A stretch of DNA of 64,000 nucleotides from Lotus japonicus. Its lineage: Eukaryota > Streptophyta > Magnoliopsida > Fabales > Fabaceae. Location of the stretch: positions 58,270,195 through 58,334,194 of the forward strand of contig NC_080046.1 of the NCBI RefSeq assembly GCF_012489685.1, written 5' to 3'. The notes beneath the pieces are model-generated. The model had not been told where the DNA came from, ran no database searches, and saw only the letters and a list, made by a program, of their open reading frames with translations. Position numbers and translations under genes: made by a program. Shown one piece after another: positions 1 to 64,000 of this stretch (position 1 is the first letter of the stretch; each line of letters begins with the position of its first letter).

Positions 1-41
1 AAAATTAATACTATTTTCATAGAATACTATATGCCTATAAT

Positions 42-188
42 GTCACCGAGAGTTAGCTCAAGTGGTAAGAGTTAGGGGACATAAGGGTTGGGGAGGGGAA
101 GGTCCAAGGTTCGAATCCTGGAAGGGAAATTTGAAGGGATTTTCTAACTTACTAACAACTAACCACTAACATTTGCCTATAAAAAAAA
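42..188 (+). mobile_element. tRNA-derived SINE, copy 1
   Basis: A short retroposon with an A-box-like segment (TTAGCTCAAGTGG) and a B box (GGTTCGAATCC) about 60 bases apart, ending in a run of A. It is flanked by near-perfect 16-bp target-site duplications at 26-41 and 189-204 (ACTATATGNCTATAAT). The tRNA-like head and A tail fit a tRNA-derived SINE moved by a LINE. Two more copies lie at 13871-14017 and 20571-20708. It is not a functional tRNA because the cloverleaf is disrupted between the two boxes. Confidence 0.85.
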
Positions 189-419
189 ACTATATGACTA
201 TAATACAAAGAATCATGTACGTTATATACTTACGGTTGTTCTTCCTTCCCTGAACCTATTAAACTCAGATGATGCATGAAAAAATATAATATACAACCCA
301 CCTAAACACCCAAAAATATTTTACATGTTAGAATTAACATATTAACACATAAATTATTTATAATACCGAATGTAAATGAATATATAGTACTCTATAAACC
401 ATACCTTATAGAGTTATAT

Positions 420-560
420 TTGAAAATACTCCCTCGTACACAACATGAATTGTTTTGTCAGAAGGTAGATCATCATGATTTTCTATTAGGATCTGTAGCC
501 CTTGTTTGTTTTTTACTCTAGATAGAGCAACATATAATTGTCAATGACTGAAGATTCACC
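420..560 (-). pseudogene. PIF1-like (Helitron-type) helicase C-terminal fragment
   Basis: On the minus strand this encodes the end of a PIF1/Helitron-type helicase, with the motif QLYVALSRVKNKQGLQILI followed by a tail ending in HVVYEGVF. This motif is characteristic of the last helicase motif in Helitron Rep/Hel and PIF1-like proteins. A stop codon (TGA) sits where the family usually has a glycine just before QLYVALSR, so the fragment is dead. It lies directly downstream, on the same strand, of RPA-like exons, a combination known from plant Helitrons. Confidence 0.75.
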
Positions 561-599
561 TTGGAAGATATAATCCTACACACCCAAGTATTTACTAAT

Positions 600-1290
600 A
601 AATAAAATACGAATTTTTTGGTAATATATGTCAGTACCTTTGTACATTTTCATTTTAGCCAACTGCAGAATAAGAACCACTGGACCATCGTGTCCTTCAG
701 CAACATATTGTAAAAATTGTTGAGCAAAATCTTCCCACAGTGTACACCTTAGGATTTCACTTCCGCTATTTAATTGATAAAATGAATAAATAGTGTTTAA
801 ATTTAAAAAATTGAAGGAAATTTTAAATATAATACTTACTCTAGAGCATCCAAATCAACAACAATATAGTTGACTGTAGTAACTTCTTTCTTGAAGTCTG
901 ATAGTTATCATTTGGCTACGACAACACCTATGGCGTCTGCATCAAAATATTAAAAGTGATGATCTCTATATTTATTTAAAAAATACAAATACTTTTTACA
1001 CATACCGATCAATTCCTCGTCCTCTTTAAGATTTTCAAATATTGAACCATATGGTGCGAAGCTAAACCCATAATAGGGAATTTTTCGAGCTTCTATAGGT
1101 TTCACTTCAGTTTGCAACTTGAAATACAACCTGCATGGATGAGTGCAAGGTGTCTATTTGTAATTATTGATAGCGACGCTGAGAATGACAATTTCATAGC
1201 ACACCCCCTCTTTTAAGGCTGACTCAAATTTTACAACGTGGCTGCTCCACACTGTAGCGTGAATCTTGTCACCCTGGAAATTGTTGGATT
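600..1290 (-). pseudogene. Replication protein A large-subunit-like gene fragment
   Basis: Minus-strand coding blocks resemble the OB-fold DNA-binding domains of RPA70-like proteins. One around 1020-1140 reads LQTEVKPIEARKIPYYGFSF; one around 900-940 contains ADAIGVVVAK; one around 835-880 ends VVDLDALE before a GTAAGT donor; one around 640-780 contains LWEDFAQQFLQYV and GPVVLILQLAKMK. AT-rich intron-like stretches separate them. Only part of the protein is present and there is no start. Expanded RPA1-like genes are often carried by Helitrons, and the adjacent helicase tail supports that origin. Confidence 0.7.
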
Positions 1291-1567
1291 TTCGTTAAAA
1301 AAAATATGGATGAAAGATTTTTTTTTTTTTGAAAACAGATCAACATGCTCATATCTAAAAAACCGCAAGGGCATGAATTTGTTTGTAAATAAACCTTAGC
1401 ATCCAGGAGGATCATGTCAATTTCGTTAATATCGTTTTTTTTTTTTTAAACATTATTCAATTATAATGTTCAAATCCTTAATTTCATATAATTTTTAAAT
1501 GTATAATTTATATCTTTTCATTATTTATTTAATATTTTATTACAATATTCAATTATTATTTTTAAAA

Positions 1568-2395
1568 GCTATTCAATCAATTTTAGCATTAACGTTTTTT
1601 TTTTGAACGTGCATTAATGGTTGTTTAAAATAGGAAAAAACTTGAAATTTATGTAGTGATTGGAGAAACTTAATAATGAGTATGGAAAAACCTAATAATG
1701 ATTGTTTTAATGGTTGTTTAAAATAGGGAAAAAATTTGAAATTTGAATGACTTTTTTTAATATAGCTGTATTTTAATATATATAAAAAACGACATATGAA
1801 TGTCAATATTTTTTTCATTAATATATGTTTATTTTTTAAATTAATGAATTATTATTTTAATATTTTTGTTTTTTGATAATATTTGTAAAATCAAATCTGG
1901 ATTTCATGCTATTTTTTCGTAAATATCAGTTTTTTTTAAGACCTTATTCAATTAAAATGTTCAAATTCTTAATTTCATATAATTCAATCAATTTTAGCAT
2001 TAACGTTTTTTTTTGAACGTGCATTAATGGTTGTTTAAAATAGGAAAAAATTTGAAATTTATGTAGTGATTGGAGAAACTTAATAATGAGTATGGAGAAA
2101 CCTAATAATGATTGTTTTAATGGATGTTTAAAATAGGAAAAAAATTGAAATTTGAATGACTTTTTTTAATATAGCTGTATTTTAATATATATAAAAAATG
2201 ACATATGAATGTCAATATTTTTTTTTATTAATATATGTTTATTTTTTAAATTAATGAATTATTATTTTAATATTTTTGTTTTTTTGATAATATTTGTAAA
2301 AACAAATATGGATTTCATGCTATTTTTTCGTAAATATCAGTTTTTTTAAGACCTTATTCAATTAAAATGTTCAAATTCTTAATTTCATATAATTG
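1568..2395. repeat. AT-rich tandem duplication, period about 411 bp
   Basis: Two direct copies, about 1568-1978 and 1979-2395, share the order: TTCAATCAATTTTAGCATTA, a poly-T stretch, an AATGATTGTTTTAATGG block, an AATATATATAAAAAA block and a TTAAGACCTTATTCAATT block. A partial third copy of the last block is visible at about 1443-1500. No coding capacity or target-site duplication was found. Short open frames here come from low-complexity AT sequence. Confidence 0.75.
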
Positions 2396-2524
2396 TTAAA
2401 TGTATAATTTTTCATTTAATATTTTAAAAAATTATGCAATTATTATTTTCAAATCTTTATTTTCGTATTATTTAATTCAATGAGTGTTGGGCATTATTTT
2501 TGCAATGTTTTCAAAATTACGGTT

Positions 2525-3666
<1,142 letters not shown>

Positions 3667-4800
3667 GTTAGATGTGATTGAGGAAAGTAGTATTAGGTTT
3701 AAAGGGTTTAGTGCATCTTCTAACTGAAGATGTGACATTTTTTTTGCTGAATTTAACAAAACACGGCTAAAAGACAAATGAATCTTGGTGACATTTTGTA
3801 GCGTTTTATGTTAATACATCATTTTTACAACCGTCGCATGATTTGTTTTGCGGCCCTTTAGACGACTACAAAGTACTCCAAAATCCTCCCGCAAAATGCA
3901 CACCTTATTGTCAGAAGATAAGAAGGAAAAATATAAAAGTGATAGATGTAATATGAATAGAGACTGAAAAAAAAAGTGTTATTTAAGGTTTAGATACTAT
4001 TTGAAATGTAAATACTCTTCCTGAAATATTCAAAACTTATTAAAACAATTTGCAAAAAAAAATTACATTAATTATGTCGAAAAGGTCAATTATCAAATTG
4101 GTCATGTGTTTATTCTTGCTTCCATTTTCATCACTCCCCAAAAAATACTTTGTTTTTTATCCATGCGTTTAAGGAAATATTGGCCCTAGTTGAGCTCAGA
4201 TGACTTGCTTACCTGTCCGATTAGTGTTTATGGGGCACTCCCACGTGTGATTTGAATTAATATTTATTTTACACTTAATAACTAATTTTACTTCAAAGTA
4301 TTCATTAAAAAATAAAGATTACAAAAAAAACTTAATCCTCAATTTGAGACTACTTATTTTTTTGGTGCATCGGAAAACACGACACAAAATTTCAGATTAC
4401 TAATTATAACTAAATCAATCACCTAATAAACTAACCTAAATTAAATCCCCCCCCCCCTCCCTCCCCAAAATAACCTAATCACTAAATTAGACACCCAACT
4501 CAACTAAAATCAAAACAAACTTTTCATCATCGTCTTCATCATCATCCAACTTCATCTTGAACCCAAAATCAGATATTGAACAACCCCTTCATCTTCAACT
4601 AAAAAAGTCAACAATAAAACATTATACGTTTTTCTATTTCATTTTGGCCTCTCAAATTGAAAGTCCACCACCCTTTTATATATTAGCACTGCTCATCTAA
4701 CAATGTGCCATTTTTTCCCAGTGCAACTAAAAAGGTTTCGTCACTATCTTTGTTGGCTTGCTTGTGGCTAGTATATCGCTTGAATTTAAGTTCTAGATTA

Positions 4801-4846
4801 ATTTAATTAGTGGTAGTTTTTTTTATAAGCATTTAATTAGTGGTAG
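4801..4846 (-). mobile_element. Micro-insertion: SINE-tail scar with 16-bp target duplication
   Basis: Two perfect 16-bp direct repeats (ATTTAATTAGTGGTAG at 4801-4816 and 4831-4846) enclose only 14 bases. On the minus strand the insert reads GCTTATAAAAAAAA, which resembles the 3' end of the SINE at 42-188 (GCCTATAAAAAAAAA). This looks like a retroposition event truncated almost to the tail. Confidence 0.7.
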
Positions 4847-5799
4847 TGTTCAAAGTGTTATCATTAAATAGTAGATTTTCCCTTTATCAATGACTGAAGC
4901 ACTAATTCTCATTTTGGTCTTACTCTTATCCTTACGTGTTGCGTTGAAATTCTTTTTTTTTGGTATTTTTATTGTGCAAGATTGTTGTTAAACTATGCAA
5001 ATGGGCATGCATATATTGTTACCACTTTCCAGATATGCACCAAAAATCTGAGGTATATTTCCTGCTAGGATGTAACATTATTATTTAAATCCTAGGATGT
5101 ACACCTAGCCACCAACTCGATCGACTTCACATTCTTCCAATCAAACTTGTATACATTTGTTTAGACAAGATGATGATAGTCTTACTCAGCTCGGCAAGCT
5201 TCACGTATTCTTGTCGGAACATGACCCAAATCCACTACTTGCTTAAATGGCACATTGATTAATATTCCACCCATATATTATTTCAACATGCCTTAGCTTA
5301 GAACATTATTTGAAAGTAGAGGTTTGGGTTCGAGTATCTATGAATACAGTTGTGTTGAATAATAGGTAAAAATAGTACTGGTTTTCTTTTCTTTCCTAGT
5401 GTGCCATATTTTTATGACTTACACACTACCCCTACAAATTTGTTCATCCTGATGTAGATTACTCCAAGTTGAGGGAAATTTCCACTCTTTACATTAACCA
5501 CGCTTAGCAAACAAGTATCTCAAAACTTAAGCGTGTACCATTAAACTTGAGTGAAGTAACAAATGTACCTATGAATGAGTGACGCTGAGGACCTACCAGT
5601 TATCCCCACTATAAAGCCATGAAATTAATTTAATATTATGGAAGATAATTTATTAAACAATTTATGCAGATCTTACTTTAGTTATTGCATGATCATATCA
5701 TGCTGCAAGAACGCAGACATGCTTATATACTATTCTTCCAAAATGTTTTAGAATTCATTCCTTGATTATCTAGTATTTTTCAAAAATATTTAAAAAATT

Positions 5800-5990
5800 A
5801 ACCTGAAGGGTTGGTCGAGTGAAACATGACAGACTCTCGTATCTGACAAGTTGCATGTTTGAACTCTCACTCATCCCCTTAGGTTGAGGTAAATGTGATT
5901 GTAAGTGCTCTTTGAGCCCAACAACTTTTCTTGCCTTGGACCGGAACAACATCTCCTAACCCTAAATTTTTTAGTATAAAAAAAATTAAA
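5800..5990 (+). mobile_element. SINE-like element, second family
   Basis: It contains an A-box-like TTGGTCGAGTG and a B-box-like GTTTGAACTCTC about 40 bases later, a body of roughly 110 bases, and an A-rich end (TATAAAAAAAATTAA). AT-rich sequence on both sides could be an imperfect target duplication (AAAAAATTAA). The body differs from the SINE family at 42-188. The call rests on the two box motifs and the A-rich tail. Confidence 0.5.
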
Positions 5991-6271
5991 AATTTGTGGG
6001 GCCATTGAAGAATGTTTCTTTGCTTGTAGAGTTGTTTTTATCAGGAATAAAACAGAGAACTCTTTTCAGATTGTGTTAAATGTGAAAGTGGTAGATGTTC
6101 TTGTAATCAAAGATAGATCAGAAACTTCATGTTCCACAATGTAATAATTAAAATGAGAACATTAACCCCAAGATAATGCCAATACTCTTCATATGTATGA
6201 CGTTTGTCTTAGCTCAATTAAACGTAAACTAGTGCATCACATTAGTTGGCACCATAGCTCATACATAATCA

Positions 6272-6279
6272 TATAAATA
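6272..6279 (+). promoter_or_regulatory. Putative TATA box of the BBE-like gene
   Basis: TATAAATA about 64 bases before the ATG at 6343, a normal distance for a plant gene with a leader of roughly 35-40 bases. Confidence 0.5.
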
Positions 6280-6318
6280 TATGACATTTGTAGCAGCCTC
6301 CTTCAGCACAAAACATAG

Positions 6319-7974
<1,656 letters not shown>

Positions 7975-8455
7975 GGCACTGTATTGCTAGAGTCCTATAT
8001 CTATCAATTTGCTATATAGGGTTGGATTTTATTTTGTTTTTGATCCTTTTAATGTTGTAAAACACTGATGAAGTGCTTGAACATTGCTATCTTTGATTTT
8101 GTGTATGCGATAAGATTACAGGTCATAAGTTGTTCCACTTTCGCAGAGAAACTACAGAGTGTAGCTTCTCGAAAGTGCAATAAGCTTCAAAGTTTCAAAA
8201 TTTTCAGTAAGATATTGTGATTTCTAAACAAGAGTGCTTTTTTTAAAAAAATTATGTATATTCATTGTGTCTCACAAGGAAAATAGTAGACTAATGATAT
8301 GCAAGAAAAATAGTGATAGTGTGATACAATTATGCAATATAACATACTGAAACTACATATGAATGATCCCCTAAAGCAGGTAGTAGTCTAACGAATTAAA
8401 CTGAATTGAATATATCTCATCAACATAAATGGCATCAAATCTAACTAACTTGGAC
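7975..8455. other. BBE-like gene 3' flank
   Basis: Probable 3' UTR and intergenic DNA between two convergent genes. The sequence is closely matched at 17626-18054 behind the truncated BBE copy, so it belongs to the duplicated segment. The copy in the second segment carries about 365 additional bases (about 18055-18415) that are missing here. No gene was seen. Confidence 0.7.
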
Positions 8456-9960
8456 TCAATAAGTCTTCATGAAGTGCTTCCTCTGCAAAAGCATCAGATT
8501 ATCCATACCTAACATTTCTATCTCCGGAAAAAATGGTGACAAAGGTTCATCTATTGCTTTTCTAAAGCATTCCTCATCAGCAACATTTTCTAAGTCTAGC
8601 AACTTCATAATATTGCCATTCCCCACTTCACCAAAATTGTTTAAGGCATCACATATCCTCTCCCTGCATGCTTGAGATATGGGAGTATACGATGCGAGTG
8701 ATATTGCCATTCCCTGCATGCTTGCAGTCATTTGCATCCTCACAGACACCAGCTTTCATTTCTTTTGTTTCTTCTTTTCACCCACAGAAGTATCTGCTTT
8801 ACCCCAATGAAATTTCTTCCTCTTTTTGTGAGCCCTATCACTCTTGGCCTGTAAATTGTCCATTTCTCCACACAATAAATTTGCAAGCTGCATTTTAATT
8901 TTTCTACCATCAGAAGATAAATTTGAAATACATTCAACTGTATCATGAATTCTTTTTCTCATCCTATCAAGCTCAATAATTAATCTGCAAGTACAGAAAC
9001 AAAAGATTTTTTCCCTAATGCCATTGCAGTTGCCTCTTCTAGTTGGAATCACAATATGAAAGTTTATTATTAACATTAAAGTCAACTTATTATCCTCTAT
9101 CTCAATATTGGATTCAAGATACCGTCTCATTTTTTTTCTTTTGAGATGTGTCATGATGATTAGAGGAAACAAAAATGACAAACCTTACTCCAACTTCATA
9201 AATAATAGCAAATGGTTCAGCAATGGAAACAAACCTTAGTAAAGTCGCTTTAAGTGGTGTAATTCATGCTCTAATATGCGGCGACAATGTGCTTCATGCT
9301 CAGCCTTCATCGTTTCACGCTTAACCTTTTCCCTCGCGTACTCCGCACGTATCTTTTAAAGCTGTAGACTGTCTCCCAAAAGCAGTAATTTGTCTTCAGC
9401 AAGCTTCTTCTGCTCCTCTGCCTGCTGTTTTTCCATATCGGCGGTCTTTTTATCAAGCTCAGACCTCTCCTGAGCTTTCTTAATCTTCGACTCAGCATTT
9501 ATTTTCTCCACTAACAGCTTCTTCTTTTCAGCTTCAAACCTTTTGGTTGCCTCTTTAGTCTTTGACAGCTCAAAAGCCAGCTTCATTTTTCTTTCATTAA
9601 CTTGTTTCTCCAAGTGAACTTGTCGAAGTTCGACTTTCGCAATCTGCTTCTCTACCTCAGCAGCTATTTTCTTCGGAGCTTCCAATAACTTCCTTGCTTC
9701 CGCCGCAGCATTCTTTCTCTCGTCCACAGCAGTCTTCCTCTCAGAATCAGCTACTATCCTTTCTTCCTCCACGTGTTCTTTTTTCAAGCGATTGACTTCC
9801 TTTTTAGTATCAGATATACCAGCTTTCAGAACTTCCACATCCCCATTTCCTTCACGAGCACCAGCACCACATTTCTGCTGCAGTGCAGAAATCTCAGATT
9901 TTAAGGCAGAAACTTCATTCTCTAAAGTAGAAAAAGCATTGGATATTTCCAGCTTTCCTT
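8456..9960 (-). pseudogene. 3' part of coiled-coil gene A, decayed
   Basis: The minus-strand continuation of the coiled-coil gene, parallel to the better-preserved copy at 18472-19997. It is damaged in at least four ways. The frame is already lost at about 9970, where one base is missing. A CAA-to-TAA nonsense change lies at 9356-9358. About 28 bases encoding the segment after HHLKRG are deleted near 9254. One base is missing near 8760, inside the GEKK-rich region. What remains encodes an extremely charged, heptad-rich coil (for example AKVELRQVHLEKQV, FELSKTKEATKRFEAEKKKL) and a C-terminal block with RMRKRIHDTVECISNLSSDG and RKAIDEPLSPFFPEIEM. Confidence 0.85.
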
Positions 9961-12900
9961 CTATCTCAATTTTCTCTGTGCTTGTTCTTCTTGAATATCT
10001 GCAGACAATACATTACCAAATGATTGGGGAAACATATTCAATAAATTTTGAGCTTCCAAGTCATAGCTCATGATTGATCACCTTTCTTGAGCTTCTTATT
10101 CTCAGATTCCAGATTTTCAATTCCCTTTTCAAGGATCTTGACAGCTTGGCGGAGAGCATTCCGCCCCACTGCAACCTTCTCACACTTCTTCTTCAACTGA
10201 TCACAAAATTCAAATAAAAAATGTCAAGTTGATGAGTTGTTATCAAACTGAAACTAGCACTAATGCAAAACACGTGCACGGGGCATCAAGAAAAGAAATT
10301 TTATCTACCGAGCTACCGCACACGGTAGCCCAACCTAGTCACCGAGTAACCATCCACAGTTACTGGCTAAATCACCTAAATACACTTCAAGCCCAATAAG
10401 CATAAGCCTTAATGGTTTGAAATTTTGAATGAATGTGTATCTACCGACCTACCCCCGACGGTAGCACGGCCTAGTCACCGAGTTACGACCCACGGTAATT
10501 CGGCTTAATCAACGAGACACACTACAAGCTCAATAAACACGTGCAGCATACGTGAACTTAAGAGACGTGTAACCCCGAGAATAAATATCCGCATGTAACC
10601 CCATGATCATTAATTAAGCATTATGTCATTTAAGGACCTAATAAATCACTTTAAATATAATTCCTAAACAACAAAAAGTCCAAGAGACATCCTTATTTCT
10701 ACAAAATGACTAAGATAACAGGATTAATGTATCTTCACTCTAGGCATTGTGATTGAACAAAAATGAAAGCATACCTCATCGCATTTGCTGCAGCAATTTG
10801 CAGGCTCAGGAATCACAGCCTTCTCTGGAGCAATTTTCTTTGCAGCTTCCAATAACTTCCTTGCTTCCGCCGCAGCCTTCTTTCTCTCGTCCACAGCAGT
10901 CTTCCTCTCGGAATCAGCTACTATCTTTTCTTTCTCCACAAGTTCTTTTTTCAAGGTATTGACTTCCTTTTCAGTATCAGATATACCGGCTTTCAGAACT
11001 TCCACATCCCCATTTCCTTCACGAGAACCAGCACCACATTTCTGCTGCAGTGCAGCAATCTCAGATTTTAAGGCAGAAACTTCATTCTCTAAAGCAGCAA
11101 AAGCATTGGATATTTCCAGCTTTTCCTCTATCGCAACTTTTCTCTGTGCCTGTTCTTCTAAAATATCTGCAGACAATACATTACAAAATGATTGGGGCAA
11201 CATATTCAAATAATTTTGAGCTTCCAAGTCATGGCTCATGATGGATCACCTTTTTTGAGCTTCGTACTCTCAGATTTTAAGGCAGAAACTTCATTCTCCA
11301 AAGCAGCAAAAGCATTGGATATTTCCAGCTTTCCCTCTATCTCAATTTTTCTCTGTGCTTGTTCTTCTTGAATATCTGCAGACAATACATTACCAAATGA
11401 TTGGGGCAACATATTCAATAAATTTTGAGCTTCCAAGTCATAGCTCATGATTGATCACCTTTCTTGAGCTTCTTATTCTCAGATTCCAGATTTTCAATTC
11501 CCTTTTCAAGGATCTTGACAGCTTGGCGAAGAGCATTCCGCCCCTCTACCACCTTCTCACACTTCTTCTTCAACTGATCACAAAATTTTCCCTGTGCTTG
11601 TTCTTCTAGAATATCTGCAGACAATACATTACCGAATGATTGGGGCAACATATTCAAATAACTTTGAGCTTCCAAGTCATGGCTCATGATTGATCACCTT
11701 GTTTGAGCTTCTTATTCTCAGATTTTAAGGCAGAAACTTCATTCTCTAAAGCAGCAAAAGCATTGGATATTTCCAGCTTTCCCTCCATCGCAACTTTTCT
11801 CTGGGCTTGTTCCTCGAGAATATCTGCAGACAATACATTACAAAATGATTGGGGCAACATATTCAAATAATTTTGAGCTTCCAAGTCATGGCTCATGATT
11901 GATCACCTTTTTTTAGCTTCTTATTCTCAGATTTTAAGGCAGAAACTTCATTCTCTAAAGCAGCAAAAGCATTGGATATTTCCAGCTTTCCCTCTATCTC
12001 AACTTTTCTCTGTGCGTGTTCTTCTTGAATATCTGCAGACAATACATTACCAAATGATTGGGGCAACATATTCAATAAATTTTGAGCTTCCAAGTCATAG
12101 CTCATGATTACCTTTCTTGAGCTTCTTATTCTCAGATTCCAGATTTTCAATTCCCTTTTCAAGGATCTTGACAGCTTGGCGAAGAGCATTCCGCCCCTCT
12201 ACCACCTTCTCACACTTCTTCTTCAACCGATCACAAAATTTTCCCTGTGCTTGTTCTTCTAGAATATCTGCAGACAATACATTACCTAATGATTGGGGCA
12301 ACATATTCAAATAACTTTGAGCTTCCAAGTCATGGCTCATGATTGATGACCTTGTTTGAGCTTCTTATTCTCAGATTTTAAGGCAGAAACTTCATTCTCT
12401 AAAGCAGCAAAAGCATTGGATATTTCCAGCTTTCCCTCCATCGCAACTTTTCTCTGTGCTTGTTCCTCGAGAATATCTGCAGACAATACATTACAAAATG
12501 ATTGGGGCAACATATTCAAATAATTTTGAGCTTCCAAGTCATGGCTCATGATTGATCACCTTTTTTTAGCTTCTTATTCTCAGATTTTAAGGCAGAAACT
12601 TCATTCTCTAAAGCAGCAAAAGCATTGGATTTTTCCAGCTTTCCCTCTATCTCAATTTTTCTCTGTGCTTGCTCTTCTTGAATATCTGCAGACAATACAT
12701 TACCAAATGATTTGGGCAACATATTCAATAAATTTGGAGCTTCCAAGTCATAGCTCATGATTGATCACCTTTTTTGAGCTTCTTATTCTCAGATTCCAGA
12801 TTTTCAATTCTCTTTTCAAGGATCTTGACAGCTTGGCGAAGAGCATTCCGCCCCTCTACCACCTTCTCACACTTCTTCAACTGATCACAAATTTTTCCCT

Positions 12901-14143
12901 GTGCTTGTTCTTCTAGAATATCTGCAGACAATACATTACCGAATTATTGTGGCAACATATTCAAATAACTTTGAGCTTCCAAGTCACGGCTCATGATTGA
13001 TCACCTTGTTTGAGCTTCTTATTCTCAGATATTAAGGCAGAAACTTCATTCTCTAAAGCAGCAAAAGTATTGGATATTTCCAGCTTTCCCTCTATCGCAA
13101 CTTTTCTCTGTGCTTGTTCTTCTTGAATATCTGCAGACAATACATTACCAAATGATTGGGGAAACATACTCAATAAATTTTAAGCTTCGAAGTCATGGTT
13201 CATGATTGATCACCTTTTTTGAGCTTCTTATTCTCAGATTCCAGATTTTCAATTCCTTTTTCAAGGATCTTGACAGCTTGGCGAAGAGCATTCCGACCCA
13301 CTACAACCTGCTCACACTTCTTCTTCAACTGATCACAAAATTCAAATAAAAAATGTGAAGTTGGTGAGTTGTAACTTGTAATCAAACTGAAACTAGCACT
13401 AATCCAAAACACATGCACAGGGGAAATGGGGATTGGGGAATCAAGAAAATAAATTGTATCTACCGAGCTACCGCACATGGTAAGCCAAACCTAGTCACCG
13501 AGTAACCGTCCACGGTTACTTGGCTAAATCACCTAAATACACTTCAAGCCCAATAAGCACAAGGCTCAATGGTTTGAATGACTGTGTATCTACCGAGCTA
13601 CCGTCGGCGGTAGCCCAGCCTAGTCACCGAGTTACAACCCACGATAATTCGGCTTAATCAACGAGACACACCCCAAGCTCAATAAACAAGTGCCGCATAT
13701 ATACGTGAACTTAAGAGACGTGTAACCCCACATTAAATAGCCACATGTAACCCCATGATCATTAACTAATCATTAAGTCATTTAAGGACCTAATAAATCA
13801 CTTTAAATATAACTCCTAAACAACAAAAAGTCCAAGAGGCATCCTTATCCTACAAAATGACTAAGACAGCTAAAAGTTTCAAGGGTTAGTTCAAGTGGTA
13901 AGAGCTAGGGGACATAAGGGTTGAGTGAGATGAAGAATGAAGGGTACAGGGTTCGAACCCTGAAGATTGACTAATTTACTAACATTATTAACAACTAACA
14001 TTTGTCCATAAAAAAATACTGAGACAACAAGATTAATGTATCTTCAGTCTAGGCGTTGTGATTGAACAAAAATGAAAGCTTACCTCCTCGCATTTGCTGC
14101 AGCAATTTGCTGGCTCAGGAATCACAGCCTTCTCTGAAGCCAT
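9961..14143 (-). CDS. Coiled-coil protein A built from a tandem exon array (spliced model, 646 aa)
   Basis: My spliced model, 5' to 3' on the minus strand: 14143-14084, 13328-13214, 13130-13005, 12921-12769, 12685-12560, 12476-12351, 12267-12112, 12032-11907, 11823-11698, 11614-11459, 11375-11250, 11166-10775, 10196-10082, 9998-9961. All joins keep one frame and the sum is 1941 nt, ending at a TAG at 9961-9963 caused by a one-base loss in exon 14. The N-terminus (MASEKAVIPEPANCCSKCEE) matches copy B. The rest is charged heptad-type coil made of repeated 42-residue and 51-52-residue modules, each ending KKLKK or KKLKQ. Short introns are 83 bp (one is 79), all GT...AG. I do not know the function. 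The module KKKCEKV..GRNALRQAVKILEKGIE recalls plant MEE22/EMB1611-type coiled-coil proteins, but that is from memory only. Expression is unknown and the locus may be a pseudogene. Confidence 0.65.
10300..10510. repeat. Paired-hairpin repeat in intron, copy 2
   Basis: It contains the palindrome GCTACCG-CACA-CGGTAGC (10312-10329), then GTAAC...GTTAC, then CTACC...GGTAG and GTTAC...GGTAAT, separated by CTAGTCACCGAGT and linked by an AAGCCCAATAAGCATAAG spacer. The same order occurs at 13455-13665 and 20300-20500, always inside the first intron of a coiled-coil gene copy. Confidence 0.8.
10775..11166 (-). other. Chimeric exon: array end fused to a second exon 1
   Basis: This 392-nt exon starts as a normal array exon and runs through EIAALQQKCGAGSREGNG and ARKLLEAAKKIA. 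It then changes, at about 10838, into the exon-1 sequence of another copy (PEKAVIPEPANCCSKCDE) and ends at a GTATGC donor. The former start codon of that copy has become an isoleucine codon inside AAAATTGCTCCAGAG. The join is in frame and its phase fits exon 13. Confidence 0.85.
11167..13213 (-). repeat. Tandem exon-intron array, 209/236-bp units in a 653-bp higher-order repeat
   Basis: Exon starts fall at 13130, 12921, 12685, 12476, 12267, 12032, 11823, 11614, 11375 and 11166. Steps are 209 bp for 126-nt exons (one 153-nt exon also occurs) and 235-239 bp for longer exons. The units follow a triplet order, long exon then IQEE-type then ILEE-type, repeated three times with starts 12921, 12267 and 11614 (steps 654 and 653 bp). 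Introns also follow the triplet: each of the three positions has its own characteristic variant. This points to amplification of a three-unit block after single-unit duplication. Confidence 0.9.
13455..13665. repeat. Paired-hairpin repeat in intron, copy 1
   Basis: It includes perfect palindromes GTAACCG-TCCA-CGGTTAC (13502-13519) and GCTACCG-TCGG-CGGTAGC (13597-13614), in the same order and spacing as the copies at 10300 and 20300. It lies in intron 1 of coiled-coil gene A. Confidence 0.8.
13871..14017 (+). mobile_element. tRNA-derived SINE, copy 2
   Basis: Same family as 42-188: GTTAGTTCAAGTGGTAAGAG, then GGGTTCGAACCCT, then a TTTGTCCATAAAAAAA end. Imperfect 11-bp target duplications ACTAAGACAGC / ACTGAGACAAC lie at 13860-13870 and 14018-14028. 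The corresponding positions in the duplicate introns at about 10707 and 20850 are empty, so the insertion came after those duplications. Confidence 0.85.
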
Positions 14144-14681
14144 TTTTCTTCTGAAGCTGGTTTTTCAAAGTGATGAAACTCTATGGCAATGAGCTTCACA
14201 AAAAATGCTAAGAGTCATCAATGAAACACACAAGTAAACATGGGAGAACATTAAACTTATGAAACAGGTGAGAAAATGTGAAAGTGGTGTCACCTTTGAG
14301 ACTCTTTTGTGAAATAAGTGGTGAGGGTGACTGAAGAATCCGGTGATCGGCGAGTAACAGCGTCGGCGGCGGTGAACTGGTTATGGGGGTGAACGGCAAC
14401 GGCAGAGACGTCGTCACTGTGAAAGCACGGCAATGGCAGCGGAAATGGCGTCGTCACCGTCGAAGTGAACACTGGTCGTGAGTGTGGAACTCTGATGTGA
14501 TGACAAACAGTCCAAATACGTTTTGAACTCAATTGACAAGTGACACGGCGAGTCGGCGACACAAAAACATGGACTAATATTATTTTTTGATCTAATATAG
14601 ATGTCCTAAATTTATAGACTTATAGGAATCGGGATGGTGAGAAGCTCACTTCTAGAGATTGGTTTCCCACATGTTTTGAGA
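14144..14681. other. Upstream region of coiled-coil gene A
   Basis: It corresponds to 20973-21630 upstream of copy B and presumably includes leader and promoter on the minus strand. It is GC-richer around 14340-14480, with no clear TATA box. Open frames on the minus strand look like chance translation of the leader (Ser/Pro/Thr-rich, not conserved in frame between the two copies). Confidence 0.55.
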
Positions 14682-15787
14682 CTTGTTTGGGGGTCAGCAT
14701 TAGATAAGAGCAGGATGTGATAGAGAAATGATTAGATAATGACATGACATGATATGATAAGAGCAAGATAGGCTCTATCATATCCTGCGTTTTAGGACTC
14801 GTTTGGGGGTCAGGATTGGATAAGAGCAGGATGTGATAGAGAAGTGATTAGATAAGGACATGATATGATAAAAGCAAGATAGGCTCTATCATATCCTGTG
14901 TTTGAGGTGGACAGGATAAGTTATGATACTAACAATGAATTTTTACATTTTTATAAATGAGCTTATGTTTTAATATTAACTAAAACTACATTTATATTTA
15001 TTGATTCGCCTATTTTAATTTTTCAGAGAGAGTCTATTTTAATTAAGATTATTATATATGTAACCAATGGGTTTTAACTTAGTAGTGGTAAGTGATCAAT
15101 GATAAATAAAGATTAATTAATTTTGTAAAAAAATTTATTAAAGATATTATTCTGTAATTTATATTTAAATTATTAATTATAATTATATAAGAAGAGAAAG
15201 CATTTTAAATAATATCTCTATATTTACTATTAAAATTAATATGAAAATATATGTGAGTAGCCTATTTTATTGTTAGTGAAGAATTATTTTGTGTATTTTT
15301 ATTATAAAATAAATAACAAAAAATAATGTTAACTAAGTAGTAGTAAGTGATAATGAAAATTTAGTTATTTTACATGAGTAAATTCAATATTTTCACCATT
15401 TATAAATCATCTTATTTTTTAATTAATTTTATTAGTAACTAAATAATTTTAACTTAACCATACCAACTAGTAATTCATAAGTAATAAAATTAATATTTTA
15501 TTAAAAACGAAATTTTATATTTATTAATTAATATTATATAAAGTTAAATATTAATTAATTTTAGGTTATGGTAATAAACAAATAAAAAACTAATATCATA
15601 TCCTATCAGGATAATTTCTATCCTAGCTCCCCCCTTAGGATAACTTTTACACATGATAGACAAAATAGGATAAGAGACATGATAGTGTTATTCTATCCTG
15701 CTGTTGCAACAATCAACATATTACAGCAGGATATATAGGATTGCTGCTATCCTATCCTATCTGTTGATCTATCCACCAAACGAACCA
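14682..15787. mobile_element. TIR DNA element with duplicated left end
   Basis: The left end (TTGTTTGGGGGTCAGCATTA) and the right end (CCACCAAACGAACC) form short inverted ends around GTTTGG-GG. The left 115 bp occurs twice in tandem (from 14684 and from 14799), each ending in GGCTCTATCATATCCTG. The interior is AT-rich and non-coding; the right part repeats TATCCT. The same position in the second segment (about 21630-21640, CTTGAGCTATAGG) lacks the element. Flanking bases suggest a short TWA-like target duplication, but this is not clean. Confidence 0.7.
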
Positions 15788-16130
15788 TAAGCAATAGAAA
15801 AAGGGGATTATGATTCTGATAGTTTGGAGAATATCCATCCATATCCTTCTGAGTAAACATTGATTTATCACTTATTAGTTGCGTGATGTGAAACATAGAG
15901 TTAGGGGTATGCTTGATTGCAACTTGATTTTTCTTTTGTCTCGTATTCTTAGAGATTGTAATATAGTTGCAGATGCATTACTTGGATAAGTGTCTAGAGA
16001 TGACACTCTCCATTGTGTTTGGAAGTTTCTTCCATCCAACGTTATTCCATTTCTTTGTCATGATTTGACTTGATTGTCTTTTCCATCTTATTTTTTCTAA
16101 TGAAAAAAAAAGTTATAAATATGTATATTC
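15788..16130 (+). pseudogene. RNase H-like relic, copy in segment A
   Basis: A short readable stretch at about 15941-15988 gives RILRDCNIVADALLG followed by a stop. This resembles the C-terminal RNase H motif (R..N.VADALA) of plant LINE-like reverse transcriptases. The same sequence, slightly better preserved, occurs at 21640-21960. Confidence 0.55.
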
Positions 16131-16161
16131 CTTAAAATAGTGAGTTATGGATTTTGGTTCC

Positions 16162-17625
<1,464 letters not shown>

Positions 17626-18471
17626 GGCACTGTATTGCTAGAGTCCTATATCTATCAATTTGCTGCTATATAGGGTTGGATTTTATTTTGTTTTCGGTCC
17701 TTTTAATGTTGTAAAACAATGATGAAGTGCTTGAACATTGCTATCTTTGATTTTGTGTATGCGATAAGATTAAAGGTCATAAGTTGTTCCACTTTCGCGG
17801 AGAAACTACAGAGTGTAGCTTCTCGAAAGTGCAATACGCTTCAAAGTTTCAAAAATTTCAGTAAGATGTTGTGATTTCTAAACAAAAGTGCTTTTTTTAA
17901 ACAAATTATGTATATTCATTGTGTCTCACGAGGAAAATAGTAGACTAAGGTTATGCGAGAAATATAGTGATGCAATTATGCAATATAACATACTGAAACT
18001 ACATAGGAATGATCCCCTAAAGCAGGTAGTAGTCTAACGAATTAAACTGAATACAGAACATTGAAAATTTCCAAACAGAACAATTCAGATAACAGTATTA
18101 CCTTTTTGGAAAACTAAACTACCCTTGAAAATAGCATGTTGATAGATCAAGCAAAGCCAAACAAATAAATATAGAAACTATATAAATTATCCCAGGAATT
18201 AGTTGTGTGCAATTTCAGAGAGCAACAGGAGCCATGTTTAAAAGCTCTCAACTAAGTGAAACCTAACTAAGGTCTAAGGCCACCTAATTTCCCATAATAG
18301 AGTTTTCAATGACTAAGGTCAGTAACAGAATGAAAGTATTAATTACATCTTAAAGTATTAATTTGAGATGTGTGCTAATCTGCTAGAAGGAACTGAAAAG
18401 GCATCAATTTTTCTCTCATTGGAATATATCTCAACATCAATGGCACCAAATAATAAGTCTTCAAGAAGTGC
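17626..18471. other. Flank between BBE pseudogene and coiled-coil gene B
   Basis: Matches the BBE 3' flank up to about 18054, then has about 365 bases not present in the first segment (18055-18415). After that, similarity resumes at the 3' end of the coiled-coil gene. No gene was seen. Confidence 0.65.
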
Positions 18472-20972
18472 TTACTCTGCCAAAAGCATCAGATTATCCA
18501 TATCTAACATTTCTATCTCCGGAAGAAATGGCGACAAAGGCTCATCTATTGCTTTTCTAAAGCATTCCTCATCAGCAACATTTTCTAAGTGTAGCAACTT
18601 CATAATATTGCCATTCACCACATCACCAAAATTATTTAATGCATCAAATATCCTCTCCCCGCATGCTTGAGATATGGGAGTATATGATGCGGGAAAGATA
18701 TAGTGTTTGCAGCCATTTGCATCCTCACAGACTCCAGCTTTCATCTCCTTTGTTTCCTTCTTTTCACCCACAGAAGTATCTTTACCCCAATGAGATTTCT
18801 TCCTCTTCTTGTGAGCCCTATCACTCTTGGCGTGTAAATTATCCATTTCTCCATACAATAAATTTGCAAGCTGCATTGTAATTTTTCTACCATCAGAAGA
18901 TAAATTTATAATACATTCAACTGCATCATGAATTCTTTTTCTCATCCTATCATGCTCAATAATTGATCTGCCAATAACAGAAACAAAAGATTTTTTTCCC
19001 TAATGCCATTGCAGTTGCCTCTTCTAGTATTATTAAAATTAAAGACAACTTATTATCCTCTATCTCAATATTGGATTCAAGATACCGTCTCATTTTTTTA
19101 ATTCTTTTGAGATGTTTCATGATGATTAGAGGAAACAAAAGATGACAAACCGTACTCCAACTTCATAAATGATAGCAAGAAGTTCAGCAATGAAACAAAC
19201 CTTAGTGAAGTCAAGTTGATCAAGAAATTGAATGTAACCACGCTTTAAGTGGTGTAATTCATGCTCTAATATGCGGCGACGATGTGCTTCATGCTCAGCC
19301 TTCATCCTTTCACGCTTAAGCTTTTCCCTCGCGTACTCCGCACGTATCTTTTGAAGCTGTAGACTGTCTGCCAAAAGCTGTAATTTATCTTCAGCAAGCT
19401 TCTTCTGCTCCTCTGCCTTATGTTTTTCCATATCGGCCGTCTTTCTTTCAACCTCAGACCTCTCCTGAGCTTTTTCCATCTTTGACTCAGCATTTCTTTT
19501 CTCCACTAACAGCTTCTTCTTTTCAGCTTTAAACCATTTGGTTGCCTCTTTAGTCTTTGACAGCTCAAAAGCCAGCTTCATTTTTCTTTCATTAACTTGT
19601 TGCTCCAAGTGAACTTGTCGAAGTTCGACTTTCGCAATCTGCTTCTCTATCTCAGCAGCTATTTTCTTCGGAGCTTCCAATAACTTCCTTGCTTCCGCCG
19701 CAGCCTTCTTTCTCTCGTCCACAGAAGTCTTCCTCTCGGAATCAGCTACTATCTTTTCTTTCTCCACAAGTTCTTTTTTCAAGCTATTGGCTTCCTTTTC
19801 AGTATCAGATATACCAGGGGCTTTCAGAACTTCCACATCCCCATTTCCTTCACGAGCACCAGCACCACATTTCTGCTGCAGTGCAGCAATCTCAGATTTT
19901 AAGGCAGAAACTTCATTCTCTAAAGCAGCAAAAGCATTGGATATTTCCAGCTTTCCCTCTATCTCAACTTTTCTCTGTGCTTGTTCTTCTTGAATATCTG
20001 CAGACAATACATTACCAAAGGATTGGGGCAACATATTCAATAAATTTTGAGCTTCCAAGTCATGGCTCATGATTGATCACCTTTTTTGAGCTTCTCATTC
20101 TCAGATTTCAGATTTTCAATTCCCTTTTCAAGGAACTTGACAGCTTGGCGAAGAGCATTCCGCCCCACTACAACCTTCTCACACTTCTTCTTCAACTGAT
20201 CACAACATTCAAATAAAAAATGTCAAGTTGATGAGTTGTAATCAAACTGAAACTAGCACTAATGCAAAACACATGCACGGGGAATCAAGAAAAGAAATTG
20301 TATTTACCAAACTACCGCACACGGTAGCCGAACCTAGTCACCGAGTAACCATCCACGGTTACCTGGCTAATACACTTCAAGCCCAATAAGCATAAGGCTT
20401 AATGGTTTGACTGACTGTGTACGATCTACTGAGCTACCGCCGACGGTAGCCCGGCATAGTCACCGAATTACAACCCACGTTAATTCGGCTTAATCAACGA
20501 GACACACTCCAAGCTCAATAAACACGCGTCGCATACATATATGAACTTAAGAGACATGTAACCCCTACATTTTTTTTGATATGCAAATGTTAATTGTTAG
20601 TAAATTAGTCCTCCTTAGTGTTCGAACCCTAGACCCTTCACCCTTCATCCCACCCAACTCTTATGTCCCAAGCTCTTACCACTTGAGCTATCCTTCAGGG
20701 ACAATAAATAGCCCTAGATTAAATAGCCGTATGTAACTCCATGATCATTAACTAATCATTATGTCATTTAAGGACCTAATTAATAACTTTAAATATAATT
20801 CCTAAACAACTAAAAGTCCAAGAGGCATCCTTACTCCTACAAAATGACTAAGATAACAGGATTAATGTATCTTCACTCTAGGCATTGTGATTAAACAAAA
20901 ATGAAAGCATACCTCATGGCATTTGCTGCAGCCATTTGCAGGCTCAGGAATCACAGCCTCCTCTGGAGCCAT
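18472..20972 (-). CDS. Coiled-coil protein B (three clear exons plus a C-terminal exon)
   Basis: The simpler paralogue of the gene at 9961-14143. Clear exons on the minus strand are 20972-20913 (MAPEEAVIPEPANGCSKCHE), 20195-20081 and 19997-19201. The intron between the last two is 83 bp (19998-20080) and is the same intron that is multiplied in copy A. Exons 1-3 give 324 codons, nearly all charged coiled coil rich in E, K, Q and A. The 5' Cys pair (CSKC) is conserved in both copies. A further exon, about 18967-18472, encodes RMRKRIHDAVECI and ends in LPEIEMLDMDNLMLLAE. Its acceptor (TTATTGGCAG) does not continue the frame of the donor after LDQLDFTK at 19201, so an intermediate exon is missing from my model or the gene is broken there. 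Function unknown; possibly an MEE22-like plant coiled-coil protein (from memory). Confidence 0.65.
20300..20500. repeat. Paired-hairpin repeat in intron, copy 3
   Basis: Contains CTACCG-CACA-CGGTAG, GTAACC-ATCCAC-GGTTAC and GCTACCG-CCGA-CGGTAGC in the order seen at 10300 and 13455, within intron 1 of coiled-coil gene B. Confidence 0.75.
20571..20708 (-). mobile_element. tRNA-derived SINE, copy 3
   Basis: Inverted orientation relative to copies 1 and 2. On the minus strand it shows TAGCTCAAGTGGTAAGAGC, then GGGTTCGAACACT and an ATTTGCATATCAAAAAAAA end. An imperfect duplication (CCCCTACATT / GCCCTAGATT) flanks it. The matching positions near 10580 and 13730 are empty. Confidence 0.85.
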
Positions 20973-21640
20973 TTTTTGTTCTCAAGCTGGTTTTTCAAAG
21001 TGATGAAACTCTATGTCAATGTGCTTCACAAAAAAATGCAACAAGTGGTGAGGGTGAAAAAAAGTAAATGTCAAGTTCATGTCACAGGTGAGGAAATGTG
21101 AAAAAAAAGGTGTCACCTTTGAGACACTTTTGTGAAACAAGTGGTGAGGGTGACTGGAGACTCCGGTGATCGGCGAGTAACAGCGACGTTGATGGTTAAG
21201 GGGGTGAACGGCAACGGCAGAGTAGAGTAGTCGTCACTGTTGAAGCAGTGAAGTCGAAGCTCGAAATGGAGAAAACGAAGGTGGTGTGAAGGTGAAGGAA
21301 CGGCAATGGCAGCGGAAATGGCGTCGTCACCGTCGAAGTGAACACTGATGACAAGGAGGAAAGATGGTGGTGTGGTCGTGACTCGTGAGTGTTGAACACT
21401 AATGACAAGCAGTCCAACTACGTTGTGAACTGAATTGGCAAGTGAGTAGTTTGAGTTTAATTTATTAAAATAATTGAATTTAAAATATATTGTAATATTT
21501 GACTTTAAAATATTTTTAAAAGTATTTTTTTTTATAGAATATAGGTGTCCTAAAGTTATAGACTTATAGGAATGGGGATGCCGAGAAGTTGAGCACGGGA
21601 TAAAGGTTGATTTACAACATGTTTGAAACTTGAGCTATAG
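20973..21640. other. Upstream region of coiled-coil gene B
   Basis: Diverged copy of 14144-14681 with an additional stretch around 21230-21290 (GTGAAGTCGAAGCTCGAAAT). Presumed leader and promoter on the minus strand. No separate gene is supported. Confidence 0.55.
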
Positions 21641-21960
21641 GAAAGTGAATTATGATTCTGATAATTTGAAGATTAGTGTATATTCTTATGAGTAAACATT
21701 ATTTTATCGTTTATTAGTTGTGTGATGTGAAACACTGAGTTGGGGGAATGGTGGATTGCAACTTGATTGTTCTGTTGTTGTCTCATATTCCTAGAGATTG
21801 TAATATGGTTGCAGATGCATTAGCTAGTGAAGCGTTTAGAGATGATCATCACTATCACTATCGTGTATGGAAGTTTTCTTCGATCTAACATAATTTCACT
21901 TCGTTGTCATCATTTGACTCTATAGTCTTTTTAATCTTGAAAAAAAGATTTGGAATTGTT
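21641..21960 (+). pseudogene. RNase H-like relic, copy in segment B
   Basis: The stretch at about 21785-21850 reads HIPRDCNMVADALASEAFRD, matching the end of the RNase H domain in plant non-LTR retrotransposon proteins. Only this short motif is recognisable. It marks the far end of the duplicated segment. Confidence 0.6.
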
Positions 21961-23084
21961 ATAGAAGAGAAAACGTGTAGATCATTATATCAATGTTGTT
22001 AAGCTAAGGCACCACTCTTATCACTCTCTTCATCCAGTCACTATTGTCCTTTTTATTCCTTTCTCTCCCTCACACACACCTACCCACAACAAGGACACAC
22101 ACAGCACTACATTGGACAGGCGGATCACAGCAAAATGGGAGACAATTTCTGAATAAATGTAGGAGGTACGGATATTTTAGGAAGATTCCTTCGGCACAAA
22201 ATAGGAGAGGGTCTTCATGAAAAAAAAATATATCTTCTCCCCTTCACCATGAGAGAGAAAAAAAAACCATTTTTTTAGCCCATTTCTCTCTTTCCCTTCA
22301 TCAATATCCAAATTTATTCCCTCATTTTTCCACGGCTCAAAAAAGCCCAATCTCTTTGATCGATCCATAAACTCCAACCAAAAGCTCAAAAACCATTTTT
22401 TACATCTTATCTTTCTCCATTTTCCTTAAGATTTCATTGACTTTCGTAATTTCGTTAGTGTGGCGTTGGAATGGACCTCATCGGATCAAGACGTTTTTAT
22501 GGAGGAATCTTAAGAGTGGCATCTGAACATTCTGGACGAATCAGACGATTTGAAACTTTGCTATCTTCTTATTTTCTTCTCTTTCTTTATCACCTCCACC
22601 AGCAGACACAAGGTTCGAACTTTGGTCATGTTTTGAAAACTGAATTACTAGAAGGAGCAAAGCCCATTTCATTGATCTCTAGGCCTCTTGTTATTGGCTA
22701 GAGGACACACTTGATGCGCGCCAAAAAAAAACCCAAAGAAGTTACAGTAATTGTAGGCTTCTTGTTTTTAATATTTTTCATGTGACAAAAATATAGTTAA
22801 GTTCTTTAATTTTATATTAGGCTTTTTTATGTATCACAATCATATTGGTGATAAAGTTACAGCAGAAAGGAATATTCACAAGGAGATGAGATTCCCACCA
22901 TAAATCTGATACAAGATATCAATTTCTAGACAATGTTCAATTGTTGAACTTTGGCACCATAAAACTGACTAAAGATAGAACGCAAACCCCCACAAACATT
23001 TATTGGGGAGCAAAATGAATTAGATAAACAAAACAGGAAATCTTGAACCCAACCAACATATGCTACACCTCGACAGTAACTAAC
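21961..23084. other. Intergenic DNA before the fatty acid hydroxylase gene
   Basis: Pyrimidine-rich stretches at 22020-22080 and 22240-22440, and a 76-codon open frame at 22471-22701 (+) with no recognised similarity; I cannot say whether it is real. The stretch 22740-23084 probably includes the 3' UTR of the minus-strand hydroxylase gene. Confidence 0.5.
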
Positions 23085-26000
23085 TTACATACTTTTGGCT
23101 TCCGCTTTTGATTGAGGAAGTGTTCCAAAAACTTTATCCCATAGTGATGAAGTGATCCCAAAGCCTTTGTCCTGAATCCGAAAGTGATGATTCAAGTGGT
23201 ACTTCTGCAGAAAAATAAGGGACACATGATTTGCTCTCGTATGGATGGAAGCCATCCTAGTATATGTTTTTCTAGGTTCATCCTAGCATATGTTACATAC
23301 ACAGAAAGGTGCAAAAGGAATAACAGGGATAGTACAGAGACTTTCAAATCTGCCCTTTACAAGTGATTTAAATCCTTCAGTTTTCCTTGGGATTATGACA
23401 ATATCATGTTTAGAATTCAGATATTAAAAAAAAAGATACAAACTTCTATCCAGGATTTTAGGGTCCCTAGCAGAATCTGTGAAAATTAAACTAGTTTCCA
23501 AGAATAGGAAGACCAAATTCAAATTCCTTCCCCAAAATACTGTCATGTTTTGGGACCCATATTTCAAGAGGCTGATAAGCATATTAATTTAGGGGGGAAA
23601 TGCCTCTACATTCACTGTATCTCAGTTTAATGCCATTCAGTTTCTACTGAAATAAAATACTATCAGCTATAACAGGTAAACTACACAACTATTTGTCTAA
23701 TCAGTGATATAGAACAAAATGGTTTTTCTTAGCAGCATTGGAGCAATAAATGGTAATTTAATTGCCATCCACAGTTAAAGGAGGGAAATGTCTGTACCTT
23801 GAGGTTTCGGGGAATTTCAGTCTTCGGCTGAGCATGGTGCAAGTAATAATGTGTGCAATCATACATTACATAACCCAATAAGCCACCTCCAAGTAAAGCA
23901 GGCGCAGTTGAAGGGGTGGACATGAGCTTCACCACGTTCCAGAACTGGATGACACAGCAGACAAAAACACCAACATCACTTCAAGGAACCTTAAACCATG
24001 GTGTGTACACATATTATCTCTAGATCTTACCAATCCTCCTGACATATCTATATTGATGATTAATCAAATAATTTTATAAAATGTCAAAAAGTATTCTAGC
24101 CATTTTCGAAAGAAAGCTACAAATTTTGGTCTACAAAGCTGAAGCCTCTTATGTGACTTCAGCAAAGCAATCCAGAAGCAACATTTCTTTGATTTTATTA
24201 AGCTCCTATCACGGAATGAGAGTATAAACAAGTCAAATAATTATTTGGGGAAGAACTATCCTTTTCAAACATAAAACTAAAAATAAATTCAAACCAAGTT
24301 TCTATTCAAATGAACAAACTGAAAAAGAATGACTAACATGAATAGGTTGTTACTGTGACAATAAAAGGACCAAAAAACTTAAGCAAGCCAAGTTTCTATT
24401 CAAACAGAGAAGAAAGATAAAAAAGAAAAGGTACACTTTCTGACTTAGAAGAAATTTAAAATCCCATAATTCTCTGAGCAGCAAATAAATTATGAAAGAG
24501 AGCAGTATATAATATGGCATAGAAGATACCGGGAACAATAATATAGCCGTTGCAGTAGGGGGGAAAACAAGTCTCAAGCCATCCATGGGATGCTTATGGT
24601 GGCAGCCATGGAGAAGATAATGCATGGTATTTCCCCTGAACCAATAGTTAACCAAAAAAAGAACAAAAAAGGACACAAGCTTTCAGTGTTACCCAAATCA
24701 ATAAGTAGTTACTCTAAGCAGACATGGTAAAAGACAACTACAAGCAAAAACTATCGAATATGGCTAGCAACAAGCTTTTTCCAATACACACTTTATCATT
24801 ATGTGAAATTGATACGGGACCCACTAAATCATTTGGAGCTTCACTTCCCCATTTGGTAAGATCCACCCTCAGTGGAACCACGCGAATTTTATCAAATAAT
24901 ATGTGTTGAAAAGAGCTTGTTGGAGAGGATGTTTGGTTGGGTAGCATTTCTCAAAATTAATATATGATTTTGTTATGTGGAAAAAAAGGCAAGAGAGAGG
25001 GAGAGGGAGAGGGAGAGAGAGATCTAACCAGTAGGTTTTTGTTTTAATGTGGAAAAGAAAACGGTGCAATGAGTATTCCAGCAATGACCACACGAAAATG
25101 CCAAGAACCACCATTAGAGCTGCATGAGGACAATTGAGGCCCCTTTGAATAGAGTTATATACAAGCCAACATACAACTGGCAACCAAATGACAGGAATTG
25201 CCCACCAGACTGTGAGTGTCAAGAACTGTTCCAAGTAATAACAAGTCAAGAACACTTCATATCTTAAAATGAATTATCAGAACATAGAATTTAAATTTTT
25301 TTAATGTGGTCGATTGATAGAAGAATTGAAGATAGATCCATAATCCCAATTAGTTGCAACATGCCCATCAAAATTTATCGGAAAGCTATATTACTAGCAT
25401 TGCGCTAGCCGCTATGGCAGTAAATGTTGGATGTGATGGGTGGACAAGAGCAAAAAATAAATGTATTGGTGATGGTAATGCACAGGTGAATGAGTAGAAA
25501 ATTATAAATACGTGAAAAAAAAATTGAGTGAATAGCCAGGGAAAAACTTAGATTATAAACAATTTAGGGCAAGAAAACTGAAACTCGCCTCATGAAGTTT
25601 AGTCATGTGAGAAGAAGATCAATAAAAGCTCCATGAGAAAAGTAGATGAATTGGAAAATAGTCATAATAAAAAGTAGAGGAGGTAGCAAAGAAAAAATTT
25701 GGAGAAACAATAAAAAGACCATTATCTAAATGGTTTTACTAGAAACTTGGATTTTGATGATGCCCATGGCATCAATTGCTCTGTCTAACCAACACCACTG
25801 AGTGTAGCAAGACTTTCGTTCTTGTAGTTGTAGTCTATACCTCCAGAATATCATTTTGAAAGAAACGGGGGCCTTCCTTGCTAACAATGGGCTGGTGAAC
25901 CCACTCTTGATAAGCTTCTCCAAGATGTCCAACCTATAGAAATTAAAAAAATTGGTCAGGTTCACTCAACGATTACTTAGGGTACAACTTATAAGCATCC

Positions 26001-26170
26001 ACTTGTTATATCAACCTATGTTAACCCATAAACAGAAAGAAACCTATATGACATTCTAATTATACTGCAAAAACAGGGCATGTAGTTTGAAATAAGAACT
26101 TGAAGGGTTGTCCCTGTACCTGGAAAACAAGGGGCTTGCTCAAATCAACTACGAAGTTCTGCGCAACCAT
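23085..26170 (-). CDS. FAH1: Fatty acid 2-hydroxylase (dihydroceramide fatty acyl 2-hydroxylase), six exons
   Basis: Exons on the minus strand: 26170-26120, 25933-25841, 25225-25029, 24635-24530, 23944-23798, 23204-23085. All have GT-AG borders and the sum is 714 nt, giving 237 aa, the usual length for plant FAH1/FAH2. The enzyme is a di-iron ER membrane protein that 2-hydroxylates very-long-chain acyl groups of sphingolipids. Plant forms work with cytochrome b5, since they lack the fused b5 domain of the yeast enzyme, as here. Histidine boxes: HRFLFH (102-107), HYLLHGCHHKH (119-129), HYYLHH (181-186) and YHLNHHF (200-206). Hydrophobic segments lie at about 49-70, 82-100, 138-152 and 163-178. 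The start MVAQNFVVDLSKPLVFQ fits the family N-terminus. FAH1 and FAH2 cannot be separated by eye. Confidence 0.95.
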
Positions 26171-26788
26171 CCTGGGACTGAAGTTGAAGCCAAAGAAAAT
26201 AAGTGTTAACACTCAGCAAGAAGCAAGTTCAATAATAGAAACCACAATGCTGAAAAAGCATGATATAAAGCAACACATGGGCTAGGAAAGTGTAACCAAT
26301 ATCAGTCTATTTATGCCTTTCTAATCTAATGTCATCAAATTTTAACTTTTCTCGTAGCAAAAAGTTAGAAACATGTGTAGTCAATAACAACAAGGAAAAA
26401 ATAATAATCTAATTGGTTAACAATGCTACATTGTCAAAAAAGTTCAAGTTCTCATTGCTTCATGCCAAAGCTTATGTAGTGGCACTGGCTTCTCATTGCT
26501 TTGGTCCCATAACACCCTTACAACTACCAGAAAAGACCATAGTCGTTTTCAATAACTAAAAAAAAATACCAAACTCATTGCCATCAACAACATCAAAGAA
26601 AAAGTAAGCAATAATTTCACAATTCACATGCACCAACAGCATACAATGACAAAAAAACAAAAAGGCAAAGAAAACTAAGCTTTCCTAAAATTAAATTGAA
26701 TTGAAATTTTCTTTTCCTAAACCCTCATCATTACTACTTCCAGATATCATCATCAATGGCGTCACGCCAACTAGTCCGCATAGACTAA

Positions 26789-26867
26789 GGCCCCGTTTGG
26801 GAGAGCTTATTTGAGCTTATCTGATAGCATAAGCGCTATACAAACAGCTTATGAAAATGAGCTTATG

Positions 26868-26904
<37 letters not shown>

Positions 26905-26988
26905 TATTATCAATTTATTTGAACAAGCGCTTCGTCATAATCGCTTATGGTGGCTTATGATCATAAAGTTGTTTTCCCAAACGGAGCC
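26789..26988. mobile_element. Tourist-like (PIF/Harbinger) MITE
   Basis: A 200-bp element with inverted ends GGCCCCGTTTGGGA and TCCCAAACGGAGCC and 3-bp target duplications TAA (26786-26788 and 26989-26991). Internal sequence consists of AGCTTAT / ATAAGC motifs plus a TA microsatellite at about 26870-26900. Related elements lie at 47353-47623 and, degenerate, at about 44118-44370. Confidence 0.85.
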
Positions 26989-27233
26989 TAATTCAATTGA
27001 GCAGCGAATTGAAGTGAAGAAACATCTAAAATCGCTAGAAACGAAACAGGCAAAGTTGAAATTCGTGTTTAGCGAACTAACATGCAGAAAACGCAGACTC
27101 GCAATGGCGAAACGAGAGCGAAAACAGATCTATAAGCTTCAGTGAACTAACCGAAGAGTAGCGAGAAGCCAATGCAGTGAGATCGGAATCGAAAATGAAG
27201 CGGCGGTGGTTTCTGGCAACCGGAGAGTGTACA

Positions 27234-27272
27234 GCACCGCACCGCACCGCACCGCGCCGCGCTGCGCCGCAC
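27234..27272. repeat. GC-rich CACCG/CGCTG simple repeat
   Basis: Short tandem (CACCG)n passing into CGCCG and CGCTG units, close to the presumed transcription start of the hydroxylase gene. One of the few GC-rich tracts in the window. Confidence 0.8.
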
Positions 27273-27289
27273 CGTTCCGATAGGAAAAG

Positions 27290-28157
27290 GGATAGTGTTG
27301 TTGTTGGGTTTGGGGGATTGAGTGTTTTTGGAGGAGTGTGAGGGATGATCTGGGCCGTTCGTTTGATCTATGGAATCAAGGAATGATTCTCTCGTTGCGT
27401 TGGATTTTTGCAGTTGACAGGCTGGTGCTGAGGGATGATCTGGTCCGTTGAGGTTCATGTGGTTTGGTAACGTGGCGAGATCTTAGTGGAGGTGAGGGTA
27501 GATTGAGTCTTTTCGGGTGGGGCCTGGTGAATCTCGATAGGCCAATGTGGTGATGTGAGATAGTCTCAAATCAGCCCAATCACTTTATTCTTTTAGTAAG
27601 ATTAAATTTTGGTATTGCTAAAGTATCACATGTCACAACATTGAAGTTGAAGTGAGTATAACTCTCTTAAAAAAAAAAAATTTCCAACATTGAAATCTCG
27701 TTAAGAACTCTAATGAGACTTAGAGATCACAATAAGTGAGTATATATCTCCTAATAAATATTTTTCTATACATATTGCTTAGAGATTAGGGTAAAGATGA
27801 AATTGAAGGTAGTCAAGCAGAGAATTCTCACGATCTAAGTTTTCTTGAATGTTTTTCAAATTGCAACTCAAACAAAGCCAATTGACTTTGCAAGAGTTGG
27901 AGTTGTTGATCAAATTGGAAAAAACTACTGCTTAGAAGCTCAGCGTTGTCTATCTTTAATCATAAGAATTTAGAGGTATTGTTTGATTTTTAGTATTTTA
28001 GCTACATAAATCAACATGAGTGGCCACGTTTTATCTTAACGTTTTAGTATATTGCTTTGTTGTATCACTCCTTTAAATTTTTGTCTTACTAATATAAGTG
28101 TTGCTGAGTCTGATGAGCAACTAAATGATATTACAACAAGTACCGTTGAAAAAGTTA
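27290..28157. other. Intergenic DNA
   Basis: No gene seen. A possible retroposon-tail scar lies at 27636-27694, where CAACATTGAA is repeated on both sides of about 39 bases ending in a poly-A run. The remainder is unremarkable. Confidence 0.5.
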
Positions 28158-28236
28158 ATAATAATCTATAATCTATAATCTATTTATCTATAATCTATCA
28201 TTTATAATCTATCTATATCTATAATTTATCTACCTA

Positions 28237-28271
<35 letters not shown>

Positions 28272-28285
28272 AATCTATCTATAAT
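28158..28285. repeat. TATC / TATAATC microsatellite
   Basis: Mixed tandem TAATCTA and TATC units, with a clean (TATC)n run at about 28228-28270. Likely length-polymorphic. Confidence 0.9.
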
Positions 28286-28500
28286 ATGTATAAAGGAGAA
28301 GTTTTTGCAGCTTGGAAGACAATTATGTAATTCAATTACTCATTGCTCTATATTCTAATTTTCAGCATGGGTATTTTAGTACAAATGTATATTATTGTTG
28401 AAGGATTCAATCAGAGTCGTTGGTTTCTTTCTAATCAAAGTGTCTTTTATCCTCCCAAATCACTTGTCTTACTTTATCTCCCAAACTTATGTTATTCTTT
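28286..28500. other. DNA between microsatellite and copia 3' LTR
   Basis: No gene seen; the outer border of the LTR could not be placed and may fall in this stretch. Confidence 0.4.
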
Positions 28501-28808
28501 CCCAGTCGAATATTTACTAATAAGATATGAATTCTATATCTGATTTCATTGATCAAAACGTACAGCTATATACAAGATTAAGGAGCCAATCAGCCCACAC
28601 AATTCTCCTAAAATTATGCTAACAACTATGCTAACAAAAGTCAAATACAGTCTGTCAAAGGTATCTGCAATACTTCCTAAACTACCTCCACTAATCTCTA
28701 CCAATTGCAGCTGGCACAATATTTGCTGATATGATTGGTACAAAATAGGAAAATACAGTGTAACATATTTGACAGTATCTCTATCAATATGTAACAGAAT
28801 ATTTCCCA
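28500..28808 (-). mobile_element. 3' LTR of copia remnant (outer border uncertain)
   Basis: It follows a polypurine tract (AACTTGAAGGGGGGGGG) on the minus strand and begins TGGGAAATATTCTGTTAC at 28808. A TATA-like TTGTATATAGC lies near 28570. The terminal CA and a target duplication were not identified because the 5' LTR is gone. Confidence 0.6.
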
Positions 28809-28822
28809 TTACCCCCCCCCCT

Positions 28823-31530
28823 TCAAGTTAGGGCATGCAAGTTTTGGATGCCCAACTTGCTTAATAAGAACAAGAACTGTTTTGTGCCAAGGGCCTTGGT
28901 GAAGAAGTCAGCCAGCTGAGTGTGAGTGGGAACATAGGAAGGATGAATGTTATGCTTGAGAATCTCATCTCGGATATAATGACAATCCACTTCAATGTGC
29001 TTTGTCCTCTCATGAAAAACTGGATTCTTAGCTATGTGTAGAGCTGCTTGACTATGACAATGGAGTCGCATTGGATGAGGATGCAACATGCCGAGACTAG
29101 ATAGAACATCCTTTAACCATTTTAATTCACTGGTGATGTTGGCCATAGAACGGTACTCCGCTTCAGCCGAGGACTTAGAGACCGTGTGCTGCTTCTTGGT
29201 CTTCCACGAAATTGGTGACTGACCAAGTTGGATGAACCAACCAGTAAGAGATCTTCGAGTGAGCGGACAACCTGCCCAATAAGAATCACACCGGCCATAT
29301 AAACTCATATTACTCCCTCTGCTCATGAGAATACCTTGCCCGGGATTCCCTTTCAAGTAACGGACTACCCTCAAAGCAGCCTGCCAGTGCTCTTCTCTCG
29401 GTTGCTGCATAAACTGAGACAAGATATGGACACAATAAGAGAGATCAGGTCGAGTGAACACATAAGTAGATGAGCCGCCCAACAAGCCGTTGATATTGGG
29501 AAGGATCTGACATCAAAGGGTCGACTGCAAGGGCCAAACGGTGATTATGCTCAATTGGAAGAGAAGCTGGTTTGGCCCCAAGCAAACCTGTCTCAGTGAT
29601 AATATCCAAAGCATATTTTCTTTGGCACAAGTAAATTCCTGTAGCAGACCCTGCAACTTCCACTCCAAGAAAGTACTTTAACCTTCCTAAATCCTTCATA
29701 TGAAAGCAAGTATGAAGGTAAAGTTTAAAGCGTTTAATAGAGTCAGGATCATTACCTGAAATGATAAGGTCATCAACATACACCAAGACCACAAGATGTA
29801 CAGTTTCTCTATGCAAGGTGAACAAAGAATAATCAGAATAAGATTGGTAAAAACCATAGCGTGTTAGAGCAGCAGATAGCTTGGAAAACCAACACCTTGG
29901 AGCTTGACTTAAACCATAAAGAGACTTACGAAGTTTGCAAACCATGCCTTGATGTTGCACCATGAAACCGGGCGGCAATTTCATGTACACATCTTCTTGC
30001 AGGTCGCCATGAAGGAAGGCATTGTGAACGTCCATTTGATGAAGCTCCCAATCCTTTGCAGCGGCAACAGCCAATATTGTGCGAACAGTAACCATTTTCG
30101 CCACCGAGGCGAAAGTTTCTGTGTAATCTAACCCTTCAACTTGGTGATTCCCAAATATGACCAGCCTTGCTTTGAATCTTTCGACGGTCCCATCTGAGTG
30201 ATATTTGATTTTGTAGACCCACTTGCAACCTAGAGCCTTCTTTCCTGGGGGCAATGTGGTTATAGTCCATGTGTTATTGTTTTGAAGAGCTTGAATCTCA
30301 CTTTGCATGGCTTCACACCATCGTACATCTCGCACGGCCTTAGAGAAATGCACGGGCTCTCGTTCCGTACTAACTGCTGCAAGAAATTGACGATGATGGG
30401 AGGAAAATTTGTCATAGTTTACATAGTGAGCTAAAGGATAAGACGCACCTGAGGTATGTGATGGAGGGGAGGAATCGGTGAATGAGCTTAACTTTATCAT
30501 GGTGTTTGTCACATAGAAGGTTGCTTGATTCGATGCCCACGTCCAAGGTGAGGGCTAAGAGGAATGATAGGATCTGGTTCCAATGGTTCAGCGTTCATGT
30601 GCAGCTCTTCATTAGTGCAAACCTGATTTTCTGCCTCAGATTTAGATATATGGGGCTCATCATGGGCAGCAATGGTACCCCCCCTTGCTTCAAGACTATC
30701 ATGGGGACTTTCAACATTAATATGCTTGTCATCTTCACTTGCATCAATGTTGGTCTCTTGTAATGCTTGCTGAACAATGTTCCCCTCATCACCTGATGAC
30801 GCGTTATTAAAAGGAAATTCAGTCTCAACAAATTTCACATCTCTGGAAACAAAGAAAACATTTTTCTCTAAGTCAAATAGTTTCCATCCTTTTTTACCAT
30901 AAGGATACCCCACAAAGACACATTTACGACTTCTACTGACAAACTTATCTCCTTTTCTACCTTGATTGTGTGCATAACATAATGACCCAAACACTCTCAA
31001 GTGATCATATGCATGGGGTTTTCCATGAATCATTTCATAAGGTGTCTTGCCATTGAGAACCAAGGATGGTGTTAAATTAATCAAGTATCCTGCAGTCAGA
31101 ATACATTCACCCCAAAAACGGATTGGAAGATTCCCTTGAAATCTTAGAGCCCGTGCAACGTTTAGTATATGTCTATGTTTCCTTTCGACTCTTCCGTTCT
31201 GTTGTGGTGTTCCAGTGCATGATGTTTGGTGGATAATTCCATGTTTAAGGAAATATGATTTTAAACAAGTGAACTCCGTCCCATTGTCACTCCTAACCAC
31301 CATGATTTGTTTATTATACTGTCTCTCAATGAGAGCAAAGAAATTCAGCATTGTTTGTGACACTTCCTTCTTTTCATGCAGCAAGTATACCCATACAACT
31401 CTAGAGTAATCATCTACTATTGTCAAAAAATATGATGCACCACAAGATGAAGATGTTCTATAGGGTCCCCATAAATCACAATGAATCAAATCAAAAATTG
31501 CTGATGCTTGATAATTGCATCGAGTTGCTT
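28823..31530 (-). pseudogene. Ty1/copia pol remnant: integrase, reverse transcriptase, RNase H
   Basis: Minus-strand remains of a copia polyprotein. The integrase core has Asp in IHCDLWGP, Asp in VRSDNGTEF and Glu in NGRVERKHR. The reverse transcriptase follows, with CKWVYKIKYHSDGTVERFKA and the catalytic YVDD in VLVYVDDLIISG. The RNase H part has SSAEAEYRSMA and FHERTKHIEVDCHYI. The frame breaks at about 30510 and at about 29460-29485. Gag, protease and the zinc-binding part of integrase are absent: the reading frame instead joins gypsy-type sequence at about 31530. Non-functional. Confidence 0.9.
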
Positions 31531-32090
31531 CCTCACGGAGCTGGAGGAGTTGCCGGAGTTGCTTCCTCACGATGAATCGTCTGGAGGAGGCACAGGATCT
31601 TCCTCCCGTCGTCTGCGACGTGTTTCCATTGACACCGAAGAATGTTGACCAAAAACCTGAGAACTGAAGAAGTTTTTTCACAAAAAACCAAAGAATCTTT
31701 CCTTCAAACCACAATCCACGTAGCTTGGGAATCAAAATCTACCGTTCCCCACAAGACGGCGCCAATGTTCTCGCCAAGAACATAGAATCAAGGCATAGTG
31801 CCAAGAGTGTGTGGAATATGATATGAAATCTTAGAGAGGGAAGCTCTTAACTACCTAGAGAGAGAGAGTAACTGAATTTCCAAGTTGTTATTGCATCAAA
31901 TGAGCTAAGAGTCCCTTACAATTGGTATTCTCGTCCTATTTATAGGGGAGAGGTTGGGCCTTCGTGCCCTTCATCTATCCTAATGGGCCAATTGGGCCTC
32001 GTGGTGCAAGGCCTAAAGGACCTGGCTCCGTCGCGTGCCTAAGGTCGAGCCTCCTGGGCGAGGGACCCTGAGGTCTCACCCAATCCAATT
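31531..32090 (-). mobile_element. Ty3/gypsy-type LTR, primer site and gag start
   Basis: On the minus strand an LTR ending GGCGAGAACA at 31766 is followed by a primer-binding site (31764-31745, TGGCGCCGTCTTGTGGGGAA) typical of plant gypsy elements. A short reading frame from 31629 then begins METRRRRREEDP and stops after 20 codons. The LTR carries a promoter-like CTATAAATAGG near 31936-31946. The outer LTR border was not found; about 32090 is a guess from the change to AT-rich DNA. Confidence 0.65.
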
Positions 32091-33750
32091 AATAAAAAAT
32101 ATTATTTAATTAATAATTGATCAATAAATAAAAAATAATTATCTTTGCCTTATAGAATTTCATAACTCAAATGAACTAATGATAATAATAAATCAATTTC
32201 AAAAAAATTCAAGGTAAATTATAGAAGGATATAACATGGAATTGGTGGGAGGACTAAAAAAACGTAAATACAATTGCAAAGGGAAATGGAAAAGATATTT
32301 TTTTGCATGATATCATATATATTATTAAAATTACCACCTTTAAATTTAAAAGATTAACATCAATATAAATTATTATTTCAGTAATAATTCCATAAATCTA
32401 AACTAATTGTGTGTGTCTTATGGAATTCTCTAACTCATATGAACATTCAAAAGACATAGTTCTATCAATCGGTATATCAATGGTCAAAATTAAAACTAGC
32501 GAACAACAATGATCTCCTATGAATAAATATACACAATTACAAAAAAGAACCATGGTAAAAATCACATACATGAGACATAGTTTATTGATTGATTGTAATA
32601 AAGAATGTTTTCTCAATTTTATTCTCAATGTAATCATCGCGAAATAATGAAGAATGTTTGGCAACCAAATCTTTTACGCAATTAATTATTATCCCATACA
32701 TGTTATTTAATCTATCTGTAAAGTACTATAAAATTGGCATATCAAAAGAATAAATCTAAAGAATCATTTAGATAAACAAGGACAAACAACACATATATAA
32801 AAAACACACTCATTGAAAAACCTATGACTAAAAAAAACAAACATAAATTATCATTTCCACACAAGAAAACCTAATCATCACAAAAAAAAAGAATATTATT
32901 TTTTATAATAAGAATAAATAATTTATAAAAAAATAAATAAACACATACAAATACTAGAGGTTAAATAAGTTATGAGTCGTGCCTTAATGTTATTTATTTA
33001 CTTTGAAGAATTTAGTAACACAAATGGGTGTGGGCATGGATGTCAAAATTACCCACACGAGCGGATAAAAATCAGCTATGGGTAAAATTACCCGCACCCA
33101 CGGGTATCTACGAATTTGTTTAATGAGTATTTCCACAATCAATTTATTAATTGGGCTGGTACGGATATTGATGTATTCACACCCATGAATACCCACCGAA
33201 TATATAAAAATATTTTTTATATATATACATAAATGTATATTAAGTCTAATATCTAATGAATTTGTGTTTGAGTTATAGTTGTTGTTCAAGTAAACTTATA
33301 TAATGGTAATGGTAAAAAGAAGCCTTTAGACCCAAAAAAGGGTAAAAAAATAAGTATTTTCTTTTACATATTGATTTACTGTAAAGTTCAATCTTAAATT
33401 TTATTTTTAATATAATTTTCTTTTGAAAAAATATATGTGAATCTATTTATGTTCACGGGTGTTGAGTGCCCATGATATCGACTAATATTTAAAAATCTAA
33501 TAAAAACTCATTTAATGGATATCTATGTGGTGGTGAGGGTGACAGCCAGGTTTGAACCCACAACATGTTAGAAGCATTGGATAGCCCAAGCCACTTTTGC
33601 CGGAGGGTTTGGCCACAAATTGTATGAGATAGACAGTGCATTATTTATAGGTAAAGTTAATACAATGCAAAACATGAAACTATCCTTATAAATAATAATG
33701 TAATATTTAATAAATAATAACGTAATATCACATAAGATATTTATTATTTA
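32091..33750. other. AT-rich intergenic DNA
   Basis: No gene supported. The stretch 33020-33210 carries several ACCCGCACCC / GGGTA motifs resembling the interior of the hAT MITE at 49737-50240, so a decayed hAT-type element is possible. A tRNA-B-box-like GGTTTGAACCC at about 33550 is isolated. Confidence 0.45.
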
Positions 33751-33759
33751 ACATATACC

Positions 33760-34265
33760 AATACTTAATCGTGTGCCATCCACAGTCAAACCTTGCATCA
33801 AACAATCATCCACTCTACTTAGTCCTAGTAGATAACCACACCTGTCGGATTTTGCTAGCCTCCTCCGGGCAAAATCAGCCCCATAAGGTTTTATCTTAGC
33901 TTCTCCCATTTCAACCAATGAAATTTCCAAGAAGTGACATTGCCACCCATAGAACCTTATTGATTATTTTTTCAGTTCGAGAACATATAGAGTGGGGTAG
34001 CATGAACAACTCAAAATATAAGAGGATATTGTTTGAACCACATATTTGATCAGTACCTCTCGACCAACTTTAGATTCAGCCACTTTGCAACACATTTAAG
34101 GAAGAAGGTTGGTTTACTAATTTTGCTTGCATCAATAAGTTATACAAATACTTAACCAGTATGAGCCATTCACAGTCAAACCTTGCATCAAACAATCATC
34201 CACTCTCCTAGTCCTAGCAGAAAACCACACCTGGAGGTCTTTGCTAGCCTCCTTCGGGCAAAAAT
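33760..34265. repeat. Dispersed direct repeat, about 115 bp, two copies
   Basis: Copies at about 33760-33880 and 34147-34265 share CACAGTCAAACCTTGCATCA, then ATCATCCACTCT, then AACCACACCTG and GCTAGCCTCCTTCGGGCAAAA. Not identified; the spacing (about 386 bp) gives no clear element. Confidence 0.75.
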
Positions 34266-35020
34266 GTTGCAGTGATCATGTTCTTTTTCTAGGATTGTAC
34301 TTTATTTTTTGTTTTGTTTTTCATGATTGGTATTTGTGTACATAATCTCGTTAGCTAATCTTGAGTTCCTATAATCACAAGTTGAAGTAAAGATTAGAAA
34401 ATTAATCAAGAGTAAAAATGTTCAAAAGTTCTTTTTTTTATAAGTGAAAGAGTTGTATTCAACTTTAGCGCAAGGGGTGCTAAACCCAAATACAAAAAAG
34501 AAGTTGATGGAAGTAGTCAGAAGAAAAAAAATAAGATAAAAGCTTTGGCATGGGTTTTCTGATTTATCACTTGACATTGTAAGAAAATTAAAGATTTTTT
34601 CTGGGTTTTCTTCTTCTTCTACAATTTCCAATCTGAGTTTTCTTCTTCTTCATTGGAAAGATGTGGATATGATTTCTTTTAGGTCTACTTTGTTTTAGTT
34701 TCTAGATGAGAAGGGTGTAGGTCAATATAATGAGTTTTTGAAAAAAAATGTTAAATCTTGGGCGTTAAGATTTTGGTTTGGGGTGCTTGGTTTGACTGAG
34801 AAAGAGATGAAGAATACTCATGAAGGTGAAGTACATTCACAAAGATGAAGAACACTCATGAGTTTAGCTTATTAAATATATTTTTTTAATTTTATGTTTC
34901 ACTAATAATTTTAATTTAATTAACAATTATACACATGTAAAATAAAAATTAATTAATAAATTACACGTGGCGTGCCATGTCATCTATGTTCTACCATCAA
35001 ACTACATTGTCAGTGAGGGT
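34266..35020. other. Intergenic DNA
   Basis: No gene seen. Contains two near repeats around AAGATGAAGAATACTCATGA (34800-34870). Confidence 0.45.
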
Positions 35021-35200
35021 AATGATATATACACACCTTTTTTTTTATACACTTCATTTCCACCTATTTTTATTTCTATCTCTCTCCTCTTATCATCTAT
35101 CACATCTTATACTTTCTCACTCTTACTTTTTCTTTTCTTTCTATCTCTCTCTTCCTCCACCTTATTCCACCTCATTTTGAGGTATGAATAAATAATTATT
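35021..35200. mobile_element. Short TIR element (MITE), copy 1
   Basis: The left end AATGATATATACACACCT and the right end AGGTATGAATAAATAATTATT form imperfect inverted ends. The interior is pyrimidine-rich (TCTCTCTCCTCTTATCATC). A second copy with the same order lies at 46598-46775. Family not identified. Confidence 0.7.
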
Positions 35201-35409
35201 GATTGATGATTAATTCCAACACTTGCTTAAACATAGGCAAAAAAATTAGACTTTTTGAAACGAAGAATATAAATTAAACCAACTTACAAAGGCATACTAA
35301 TTCGACAGTTAACCCTTGAATAAATAATTATAAAAAATCTTATGAACTCGATCATAACCAAAACTTTATTCAAATATTTTTATTAATCCGTTCTATCAAC
35401 TACTTTGAG

Positions 35410-35927
35410 TTAACATTTAAAACAACAACATGCCGGTGGTAACCCTGGTACTACAGGAGGAAAAGTTTGACCACAAGCGCTGCGAGTATATCCTGCAGCA
35501 ATACAATCTTGTGTGCATTTTGCGGCTGTTCTGCAAGGGCCTAAGCAAGTGTTACAGTCTTCTGCTTCTGATACTTGACCTACAAAAAAATGTATACAAT
35601 TATCTTCTCATATGATTCAATTATTTTGTACATAAAATTTAAAGTTAATTATAATATGGTGAATTTCCATAGTATCTACCAATATACTATGAAAAAAATA
35701 AAAATATAGTATTGTGAATTCTTAAAAATTGTCCAAATCTCACATACATAAAACTCGTGGATTAACTTTGAAGTAATATTATAATTTCATTATTTAATTT
35801 ACATAATGATGATATATTTAAATAGAACGTATGTTATGAAAAACACTTTATTTTTTTTACCTGAAGATAGAACTAAAACAAGGAACAAAATCCCGAGGAG
35901 AAAACGTTGATCAGCTAGAAAAGACAT
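35410..35927 (-). CDS. Defensin-like cysteine-rich secreted peptide, two exons
   Basis: Exon 1 at 35927-35861 encodes a signal peptide (MSFLADQRFLLGILFLVLVL). A 281-bp intron follows and exon 2 is 35579-35410. Joining gives 237 nt, 78 aa. The two-exon layout, with the signal peptide on exon 1 and the split after its end, is typical of plant defensin-like (DEFL/LCR/NCR-type) genes. The mature part has ten cysteines at 31, 34, 38, 44, 48, 58, 73, 74, 75 and 78, in the pattern C-2-C-3-C-5-C-3-C-9-C-14-CCC-2-C. The triple Cys near the end is unusual for a classical eight-Cys defensin, so the subfamily is open. The product is expected outside the cell; its role (defence, pollen or symbiosis) is unknown. 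A TATA-like TATATAAT lies about 65 bases upstream. Confidence 0.85.
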
Positions 35928-35988
35928 TTTGTGAGATTTCACTTTTTAACTATTTTGTTTTGTGAAATAAGTGGGGAACATTATTTCA

Positions 35989-35996
35989 TTATATAC
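35989..35996 (-). promoter_or_regulatory. Putative TATA box of the defensin-like gene
   Basis: The minus strand reads TATATAAT about 65 bases before the ATG at 35927. The surroundings are AT-rich, so the call is weak. Confidence 0.35.
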
Positions 35997-36059
35997 TATT
36001 CATTTCACAAAAAGTAAGAAAATAGTTCTAAATTAGCGAACATATAAATTAATGCAATA

Positions 36060-36540
36060 ATAATTAAAATAATTAATTTTTTTAATTTATAATACACAGT
36101 AAAACTATTATATAATATAATTTATGATAATATTTTATATGGTATAAATATTACTAAATGATATAATATAATATATTATTTAATAATATATTATTTAATA
36201 ATATACTATAGCATAATATACTATAATATTGTATAACATATTATATAATATAATATAGTATATAATAATGTAGTATAATATAATATTATAATATAATATG
36301 TTATAGCATATTATATTATATAGTATTATAATATATTCGATTATATAATATAATATATTTATATTAAAATATGTTATAATATATTATATTATATAGTATT
36401 ATATCATATATTATATAATACATTATTTTATAATAAATTATAATATAATATATTTTATAATAATGTATTATAGTAATATAATATATTATAATATAATATA
36501 ATATAATATATTATAACATATTATATTATATAGTTTAATA
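36060..36540. repeat. Almost pure A/T spacer (TATAAT-type)
   Basis: About 480 bases of nearly uninterrupted A and T made of ATATAATA and TATTATAT variants, with many local palindromes. It separates the arms of the inverted repeat and has replaced most of exon 1 of the right-hand copy. Confidence 0.9.
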
Positions 36541-36985
36541 ATATCTTCAGGTAAGAAAAATAGTGTTTTTCATATCATACGTTCTATTTTAAATATATCA
36601 TCAACATGTAAATTGAAGAATGAAATTTATTATCTTACTTCAGACTCAGTCCATGAGTTTTATGTAAGTGAGATTTGTGTTAACTTTAAAGAATTCTCAA
36701 TACTATACTGTATTTTTATTTTTTTCATAGTATCTTCGTAGATACTATGGAAATTCACCATAGTGTAATTACCTTTAATTTATATGTACAAAATTATTAA
36801 ATAATGAGCAGATAGTTGTAAACAATTTTTTTTAGGTCCAATAACATAAGTAGAAGGAAACATTTGCTTAGGCCTTGCATAACACTCGCATACTGCAGCC
36901 AATATTTTATTTCTAAATGATATATTCGAAACGCTTGTGGTCGAACTTATTATATAATATCAGGGTTACCACGACCATGTTGTTA
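36541..36985 (+). pseudogene. Inverted dead copy of the defensin-like gene
   Basis: The copy retains the last eight bases of exon 1 (ATCTTCAG) with its donor, an intron-like stretch and a degraded exon 2 from about 36835. Exon 2 has early in-frame stops (after the segment matching SEAED, and again after CLGL). Several cysteine codons are still recognisable, for example TGCTTAGGCC and GCTTGTGGTC. No signal peptide and no product. Confidence 0.85.
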
Positions 36986-37344
36986 TTTTAAATGATAACT
37001 TAAAGTAGTTGATAGAATTGATTAATAAAAATATTTGAATAAAGTTTTGGTTATGATCGAGTTAATAAATTTTTTTAAAATTTGCTTATTTAAGGGTTAA
37101 CTGTCAAATTGGTATGCCTTTGTAAGTTAGTTTAATTTTCATTCGTCATCGAAAAAAGCTTAATTATTGTCCCTATGTTTAAGCAAGTGTTGGAATTAGT
37201 CCTCAATTGAGGATGGAGGTATGGCAATGTTGCCTGATGGTAGACCATAGATAACATTTGCACACATGTAATTTTTTAATTATTTCTTATTTTAAATTTG
37301 TATAATTGTTTTTTGGTACATTGCATAAAAAGAAAAAAGGCTAA

Positions 37345-37630
37345 GCTCTCACAGAGGATACTCCCAAGGCATCGGACAACACTAGAAAATTCATACCCAC
37401 CAAGGGGTGCTCAATAACTACTAAAGGCAAATCCTGCTCCGCTCCATGCTTCGTCAAGAAATCGGTACAAGCATTTCCTTTCCTAAGCGTGTGATACAAA
37501 GCCACCTGCCAAGGGCGATTGAGAAGATCCTTAATATCCCAAATGAGAGAGGTGAAAGCGTATCTCAAAGGAGAAGCAGAGGAAACCAAATTAATAGCAT
37601 CAAGGGAGTCAGATTGGCAAATTAAAATGA
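37345..37630 (-). pseudogene. RNase H fragment of a non-LTR retrotransposon
   Basis: The minus-strand frame reads QSDSLDAINLV, then HTLRKGNACTDFLTKHGAEQ, then EHPLVGMNFLVLSDALG and a stop. This is the C-terminal RNase H-like domain (S.D...A..L ... H..R.GN.C.DFLAK.G) common in plant LINE and domesticated RNase H sequences. Only the C-terminal part is present. Confidence 0.8.
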
Positions 37631-37689
37631 TTTGTAAAAAATAAAATTATATAAAAAAAATATTTAAATAAGCTAAACTCTTTGCTTTG

Positions 37690-37800
37690 GCATGGATATC
37701 CATGTGGGTATGGAGCAGGTACGGGTACAATTTTTTACATGTGGATCGGGTGGTGAGAATACACTATCCCTGACCACTCGTACCCATTAGCATCCCTAGT
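37690..37800. other. Possible hAT-type element end
   Basis: Motifs GTGGGTATGGAGCAGGTAC and TACCCATTAGCATCCCTA resemble the interior and right end (CATCCCTA) of the hAT MITE at 49737-50240. No left end or target duplication was found. Confidence 0.3.
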
Positions 37801-37983
37801 TGTGAGTTATGAAGTTTTAACACTTACTTTATGATTTAGTGAATTTGATCCCTTTTTTATCCAGTAGCGGTAATATGGTTTAAATCTAGCGGTGTCTTGT
37901 ATGAATTACCCATTTACCCATATCGTTTTAGCAACTTGAATCCTCTCTTCTATTTTTTAAGCACAGAATTCGTTCTTCTAATA

Positions 37984-38128
37984 GCATGAGATGAGATTTT
38001 TTTTTTTGGTCTTGACCAAGGTATTCCAACGACCGACAGCCGTGAGACTAATTCCTCGCCCCACGGTCAGCGCACTAAGCTGTAGGGGGCTGACCAAATA
38101 GTTTTTTCTATTCGCATGAGATGAGATT
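37984..38128 (-). mobile_element. Short poly(A)-tailed retroposon with 15-bp target duplication
   Basis: The element at 37999-38113 is flanked by perfect 15-bp repeats GCATGAGATGAGATT (37984-37998 and 38114-38128). On the minus strand it begins near TTTGGTCAGCCCCCTACAGC, contains GGGGCGAGGAATTAGTCTC and ends GGTCAAGACC followed by A. Family unknown: a SINE, or the 3' end of a LINE. Confidence 0.8.
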
Positions 38129-38143
38129 AGATATCACTTAAAT

Positions 38144-38181
38144 AATAAAATGGTGTTTTTTTGTCAAAATAAAATGGTGTT
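38144..38181 (-). mobile_element. Micro-insertion: poly(A)-tail scar, 10 bases in a 14-bp duplication
   Basis: The direct repeat AATAAAATGGTGTT at 38144-38157 and 38168-38181 encloses TTTTTGTCAA, which on the minus strand is TTGACAAAAA. Confidence 0.65.
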
Positions 38182-39574
38182 AAAAACAAAACAAACAAAA
38201 ACCAGTAAAGCCCACAACAAATGAAGAATGTGAATTGACAATTTGGTAAAAGGTAAACTAGCCCACAACATTGCTATGACCACAAAAACGCCCACAACAT
38301 TTTGCTGTTAAACTTATCCAGAGAAGAAAATGTTGATTTTAATCAGTTTATTGGCAATTCAAGATTATGTAGGATTATTATAAACCAGGAGAAAATTATG
38401 CTCAGATATGATATGATCTGGTAAGAAATAATATTTGATGCTAGCTTAATTACCATATCTTATTTTTTGTTTTTTTACTTTTTTAGTGAGGAATACGGAT
38501 ACCTCTTCTAATTGAGCCAATATATTGGGCTGATAAAATTATTCTGAACATAAATCATTAGTGCATTCAATTATATTTATGTATCATGATATGATATATC
38601 TAAAAATAACATTAGTAGTACTAGAATATTGGCTGCCATGTTTTGCTGAGTTACCAACACTACTGTTTGGGTCCATTAGATATCACTATCTACCCTTTAA
38701 AGAGAGGAAGGAGTTAGTTTAAGAATGGTGCAGACACACCACAAAATGCTGTCCCCATAACAGCCTACTTTACTTAATGAAGCCCTTATCCTATTCCTCC
38801 CAATAAATATGCCCAATTCAATAGGTCATGGCTCTTCACGGGAATCACCAACTTCTTTATGACCAATTTACCATGATTCGTGTGCTTTTGATGCCTTTTT
38901 ATCCGTCCCTCTCCCATAAAGTTGTTAACCCTTTTTACCATGAACCTTTTACATTTCACCGTTTCATTAGCAAAGATAGACATAAAAACTTTGGTAAAGA
39001 GATGGATCCTAATCCAAAAAATTGGAACCAAATTAGGATAAGGTGAAACTCTTCCTAGGTGTCAACAGTTAAAACTCCTTATCATCCTATGCTTTAGTTT
39101 GGATAGAGACAAAAACTGATCAATTGTATAGGACACACCGCTAGTAACAAAGATTAATTGTAAACATGGATAAGAACAAGAACATCAATTTCATACACAG
39201 ACAGACAAAGAATATAGTATCCCATTTCATTACTCATTAGTATCTGTAAATTTACAAACTCCCAGATACAACGCATCAAGTTGGATTCCATTTCCCAACA
39301 AATGGTTGGAGTTCCTATCATGGGAATCAGCTCTCAGTATTTTTTTGACTAAACATCATGAATCATTATCATCTAATGTAAAAGGATCAGACACAACCCT
39401 ATACTCCATCGTATCGTTTGTGTTTGAAAAACTCATCCAGGATTCACGTTTGGCTCTGATCCACGTTTTCAAAAGCAAGAAATAATTGTTTTTGGATTTC
39501 TGGATCCACGTTTAACCTCTCCAGATTTGAAACCAAACACACACGATATCAACAATTTGGATCAGAACATTCTG
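38182..39574. other. Intergenic DNA and 3' flank of the 372-aa gene
   Basis: No gene seen. The last 300 bases are probably the 3' UTR of the minus-strand gene. Confidence 0.5.
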
Positions 39575-40693
39575 TCATCTGCAGAGGACTTTAACTATCT
39601 TTAGCAAGAAACACCATGCCATTGTGAGTATCAGTGCAGGAAAACGCCCTACAAGTAGTCCTACAAGGGTGATTATAACTAGAATTGTGTAACTATAACC
39701 TGAATTCACAACCCCAACACTTTCTATTCTCTTCTTTTCTTCCTCAAGTGATGATTCTTTGGAATAAGTGATTCCATTTCCATTTCCACCACCATTTACC
39801 TCATCATAATCATCATCATCAACACACTCATGTTCAATCTCAAGAGATTGAAACTTCTCTTCCTCTCCAAGACCACTTGAAACCTCACTCCCTGACTCAG
39901 CTTCATTCTGTTTATTATCCCTGTTCTCTTTCTTGGATCCACGAAACTTCTTAGGCACAAGCTTCTTCACCATCTTGCTCTTGAACCTACCGCTACGGCT
40001 ACTTCTTCTTACCTTGCACTCTGAAGAAGCTAATGGTAATGGCTCCATCATCACCATCGGAGAATCCAATTCACGAGCAATCTCATTCGCTTCCACAGCT
40101 TCAATTTCATCAACATTCGAGATCAATCGATTCAATTCAGTTGCGGAGTGTTCACAAACCTCGCTCGTCTTCAACTGAATTCGAACCGAGGAGACTCGTC
40201 GGAGCAGAGATTCCATTGAACCGCTCGAAACGACGCGTTTCCCTGCGTATTCGAGAAGCAGAAGCGCAAACGCCGACACGGTGATCCCAACCGTGAGCCT
40301 CTCCACGCTCGCCACCAGAACCGCCACCAGCAACACCTTAACAACAAGCAGAGTAGCACCGGGTCCGGACCCGCATTCACGGACCCGATCAGGAACGGTG
40401 TTTTCCGCGATTAACGGACCCGTCGGAGGAATGTTCGAGACCGGTGGCGGAGTCATCGGTGGGGGAGAGGTGGCCGGAGACGGCGGCGGAGGAAAATCGG
40501 CGGTGTCTGGCGGTGGTTTGTTGGAGCGGGGTTTGGTGAAGCGGGAGCGGTTGTTGACGAAGAGGTCGATGAGGGAGGTGGGGAAGCCGGTTTGGACGAC
40601 GAGGGAGCGGCGGCGGTTGGGGGAATGGAGATCGGCGAAGATTTGAGAAATTCGGGTGACCCGGTTTTTCTTCTTGTTCCATGGAAACGGCAT
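39575..40693 (-). CDS. Plant membrane protein of unknown function, 372 aa
   Basis: A single-exon gene on the minus strand. The N-terminus is short and basic (MPFPWNKKKNRVTRISQIFA) with SLVVQTGFPTSLIDLFVNNR, which looks conserved-domain-like. A proline-rich linker follows (about 60-95). A hydrophobic pair sits at about 113-131 and 133-149, then a mixed region with a Lys/Arg-rich stretch (228-258) and an acidic stretch (266-298). A C-terminal hydrophobic hairpin occupies about 335-349 and 351-369. GC content is clearly higher than the surroundings, as expected of a real coding exon. The pattern recalls a plant family sometimes annotated as ethylene-responsive nuclear protein, but I cannot confirm this. 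Topology and location are inferred from hydrophobicity only. Confidence 0.8.
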   Translation of the reverse strand: MPFPWNKKKNRVTRISQIFADLHSPNRRRSLVVQTGFPTSLIDLFVNNRSRFTKPRSNKPPPDTADFPPPPSPATSPPPMTPPPVSNIPPTGPLIAENTVPDRVRECGSGPGATLLVVKVLLVAVLVASVERLTVGITVSAFALLLLEYAGKRVVSSGSMESLLRRVSSVRIQLKTSEVCEHSATELNRLISNVDEIEAVEANEIARELDSPMVMMEPLPLASSECKVRRSSRSGRFKSKMVKKLVPKKFRGSKKENRDNKQNEAESGSEVSSGLGEEEKFQSLEIEHECVDDDDYDEVNGGGNGNGITYSKESSLEEEKKRIESVGVVNSGYSYTILVIITLVGLLVGRFPALILTMAWCFLLKIVKVLCR

Positions 40694-43600
40694 GGTTTTG
40701 GTGAGTTTAAGGATAGGAAAGGAACATGGATTGGATTATTATTATTATAAGATGAAAATTCTAGAGAAGAAGAAGGTAACGCATTCCACGGTTGTTGAGT
40801 GTGTTGAAAACTAGGGAATTTGGATGGAGTGGATGAGTGAAAAGTTTGGTGTATTTGGTATGGTAGTGGTGGCATGCACAAAATTAGTTTCTTTTATGCC
40901 ATTCATGTGCTTATATAGTGTGTATGATTTGGGAGTTGTTTAACTACACCATACATGGTGAGGTATAAAACAATTAGTACCACCTTGAAATTGTAAGATT
41001 TTCTATGATTTTTGTTAGAATTAAGAGAATTCTGAATAGTTGATTTTGTTATAAGAAAATATATTTATCTATATATTTATAATAATAATGGATACATTCA
41101 TGATTCATATATGTAATAAGGAAACTAGTTACTACTTTTAATTCTAAGTAAATGAGAAATAAATCAATCTAAATATTATTCAAAATTACCTTAATTACTC
41201 TAATATATGATTAAAATATTATAAGAAACTCTATGATATGATTAAGATATTATAAGATGCTTTTTCTTATTCTAACATGTTTAATTTTAAAATCACAAAT
41301 ATGTTATTATTCCTTTTTTATGCAACCCTATTTTCATTCCTCTACTTATGGGTAATGACGTGAGTAAACATGCCTATCCACTTTTAGTTTGTTTTAAACG
41401 GTGCGGTGTGAGTTGACCCACCAGCAAGAGTAAATATATGACACATTTGGTCTTAGAAGTGCACTGGTGAAAGAGATCGTACATTTTCGCTAACTTATGT
41501 TTTGGGGATGGAAGGAGACATAGACCGACTCACATGTGTAGACTTGAAATAGAGGCCTAAGCCGAACATTTATTGTTGCGAGAAAAAAGACGGTTTCCAA
41601 ATTAAAAGGTTATTTGTATTGATTATAAATAAGTGAAGCGTATTGTCTCTCTTATCTCTCTTACCATCGTGCATTAATTACATGGTAAGCAAACTATTTC
41701 CTTTTGTTTATCTTGTTAAAGATGAGATTGAGCTCTGCTCTAATCTCATATTAATTGGTATATTTTCTAGCAAACAGTCGATTAGTCTTTATTGGGAATT
41801 CAATGTTGTTTCTAATATCAAGCGGTGTCGTCCATGTCCTTCTCATTGGATAAGTTTATGACGTCAGCTTCACAGGTAGTTTGGACACACTAGAAAACGT
41901 CACAGATGAATGATCGGTCACCATTTATGAACACCCAACAAGGTCCACATTTACCAGTCGGTGTTTGCAATTTTGCTTTTATGTGAACAAACTTTATCTA
42001 CATAGTTTTTCTCAGATTGTGTTCATGGTATTTCACTATTTTGAGAACATGTGGAGTTTGTTTTTCATATTATTTTATATATCTTGTTCTCTCCAAAACT
42101 CCAGGGTTAGGCTCAATGACAAACACAACCTAACTCTCAATATTAATGTTAAGAGTGAAGTGAAGATATGCCTTAATTTTTGTTGTTTAGACTTCTTATA
42201 AGATTAAGATTGCCCTTTGGGCTTTTAGTTATTTTGGGTTATGCAATGCGATTTTTTTTTTATTCATTGGAAAACCTACTATGTGATTTATTACCATTAA
42301 ATAGTTTAATAATTAGTTAATCAATATGGTAGTTTTAAATTACTATTTAATCCAAAGGTATGCTTCTAATTCTGGTTCACATGTATCACATGTGCCTTGA
42401 GGTCGGACCTCTTAAGTCTTACCTAATGGGAGTTCATTTGTGAAGGTTGTCATATAGGACAGGCTATTGTGAACAATGGCTCAATAGGCACATAACGCCA
42501 AACCCTTAAGCATTGTGCTTATTGGACTTGAGAAGTACTTTGACAAGGACTAACGTGAATGATAACTCGGGTCTCGGTAGAGACACATTCTATTTCTACA
42601 AAGTGTTATATATGCAGATTACTTGAAAATATATCACTTACGGCAAGTCACAATATGTGAATTTCAGAAGTTAATCCATTTTCCAGTATTGTAATTTGCT
42701 TATGTAATTAACTTCACAATTTGTAATTGCAATTATTTAGCAGCCTTGTATTGACTTTCTTCTGCGTTATGAGCCGCCTAAGTAAGTAACCCACCAACGC
42801 ATCCGTTTTCCATCTTTATAATACGAATTATATCACTGTCCTCAATTCTAATTGGTTGCCGGCAAGAAAATTGAGATTGCATTTGATAATTTTAAGCAAA
42901 ATCAAAACAAGAAAACAAAAGATCATGCCATTTAAACTGTACAACTGTAGAGAAAAGGAGCTGCCACAGTATAACTCCAACAACTAAATTTTTAGTCTTC
43001 TTTTTTCTTAAGCCTCTTAATGATGATTGTGATTGACTATATAATTCTTTCCACTACACAATGAACACTAGGTGTTGCCTTAATAATTGGAGCAAATTAA
43101 AGTCGATAATTGTCTAATGGGACCCATTTTCCTGTTGATCAAATCACATATAATTGATACATTTGCATGCTTTGGAAGAAAGAACAAATAAAAAATGGAC
43201 TTTTGGGGCACTAAAAGTGTGAAGAGACCCAAAGAGAAAAGTTTAACCCAAGAATAGACCCCAAAAAGAAAAGCTTCAAAGAACACATAGTAATGTGATT
43301 ATGGTTGGGTGTGGGAGTGACTAGTGAGTGACAGTGGGGTTGGTGGGTACCCCAGGCACGCAGGTAATGCTGCTTTGAAACTGGAATAATTTTAAAGACA
43401 AAAACAAACTGAATAATTTCATGTGTTTTCTTGGACCTTACAAGTACTAATGTAAATACTACAAATTAATGCGATTGAGCATTGCAGGTAATGTAAATGC
43501 CAAGTTAGAATGATTGGGGAACATCTGAATGAGAAGCACGTGGAATCATATGGATTTTGAATCACTTTGGTCTCGTGCTCAGAGAAAGTGGTCCCTTGTC

Positions 43601-44117
43601 TGCTCCTTTTATCCCTTACCTAATGTTTTCACTGACTTTCTTCACTTCTTCTGATCCTTTTCGAGCTTGTCTTAGGAATTGGCAAATAAATTTGAACAAT
43701 GTCTTGTTAATCAAAATATAGTTATATGGTTCAATCAAACAAGAAAAGACCAATCGGTTCAATCAGACTAGATAGATCTATTCAACCGGTTCAACTGAGA
43801 ACGAGCACTGTGGCCGGTCTAATGTAACAAAATATCAGCACAACCGACAAAATCTTGAATAAATTCGAGAAAAACCTCGGTCAATCGGAACGAGTGATTA
43901 TCTCAAAAGCCAAGCGCTTCAACATTTTTATGCACGAGTGAGATGAACAACTGTAGTCAAACCTCGTTATGATCTTATGCAACTGCTTCAAAGGTCCGAC
44001 TATTGGTGATGAAAGTGTTGGTTACTGTCGTCTCCCATCGGCTGCATATTTTCTCACAATGGTCGCACTCTTGTTTTTGTCAACATAGCGGATGCACTCT
44101 TAAAATGACCAGTTTTG
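40694..44117. other. Long intergenic region
   Basis: The first 300 bases include the leader and promoter of the minus-strand 372-aa gene. The rest is AT-rich with no gene supported. A stretch at about 42480-42600 (TTATTGGACTTGAGAAGTAC ... GGGTCTCGGTAGAGACAC) looks like a very diverged relative of the paired-hairpin repeat in the coiled-coil introns. Confidence 0.45.
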
Positions 44118-44370
44118 ACTTATGATATGTGTTTATGACAATAAGTGCTTACGCTTATCACATAAGCGCTTAACCATAAACTAATTTGAGAAACTTGATG
44201 AAATAAGCTGAAAATAAGTTAAATGTCTTATTCATAAGCTAATCCGAAAAAACTTATGAAAATAAGTTCAAACTGACTTATAAGTAAGTTATAGACTATT
44301 TACATAAACTTTCACAAACATTTGCATAAGCATTTTTTATATAAAATAACTCAAATAAGGTCTTTCAGAT
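44118..44370. mobile_element. Degenerate Tourist-like MITE
   Basis: Repeated ATAAGCGCTTA, TCATAAGCTAAT, ATAAGTTCAAAC and CATAAGC motifs match the interiors of the elements at 26789-26988 and 47353-47623. Terminal GTTTGG motifs and target duplications are no longer visible. Confidence 0.5.
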
Positions 44371-44606
44371 GAGGTCATGGTGTCTGGCTGTTTTGTAGTA
44401 AATGTTAACTTAACTTCGACTTTTAACATTTGTTTATGTCCTTCTTAGCCATTTTATCCCTACAAGTAATTTTACTTTATTCTATCCAAACAATATTTAC
44501 TTATTTTTTATAACTTGTACGCATCATTCTTTTAAACTTTATATTTAATTTACGCAAATTTATTCAATAAGTAAAACAAATAGACTCAAGCTGTTTTCTT
44601 TCCATA
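44371..44606. other. Intergenic DNA
   Basis: No feature recognised. Confidence 0.4.
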
Positions 44607-45134
44607 CTCTAGGGGTCCCTGAAATTGTACCCCGTATCAAAATAAGTCCCTGAAATTTTTTTTTCCGATTCCGGATCCCTGGAATTGTTTTTTTAATCAG
44701 AATAAGTCCCTACGCCGGAGAAGACGGTGGTTGACGACGGCGGTCATGGCGGCGCTACGACCAGGGTGTTGGTCCGGCTTCGTCTCGTCCTCAGGAACTC
44801 AGTGGTGGTGGTCTCGTGGGCTGGGTCGTCACAGTTGAAGAGAAAAGGCCAGTCGCAAGTTGATTTCTTCTCGCCGGAATTTATGGAGCTTCTCGGTTTC
44901 TTCGTTTTAGCTTTGTTTCTTGCGATTTCTTCGCCCAGATCAGATATATGAAGGTCTAGGAGTGTTTTAAACATGTTATTTCATGGTTTGTGGAAACAAT
45001 GAGGAGGCAACCACTGTCTTCTCCGGCGTAGGGACTTATTTTGATCAAATAAATTTTTCTAGGGACCCGGAATCGGAAAAAAAAATTTCAGGGACTTATT
45101 TTGATACGGGGTACAATTTCAGGGACCTACAGAG
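44607..45134. mobile_element. Long-TIR element with GC-rich payload
   Basis: Inverted ends of about 115 bp (44607-44723 and 45020-45134) contain GGTCCCTGAAATTGTACC and AATAAGTCCCTACGCCGGAG. TA dinucleotides flank both sides (44605-44606 and 45135-45136). The 300-bp interior is much richer in GC (for example GACGACGGCGGTCATGGCGG) and could be captured gene sequence. Open frames inside are short on both strands. Superfamily unresolved: long TIRs suggest MULE, the TA flank suggests mariner. Confidence 0.75.
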
Positions 45135-45300
45135 TATTTAAGCCTTGTTTTGAAAACCCTAACTTGAGTATTCGTGGGCTCTTGAGATTTCTGAAGTACT
45201 ATATTTTGCTGTCTTTATTAGCAAATTTTTAATACGCTTTATTTTTTTGGCCCATTTCCCACTTTTAGATGTGTTGTAGTGTTGTACTTAGTCTTTCAAG

Positions 45301-45340
45301 CCTATAAAATCATTGACAAAAAAAAAATCCTATAAAATCA
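45301..45340 (+). mobile_element. Micro-insertion: poly(A)-tail scar, 16 bases in a 12-bp duplication
   Basis: CCTATAAAATCA at 45301-45312 and 45329-45340 encloses TTGACAAAAAAAAAAT. Confidence 0.65.
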
Positions 45341-45362
45341 ATATTGATGAAAAAACTTAACA

Positions 45363-45403
45363 ACATGAAATTCTTGAAAAAAAAAAACTACATGAAAATT
45401 CTT
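45363..45403 (+). mobile_element. Micro-insertion: poly(A)-tail scar, 14 bases in a 13-bp duplication
   Basis: ACATGAAATTCTT at 45363-45375 and ACATGAAAATTCTT at 45390-45403 enclose GAAAAAAAAAAACT. Confidence 0.55.
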
Positions 45404-45521
45404 CCGTTGCTTTTCTTATCTAAATTCATTTTATTTTATTCTTCTACAGGTATTACGTAATAATATTTTAATAATTAATGACTAATGTTGGTTCCCTAGT
45501 GGCTTGTTGGATTTGAATATC

Positions 45522-45572
45522 TCTAAATATGAACAAGAATTTTTTTTTTTGAAATGTCTAAATATCAACAAG
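45522..45572 (-). mobile_element. Micro-insertion: poly(A)-tail scar, 19 bases in a 16-bp duplication
   Basis: TCTAAATATGAACAAG at 45522-45537 and TCTAAATATCAACAAG at 45557-45572 enclose a poly-T run followed by GAAATG. Confidence 0.65.
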
Positions 45573-45936
45573 TCACAGGTTCAAATCTCTGATAAAGCAA
45601 AAAATAAATTATTAATATATTTGTTTATTTAATTTTCAATTTTTGAAACTTGAGTAAAATTCTGTTTGATTGATTGTCAATTCAAAAATTAATTAATTTA
45701 GTTTTATTAAATATAAAAGATTAGGTACTTAATATATTACGAAGGTGAGATGTATCTGCTCATATGAGAAACACAAAAATGAAAAATGTATGGAACAATG
45801 TATTTTCCGCCCTTTATTATGAGATCCCTTACAAAATAAAATAGTACTATTTCAACTGAAGAAAAAGCCCAAATTTATTCATATTCTACATTTTGTACAT
45901 AACAGAGTATCTCCAACTTATTTATTTATTTTATTT
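45573..45936. other. AT-rich intergenic DNA
   Basis: No gene or element recognised. Confidence 0.4.
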
Positions 45937-46473
45937 AGGCTTAATTGCAACTTTGGTCTCCAACGTTTACCAATACCACGATTTTGGTCCCCCGCCTAAT
46001 TTAATTACATGGATGATCCCCGACGTTATAGGCCGTGTGCAACGTTAGTCCTACCGTTTATTTCTTAATGGAGAAGGCTTACGTGGACGTCCAGTTGGAG
46101 AGAGAAAGGAGGTATGAGGAGAGAGGGAAGCACGTGAGTATCACGTGACCCTTATCTGAACCCATTATACCCAAACCTCTGACCTCCATGGAACGAAGAA
46201 GGTAACGCGATTTAGATCCCTAGGGTTTCAGATTTAGGTATAATGGGTTCATATAAGGTTCACGTGATACTCACGTGCTCCCCTCTCTCCTCAGATCTCC
46301 TTTTTCTCTCTCCAACTAGACTTTCAAGTAAGCCTCCTCCATTAAGAAATAAACGATAGGACTAACGTTGCACGCAGCCTACAACGTCGGGGACCATCCA
46401 TGTAATTAAATTAGGTGGAGGACCAAAATTGTGGCATTGGTAAACGTCGGGGACCAAAGTTGTAATTAAGCCT
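45937..46473. mobile_element. Foldback element with about 215-bp inverted ends
   Basis: The left end AGGCTTAATTGCAACTTTGG and the right end CCAAAGTTGTAATTAAGCCT continue as near-perfect inverted arms (about 45937-46155 and 46255-46473). The centre holds only about 100 bases. TTTATTT flanks both ends, a possible target duplication of low complexity. The arms include CACGTGA motifs. No coding sequence. Confidence 0.85.
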
Positions 46474-46597
46474 TTTATTTAAGTTATATTTGTGTAAGTA
46501 GTCATTACTATTGAGAATGCTTTTGGAAATTCATAGATTTCATTTATCTAGTGATGTGTTTGATAAAAAGAAGTTTTGTATGTTTTCTGTTTTGAGT

Positions 46598-46775
46598 AAT
46601 GATATGTACACACCTCATTTTCTAAACACTTTATTTCCACTTATTTTTATTTTTATCTCTCTCCTCTTATCATCTATTACATTTCATACTTTCTCTCTCT
46701 TACTTTTTCTTTTCTTCTTATCTCTCTCCTCATTCCACCTCTTTCCACCTCTCTTAGAGGTGTGAAAGAATCATT
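46598..46775. mobile_element. Short TIR element (MITE), copy 2
   Basis: Ends AATGATATGTACACACCTC and GAGGTGTGAAAGAATCATT are imperfect inverted repeats, and the interior matches 35021-35200. TTCTGTTTTGAG and TTCTGTTTGGAG on its two sides may be a target duplication. The corresponding position in the right arm of the inverted repeat (about 52110) is empty. Confidence 0.75.
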
Positions 46776-47352
46776 ATTGTTTCTGTTTGGAGTATAAGTT
46801 GCTTTTATATTACTGTTAATTTGACATTAGTTCATAAAATTTAGATATCATCTATATGTGTTGCTTCCTTTATTTTTGATACTATAAGTTCATAAAACTT
46901 TGATACCTTCCATCCATCCCATTCCATTCTACCCCTACCACCAATATGAATATATCCTAAAACTCTTAAATCATTCAAAGGCTTTATGACCATTATATCG
47001 CGTAATATGATAATATATTTAATGCATTCATTTTATGAATTTAATAAGAGTATCCAAAACCAACTGATAAATGAAATAGAAGGTGTCTGATCCGGCTATG
47101 GCACCAGCAAAATAATACCCAAGGATGTATGCCTTATGGCAGGTCTTTTTTAAGGAATATGATGTTGGGGTTGATTTATAAGTCTCACATTGTCAAGTTT
47201 CTAAAACAAATGAGGTTATAAATTAGTTTTTAGAGAAGTCCCACATTGCTTAGTGTGGTGAAGCAAGGGGGAGACCAAGGCTATATATTAGACCTAGGTT
47301 CTTTATTTTTAGATGTACGAGTCAATAGCACTTTAAGCTTATATCTGACTTA

Positions 47353-47623
47353 GGTCCTGTTGGGAAAACAACTTAATTCAGCGCTTATGACTTATGACAT
47401 AAGCACTTATTCATAAGCTATTTAAAAAAAATTGTTGAAATAAATTGAAAATAAGCAATATATAAGTATAAAGCTTTTTTTCATAAGCTATTCTGAGTAG
47501 CTTCTAAAAATAAGCTCAAAACAGCTTATGATAGTTCATAAGTTGTTAGCATAAGCTCTCCCAAACACTGACATAAGAGCTTATGCTATCAGATAAGCTC
47601 AAATAAACTCTTCCAAACGGGTC
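47353..47623. mobile_element. Tourist-like MITE nested in the 5' LTR
   Basis: Ends GGTCCTGTTGGGAAAAC and TTCCAAACGGGTC with TTA target duplications (47350-47352 and 47624-47626). The 3' LTR of the host element has a single uninterrupted GACTTAGTTTAAAT at this point, which proves the insertion site. Confidence 0.9.
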
Positions 47624-47937
47624 TTAGTTTAAATATTTGCTTTGTGAGAGTTTGGTTGTACTGGGGTATTGGGGTGAGAGTGAGAGAAGTCTATGTATTG
47701 TAACAATTTTCACATAGTGATAATTCTCTGGTTGTTGTTTTTGACAACGGTCGTGATTTTTTCTACAGTTTTGGACTTTCTACATTATTTTCTTGTGTTG
47801 TGATTGTGTTTTAATTTTTCTTCAGTTGTGTTGTTTCCCAACAGTGGTATCAAGAGCTTTGGTTTGATGAGATATCACAGTTATGTGATATTGTGAAAGT
47901 GCTAATTAAAGAAGGGTAATATTGTGAAAGTGTTGCT

Positions 47938-48710
47938 ATGTCTTATTCAAGCGCTATGAAGTTTAATATAGAGAAGTTTGATGGAAGAATCAACTTTGGC
48001 TTGTGGAAAGTACAAGTCAAGGATGTGTTGATACAATCAGGATTACACAGGGTGCTGAAAGGAAACACTTCCAACATGGAGGCCGACAAGTGGGATGAAC
48101 TAGATTTGAGAGCTGCAAGTGCAATTCGTCTGTGTTTGGAAAAGAATGTTCTTGTGAATGTGCATAATTTGTCATCAACCAAGGAACTCTGGGAGAAGCT
48201 TGAAGGTTTATATCAGGCAAAGGGCATCTCAAATCGGTTGTTGCTGAATGAGCAATTCCACAATCTGCGCATGGATGAAGGTACAAAAATCTCTGATCAT
48301 CTTAGTACTTTGAATAATATTATCTCCGAGCTGGAATCTATTAAAGTTGAGATTGATGATGAAGATAAAGCGTTAAGGCTCATTTTATCCCTTCAATCTT
48401 CCTATGTTCATCTAAAACATGTTTGATGTACGGGAAAGAAAGTTTTAGTTTTGAAGAAGTTGCAACTAAAATTATTTGTGAAGAAAAGAGAATGAAAAGT
48501 GATGAAATCACTTCATCAAACTCAATATTGCTAACTAGAGGTGGTACTAATGGGAAGAAGATTCATGCATCGAATTTGGCGTGCTGGAAGTGTGGAAAGT
48601 CTGGGCATGTGAAGAGAAATTGTCTGGGTGGAGCAGTATCTGAAAAAGACTATGAGGTAAGTGCTAGAAATGTCTCCCTTGTTCTGGGAGATGGTGGTGA
48701 TCTCATCTAA
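47938..48710 (+). pseudogene. Copia-type gag, frameshifted
   Basis: The first frame (47938-48426) encodes a gag polyprotein start with FNIEKFDGRINFGLWKVQVK and WEKLEGLYQAKGISNRLLL, typical of plant copia gag (UBN2-like). The reading frame is interrupted around 48424 and continues in another frame through 48710 with the zinc knuckle CWKCGKSGHVKRNC (C-2-C-4-H-4-C). It stops soon after, where protease would normally begin. Confidence 0.9.
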
Positions 48711-49736
48711 AAGATAAAGTTTGTCCTTATGGTTTTTTTCGCTATACCATGGAAAAGGACAAGTTATTGCTAGCAGATTCAGAAACAATACACGTGCATT
48801 GGTTGACATTGATGCAAGGTGTGTGGTGAGAGGTGTTGATGGTTGAAGAACTTCCTGGAAGCCAACATGGGAGGTGTACCATAAAATTACAACAAATTTT
48901 TGACATGTGGAAATTCTTGAAATGATTTAGTTTCAAGTGAAGAAAATTCTTGGGATGGTTTATTTCTAAGTGAAATATACTCTTTATGGTGGAGTATGAT
49001 TGTCGGTATAGACAATGTAAGTAGAAGATGTGTAACTCTTATAATCAAGGTGGATATCGTTGGGGTTGACTGTCAAGTCTCACATTGTCAAGTTTCTATA
49101 ATAAAGAAGGAAGTTAAAAATTAGCTACTGGAGAAGTCCCACATTGCTTAGTGTGGTGAAGAAAGTGGCAGACCAAGGCTATATATTGGAGCTAAGTTCT
49201 TTGTTTTTAGATGTACCTGTCAGTAGCACTTTAAGCTTATATCTGACTTAGTTTAAATATTTGCTTTGTGAGAGTGTGGTTGTACTGGGGTATTGGGGAG
49301 AGAATGAGAGAAATCTATGTGTTGTAACAATTTTCACATAGTGGTAATTCTCTTATTGTCGGTTTTTACAACGGTCGTGATTTTTTCTCCGGTTTTAGAG
49401 TTTCCACATTATTTTCTTGTGTTCTGATTTATTTAAAAAAAATCAATTGTGTTGTTTCGCAACATATGATGCAGTGGCTTTTTATCTGTTAACGTTTACA
49501 AGTTCCATAGTTAATGTGCGTATTTGTCTTGTTTTTGTACACATACGTAAAATTAGATCTACTAAAGTGAAGTGAAATGCTCAGTGGTAAGTATTTATGA
49601 AAATTTTGAGGGTGTGGCTTCTCATGCATCCATGAATTGTTATACTTGTTATTATATTTTTTCAGAAAAACTAAATCTTTTATTTTATTTATCAATATTT
49701 ATAAACTCTGTGTTGTGTAACATAACATGTTTGATC

Positions 49737-50240
49737 TAGGGATGGCAGAGAAGCCCGAACCCATGGGCACCCGACCCGACCCGACCCGATTTCTTGGGTG
49801 AAAACCCGAGTTAAATGGGTTCGGGTTCGGGTTCGGGTTTTACCCGATCACTTTCGGGTTCGGGTTTGGGTTTGGCCAAACCCGCACCCGAACCCGGATC
49901 TGTATAAGTGAAACCTAAGTATTCTGCTTGTGCAGTACAATATATGCAGCATCTTGCATATTAATTTAACAGTAACATGGCAATTACAATGTTACATTAC
50001 ATAATATAGCTCTCTTCACAGTCTTTTTCAGGTCGGGTTTCCGGGTTCAACTGTTTGTTTGAGGTTGTGTGCGGGTGTGGGTACGGGTCGGGTGAACCCG
50101 AAACCCAATGGGTTCGGGTGTGGGTTTAAGTTCACCACCCATTTCGGGTTCGGGTGCGGGTGCGGGTGTGGGTTTTTGATTTCGGGTTTGGGTTTGGGTT
50201 TGGCAAAACCCGCACCCTACCCGACCCATTGTCATCCCTA
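49737..50240. mobile_element. hAT-type MITE with GGGTTC-rich interior
   Basis: A 504-bp element with inverted ends TAGGGATGGCA and TGTCATCCCTA, flanked by perfect 8-bp target duplications GTTTGATC (49729-49736 and 50241-50248), which is diagnostic of hAT. Both subterminal regions are dense in GGGTTCGGGTT / AACCCGAACCC. The interior has no transposase. Confidence 0.95.
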
Positions 50241-50400
50241 GTTTGATCATTACATTTTGTCACCAAAACATAGTTCTCATCTGTTGACAATAAGGACTAT
50301 GGTTGCTTAGTCTTGAGACTTTATGCTTTTTGATGTATATATTCTATCATATCATTAGATAACTTCTGCACCATAAAATTTAGCTTATTACTCATCTACT

Positions 50401-50858
50401 TGTCTGCAGCATCCAGTGTACATCCTATTCACCTCGAGTACTTCAACTTCTTCGGTCATATTATTGCTTTAGATTTGATGAATAAGGTGCAAGTGGGTAT
50501 TGTTTTTTATCGTGTGTTTTTCAAGCAATTGACAGGATATTGTATTACTTTAGCAGATATACGGGATGCAGATCCTTACCTGTATAGAGGCTGCAAGCAA
50601 ATATTAGAGATGAATGCTGATTTGGTTGATTCAGATGCATTAGGACGGACATCTCTTAGGGAGGTGGAGGAATTAGGACACAGGAAAGCTATTGAGCTTT
50701 TCCCTGGTGGGGAAAGACTTGTGGTGAATAGTATGAACAAAGAGAAGTTTGTTAATCTTCTTATATATAATCAATATGTAACATCCATATCTAAGCAGGT
50801 ATCGCATTTTACTAAGGGTTTTGCTGATATTCTTTCCAACTCAAATCCACAAGACTAG
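50401..50858 (+). pseudogene. HECT-domain fragment of a UPL5-like ubiquitin ligase (inverted copy)
   Basis: It begins after an acceptor-like TTGTCTGCAG and encodes the central HECT domain: HLEYFNFFGHIIALDLMNKV, then YCITLADIRDADPYLYRGCK, then REVEELGHRKAIELFPGG and SKQVSHFTKGFADILSNS. These match the UPL5 type of plant HECT E3 as I know it. The catalytic cysteine lobe is absent. It mirrors the minus-strand copy starting at 51421 but has no upstream exons. Confidence 0.8.
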
Positions 50859-50911
50859 TATCCTACATACCTCCCAAAACCAAGATATCTGAGGATTAAG
50901 ATCTTCAAGGT

Positions 50912-53640
50912 CTAAACTTTGAAAGAACTCTTGTCATGTGGCTTTGAGTTGGAAAGAATATCAGCAAAATCCTTAGTAAAATGTGATACCTGCTCAGATA
51001 TGGATGTTACAAATTGATTATGTACAAGAAGATTAACAAACATCTCCATATTCTTACTATTCACTGCGTGTCTTTCCCCACCAGGGAAAAGTTCGATAAC
51101 TTTCATGTGTCCTAATTCCTCCACCTCTCTAAGAAATGTCAGTTCTAATGCATCTGAATCAACAAAATCAACATCCATCTCTAATATTTGCTTGCAGCCT
51201 CTATACAGGATAGGTTCTGCATCTCGTATATCTTCTAAAGTAATATAATATACAACCAATTGCTTGAAAAACACACGATAAAAAACAATACCCACTTGCA
51301 CTTTATTCATCAAAGCTAAAGCGATAATACAACTAGAGAAGTTGATATACTCAAGGTGCAGATGATTTACTTTGGATGTTGTAGACAGATAGATGAATAT
51401 TAACTTAAACTTCATGTGCATAAGCTATCTGATGATACAAGATATAAATCAAAACGCATCAAAACTCAAGACTAACTAAGAACCATAGACATTAATGTTA
51501 ACAAATGAGAACTCAGGTTTAGTGACAAATGCTAATAATGATGATACATGTTACACAATGTAGAGTTTATAAATATCGATGAATAAAATCAACAATTTAG
51601 TTTTCTTTAAAAAAAATACAAGAACAAGCATAACAAATCATGGCTGTACGAGAAGCCTACACCCTCAATTTTTTCACTAATGCTTACCACTGCATTTCAC
51701 ACCACTTTAGTGGTGGATCCATTCCATAAACATGGCAAACACACATTAACCGTGGAACCTATAAACATTAACAGATAAGAAGCCACTGCATCATTCTTTA
51801 AAGAGGATCGTAGTATTTACGTTGAATACACATGCACAAGCATTAATTTTGTCATTAAATTAGTCAATAAATTAAAGATTAACTTCTATATTATATAACA
51901 ATGCTCTAACATGTTACCTTACCCTTACCAAAAAGTAATGTACATACATAATAGATTCACAGAAGCATATATACCATATGAAACATGCTAATTTTGGTAA
52001 TTGGTGATAAATCTCCCTATTTCGTTACTGACTTAAAGGAAGCAACACAAAGGCAATGTATCAAAATTTTATGAACTTATGGTAAAATAATAACAACACG
52101 AGAAACTTATACTTCAAACAAAAAGTATTTTAACCTTCCTTTTATCAAATACGTCACTAAATAGATGAAATCTATGAATTCTCAAACATATATAATATTC
52201 TCAAAAGTAATGAAGATTTAAATAATCATAACTTCAATAAACAAATGAGAGACTAATTATGATCAGAATCAGATAGTGGTTGGAGAAGATAGCACAAATA
52301 CTAATTAGAAAGATTCCTCAATTTAAGATTGAGGGTTTGGTATGTATATATCCTAAGACCAAATATACCTGACCTCAACTAAAATATTTAGGCTGCTGTG
52401 TTTGTAAAATAATTGCTTTCTATTTGACGTGGACAAACCAAGAATTTTACTTTCAAGTTAATCATATTGGAAAGAAAGATTTACCATTCTAATGAGAGTA
52501 AATGGATTTTTACAATTCCAATCATATAATTGCTAGTATATGTTTGGATACAAGTTAAGTGCAATGTAAAAATACTTTCATCACAATTCATATGAAGAGT
52601 TACATTTTTTCATTTTTTTTCAAAATAAGTTCGTTTGTACCGGTGACAACTGATAACTTTTACCACCAAGTTCCCTGCCCATCAGGTGCAGCCTAGCACT
52701 TCTTTCCATATTTTTATACTGTCTTTAAGCCCATAACTACACATGTCATTCATGAAGTAGGATTAGGGAAAAATCTTATATATTCAGATTTGGGGATTAA
52801 ACTCACCAGGATTATGGAAAAATATTATGTCGTCATTTGGGCATGCCAGGAAAGAGCATTTAGAGGATTAAATATTTCTTGACACACCAAATAAACCACA
52901 CCCTCTCCTGCCCCTTTCTCATGCAAAAAATTTACAGAAAGACCATATCCCAGAGCATCAGGCCTTTCATGCACTATTTTACGGGAAGATTCAGCTAGTA
53001 GATTAGACCTGTCAATAAATATGTCATGCATTTCCTCATCTCTATTCTCTTCACTAGGAAATGAAATCACTGCAAATGGCCTTCTAGCTACGGATTTTAG
53101 CGCACTTTTGTGCTCCAGAATCCACTCATGGCCCTCATCACCTCTCTTTGTGTACAAAATAATTAGATGTGCCTCCATCTGTGTATAAAAAATTCCCTAA
53201 ACATCTCTTCAGCACCATCTATTAGCTTAAAGAGTTCAGATATATACTTCAATATGGTAAGGTAAGGAACCCACTCCACAATCCATTGTTTCACGTTAAT
53301 CCAAGTCATCCTCAATGTTCTGAAAACCTTCTTCAATTTTGTATAATAGTTTACTGTACATAAGACGAAGGTGGTAAATCTCATTTTCAAGCGATGGTTC
53401 CTCATCATCTTCCTCATTATTCCCAAACTAGGTCTCCCAAGATTGCAGCCCCTTAACCTTGATTGCATCCCATAAATAAGTAAGAATGCAATTAGATTCT
53501 AAAAATTGTACATAAACGATAAATTAGGGATCTTGATATCAAAACAAATATCCAAATCCCCTAACACCAAATTCACACTCTCACCAACACAATTCAAAAC
53601 CCCTTTAATAATAACCTTCCAATTAGGTTTTATATCACTG
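50912..53640 (-). pseudogene. UPL5-like HECT ubiquitin ligase pseudogene
   Basis: Minus-strand remains in order. From 53460 there is a region with NEIYHLRLMYSKLLYKIEEG, readable only by switching frame. At 53178-52825 HEWILEHKSALK and FIDRSNLLAESSRKIV lead into the start of the HECT domain, and a one-base loss disrupts the NALF.ACPNDD segment at about 52850. An intron-like gap follows, then 51421-50912 with YITLEDIRDAEPILYRGCK and FLREVEELGHMKVIELFPGG. The piece at 50872-50912 preserves the PQISWFWE motif in another frame. The catalytic cysteine lobe is missing. UPL5 is a cytosolic or nuclear E3 ligase; nothing functional remains here. Confidence 0.8.
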
Positions 53641-53699
53641 ACACACTCCTCCAGCATAATCCTGAGACAAATCATAAAAGAATTTTAAAGATCGCAATC

Positions 53700-54093
53700 A
53701 TCCCCTATGTATATTCTAAGTAGATCACAAAACACCACCACCGCACGATATGAAACATTGATTAATTCTTTCCATATCTACCCTTATGCTTAATGCTTAA
53801 CATTAAACGAATTTTTCCGGTTTTCAAAATTTTCTTTGTTTCCTAGACCACTATCATCTAGACATAGTGGAATATTAATAAGGAAAGAGAATTTTTAATG
53901 AGGGCAATTCAAGAAAATTATTAAAAATAACTACAAATTTATTGCTACTAACTATTTTTAATTTTTTTTTTTGAAAGATAAAGGAACTATTTTTCTTAAT
54001 CTAAGAGAATTAGGTAAAAGTGACTTATAATATGGGACATATGACCTGATTAAATCATTGTGCAATGATTATCTAATAATATAGTAATGAATA
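53700..54093. other. Intergenic DNA before the copia element
   Basis: No gene. A possible poly(A)-tail scar lies at 53950-53994, where AACTATTTTT is repeated on both sides of a poly-T run plus GAAAGATAAAGG. Confidence 0.45.
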
Positions 54094-54601
54094 TGTTAGA
54101 GATAACTAGGCATGATATTCTCTTTATTTATATTTACTTTATTTTGTAATATGTCTCAGAATATTCTTAGCATATTCTGTACCTTTATTATTATAAATAA
54201 TATTGTCTACCTCACACACAATTTGTGGTGAGAGTTAACCAATCTTACATGGTATCAGGTTTTAGGTTCTAAATCCTAGCCTCCAAACCTTGTGCCGCCA
54301 CCGTTCTTTCTCTCTTTCATTTTCTGATCTAATTGTTGCTGCCGCCATTAATTTTTTGTGCCGCCGGTGTATTCTTATGTGCTTGTGCAGCCGTTGAATT
54401 TTTTCGGTCCCATTGACTTCCGTATTGCTGCGTTCTCATTTTCCGCGTGCCTCTGTCATCGTACTTTGTGCCAGCCGCCACAAAGTCTCTTGCTGCACCC
54501 GCACACTTGTCTGCTACTGGAATCCTCCTTGCCGTCATCACTTTTTGCTCCCTGTGTAGTCGCCATTCCCATATTGAAGTGCTACTACAAGATTATTATT
54601 A

Positions 54602-54877
54602 CTCCCTCCGTCCCTAATTATAAGCTAACATTGAGACTTTTTTTGTGTCACTAAATATAAACTAACATTGCAAAAGTTAATATTTCTTTCCATATTCACC
54701 CTTGCATTTATTGGTAGTGGAGCACCATCATTAGTAGTACAATGATGAAAAAGTGTTATCATAAATAGGGGTAAACATAGAAAGTTCTACATTTTTTTTA
54801 AAACCAATGCATCAATTAAGGCTTTCTTAATAAGTGTGATTTTTACAACTTTAGCTTATAATTAGGGACGGAGGGAG
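54602..54877. mobile_element. Stowaway MITE
   Basis: A 276-bp element with inverted ends CTCCCTCCGTCCCTAATTAT and ATAATTAGGGACGGAGGGAG and TA target duplications (54600-54601 and 54878-54879), the hallmark of Stowaway/mariner MITEs. It is nested between the 5' LTR and the coding region of the copia element. Confidence 0.97.
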
Positions 54878-55039
54878 TATATTACTTTTGTTTTTGGGAT
54901 TTTCGTCAGTTTTGATTTTCTTTTGCAGCACCATTGATCTTTGACTAAGGATACTTTTGAGTCAAAGTTGAATTAATCTTTTTGGCAGAATTGATATTTA
55001 CCCGGCTAATTGACTTTTCTAACCAGTTGCTTTTTTCAT

Positions 55040-58000
55040 ATGGCTTCTGATGCTACTCCTTCGTCTCTGTCGTTTTCAACCATGGTGCATATGATCACAG
55101 TGAAGCTCAAACCTGATAATTTTCTTCTCTGGCGTAAACAAGTTAGTGCTCTTCTTCAGAATCAGAACTTATTTGACATTGTTGATACTACAGTTGATCC
55201 ACCGGCGGAGTTTGTGTCACAAATCCTTTCTCCAGGTTTGCGCCATGGTGTTCCTATTCCAAATCCTGCTTTTGCTCAGTGGCAGGCTCGTGATCGCAAT
55301 GTTAACAGTCTCATTCTTTCCTCTCTGACCGAGGAGGCCTTATCTGAGACTCTTAGTGCAGTCACTGCTCGTGATGTTTGGATTGCTCTCCACTCTGCTT
55401 ATGCTTCACGAAGTAAAGCTCGTGAACTACGTCTTCGTGATGAGCTTCTCCTCACGCGTCGTGGTTCCCTTTCTGTTTCTCAGTATGGGAGCAAATTTCG
55501 CACCATTTGTGATCAGCTAGCAGCTATTGGTGCTCCTGTGGCTAATGATGACAAAGTTCACTGGTTTCTTCGAGGTCTTGGCCCCTCCTATGCGACTTTT
55601 TCCACAGGTCAACTTGATCAGGTACCTTTACCTCTCTTTTCTAACATTCTTTGTAAGGTCGAGAGCCATGCTATTTTTCAGGACTCTCTTGAGGAATCCA
55701 TGACCCCTCTTCCTGCTGCCTTCAATGCGAGCACTCAGACCCGTTCTTCTGGATATCAGTCTTCCAATGGAGGCCACCATGGTAATTCTAGTGGTGGCTC
55801 TCTTCAGCGTCGCAACAATGGTTGCTCTGGTAGTCGTGGCTCTTATACTCCTCGTTGTCAAATTTGTCGTGAGCAGGGTCATTATGCTGATAAATGTCCG
55901 GTTCGCTGGAATCGTCTTTCTGAGTCTGCCAGTTTGGCACAGTCATTTGCTGCAGGTTGTTCGTTGGACAACTCCAACCGTTCCGAATGGTATATGGATA
56001 CAGGTGCTACCTCACATATGACTCATTCTCTATCTCAGCTGACAGATTCTCATGCTTACTCTGGTCATGATCGTGTTCTTGTTGGTAATGGAGCTGGTTT
56101 ACATATTTCTCATATTGGTTCCCGTTCTGTTTCAGACTCTGTTCCTTTATCTAATGTCTTGGTTGTGCCTCGGCTAACCAACAATCTTGTCTCTGTTAGC
56201 AAATTGACCCGTGATCATAATGCTCGAGCTATTTTTTTGGATGATTCCTTTGTTATTCAGAACCGACAGACAGGTGTCGTTATGGGAAAGGGTCGATGTG
56301 ATAAAGGGCTTTATGTGCTTGACCAAGGATCGCATGCTCTGCTTACTACTAGTTCTCCATTACCTCGTGCCTCCTTTGAGTTGTGGCACTCACGGTTAGG
56401 GCATGTTAATTTTGACATTATTCAACACTTGCATAAAATTGGTTGTTTCAGTGTTTCCTCTATTTTGCCTAAGCCTATCTGCTGTACTTCCTGTCAGATG
56501 GCTAAGAGTAAGCGTTTAGTCTACCATGATAATCATAAACGCGCTTCTGCAGTTTTAGACCTCATTCATTGTGATTTGTGGGGACCGTCTCCCGTTGCTT
56601 CTGTTGATGGTTTTTCTTACTTTGTTATTTTTGTGGATGACTTTTCCCGGTTTACTTGGTTTTATCCATTGAAGCGCAAGTCTGATCTTTATGATGTCCT
56701 TGTTCGATTCAAAGCATTTGTGGAAAACCAATTCTCCCAGTCGATCAAAATTTTTCAAAGTGATAATGGCACCGAGTTCACTAATAACAAAGTCCAGGAT
56801 TTATTTGCTTCTTCTGGTGTGCTTCATCGATTTTCATGCCCTCATACTCAGGCACAGAATGGTCGGGCTGAACGGAAACATAGACATGTTCTTGAGCTCG
56901 GTCTTGCTATGTTGTATCACTCGCATGTCCCTACTAGCTATTGGGTTGAGGCTTTCAGTACTGCAATATATATTATTAATCGTGTCCCTTCTAAGGTCCT
57001 TTCTAATCAGATTCCATTTCAGCTCCTGTTTCAGGTTGCGCCTACTTATGCTAATTTTCATCCTTTTGGATGTCGAGTGTTTCCATGCTTGCGTCCCTAC
57101 ATGAAAAATAAGTTTAGCCCTCGAAGTACTCCTTGCATATTTTTGGGATACAGCGGTCACCACAAGGGATTCAAATGCTTTGATCCGGCTACTTCTCGGA
57201 CTTATGTGTCCCGTCATACTCAATTTGATGAATTGTGCTTCCCTTTTGCAGGTTCCCACTCTTCACACAAGGACTTGGTAGTTTCTACATTTTATGAACC
57301 AGTTGCAGGATCTCCTACATCTCTGCAACCTGTTCTCCCTATCATTCCGGAGAGTTCACCACCTACTGGTTCTCTACCTTGTCCATCTTGTGATGACTCA
57401 GATGCCCTACTAGCTCCGCCGGTTCTTCCTGCTGATGCACCACCTTCGCCGGCTCCTGCTTCCCCATCACCGCCGGCCACTCCTACTGTTGTGGCTCCGG
57501 CTACGCCTGCTTCGCCGCCGGCTATTTCTCCTGCTGAGGCTACAATACCCCTTGCCCCTATTGTTCCTCGCCCGCAGACTCGATCTCAGAATGGTATTTT
57601 TCGGCCGAATCCCCGTTATGCATTGGTTCATGCTCAGCCTACTGGACTTCTCACTGCTTTGCATACTGTCACCGAGCCTAAGGGATTCAAATCTGCTATG
57701 AAACATCCTCACTGGTTGGCAGCCATGGAGGATGAACTTTCTGCTCTTCATAGGAATTGCACTTGGACTTTGGTTCCTCGTCCTTCCACTACAAATGTTG
57801 TTGGCAGTAAATGGGTTTTTCGCACTAAATTCAAAAGTGACGACACTGTTGAGCGCTTAAAAGCGCGTTTGGTAGCTCAGGGTTTCACGCAGATTCCGGG
57901 TTTTGATTACTCTCTTACTTTCAGTCCTGTTGTCAAAGCTACTACTGTACGCCTTATTTTATCTCTTGTCGTGCTTAATAATTGGCAGCTTCATCAGTTG

Positions 58001-59232
58001 GATGTCAAAATGCTTTCCTCCATGGTCATCTAACTGAAACTGTTTATATGCAACAACCTCCTGGGTTTGTTGATCCTCGTTTTCCGACTCATGTGTGTCG
58101 TTTGAACAAAGCCCTCTACGGCCTCAAACAAGCGCCTCGTGCTTGGTTTCAGCGCTTGAGCTCGTTTCTCACGAGCAATGGTTTTATGTGCAGTCGGGCT
58201 GATCCATCCTTGTTCTTCTTCTATAAAGGACGTATCACTCTCTATCTTCTTGTGTATGTGGATGACATCATTCTTACTGGTAGTGATACCTCTCTTTTGA
58301 CTCAGTTTATTGCCCGTCTCAATGCTGAGTTCGCCATTAAATATTTGGGTAAGCTTGGCTACTTCCTTGGTCTTGAGATCACTTATACTGCTGATGGCTT
58401 GTTCTTGGGACAGGCTAAATATGCTCATGATTTACTTTCCCGTGCTATGATGCTTGAGGCCAGTCATGTTTCGACACCCTTGGCTGCTGGTTCTCATCTT
58501 GTCAGCTCTGGTGATGCTTACTCAGATCCTACGCACTACCGCTCTTTGGTTGGGGCCTTGCAGTATTTGACCATTACTCGTCCTGACTTATCATATGCTG
58601 TTAATACTGTGAGTCAGTTCCTACAGGCTCCGACTGTGGATCATTTTCAGGCTGTCAAACGAATTCTTCGTTATGTCTGTGGCACACAACATTTCGGTCT
58701 TACTTTTCGTCGTACCTCTTCCCCCGCTATTATTGGTTATAGTGATGCTGATTGGGCTCGATGCACGGACACTCGCCGCTCTACTTATGGCTACGCCATT
58801 TTTCTTGGTGATAATCTGTTGTCTTGGAGTGCCAAGAAACAGCCTACTGTTGCTCGCTCTAGTTGTGAATCTGAGTATCGAGCTATGGCTAATACTGCTT
58901 CTGAGCTAGTTTGGTTGCTTAATCTTCTTCATGAGCTTCGTGTTAGGTTATCGACGACTCCTCTTCTTCTCAGTGACAACCAAAGCGCTTTGTTTATGGC
59001 TCAGAATCCTGTTGCTCATAAGCATGCCAAACACATTGACTTGGACTGTCACTTTGTTCGTGAGCTGGTTGCTTCTGGTCGATTAGATGTTCGCCATGTG
59101 CCTACTTCTCTCCAGCTTGCTGATATTTTCACTAAGGCGTTGCCTCGTCCATTGTTTGAACTTTTTAGATCCAAGCTTCGAGTTGGTCTCAATCCAACGC
59201 TAAGCTTGAGGGGGAGTGTTAGAGATAACTAG
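55040..59232 (+). pseudogene. Copia gag-pol polyprotein with a single frameshift
   Basis: Likely start is the ATG at 55040. Domains in order: gag with a zinc knuckle CQICREQGHYADKC; aspartic protease around WYMDTGATSHMT; GAG-pre-integrase with LWHSRLGHVNFD; integrase with Asp in IHCDLWGP, Asp in QSDNGTEF and Glu in NGRAERKHR; a Pro/Ser/Ala-rich linker; reverse transcriptase with SKWVFRTKFKSDDTVERLKA and YVDDIILTG; RNase H with SSCESEYRAMA and KHIDLDCHFV. The only visible defect is a one-base loss near 58005, just before the LHGHLTETVYM segment, which moves the second half (57982-59232) into another frame. All catalytic motifs seem intact. Confidence 0.93.
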
Positions 59233-59581
59233 GCATAATATCCTATAGGATATTCTCTTTATTTATTATTTACTTTATTTTGTAATATGCCTCAGAATAT
59301 TCTTAGCATATTCTGTACCTTTATTATTATAAATAATATTGTCTACCTCACACACAATTTGTGGTGAGAGTTAACCAATCTTACAGAATACTAGATAAAA
59401 CCAATTAATTAGAGATACAATATAAAATATGAATGGAAGACCTATAGGAAGAGGAGAGGAAACAAAAACAATTATCTTCACTCTAACACAGTAACACTAA
59501 CTCTAAGAGCTAGACTTTGTGAGTGTAACTAAGTGAGACCCCTGCACTTTGGAGAGAACAAGATCATATTTAGGCTAAATC

Positions 59582-59627
59582 AAATTATACACTCTTTTTT
59601 TTTTTGGTCAATAAATTATACACTCTT
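59582..59627 (-). mobile_element. Micro-insertion: poly(A)-tail scar, 16 bases in a 15-bp duplication
   Basis: Perfect 15-bp repeats AAATTATACACTCTT (59582-59596 and 59613-59627) enclose TTTTTTTTTGGTCAAT. On the minus strand this is ATTGACC followed by A, similar to the tail of the retroposon at 37999-38113. Confidence 0.75.
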
Positions 59628-60091
59628 AAACATAATTATGAGAGTAATTGGATCGGTCCATTCAAGAGTAAGAGATCACATCACCAAATGAAAAAAAATA
59701 CAATTATCATCAGCTGGATATGGGACTAGCCTATCTATTCGGCCGGCCCACCTCTTTCCAATCAACAACAATGCCTTCTTAATATTTCATTCCAAATATT
59801 TTATCAAAATTATTTTCAAACTCTTGGGGTCCAGTTACCATTATGTTTTTTCCTTCTATAACAATTCTTAGCATTCAGCATAGCATAAATTATACTAAAA
59901 CATCAGCTAAATTTGGCAAATGAACCGCCACAATAGTAGATAGTTTGACTCCTTAATCATCTAGTACATGATTCGATTCATGGGCGGTGTGTATAAAGAA
60001 ACATTTATTGTGAGAGACCTACCCACTTAATATGATCTCAGAGCCTCGAAGGATTTAGTCTCATGACTACCGATTGTAAAAATATCTTAGA

Positions 60092-60136
60092 AATGAATAT
60101 AATTTTTTTTTTTTGATTTTCAGGAATGAATATAAT
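60092..60136 (-). mobile_element. Micro-insertion: poly(A)-tail scar, 21 bases in a 12-bp duplication
   Basis: AATGAATATAAT at 60092-60103 and 60125-60136 encloses a poly-T run followed by GATTTTCAGG. Confidence 0.6.
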
Positions 60137-60671
60137 CATTACTATACTAATACTTAAAAATGTGAATACATAATAATGATTGTTATCTTAACATAAGACG
60201 ATAGAATTACCGACAATGTACAATACAGTTAGTAGATAGCTAAACTTCTTAAATATTTAATTTAATGTTCAAACCATCAGTAATGTGTATGGAGAGTAAT
60301 TTATCACTTAATGTAATTTCCGATTCGGGAGATTAATCTCATGATTATCGGTCGTGTAGATACGAAAGCAAAGAAGGAAAGAGAAACATCACCTCACATG
60401 AAACAAAACTGAAATAAAAGGGAAAGCCCAACGGGGATGGGTTGTGTAAGAGAACCCAGCTCATCACAAAGATCAAATCATTCAAAAACCACCCCTCTTC
60501 CCAAAATACCCTCACAACCCTCACATAATTACACAAAAAATCCCGCCCTTCAAATTCTCCACACCACACCATTATACCCGTTCCTTCCCTCTGAAACCTC
60601 CTCATTCATCACCATCCCCAAATCAAAACCCTAATTTCCATTTTCCTCCCCAAACCAATTTTCCCGAGAAA

Positions 60672-62983
60672 ATGAGAGAAATCCTGCACATCCAAGGAGG
60701 CCAGTGCGGGAACCAGATCGGCGCAAAATTCTGGGAAGTCATCTGCGACGAGCACGGGATCGACCACTCCGGCAAGTACAACGGCGATGCTGAGCTTCAA
60801 CTCGAACGCATCAATGTCTACTACAACGAAGCCACCGGTGGAAGGTACGTTCCACGCGCTGTCCTCATGGATCTGGAGCCCGGCACCATGGACTCCGTCA
60901 GATCCGGTCCGTTTGGCCAGATCTTCCGCCCTGATAACTTCGTCTTCGGTCAATCCGGCGCCGGTAACAATTGGGCGAAAGGTCATTACACCGAAGGCGC
61001 TGAACTCATCGATTCCGTTCTCGACGTTGTTCGTAAGGAGGCTGAGAATTGCGATTGCTTGCAAGGTAACTGAATAACTAACTCACTAACTAACTTCAAT
61101 CGATTGCGTTGTTTCTGTTTGGATTTGTTACGATTCGGTTATTCCGTTGTGATTTGTGGTGTTCTGAGCGGGTTGGTTGTGTTGACAGGGTTTCAGGTGT
61201 GCCATTCTTTGGGCGGTGGAACTGGCTCCGGCATGGGGACGCTTCTTATCTCGAAGATCCGGGAGGAGTATCCGGATCGGATGATGTTGACGTTTTCGGT
61301 GTTTCCTTCCCCGAAGGTGTCTGACACGGTGGTGGAGCCGTATAATGCTACGCTTTCAGTGCACCAGCTTGTGGAGAATGCGGATGAGTGCATGGTGTTG
61401 GATAATGAGGCTCTCTATGACATTTGCTTCAGGACTTTGAAGCTCGCTACACCGACATGTAAGTTTTTCGTTTCTTGTTTGAATCTTAGTTTGTTCAATG
61501 GTGTTTATGTTATTATGTATGAGACTCGATGCATGTTTAGGTGTAAAGTGTCCACAGGAAATTGTTATGGTTTTTGAGGAACATAAATTTGATGTTGTAG
61601 GCGATTGGACATGCTAGACATGGTAGAATTAGGAATTAACATGTTAAAGAGTAATTTGGGGCAGCACGTACTATGTAAAAGATGTTAGAATGTTGCTTTA
61701 GGTGATTTAAGCATGGATAAAACCAGATTGTGGAGGGTAATCTAATAGTTAGAGGCAGAGAGAGATGAAGAAAAAATAAAGATCAGTCTATTAAGAAGGA
61801 CTTAGATCTAAGTATATTATGATTAGATATAATTCATAATAAGATACTCTGGTGTAATTTGATCCATGTATTGTGAAAAAAGGGTTTATTATTGTTACTG
61901 TTGCAATGCAGTTAATTGTTATCACCAGTTTTGTTTGTTGTTGTTATTGCTGCTGCCTGCTGCTGCTGCTGCATATGCATTTTCTGTAATACTCTGGCTG
62001 TTCTGGTGTACTTGTTTGCTACAGATGAGCAGTTAATGTTAAGTAATAATTGGCATATTGTTCTGGTTTTTCTCTCAATTCACAACTTGAATTGGGATTA
62101 ACTGATTAAGTATCATTGTATTGGTGGGACCATGGAGGTGTTTCAAGTGGATTTAGGTCTTGTGTCTTACTCATAGCTGGTGGTTATTGCTATTTAACTT
62201 CTGCCATTGATTTGTTTTTCAGTCGCTTTCTCTGATACAATTGTATTTTGCTTTATTCCTCAATTTAGTTGGGAGTTCACTTTTCTTTTTCTTGTTTTTA
62301 TTACAGTTGGTGACCTTAATCACCTTATTTCTGCCACCATGAGTGGGGTTACTTGTTGTCTACGTTTCCCTGGCCAACTGAACTCTGATCTACGAAAGCT
62401 TGCTGTCAATCTCATCCCATTCCCTCGTCTCCATTTCTTTATGGTTGGGTTTGCACCTTTGACATCAAGAGGATCCCAGCAGTACCGTGCTTTGACAGTA
62501 CCTGAATTGACTCAGCAGATGTGGGATTCGAAGAACATGATGTGTGCCGCTGATCCACGCCATGGTCGTTATTTGACTGCTTCAGCAATGTTCCGTGGTA
62601 AGATGAGCACAAAGGAGGTAGATGAGCAGATGATCAATGTGCAAAACAAGAACTCTTCATACTTTGTTGAGTGGATACCTAATAATGTCAAGTCCAGCGT
62701 GTGTGATATCCCACCTAAAGGTCTTAAGATGTCATCCACTTTCATTGGTAATTCAACTTCAATCCAGGAGATGTTCAGGAGAGTTAGCGAGCAGTTCACA
62801 GCTATGTTCAGGCGCAAGGCTTTCTTGCATTGGTACACTGGAGAGGGAATGGATGAGATGGAGTTCACCGAGGCTGAGAGTAACATGAATGATCTTGTTG
62901 CTGAGTACCAGCAATACCAGGACGCTACTGCTGATGAGGATGAGTATGAGGAGGAGGAAGAAGAGGAGCCAGTTGATGCTTAA
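60672..62983 (+). CDS. TUB: Beta-tubulin, three exons, 446 aa
   Basis: Exons 60672-61065, 61189-61458 and 62307-62983 join at GT-AG borders to 1341 nt. Beta-tubulin pairs with alpha-tubulin to form microtubules; it binds exchangeable GTP. The start is MREI, the tetrapeptide known to be read in co-translational tubulin mRNA autoregulation. Other marks are [11 protein letters not shown], the nucleotide-binding GGGTGSG at residues 140-146, [20 protein letters not shown], and a strongly acidic C-terminal tail ([15 protein letters not shown]). Exon 1 of 394 nt and the two-intron layout are usual for plant beta-tubulin genes. Intron 2 is long (848 bp). Codon and GC content rise sharply over the exons. 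No defect was seen. Confidence 0.98.
61946..61973. repeat. CTG microsatellite in tubulin intron 2
   Basis: TGCTGCTGC followed by an interrupted run of CTG units. Intronic simple repeat. Confidence 0.8.
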
Positions 62984-64000
62984 GGAATCTCTATAATTTG
63001 TCAGAATTGTGTCAAAATATGAATATGGTTGGCTTTTAGTGAGTGGCATATGTTTAAATTTGGAGCAGTCAAATTGTATTGACTTGTTCATGTGTATGCA
63101 TCTATTGATTGTTGTCACTGTTGGAACTGAATTTTGTTGACAATGCTTCTGTTCTTGAGATTAAGTCTTGGAGGTTTGTAATGGTTAAATGATTGTATAC
63201 ATCTAAGTCAATGATCTTGTATTTTTTCTTCTTCCTCTCTCTCTCTCTCTCTCTCATGATATGTTGATTGTACTTCCCTGCCTTTAAACTTAAGAGTAGA
63301 GTTTGCTGCTTAAGGTACCTTTATGTTTTGTCAGAGTTGATTTGTCAGAGTTGATTTGTCAGAGTTCATGTTAATGTGTAAGCTTATGTATTGATTACTG
63401 TCATTGTATAAGCTGGGTTTTGTTTACAATGCTTATGCTCTTGACTCTTGAGAGTCTTGCATGTTAATAATGGTCAAATATTTACATTCATAATAGTACA
63501 TTAAAGCCAAAATATCTATCATTTGATTCATTCAAATGCTTATGCTCTTGATTATACTTAATTCTCTTTGAATTGATTTAAGACTCAAGCTCCTCATCGT
63601 GTTCTCGGTTTGCCAAGCTGGCAAATGAAAACAACATTGTGAAAAAACAAGTTTAAGGGGGGTCTTAGAAGGAAATAAAGCTTCCAGCTAGCGCTGGGCA
63701 GAGTAATAATATATTTGTTTTTGAATTAGTTTATTTTATATTCATACTGTACATAAGCTTTTAGTAAACAATTAAATACCTATGAAAGCAGAACAAATCT
63801 GAAGGATTACTAGAATGAAGTAAGATAAAGTCTCATTCCCTTTACTCTAAAATTGTATACTAAAAAATATCAAAAGTAAACATGGTCTAGGTTGTAGTGA
63901 TGTGTATTTACTGACTAGTGTAATAATATTAAAGTGAAGAACTGTTGTTGATAATTATTGTTGATGATAATTACTAATGTTGCTTTGAAAATTAACAAGC
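62984..64000. other. 3' flank of the beta-tubulin gene
   Basis: Presumed 3' UTR then intergenic DNA. Contains a (TC)n run at about 63237-63255 and a TTTGTCAGAGTTGA unit repeated near 63328-63368. No further gene was seen up to the window end. Confidence 0.6.

What the first reader, a model, noticed from the sequence alone, without database searches (positions are those of the whole stretch)
11167..13213. Coiled-coil gene expanded by tandem amplification of a symmetric exon with its 83-bp intron
Directly visible: ten consecutive exon starts spaced 209 or 235-239 bp, every exon in phase 1-1 and a multiple of three, every intron 83 bp (one 79) with GT and AG kept. Joining them gives an uninterrupted frame that would lengthen the coil from one module to ten. 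The units form a 653-bp triplet repeated three times, so growth went through at least two levels. The paralogue at 18472-20972 has the single ancestral intron, which gives the starting state. A gene locus behaving like a higher-order satellite while keeping splice sites and frame is unusual.
Basis: partly seen in the sequence, partly recalled or inferred. Interest (0 to 1): 0.9.

Follow-up and report, generated by a model that had tools for sequence, protein, structure and literature searches.

The report
Repeated exon-intron array in Lotus gene
In the legume Lotus japonicus, a duplicated and partly broken gene for a long rod-like protein has copied one short exon with its intron into a nested satellite-like array; the repeats keep the reading frame, but nothing found here shows that the longer protein is made or needed.

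Summary
On the minus strand, 13213-11167 holds ten tandem copies of one GT-AG intron (nine of 83 bp, one of 79) around nine exons of 126, 153 or 156 bp. The spliced frame is open from the ATG at 14143 for 646 codons, and units form a ~655-bp higher-order repeat. The source is Lotus japonicus. The unexpanded neighbour shows the founding site: a 10-bp direct repeat in exons 2 and 3 exactly 209 bp apart, the monomer length. The interpretation needs cutting back. Phase symmetry is automatic when a unit spans one intron. Exons vary as much as introns. Absence of stops alone is not significant (P=0.16), though the array half has fewer lesions than the downstream half (p=0.03 counting all six). The array runs into a broken second exon 3, and both window copies lack a C-terminal part found in Lotus only on chromosome C1. 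Such exon-intron arrays are known (human NBPF). Unexpectedly, relatives lengthened the same coil with other units: 24 aa in Lotus C1, 28 in cotton, 53 in lupins.

The parts
14084..14143 (-). Exon 1 of locus A (MASEKAVIPEPANCCSKCEE), 60 nt
   Evidence: aligned to the paralogue exon 1 (20972-20913)
13214..13328 (-). Exon 2 of locus A, 115 nt, ends in phase 1
   Evidence: 3 private changes against its two other copies
11167..13213 (-). Array: ten copies of one 79-83-bp GT-AG intron with nine exons of 126/153/156 bp between them; unit types h,g,a,b,g,a,b,g,a,b
   Evidence: tandem repeat finder
12112..12768 (-). Complete triplet 1 (units a-b-g), 657 bp
   Evidence: 1.5% divergence to triplet 2
11459..12111 (-). 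Complete triplet 2 (units a-b-g), 653 bp (its first intron is 79 bp)
10775..11166 (-). Head of exon 3 fused in frame to a second exon 1 (joint at about 10823-10840, KKIA/PEKAV)
   Evidence: 10823-11276 matches exon 3 (9656-10108) and 10574-10837 matches the exon 1 region of locus B (20712-20975)
10082..10196 (-). Second copy of exon 2 in locus A (unexpanded)
9999..10081 (-). Eleventh copy of the 83-bp intron, single-copy setting
9235..9998 (-). Second exon 3, broken: 1-bp deletion near its start (first stop TAG 9963-9961), a TAA later in the original frame, 29-bp deletion at its end
8456..9234 (-). 3' remnant of locus A (intron and exon 4 with three further frame-changing length differences against locus B: 1, 10 and 1 bp)
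18472..20972 (-). Paralogue (locus B): unexpanded, one 83-bp intron; NCBI 'protein CROWDED NUCLEI 2-like' of 456 aa
19890..20108 (-). Founding site as kept in locus B: AAATCTGAGA in exon 2 (from 20108) and in exon 3 (from 19899), 209 bp apart
6832..8406 (+). Berberine-bridge-like oxidase gene part, duplicated together with the coil gene (copy at 16479-18052, 96%)
   Evidence: the name is recalled from the ORF, no family search was made

Best explanation
Locus A is one half of a Lotus japonicus ~10-kb tandem duplication: a C-terminally truncated copy of a coiled-coil gene next to an unexpanded sister. Read from sequence: intron 2 and its exon edges were tandemly duplicated between short direct repeats in exon 2 and exon 3 (a 209-bp unit giving a 42-aa module). 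A second joint, between the head of exon 3 and the end of intron 1, made a 239-bp unit whose exon carries about 13 nt of former intron 1. These were copied onward as an a-b-g triplet of about 655 bp. A further duplication fused the amplified 5' half in frame to a second exon 1. Inferred: the copying went by unequal exchange or replication slippage between the growing repeats, as in satellites, and largely neutrally, because the gene was a redundant truncated copy; the frame survived mainly because the founding units happened to be multiples of three and the growth is young. If spliced, the message would encode 407 extra, probably helical residues (roughly 60 nm at 0.15 nm per residue, recalled figure), then stop in the broken second exon 3 about 725 nt before the next exon junction (if the donor used in locus B is used), which predicts nonsense-mediated decay.
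For: Duplication 6832-8406/16479-18052 and 8458-10576/18452-20565. AAATCTGAGA 209 bp apart in the sister; of 10 direct repeats of 9 bp or more found in its exons 2-3, it is the longest of the four spanning the intron. Joint sequences. Triplets 1.5% apart; same-type units 3.0%, other pairs 8.4%. Exon and intron change rates similar, 0.185 and 0.169 per site; codon positions 6/5/9. Downstream breaks. The part of Sesbania P0010 beyond about residue 833 matches in Lotus only on C1, among 26 listed matches (42 of 304 candidates were scored). AlphaFold2 of the sister gives an unbroken helix 16-102 across the intron site, pLDDT mostly 79-87 there, model mean 67, pTM 0.28.
Against: The array half has no frameshift or stop in 38 counted changes. 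The downstream half has six disabling differences against locus B (three in exon 3, three in exon 4) in about 38: Fisher p = 0.24, 0.12, 0.057 or 0.028 when 3, 4, 5 or 6 are counted, so the full count favours some constraint on the array frame or its purging by exchange between units. Three joints all kept frame (chance about 1/27) and the one exonic indel seen within the array is 3 bp. Nonsynonymous/synonymous ratios are below 1 (0.53 a/b units, 0.42 within a, 0.00 within b on one difference, 0.77 within g), though few and not independent. Raw reads and RNA were not seen.
Confidence: 0.7

Rival explanations
1. A working gene: the array is spliced, and the extended coil (possibly of variable length, since skipping any array exon keeps the frame) is made and selected.
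For: Open frame of 646 codons into the fourteenth exon; GT and AG kept in 10 of 10 array introns; three in-frame joints; no lesion in the array half against six downstream (p=0.028); the same family lengthened its coil elsewhere.
Against: No constraint of exons over introns; broken downstream half and predicted decay of the message; no database protein carrying the array in two searches (only candidates of 0.55-1.75 times the query length that shared most words were scored).
Confidence: 0.18
2. Assembly artefact: unit number inflated or collapsed.
For: Tandem repeats are a known source of assembly error (PMC6868369, search listing and start of abstract only); raw reads not available here.
Against: The published Gifu assembly used about 100x PacBio reads averaging 8 kb (PMC7508351, passages), longer than the 2-kb array; most units carry private differences. 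That this genome is that assembly is inferred from size (553.7 Mb, against 554 Mb) and from the species name of P0001.
Confidence: 0.06
3. A transposable-element or non-coding satellite that only resembles exons.
For: Higher-order structure like a satellite.
Against: Units are homologous to a gene with relatives in other plants, among them lupins and Sesbania. Of 5 DNA matches listed in the genome, four are in this window and one is a fragment on C3 (such counts are lower bounds).
Confidence: 0.02

Closest known systems
Human NBPF genes (Olduvai/DUF1220 triplets, 3mer higher-order repeats)
   Same: Tandem exon-plus-intron monomers inside a gene, arranged as triplets; triplet copies (about 1.6% in NBPF20) far closer than monomers within one (about 18%) (PMC9584774, passages read)
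   Different: NBPF monomers are about 1.6 kb with two exons, with 19 canonical triplets in NBPF20; expressed (recalled). Here 205-239 bp, one intron, two complete and two incomplete triplets, 1.5% against about 8%, expression unknown, plant, gene broken downstream
LPA kringle IV type 2 repeat
   Same: Coding tandem repeat whose unit contains exons and introns (recalled); [quoted passage not shown]
   Different: Much larger unit, folded domain, polymorphic; polymorphism here unknown
Internal tandem repeats in segmentally duplicated human genes
   Same: Recently duplicated paralogues change structure by internal repeats, half of them within coding exons (PMC2812944, abstract read)
   Different: There ascribed to minisatellites (section heading); here a repeat of intron plus exon edges
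Arabidopsis EMB1611/MEE22 family (AT2G34780)
   Same: Resemblance of exon 2 and of the C-terminal part of the C1/Sesbania proteins, recalled only
   Different: Not compared; no Arabidopsis sequence was retrieved. The window copies lack the C-terminal part
Protein CROWDED NUCLEI 2-like (NCBI name of P0001)
   Same: Long E/K-rich helix
   Different: Name given by a database source; no family model above its cut-off

Membership tests
Intragenic exon-intron higher-order repeat (NBPF kind) | Monomers contain exon and intron and lie head to tail inside one gene | tested here: met
   (exon and intron read from splice signals and homology, not from RNA)
Intragenic exon-intron higher-order repeat (NBPF kind) | Multi-monomer copies differ less from each other than the monomers inside one copy | tested here: met
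   1.5% between two triplets; 3.0% same type against 8.4% other pairs; contrast smaller than in NBPF
[quoted passage not shown]
   Two complete triplets plus two incomplete ones; so it works like, but is not, a canonical array
Intragenic exon-intron higher-order repeat (NBPF kind) | Array transcribed and spliced | not testable with these tools
   No RNA data; no matching array protein
Functional protein-coding gene | Open frame over the array | tested here: met
   646 codons
Functional protein-coding gene | Intact downstream coding part | tested here: not met
   Exon 3: 1-bp deletion, TAA, 29-bp deletion; exon 4: length differences of 1, 10 and 1 bp against locus B
Functional protein-coding gene | Purifying selection on the array exons | tested here: inconclusive
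   Exons 0.185 against introns 0.169 changes per site, 6/5/9 by codon position: no constraint. Lesion contrast p=0.24 to 0.028 by how many lesions are counted: some constraint possible
EMB1611/MEE22 family | Homology to AT2G34780 and its C-terminal region | not tested
   Recalled resemblance; gene listed in PMC5717279 (passages), its protein sequence was not retrieved
CROWDED NUCLEI (nuclear lamina) proteins | Homology to the family | tested here: inconclusive
   Only the database name; no Pfam family at E 0.001, only TSC22 below its cut-off at E 0.007

The most novel reading that the evidence does not exclude
A coiled-coil family whose rod length is free to change: at least four coil lengthenings that differ in unit and so look independent (42/52-aa exon modules and a 24-aa array in two Lotus genes, 28-aa in cotton, 53-aa in lupins, besides long duplications in Sesbania). 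In the window the lengthening uses whole exons, so skipping any of nine symmetric exons would give a ladder of in-frame rod lengths from one gene, with unit number varying between accessions.
Probability: 0.14. Interest if true: 0.7.

Novelty: new member of a known kind. Interest (0 to 1): 0.42.

Why it matters
It is a small plant example, with its starting state kept next door, of how an exon with its intron becomes a nested satellite-like array. The founding microhomology can be read off the unexpanded sister (a 10-bp repeat exactly one monomer apart), so the first step rests on sequence. It also shows how far frame and splice-site conservation can go while exons change as fast as introns, a caution for reading such arrays as functional. 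The repeated lengthening of the same coil in relatives raises a testable question: does rod length matter in this family?

Tried and rejected
Rejected or cut back: (1) phase symmetry as evidence of selection, since it follows from one intron per unit. (2) Frame openness as clear evidence of selection: 38 parsimony changes, about 1.8 nonsense changes expected, P(0)=0.16. The lesion contrast with the downstream half gives p=0.24 to 0.028. I first counted only 3-4 downstream lesions; on checking, exon 4 shows three, so all six are now told, and I moved the working-gene rival from 0.15 to 0.18, the best explanation from 0.72 to 0.70 and the novel case from 0.13 to 0.14. In that test the downstream count is half of the locus A/B difference, not a polarised count, and the array count includes changes on the locus B branch. 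(3) tRNA or RNA-family explanations: no tRNA and no Rfam match at gathering scores, whole window each. (4) Family naming by Pfam: nothing at E 0.001 for the 324-aa query and nothing above cut-off for P0010, P0001, P0012 and P0013. (5) BLASTP self-comparison gave no off-diagonal hits even for the array, a fault of the method; replaced by an identity scan with shuffles (P0001-P0015, the C1 exon and the predicted array protein, 17 in all; 7 of 17 show internal repeats, 0 of 20 shuffles for each).

Led nowhere: paper searches for plant precedents: among the rows listed (20 of 26, 4, 6 and 1) I saw none of the same kind by title or start of abstract; that is not proof that none is in print. The third protein search found no match. 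The structure model was used only for helix continuity; no fold search was made.

The tree used 14 sequences; P0009, P0014 and the array protein were left out. Alignment A1 held 11 of the 15 proteins found. The unit trees have weak inner support.
Full report
WHERE IT IS. The window lies in a 553.7-Mb genome (C6:58270195-58334194). Protein P0001, NCBI 'protein CROWDED NUCLEI 2-like [Lotus japonicus]', is identical over the whole 324-aa prediction from the neighbouring copy, so the source is Lotus japonicus. The size fits the published Gifu assembly (554 Mb, PMC7508351, passages). C6 is 67,907,570 bases against 67,910,847 for the record holding P0001, so probably two versions of one chromosome.

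OBSERVATION. Confirmed in nearly every number. Ten introns of 83 bp (one 79) share GT...TGTCTGCAG ends; nine exons of 126, 153 or 156 bp lie between them. The joined frame runs from the ATG at 14143 through 13 exons (1903 nt) and stops about 12 codons into the next, at TAG 9963-9961, 646 aa in all. Tandem Repeats Finder reports the region with periods 209, 445 and 448. A self-shift scan gives its highest identities at 1310, 209 and 653.

SURROUNDINGS. A stretch with an oxidase-like gene (6832-8406) and the coil gene (8458 on) is repeated at 16479-18052 (96%) and 18452-20565 (90%). The second oxidase copy is matched only from about residue 171 on and in two frames. Locus B has one 83-bp intron and is unexpanded. 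Locus A holds the array and then a second exon 1, exon 2, intron and exon 3.

HOW IT GREW. In locus B the 10-mer AAATCTGAGA occurs near the end of exon 2 (20108) and in exon 3 (19899), 209 bp apart. Of ten direct repeats of 9 bp or more in exons 2-3 (copies at least 60 bp apart), four span the intron and this is the longest. A tandem duplication between them gives exactly the 209-bp unit with a 126-bp exon. The 153/156-bp exon joins the head of exon 3 (GAGAAAA) to the end of intron 1 and exon 2 (TTTTGTGATCAG|TTG), so about 13 nt of former intron became coding. A third joint at about 10823-10840 fuses exon 3 to a second exon 1 in frame. The units then multiplied as a triplet: units 3-5 and 6-8 differ by 1.5%. 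The first unit is an a/b hybrid and its intron is the most diverged, like the edges of satellite arrays (recalled comparison).

WHAT SELECTION SHOWS. Because each unit contains one intron, equal phases on both sides are unavoidable. Only length matters, and three joints kept frame (about 1/27 by chance). For nine a/b-type units (seven of the array's ten and two outside it), parsimony changes per site are 0.169 (14/83) in introns and 0.185 (20/108) in exons; codon positions 1, 2 and 3 have 6, 5 and 9 changes. Ratios of nonsynonymous to synonymous difference are 0.53 for all a/b units, 0.42 within a, 0.00 within b (one difference), 0.77 within g, 0.34 among the three exon 2 copies, and 0.81 for the second exon 3 against locus B. 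Pairwise sums are not independent and counts are small. The array half has 38 changes and no stop or shift; for nonsense alone about 1.8 are expected, P(0)=0.16. The downstream half has about 38 changes on its lineage and six disabling differences against locus B: in exon 3 a 1-bp deletion, a TAA and a 29-bp deletion; in exon 4 differences of 1, 10 and 1 bp. Which lineage changed was not tested formally; locus B and Sesbania P0010 read on where locus A does not. Counting 3, 4, 5 or 6 lesions gives Fisher p = 0.24, 0.12, 0.057 and 0.028. So exon and intron rates show no constraint, while the full lesion count hints at some; gene conversion between units could also purge lesions. The question stays open.

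THE GENE IS A TRUNCATED COPY. The stop codon of locus B (TAA) aligns with GAA in locus A, and Sesbania P0010 continues there, so locus B is cut short too. With P0010 as query, the part beyond about residue 833 matches in Lotus only on C1:6415559-6417632, out of 26 listed matches (42 of 304 candidates were scored). C1 thus holds the one copy found with the C-terminal part; C3:5708099-5708410 is a fragment with stops. On the tree of 14 proteins P0001 groups with Sesbania P0010 (support 1.00) and C1 with P0008 (0.999).

PREDICTED PRODUCT. For locus B, AlphaFold2 gives a helix over residues 16-102, which crosses the intron site after residue 58 (pLDDT mostly 79-87 there; model mean 67, pTM 0.28). 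Modules of 42 aa are exactly six heptads, so they would extend a coil without shifting its register; modules of 51-52 aa would shift it (inference). If spliced, the message stops in the second exon 3 about 725 nt before a junction, predicting nonsense-mediated decay (inference from the general rule).

A PATTERN IN THE FAMILY. An identity scan (30 aa, 60% or more) of 17 proteins finds internal repeats in 7: the array protein; the C1 exon (24 aa; 8.1 copies of 72 bp); P0013 cotton (28 aa); P0011 and P0012 lupins (53 aa, probably one event); P0010 Sesbania (115 and 128 aa, identical over 30 aa, so recent or an annotation fault); P0014 (95 aa). The other 10 show none, and no shuffle does. Periods and positions differ, so coil lengthening probably recurred. 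In C1 the repeat lies inside one open frame; gene structures of the rest were not examined.

KNOWN OR NEW. NBPF genes carry triplet higher-order repeats of monomers with two exons each, about 1.6% between triplets and 18% between monomers (PMC9584774, passages). Internal repeats in duplicated paralogues are described for human genes (PMC2812944, abstract). This is therefore a new, small, plant member of a known kind. It falls short of the canonical NBPF definition (three copies in tandem) and its expression is unknown. In four paper searches I saw no plant case of the same kind among the rows listed, in a library without most subscription journals.

Noticed in passing
L023 (G000:C1:6413500-6422500), reverse-complement nt 1696-2276: The only Lotus relative found with the C-terminal part has its own in-exon array: about 8 copies of a 72-bp (24-aa) coil repeat; its exon 2/3 intron looks like phase 1 too, but about 0.6 kb long (by eye).
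   Followed up: partly
P0013 (cotton), residues about 241-476: A 28-aa (four-heptad) tandem repeat in the same family, apparently independent of the Lotus arrays.
   Followed up: partly
window 6832-8406 and 16479-18052: Oxidase-like gene duplicated with the coil gene; in the second copy the first ~170 residues find no match and the frame shifts near its end.
   Followed up: partly
window 49-191, 13871-14025, 20576-20715: Three copies of a SINE-like element (A- and B-box-like words by eye); the two in intron 1 of loci A and B lie in opposite orientation, so they look like separate insertions.
   Followed up: partly
window 10302-10539, 13448-13688: Intron 1 of the coil gene contains a ~100-bp sequence (CTACCGAGCTACCG...) twice in each of the two locus A copies.
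   Followed up: no
window 54094-59385: Copia-like retrotransposon (name recalled from its frames) with ~160-bp matching ends and reading frames of 1007 and 416 aa in different frames.
   Followed up: no
window 35202-37207, 45937-46473, 50256-51529: Stretches that match their own reverse complement at 75-86%: large palindromic elements.
   Followed up: no
window 60450-62983: Beta-tubulin-like gene (recognised by eye in the frames).
   Followed up: no
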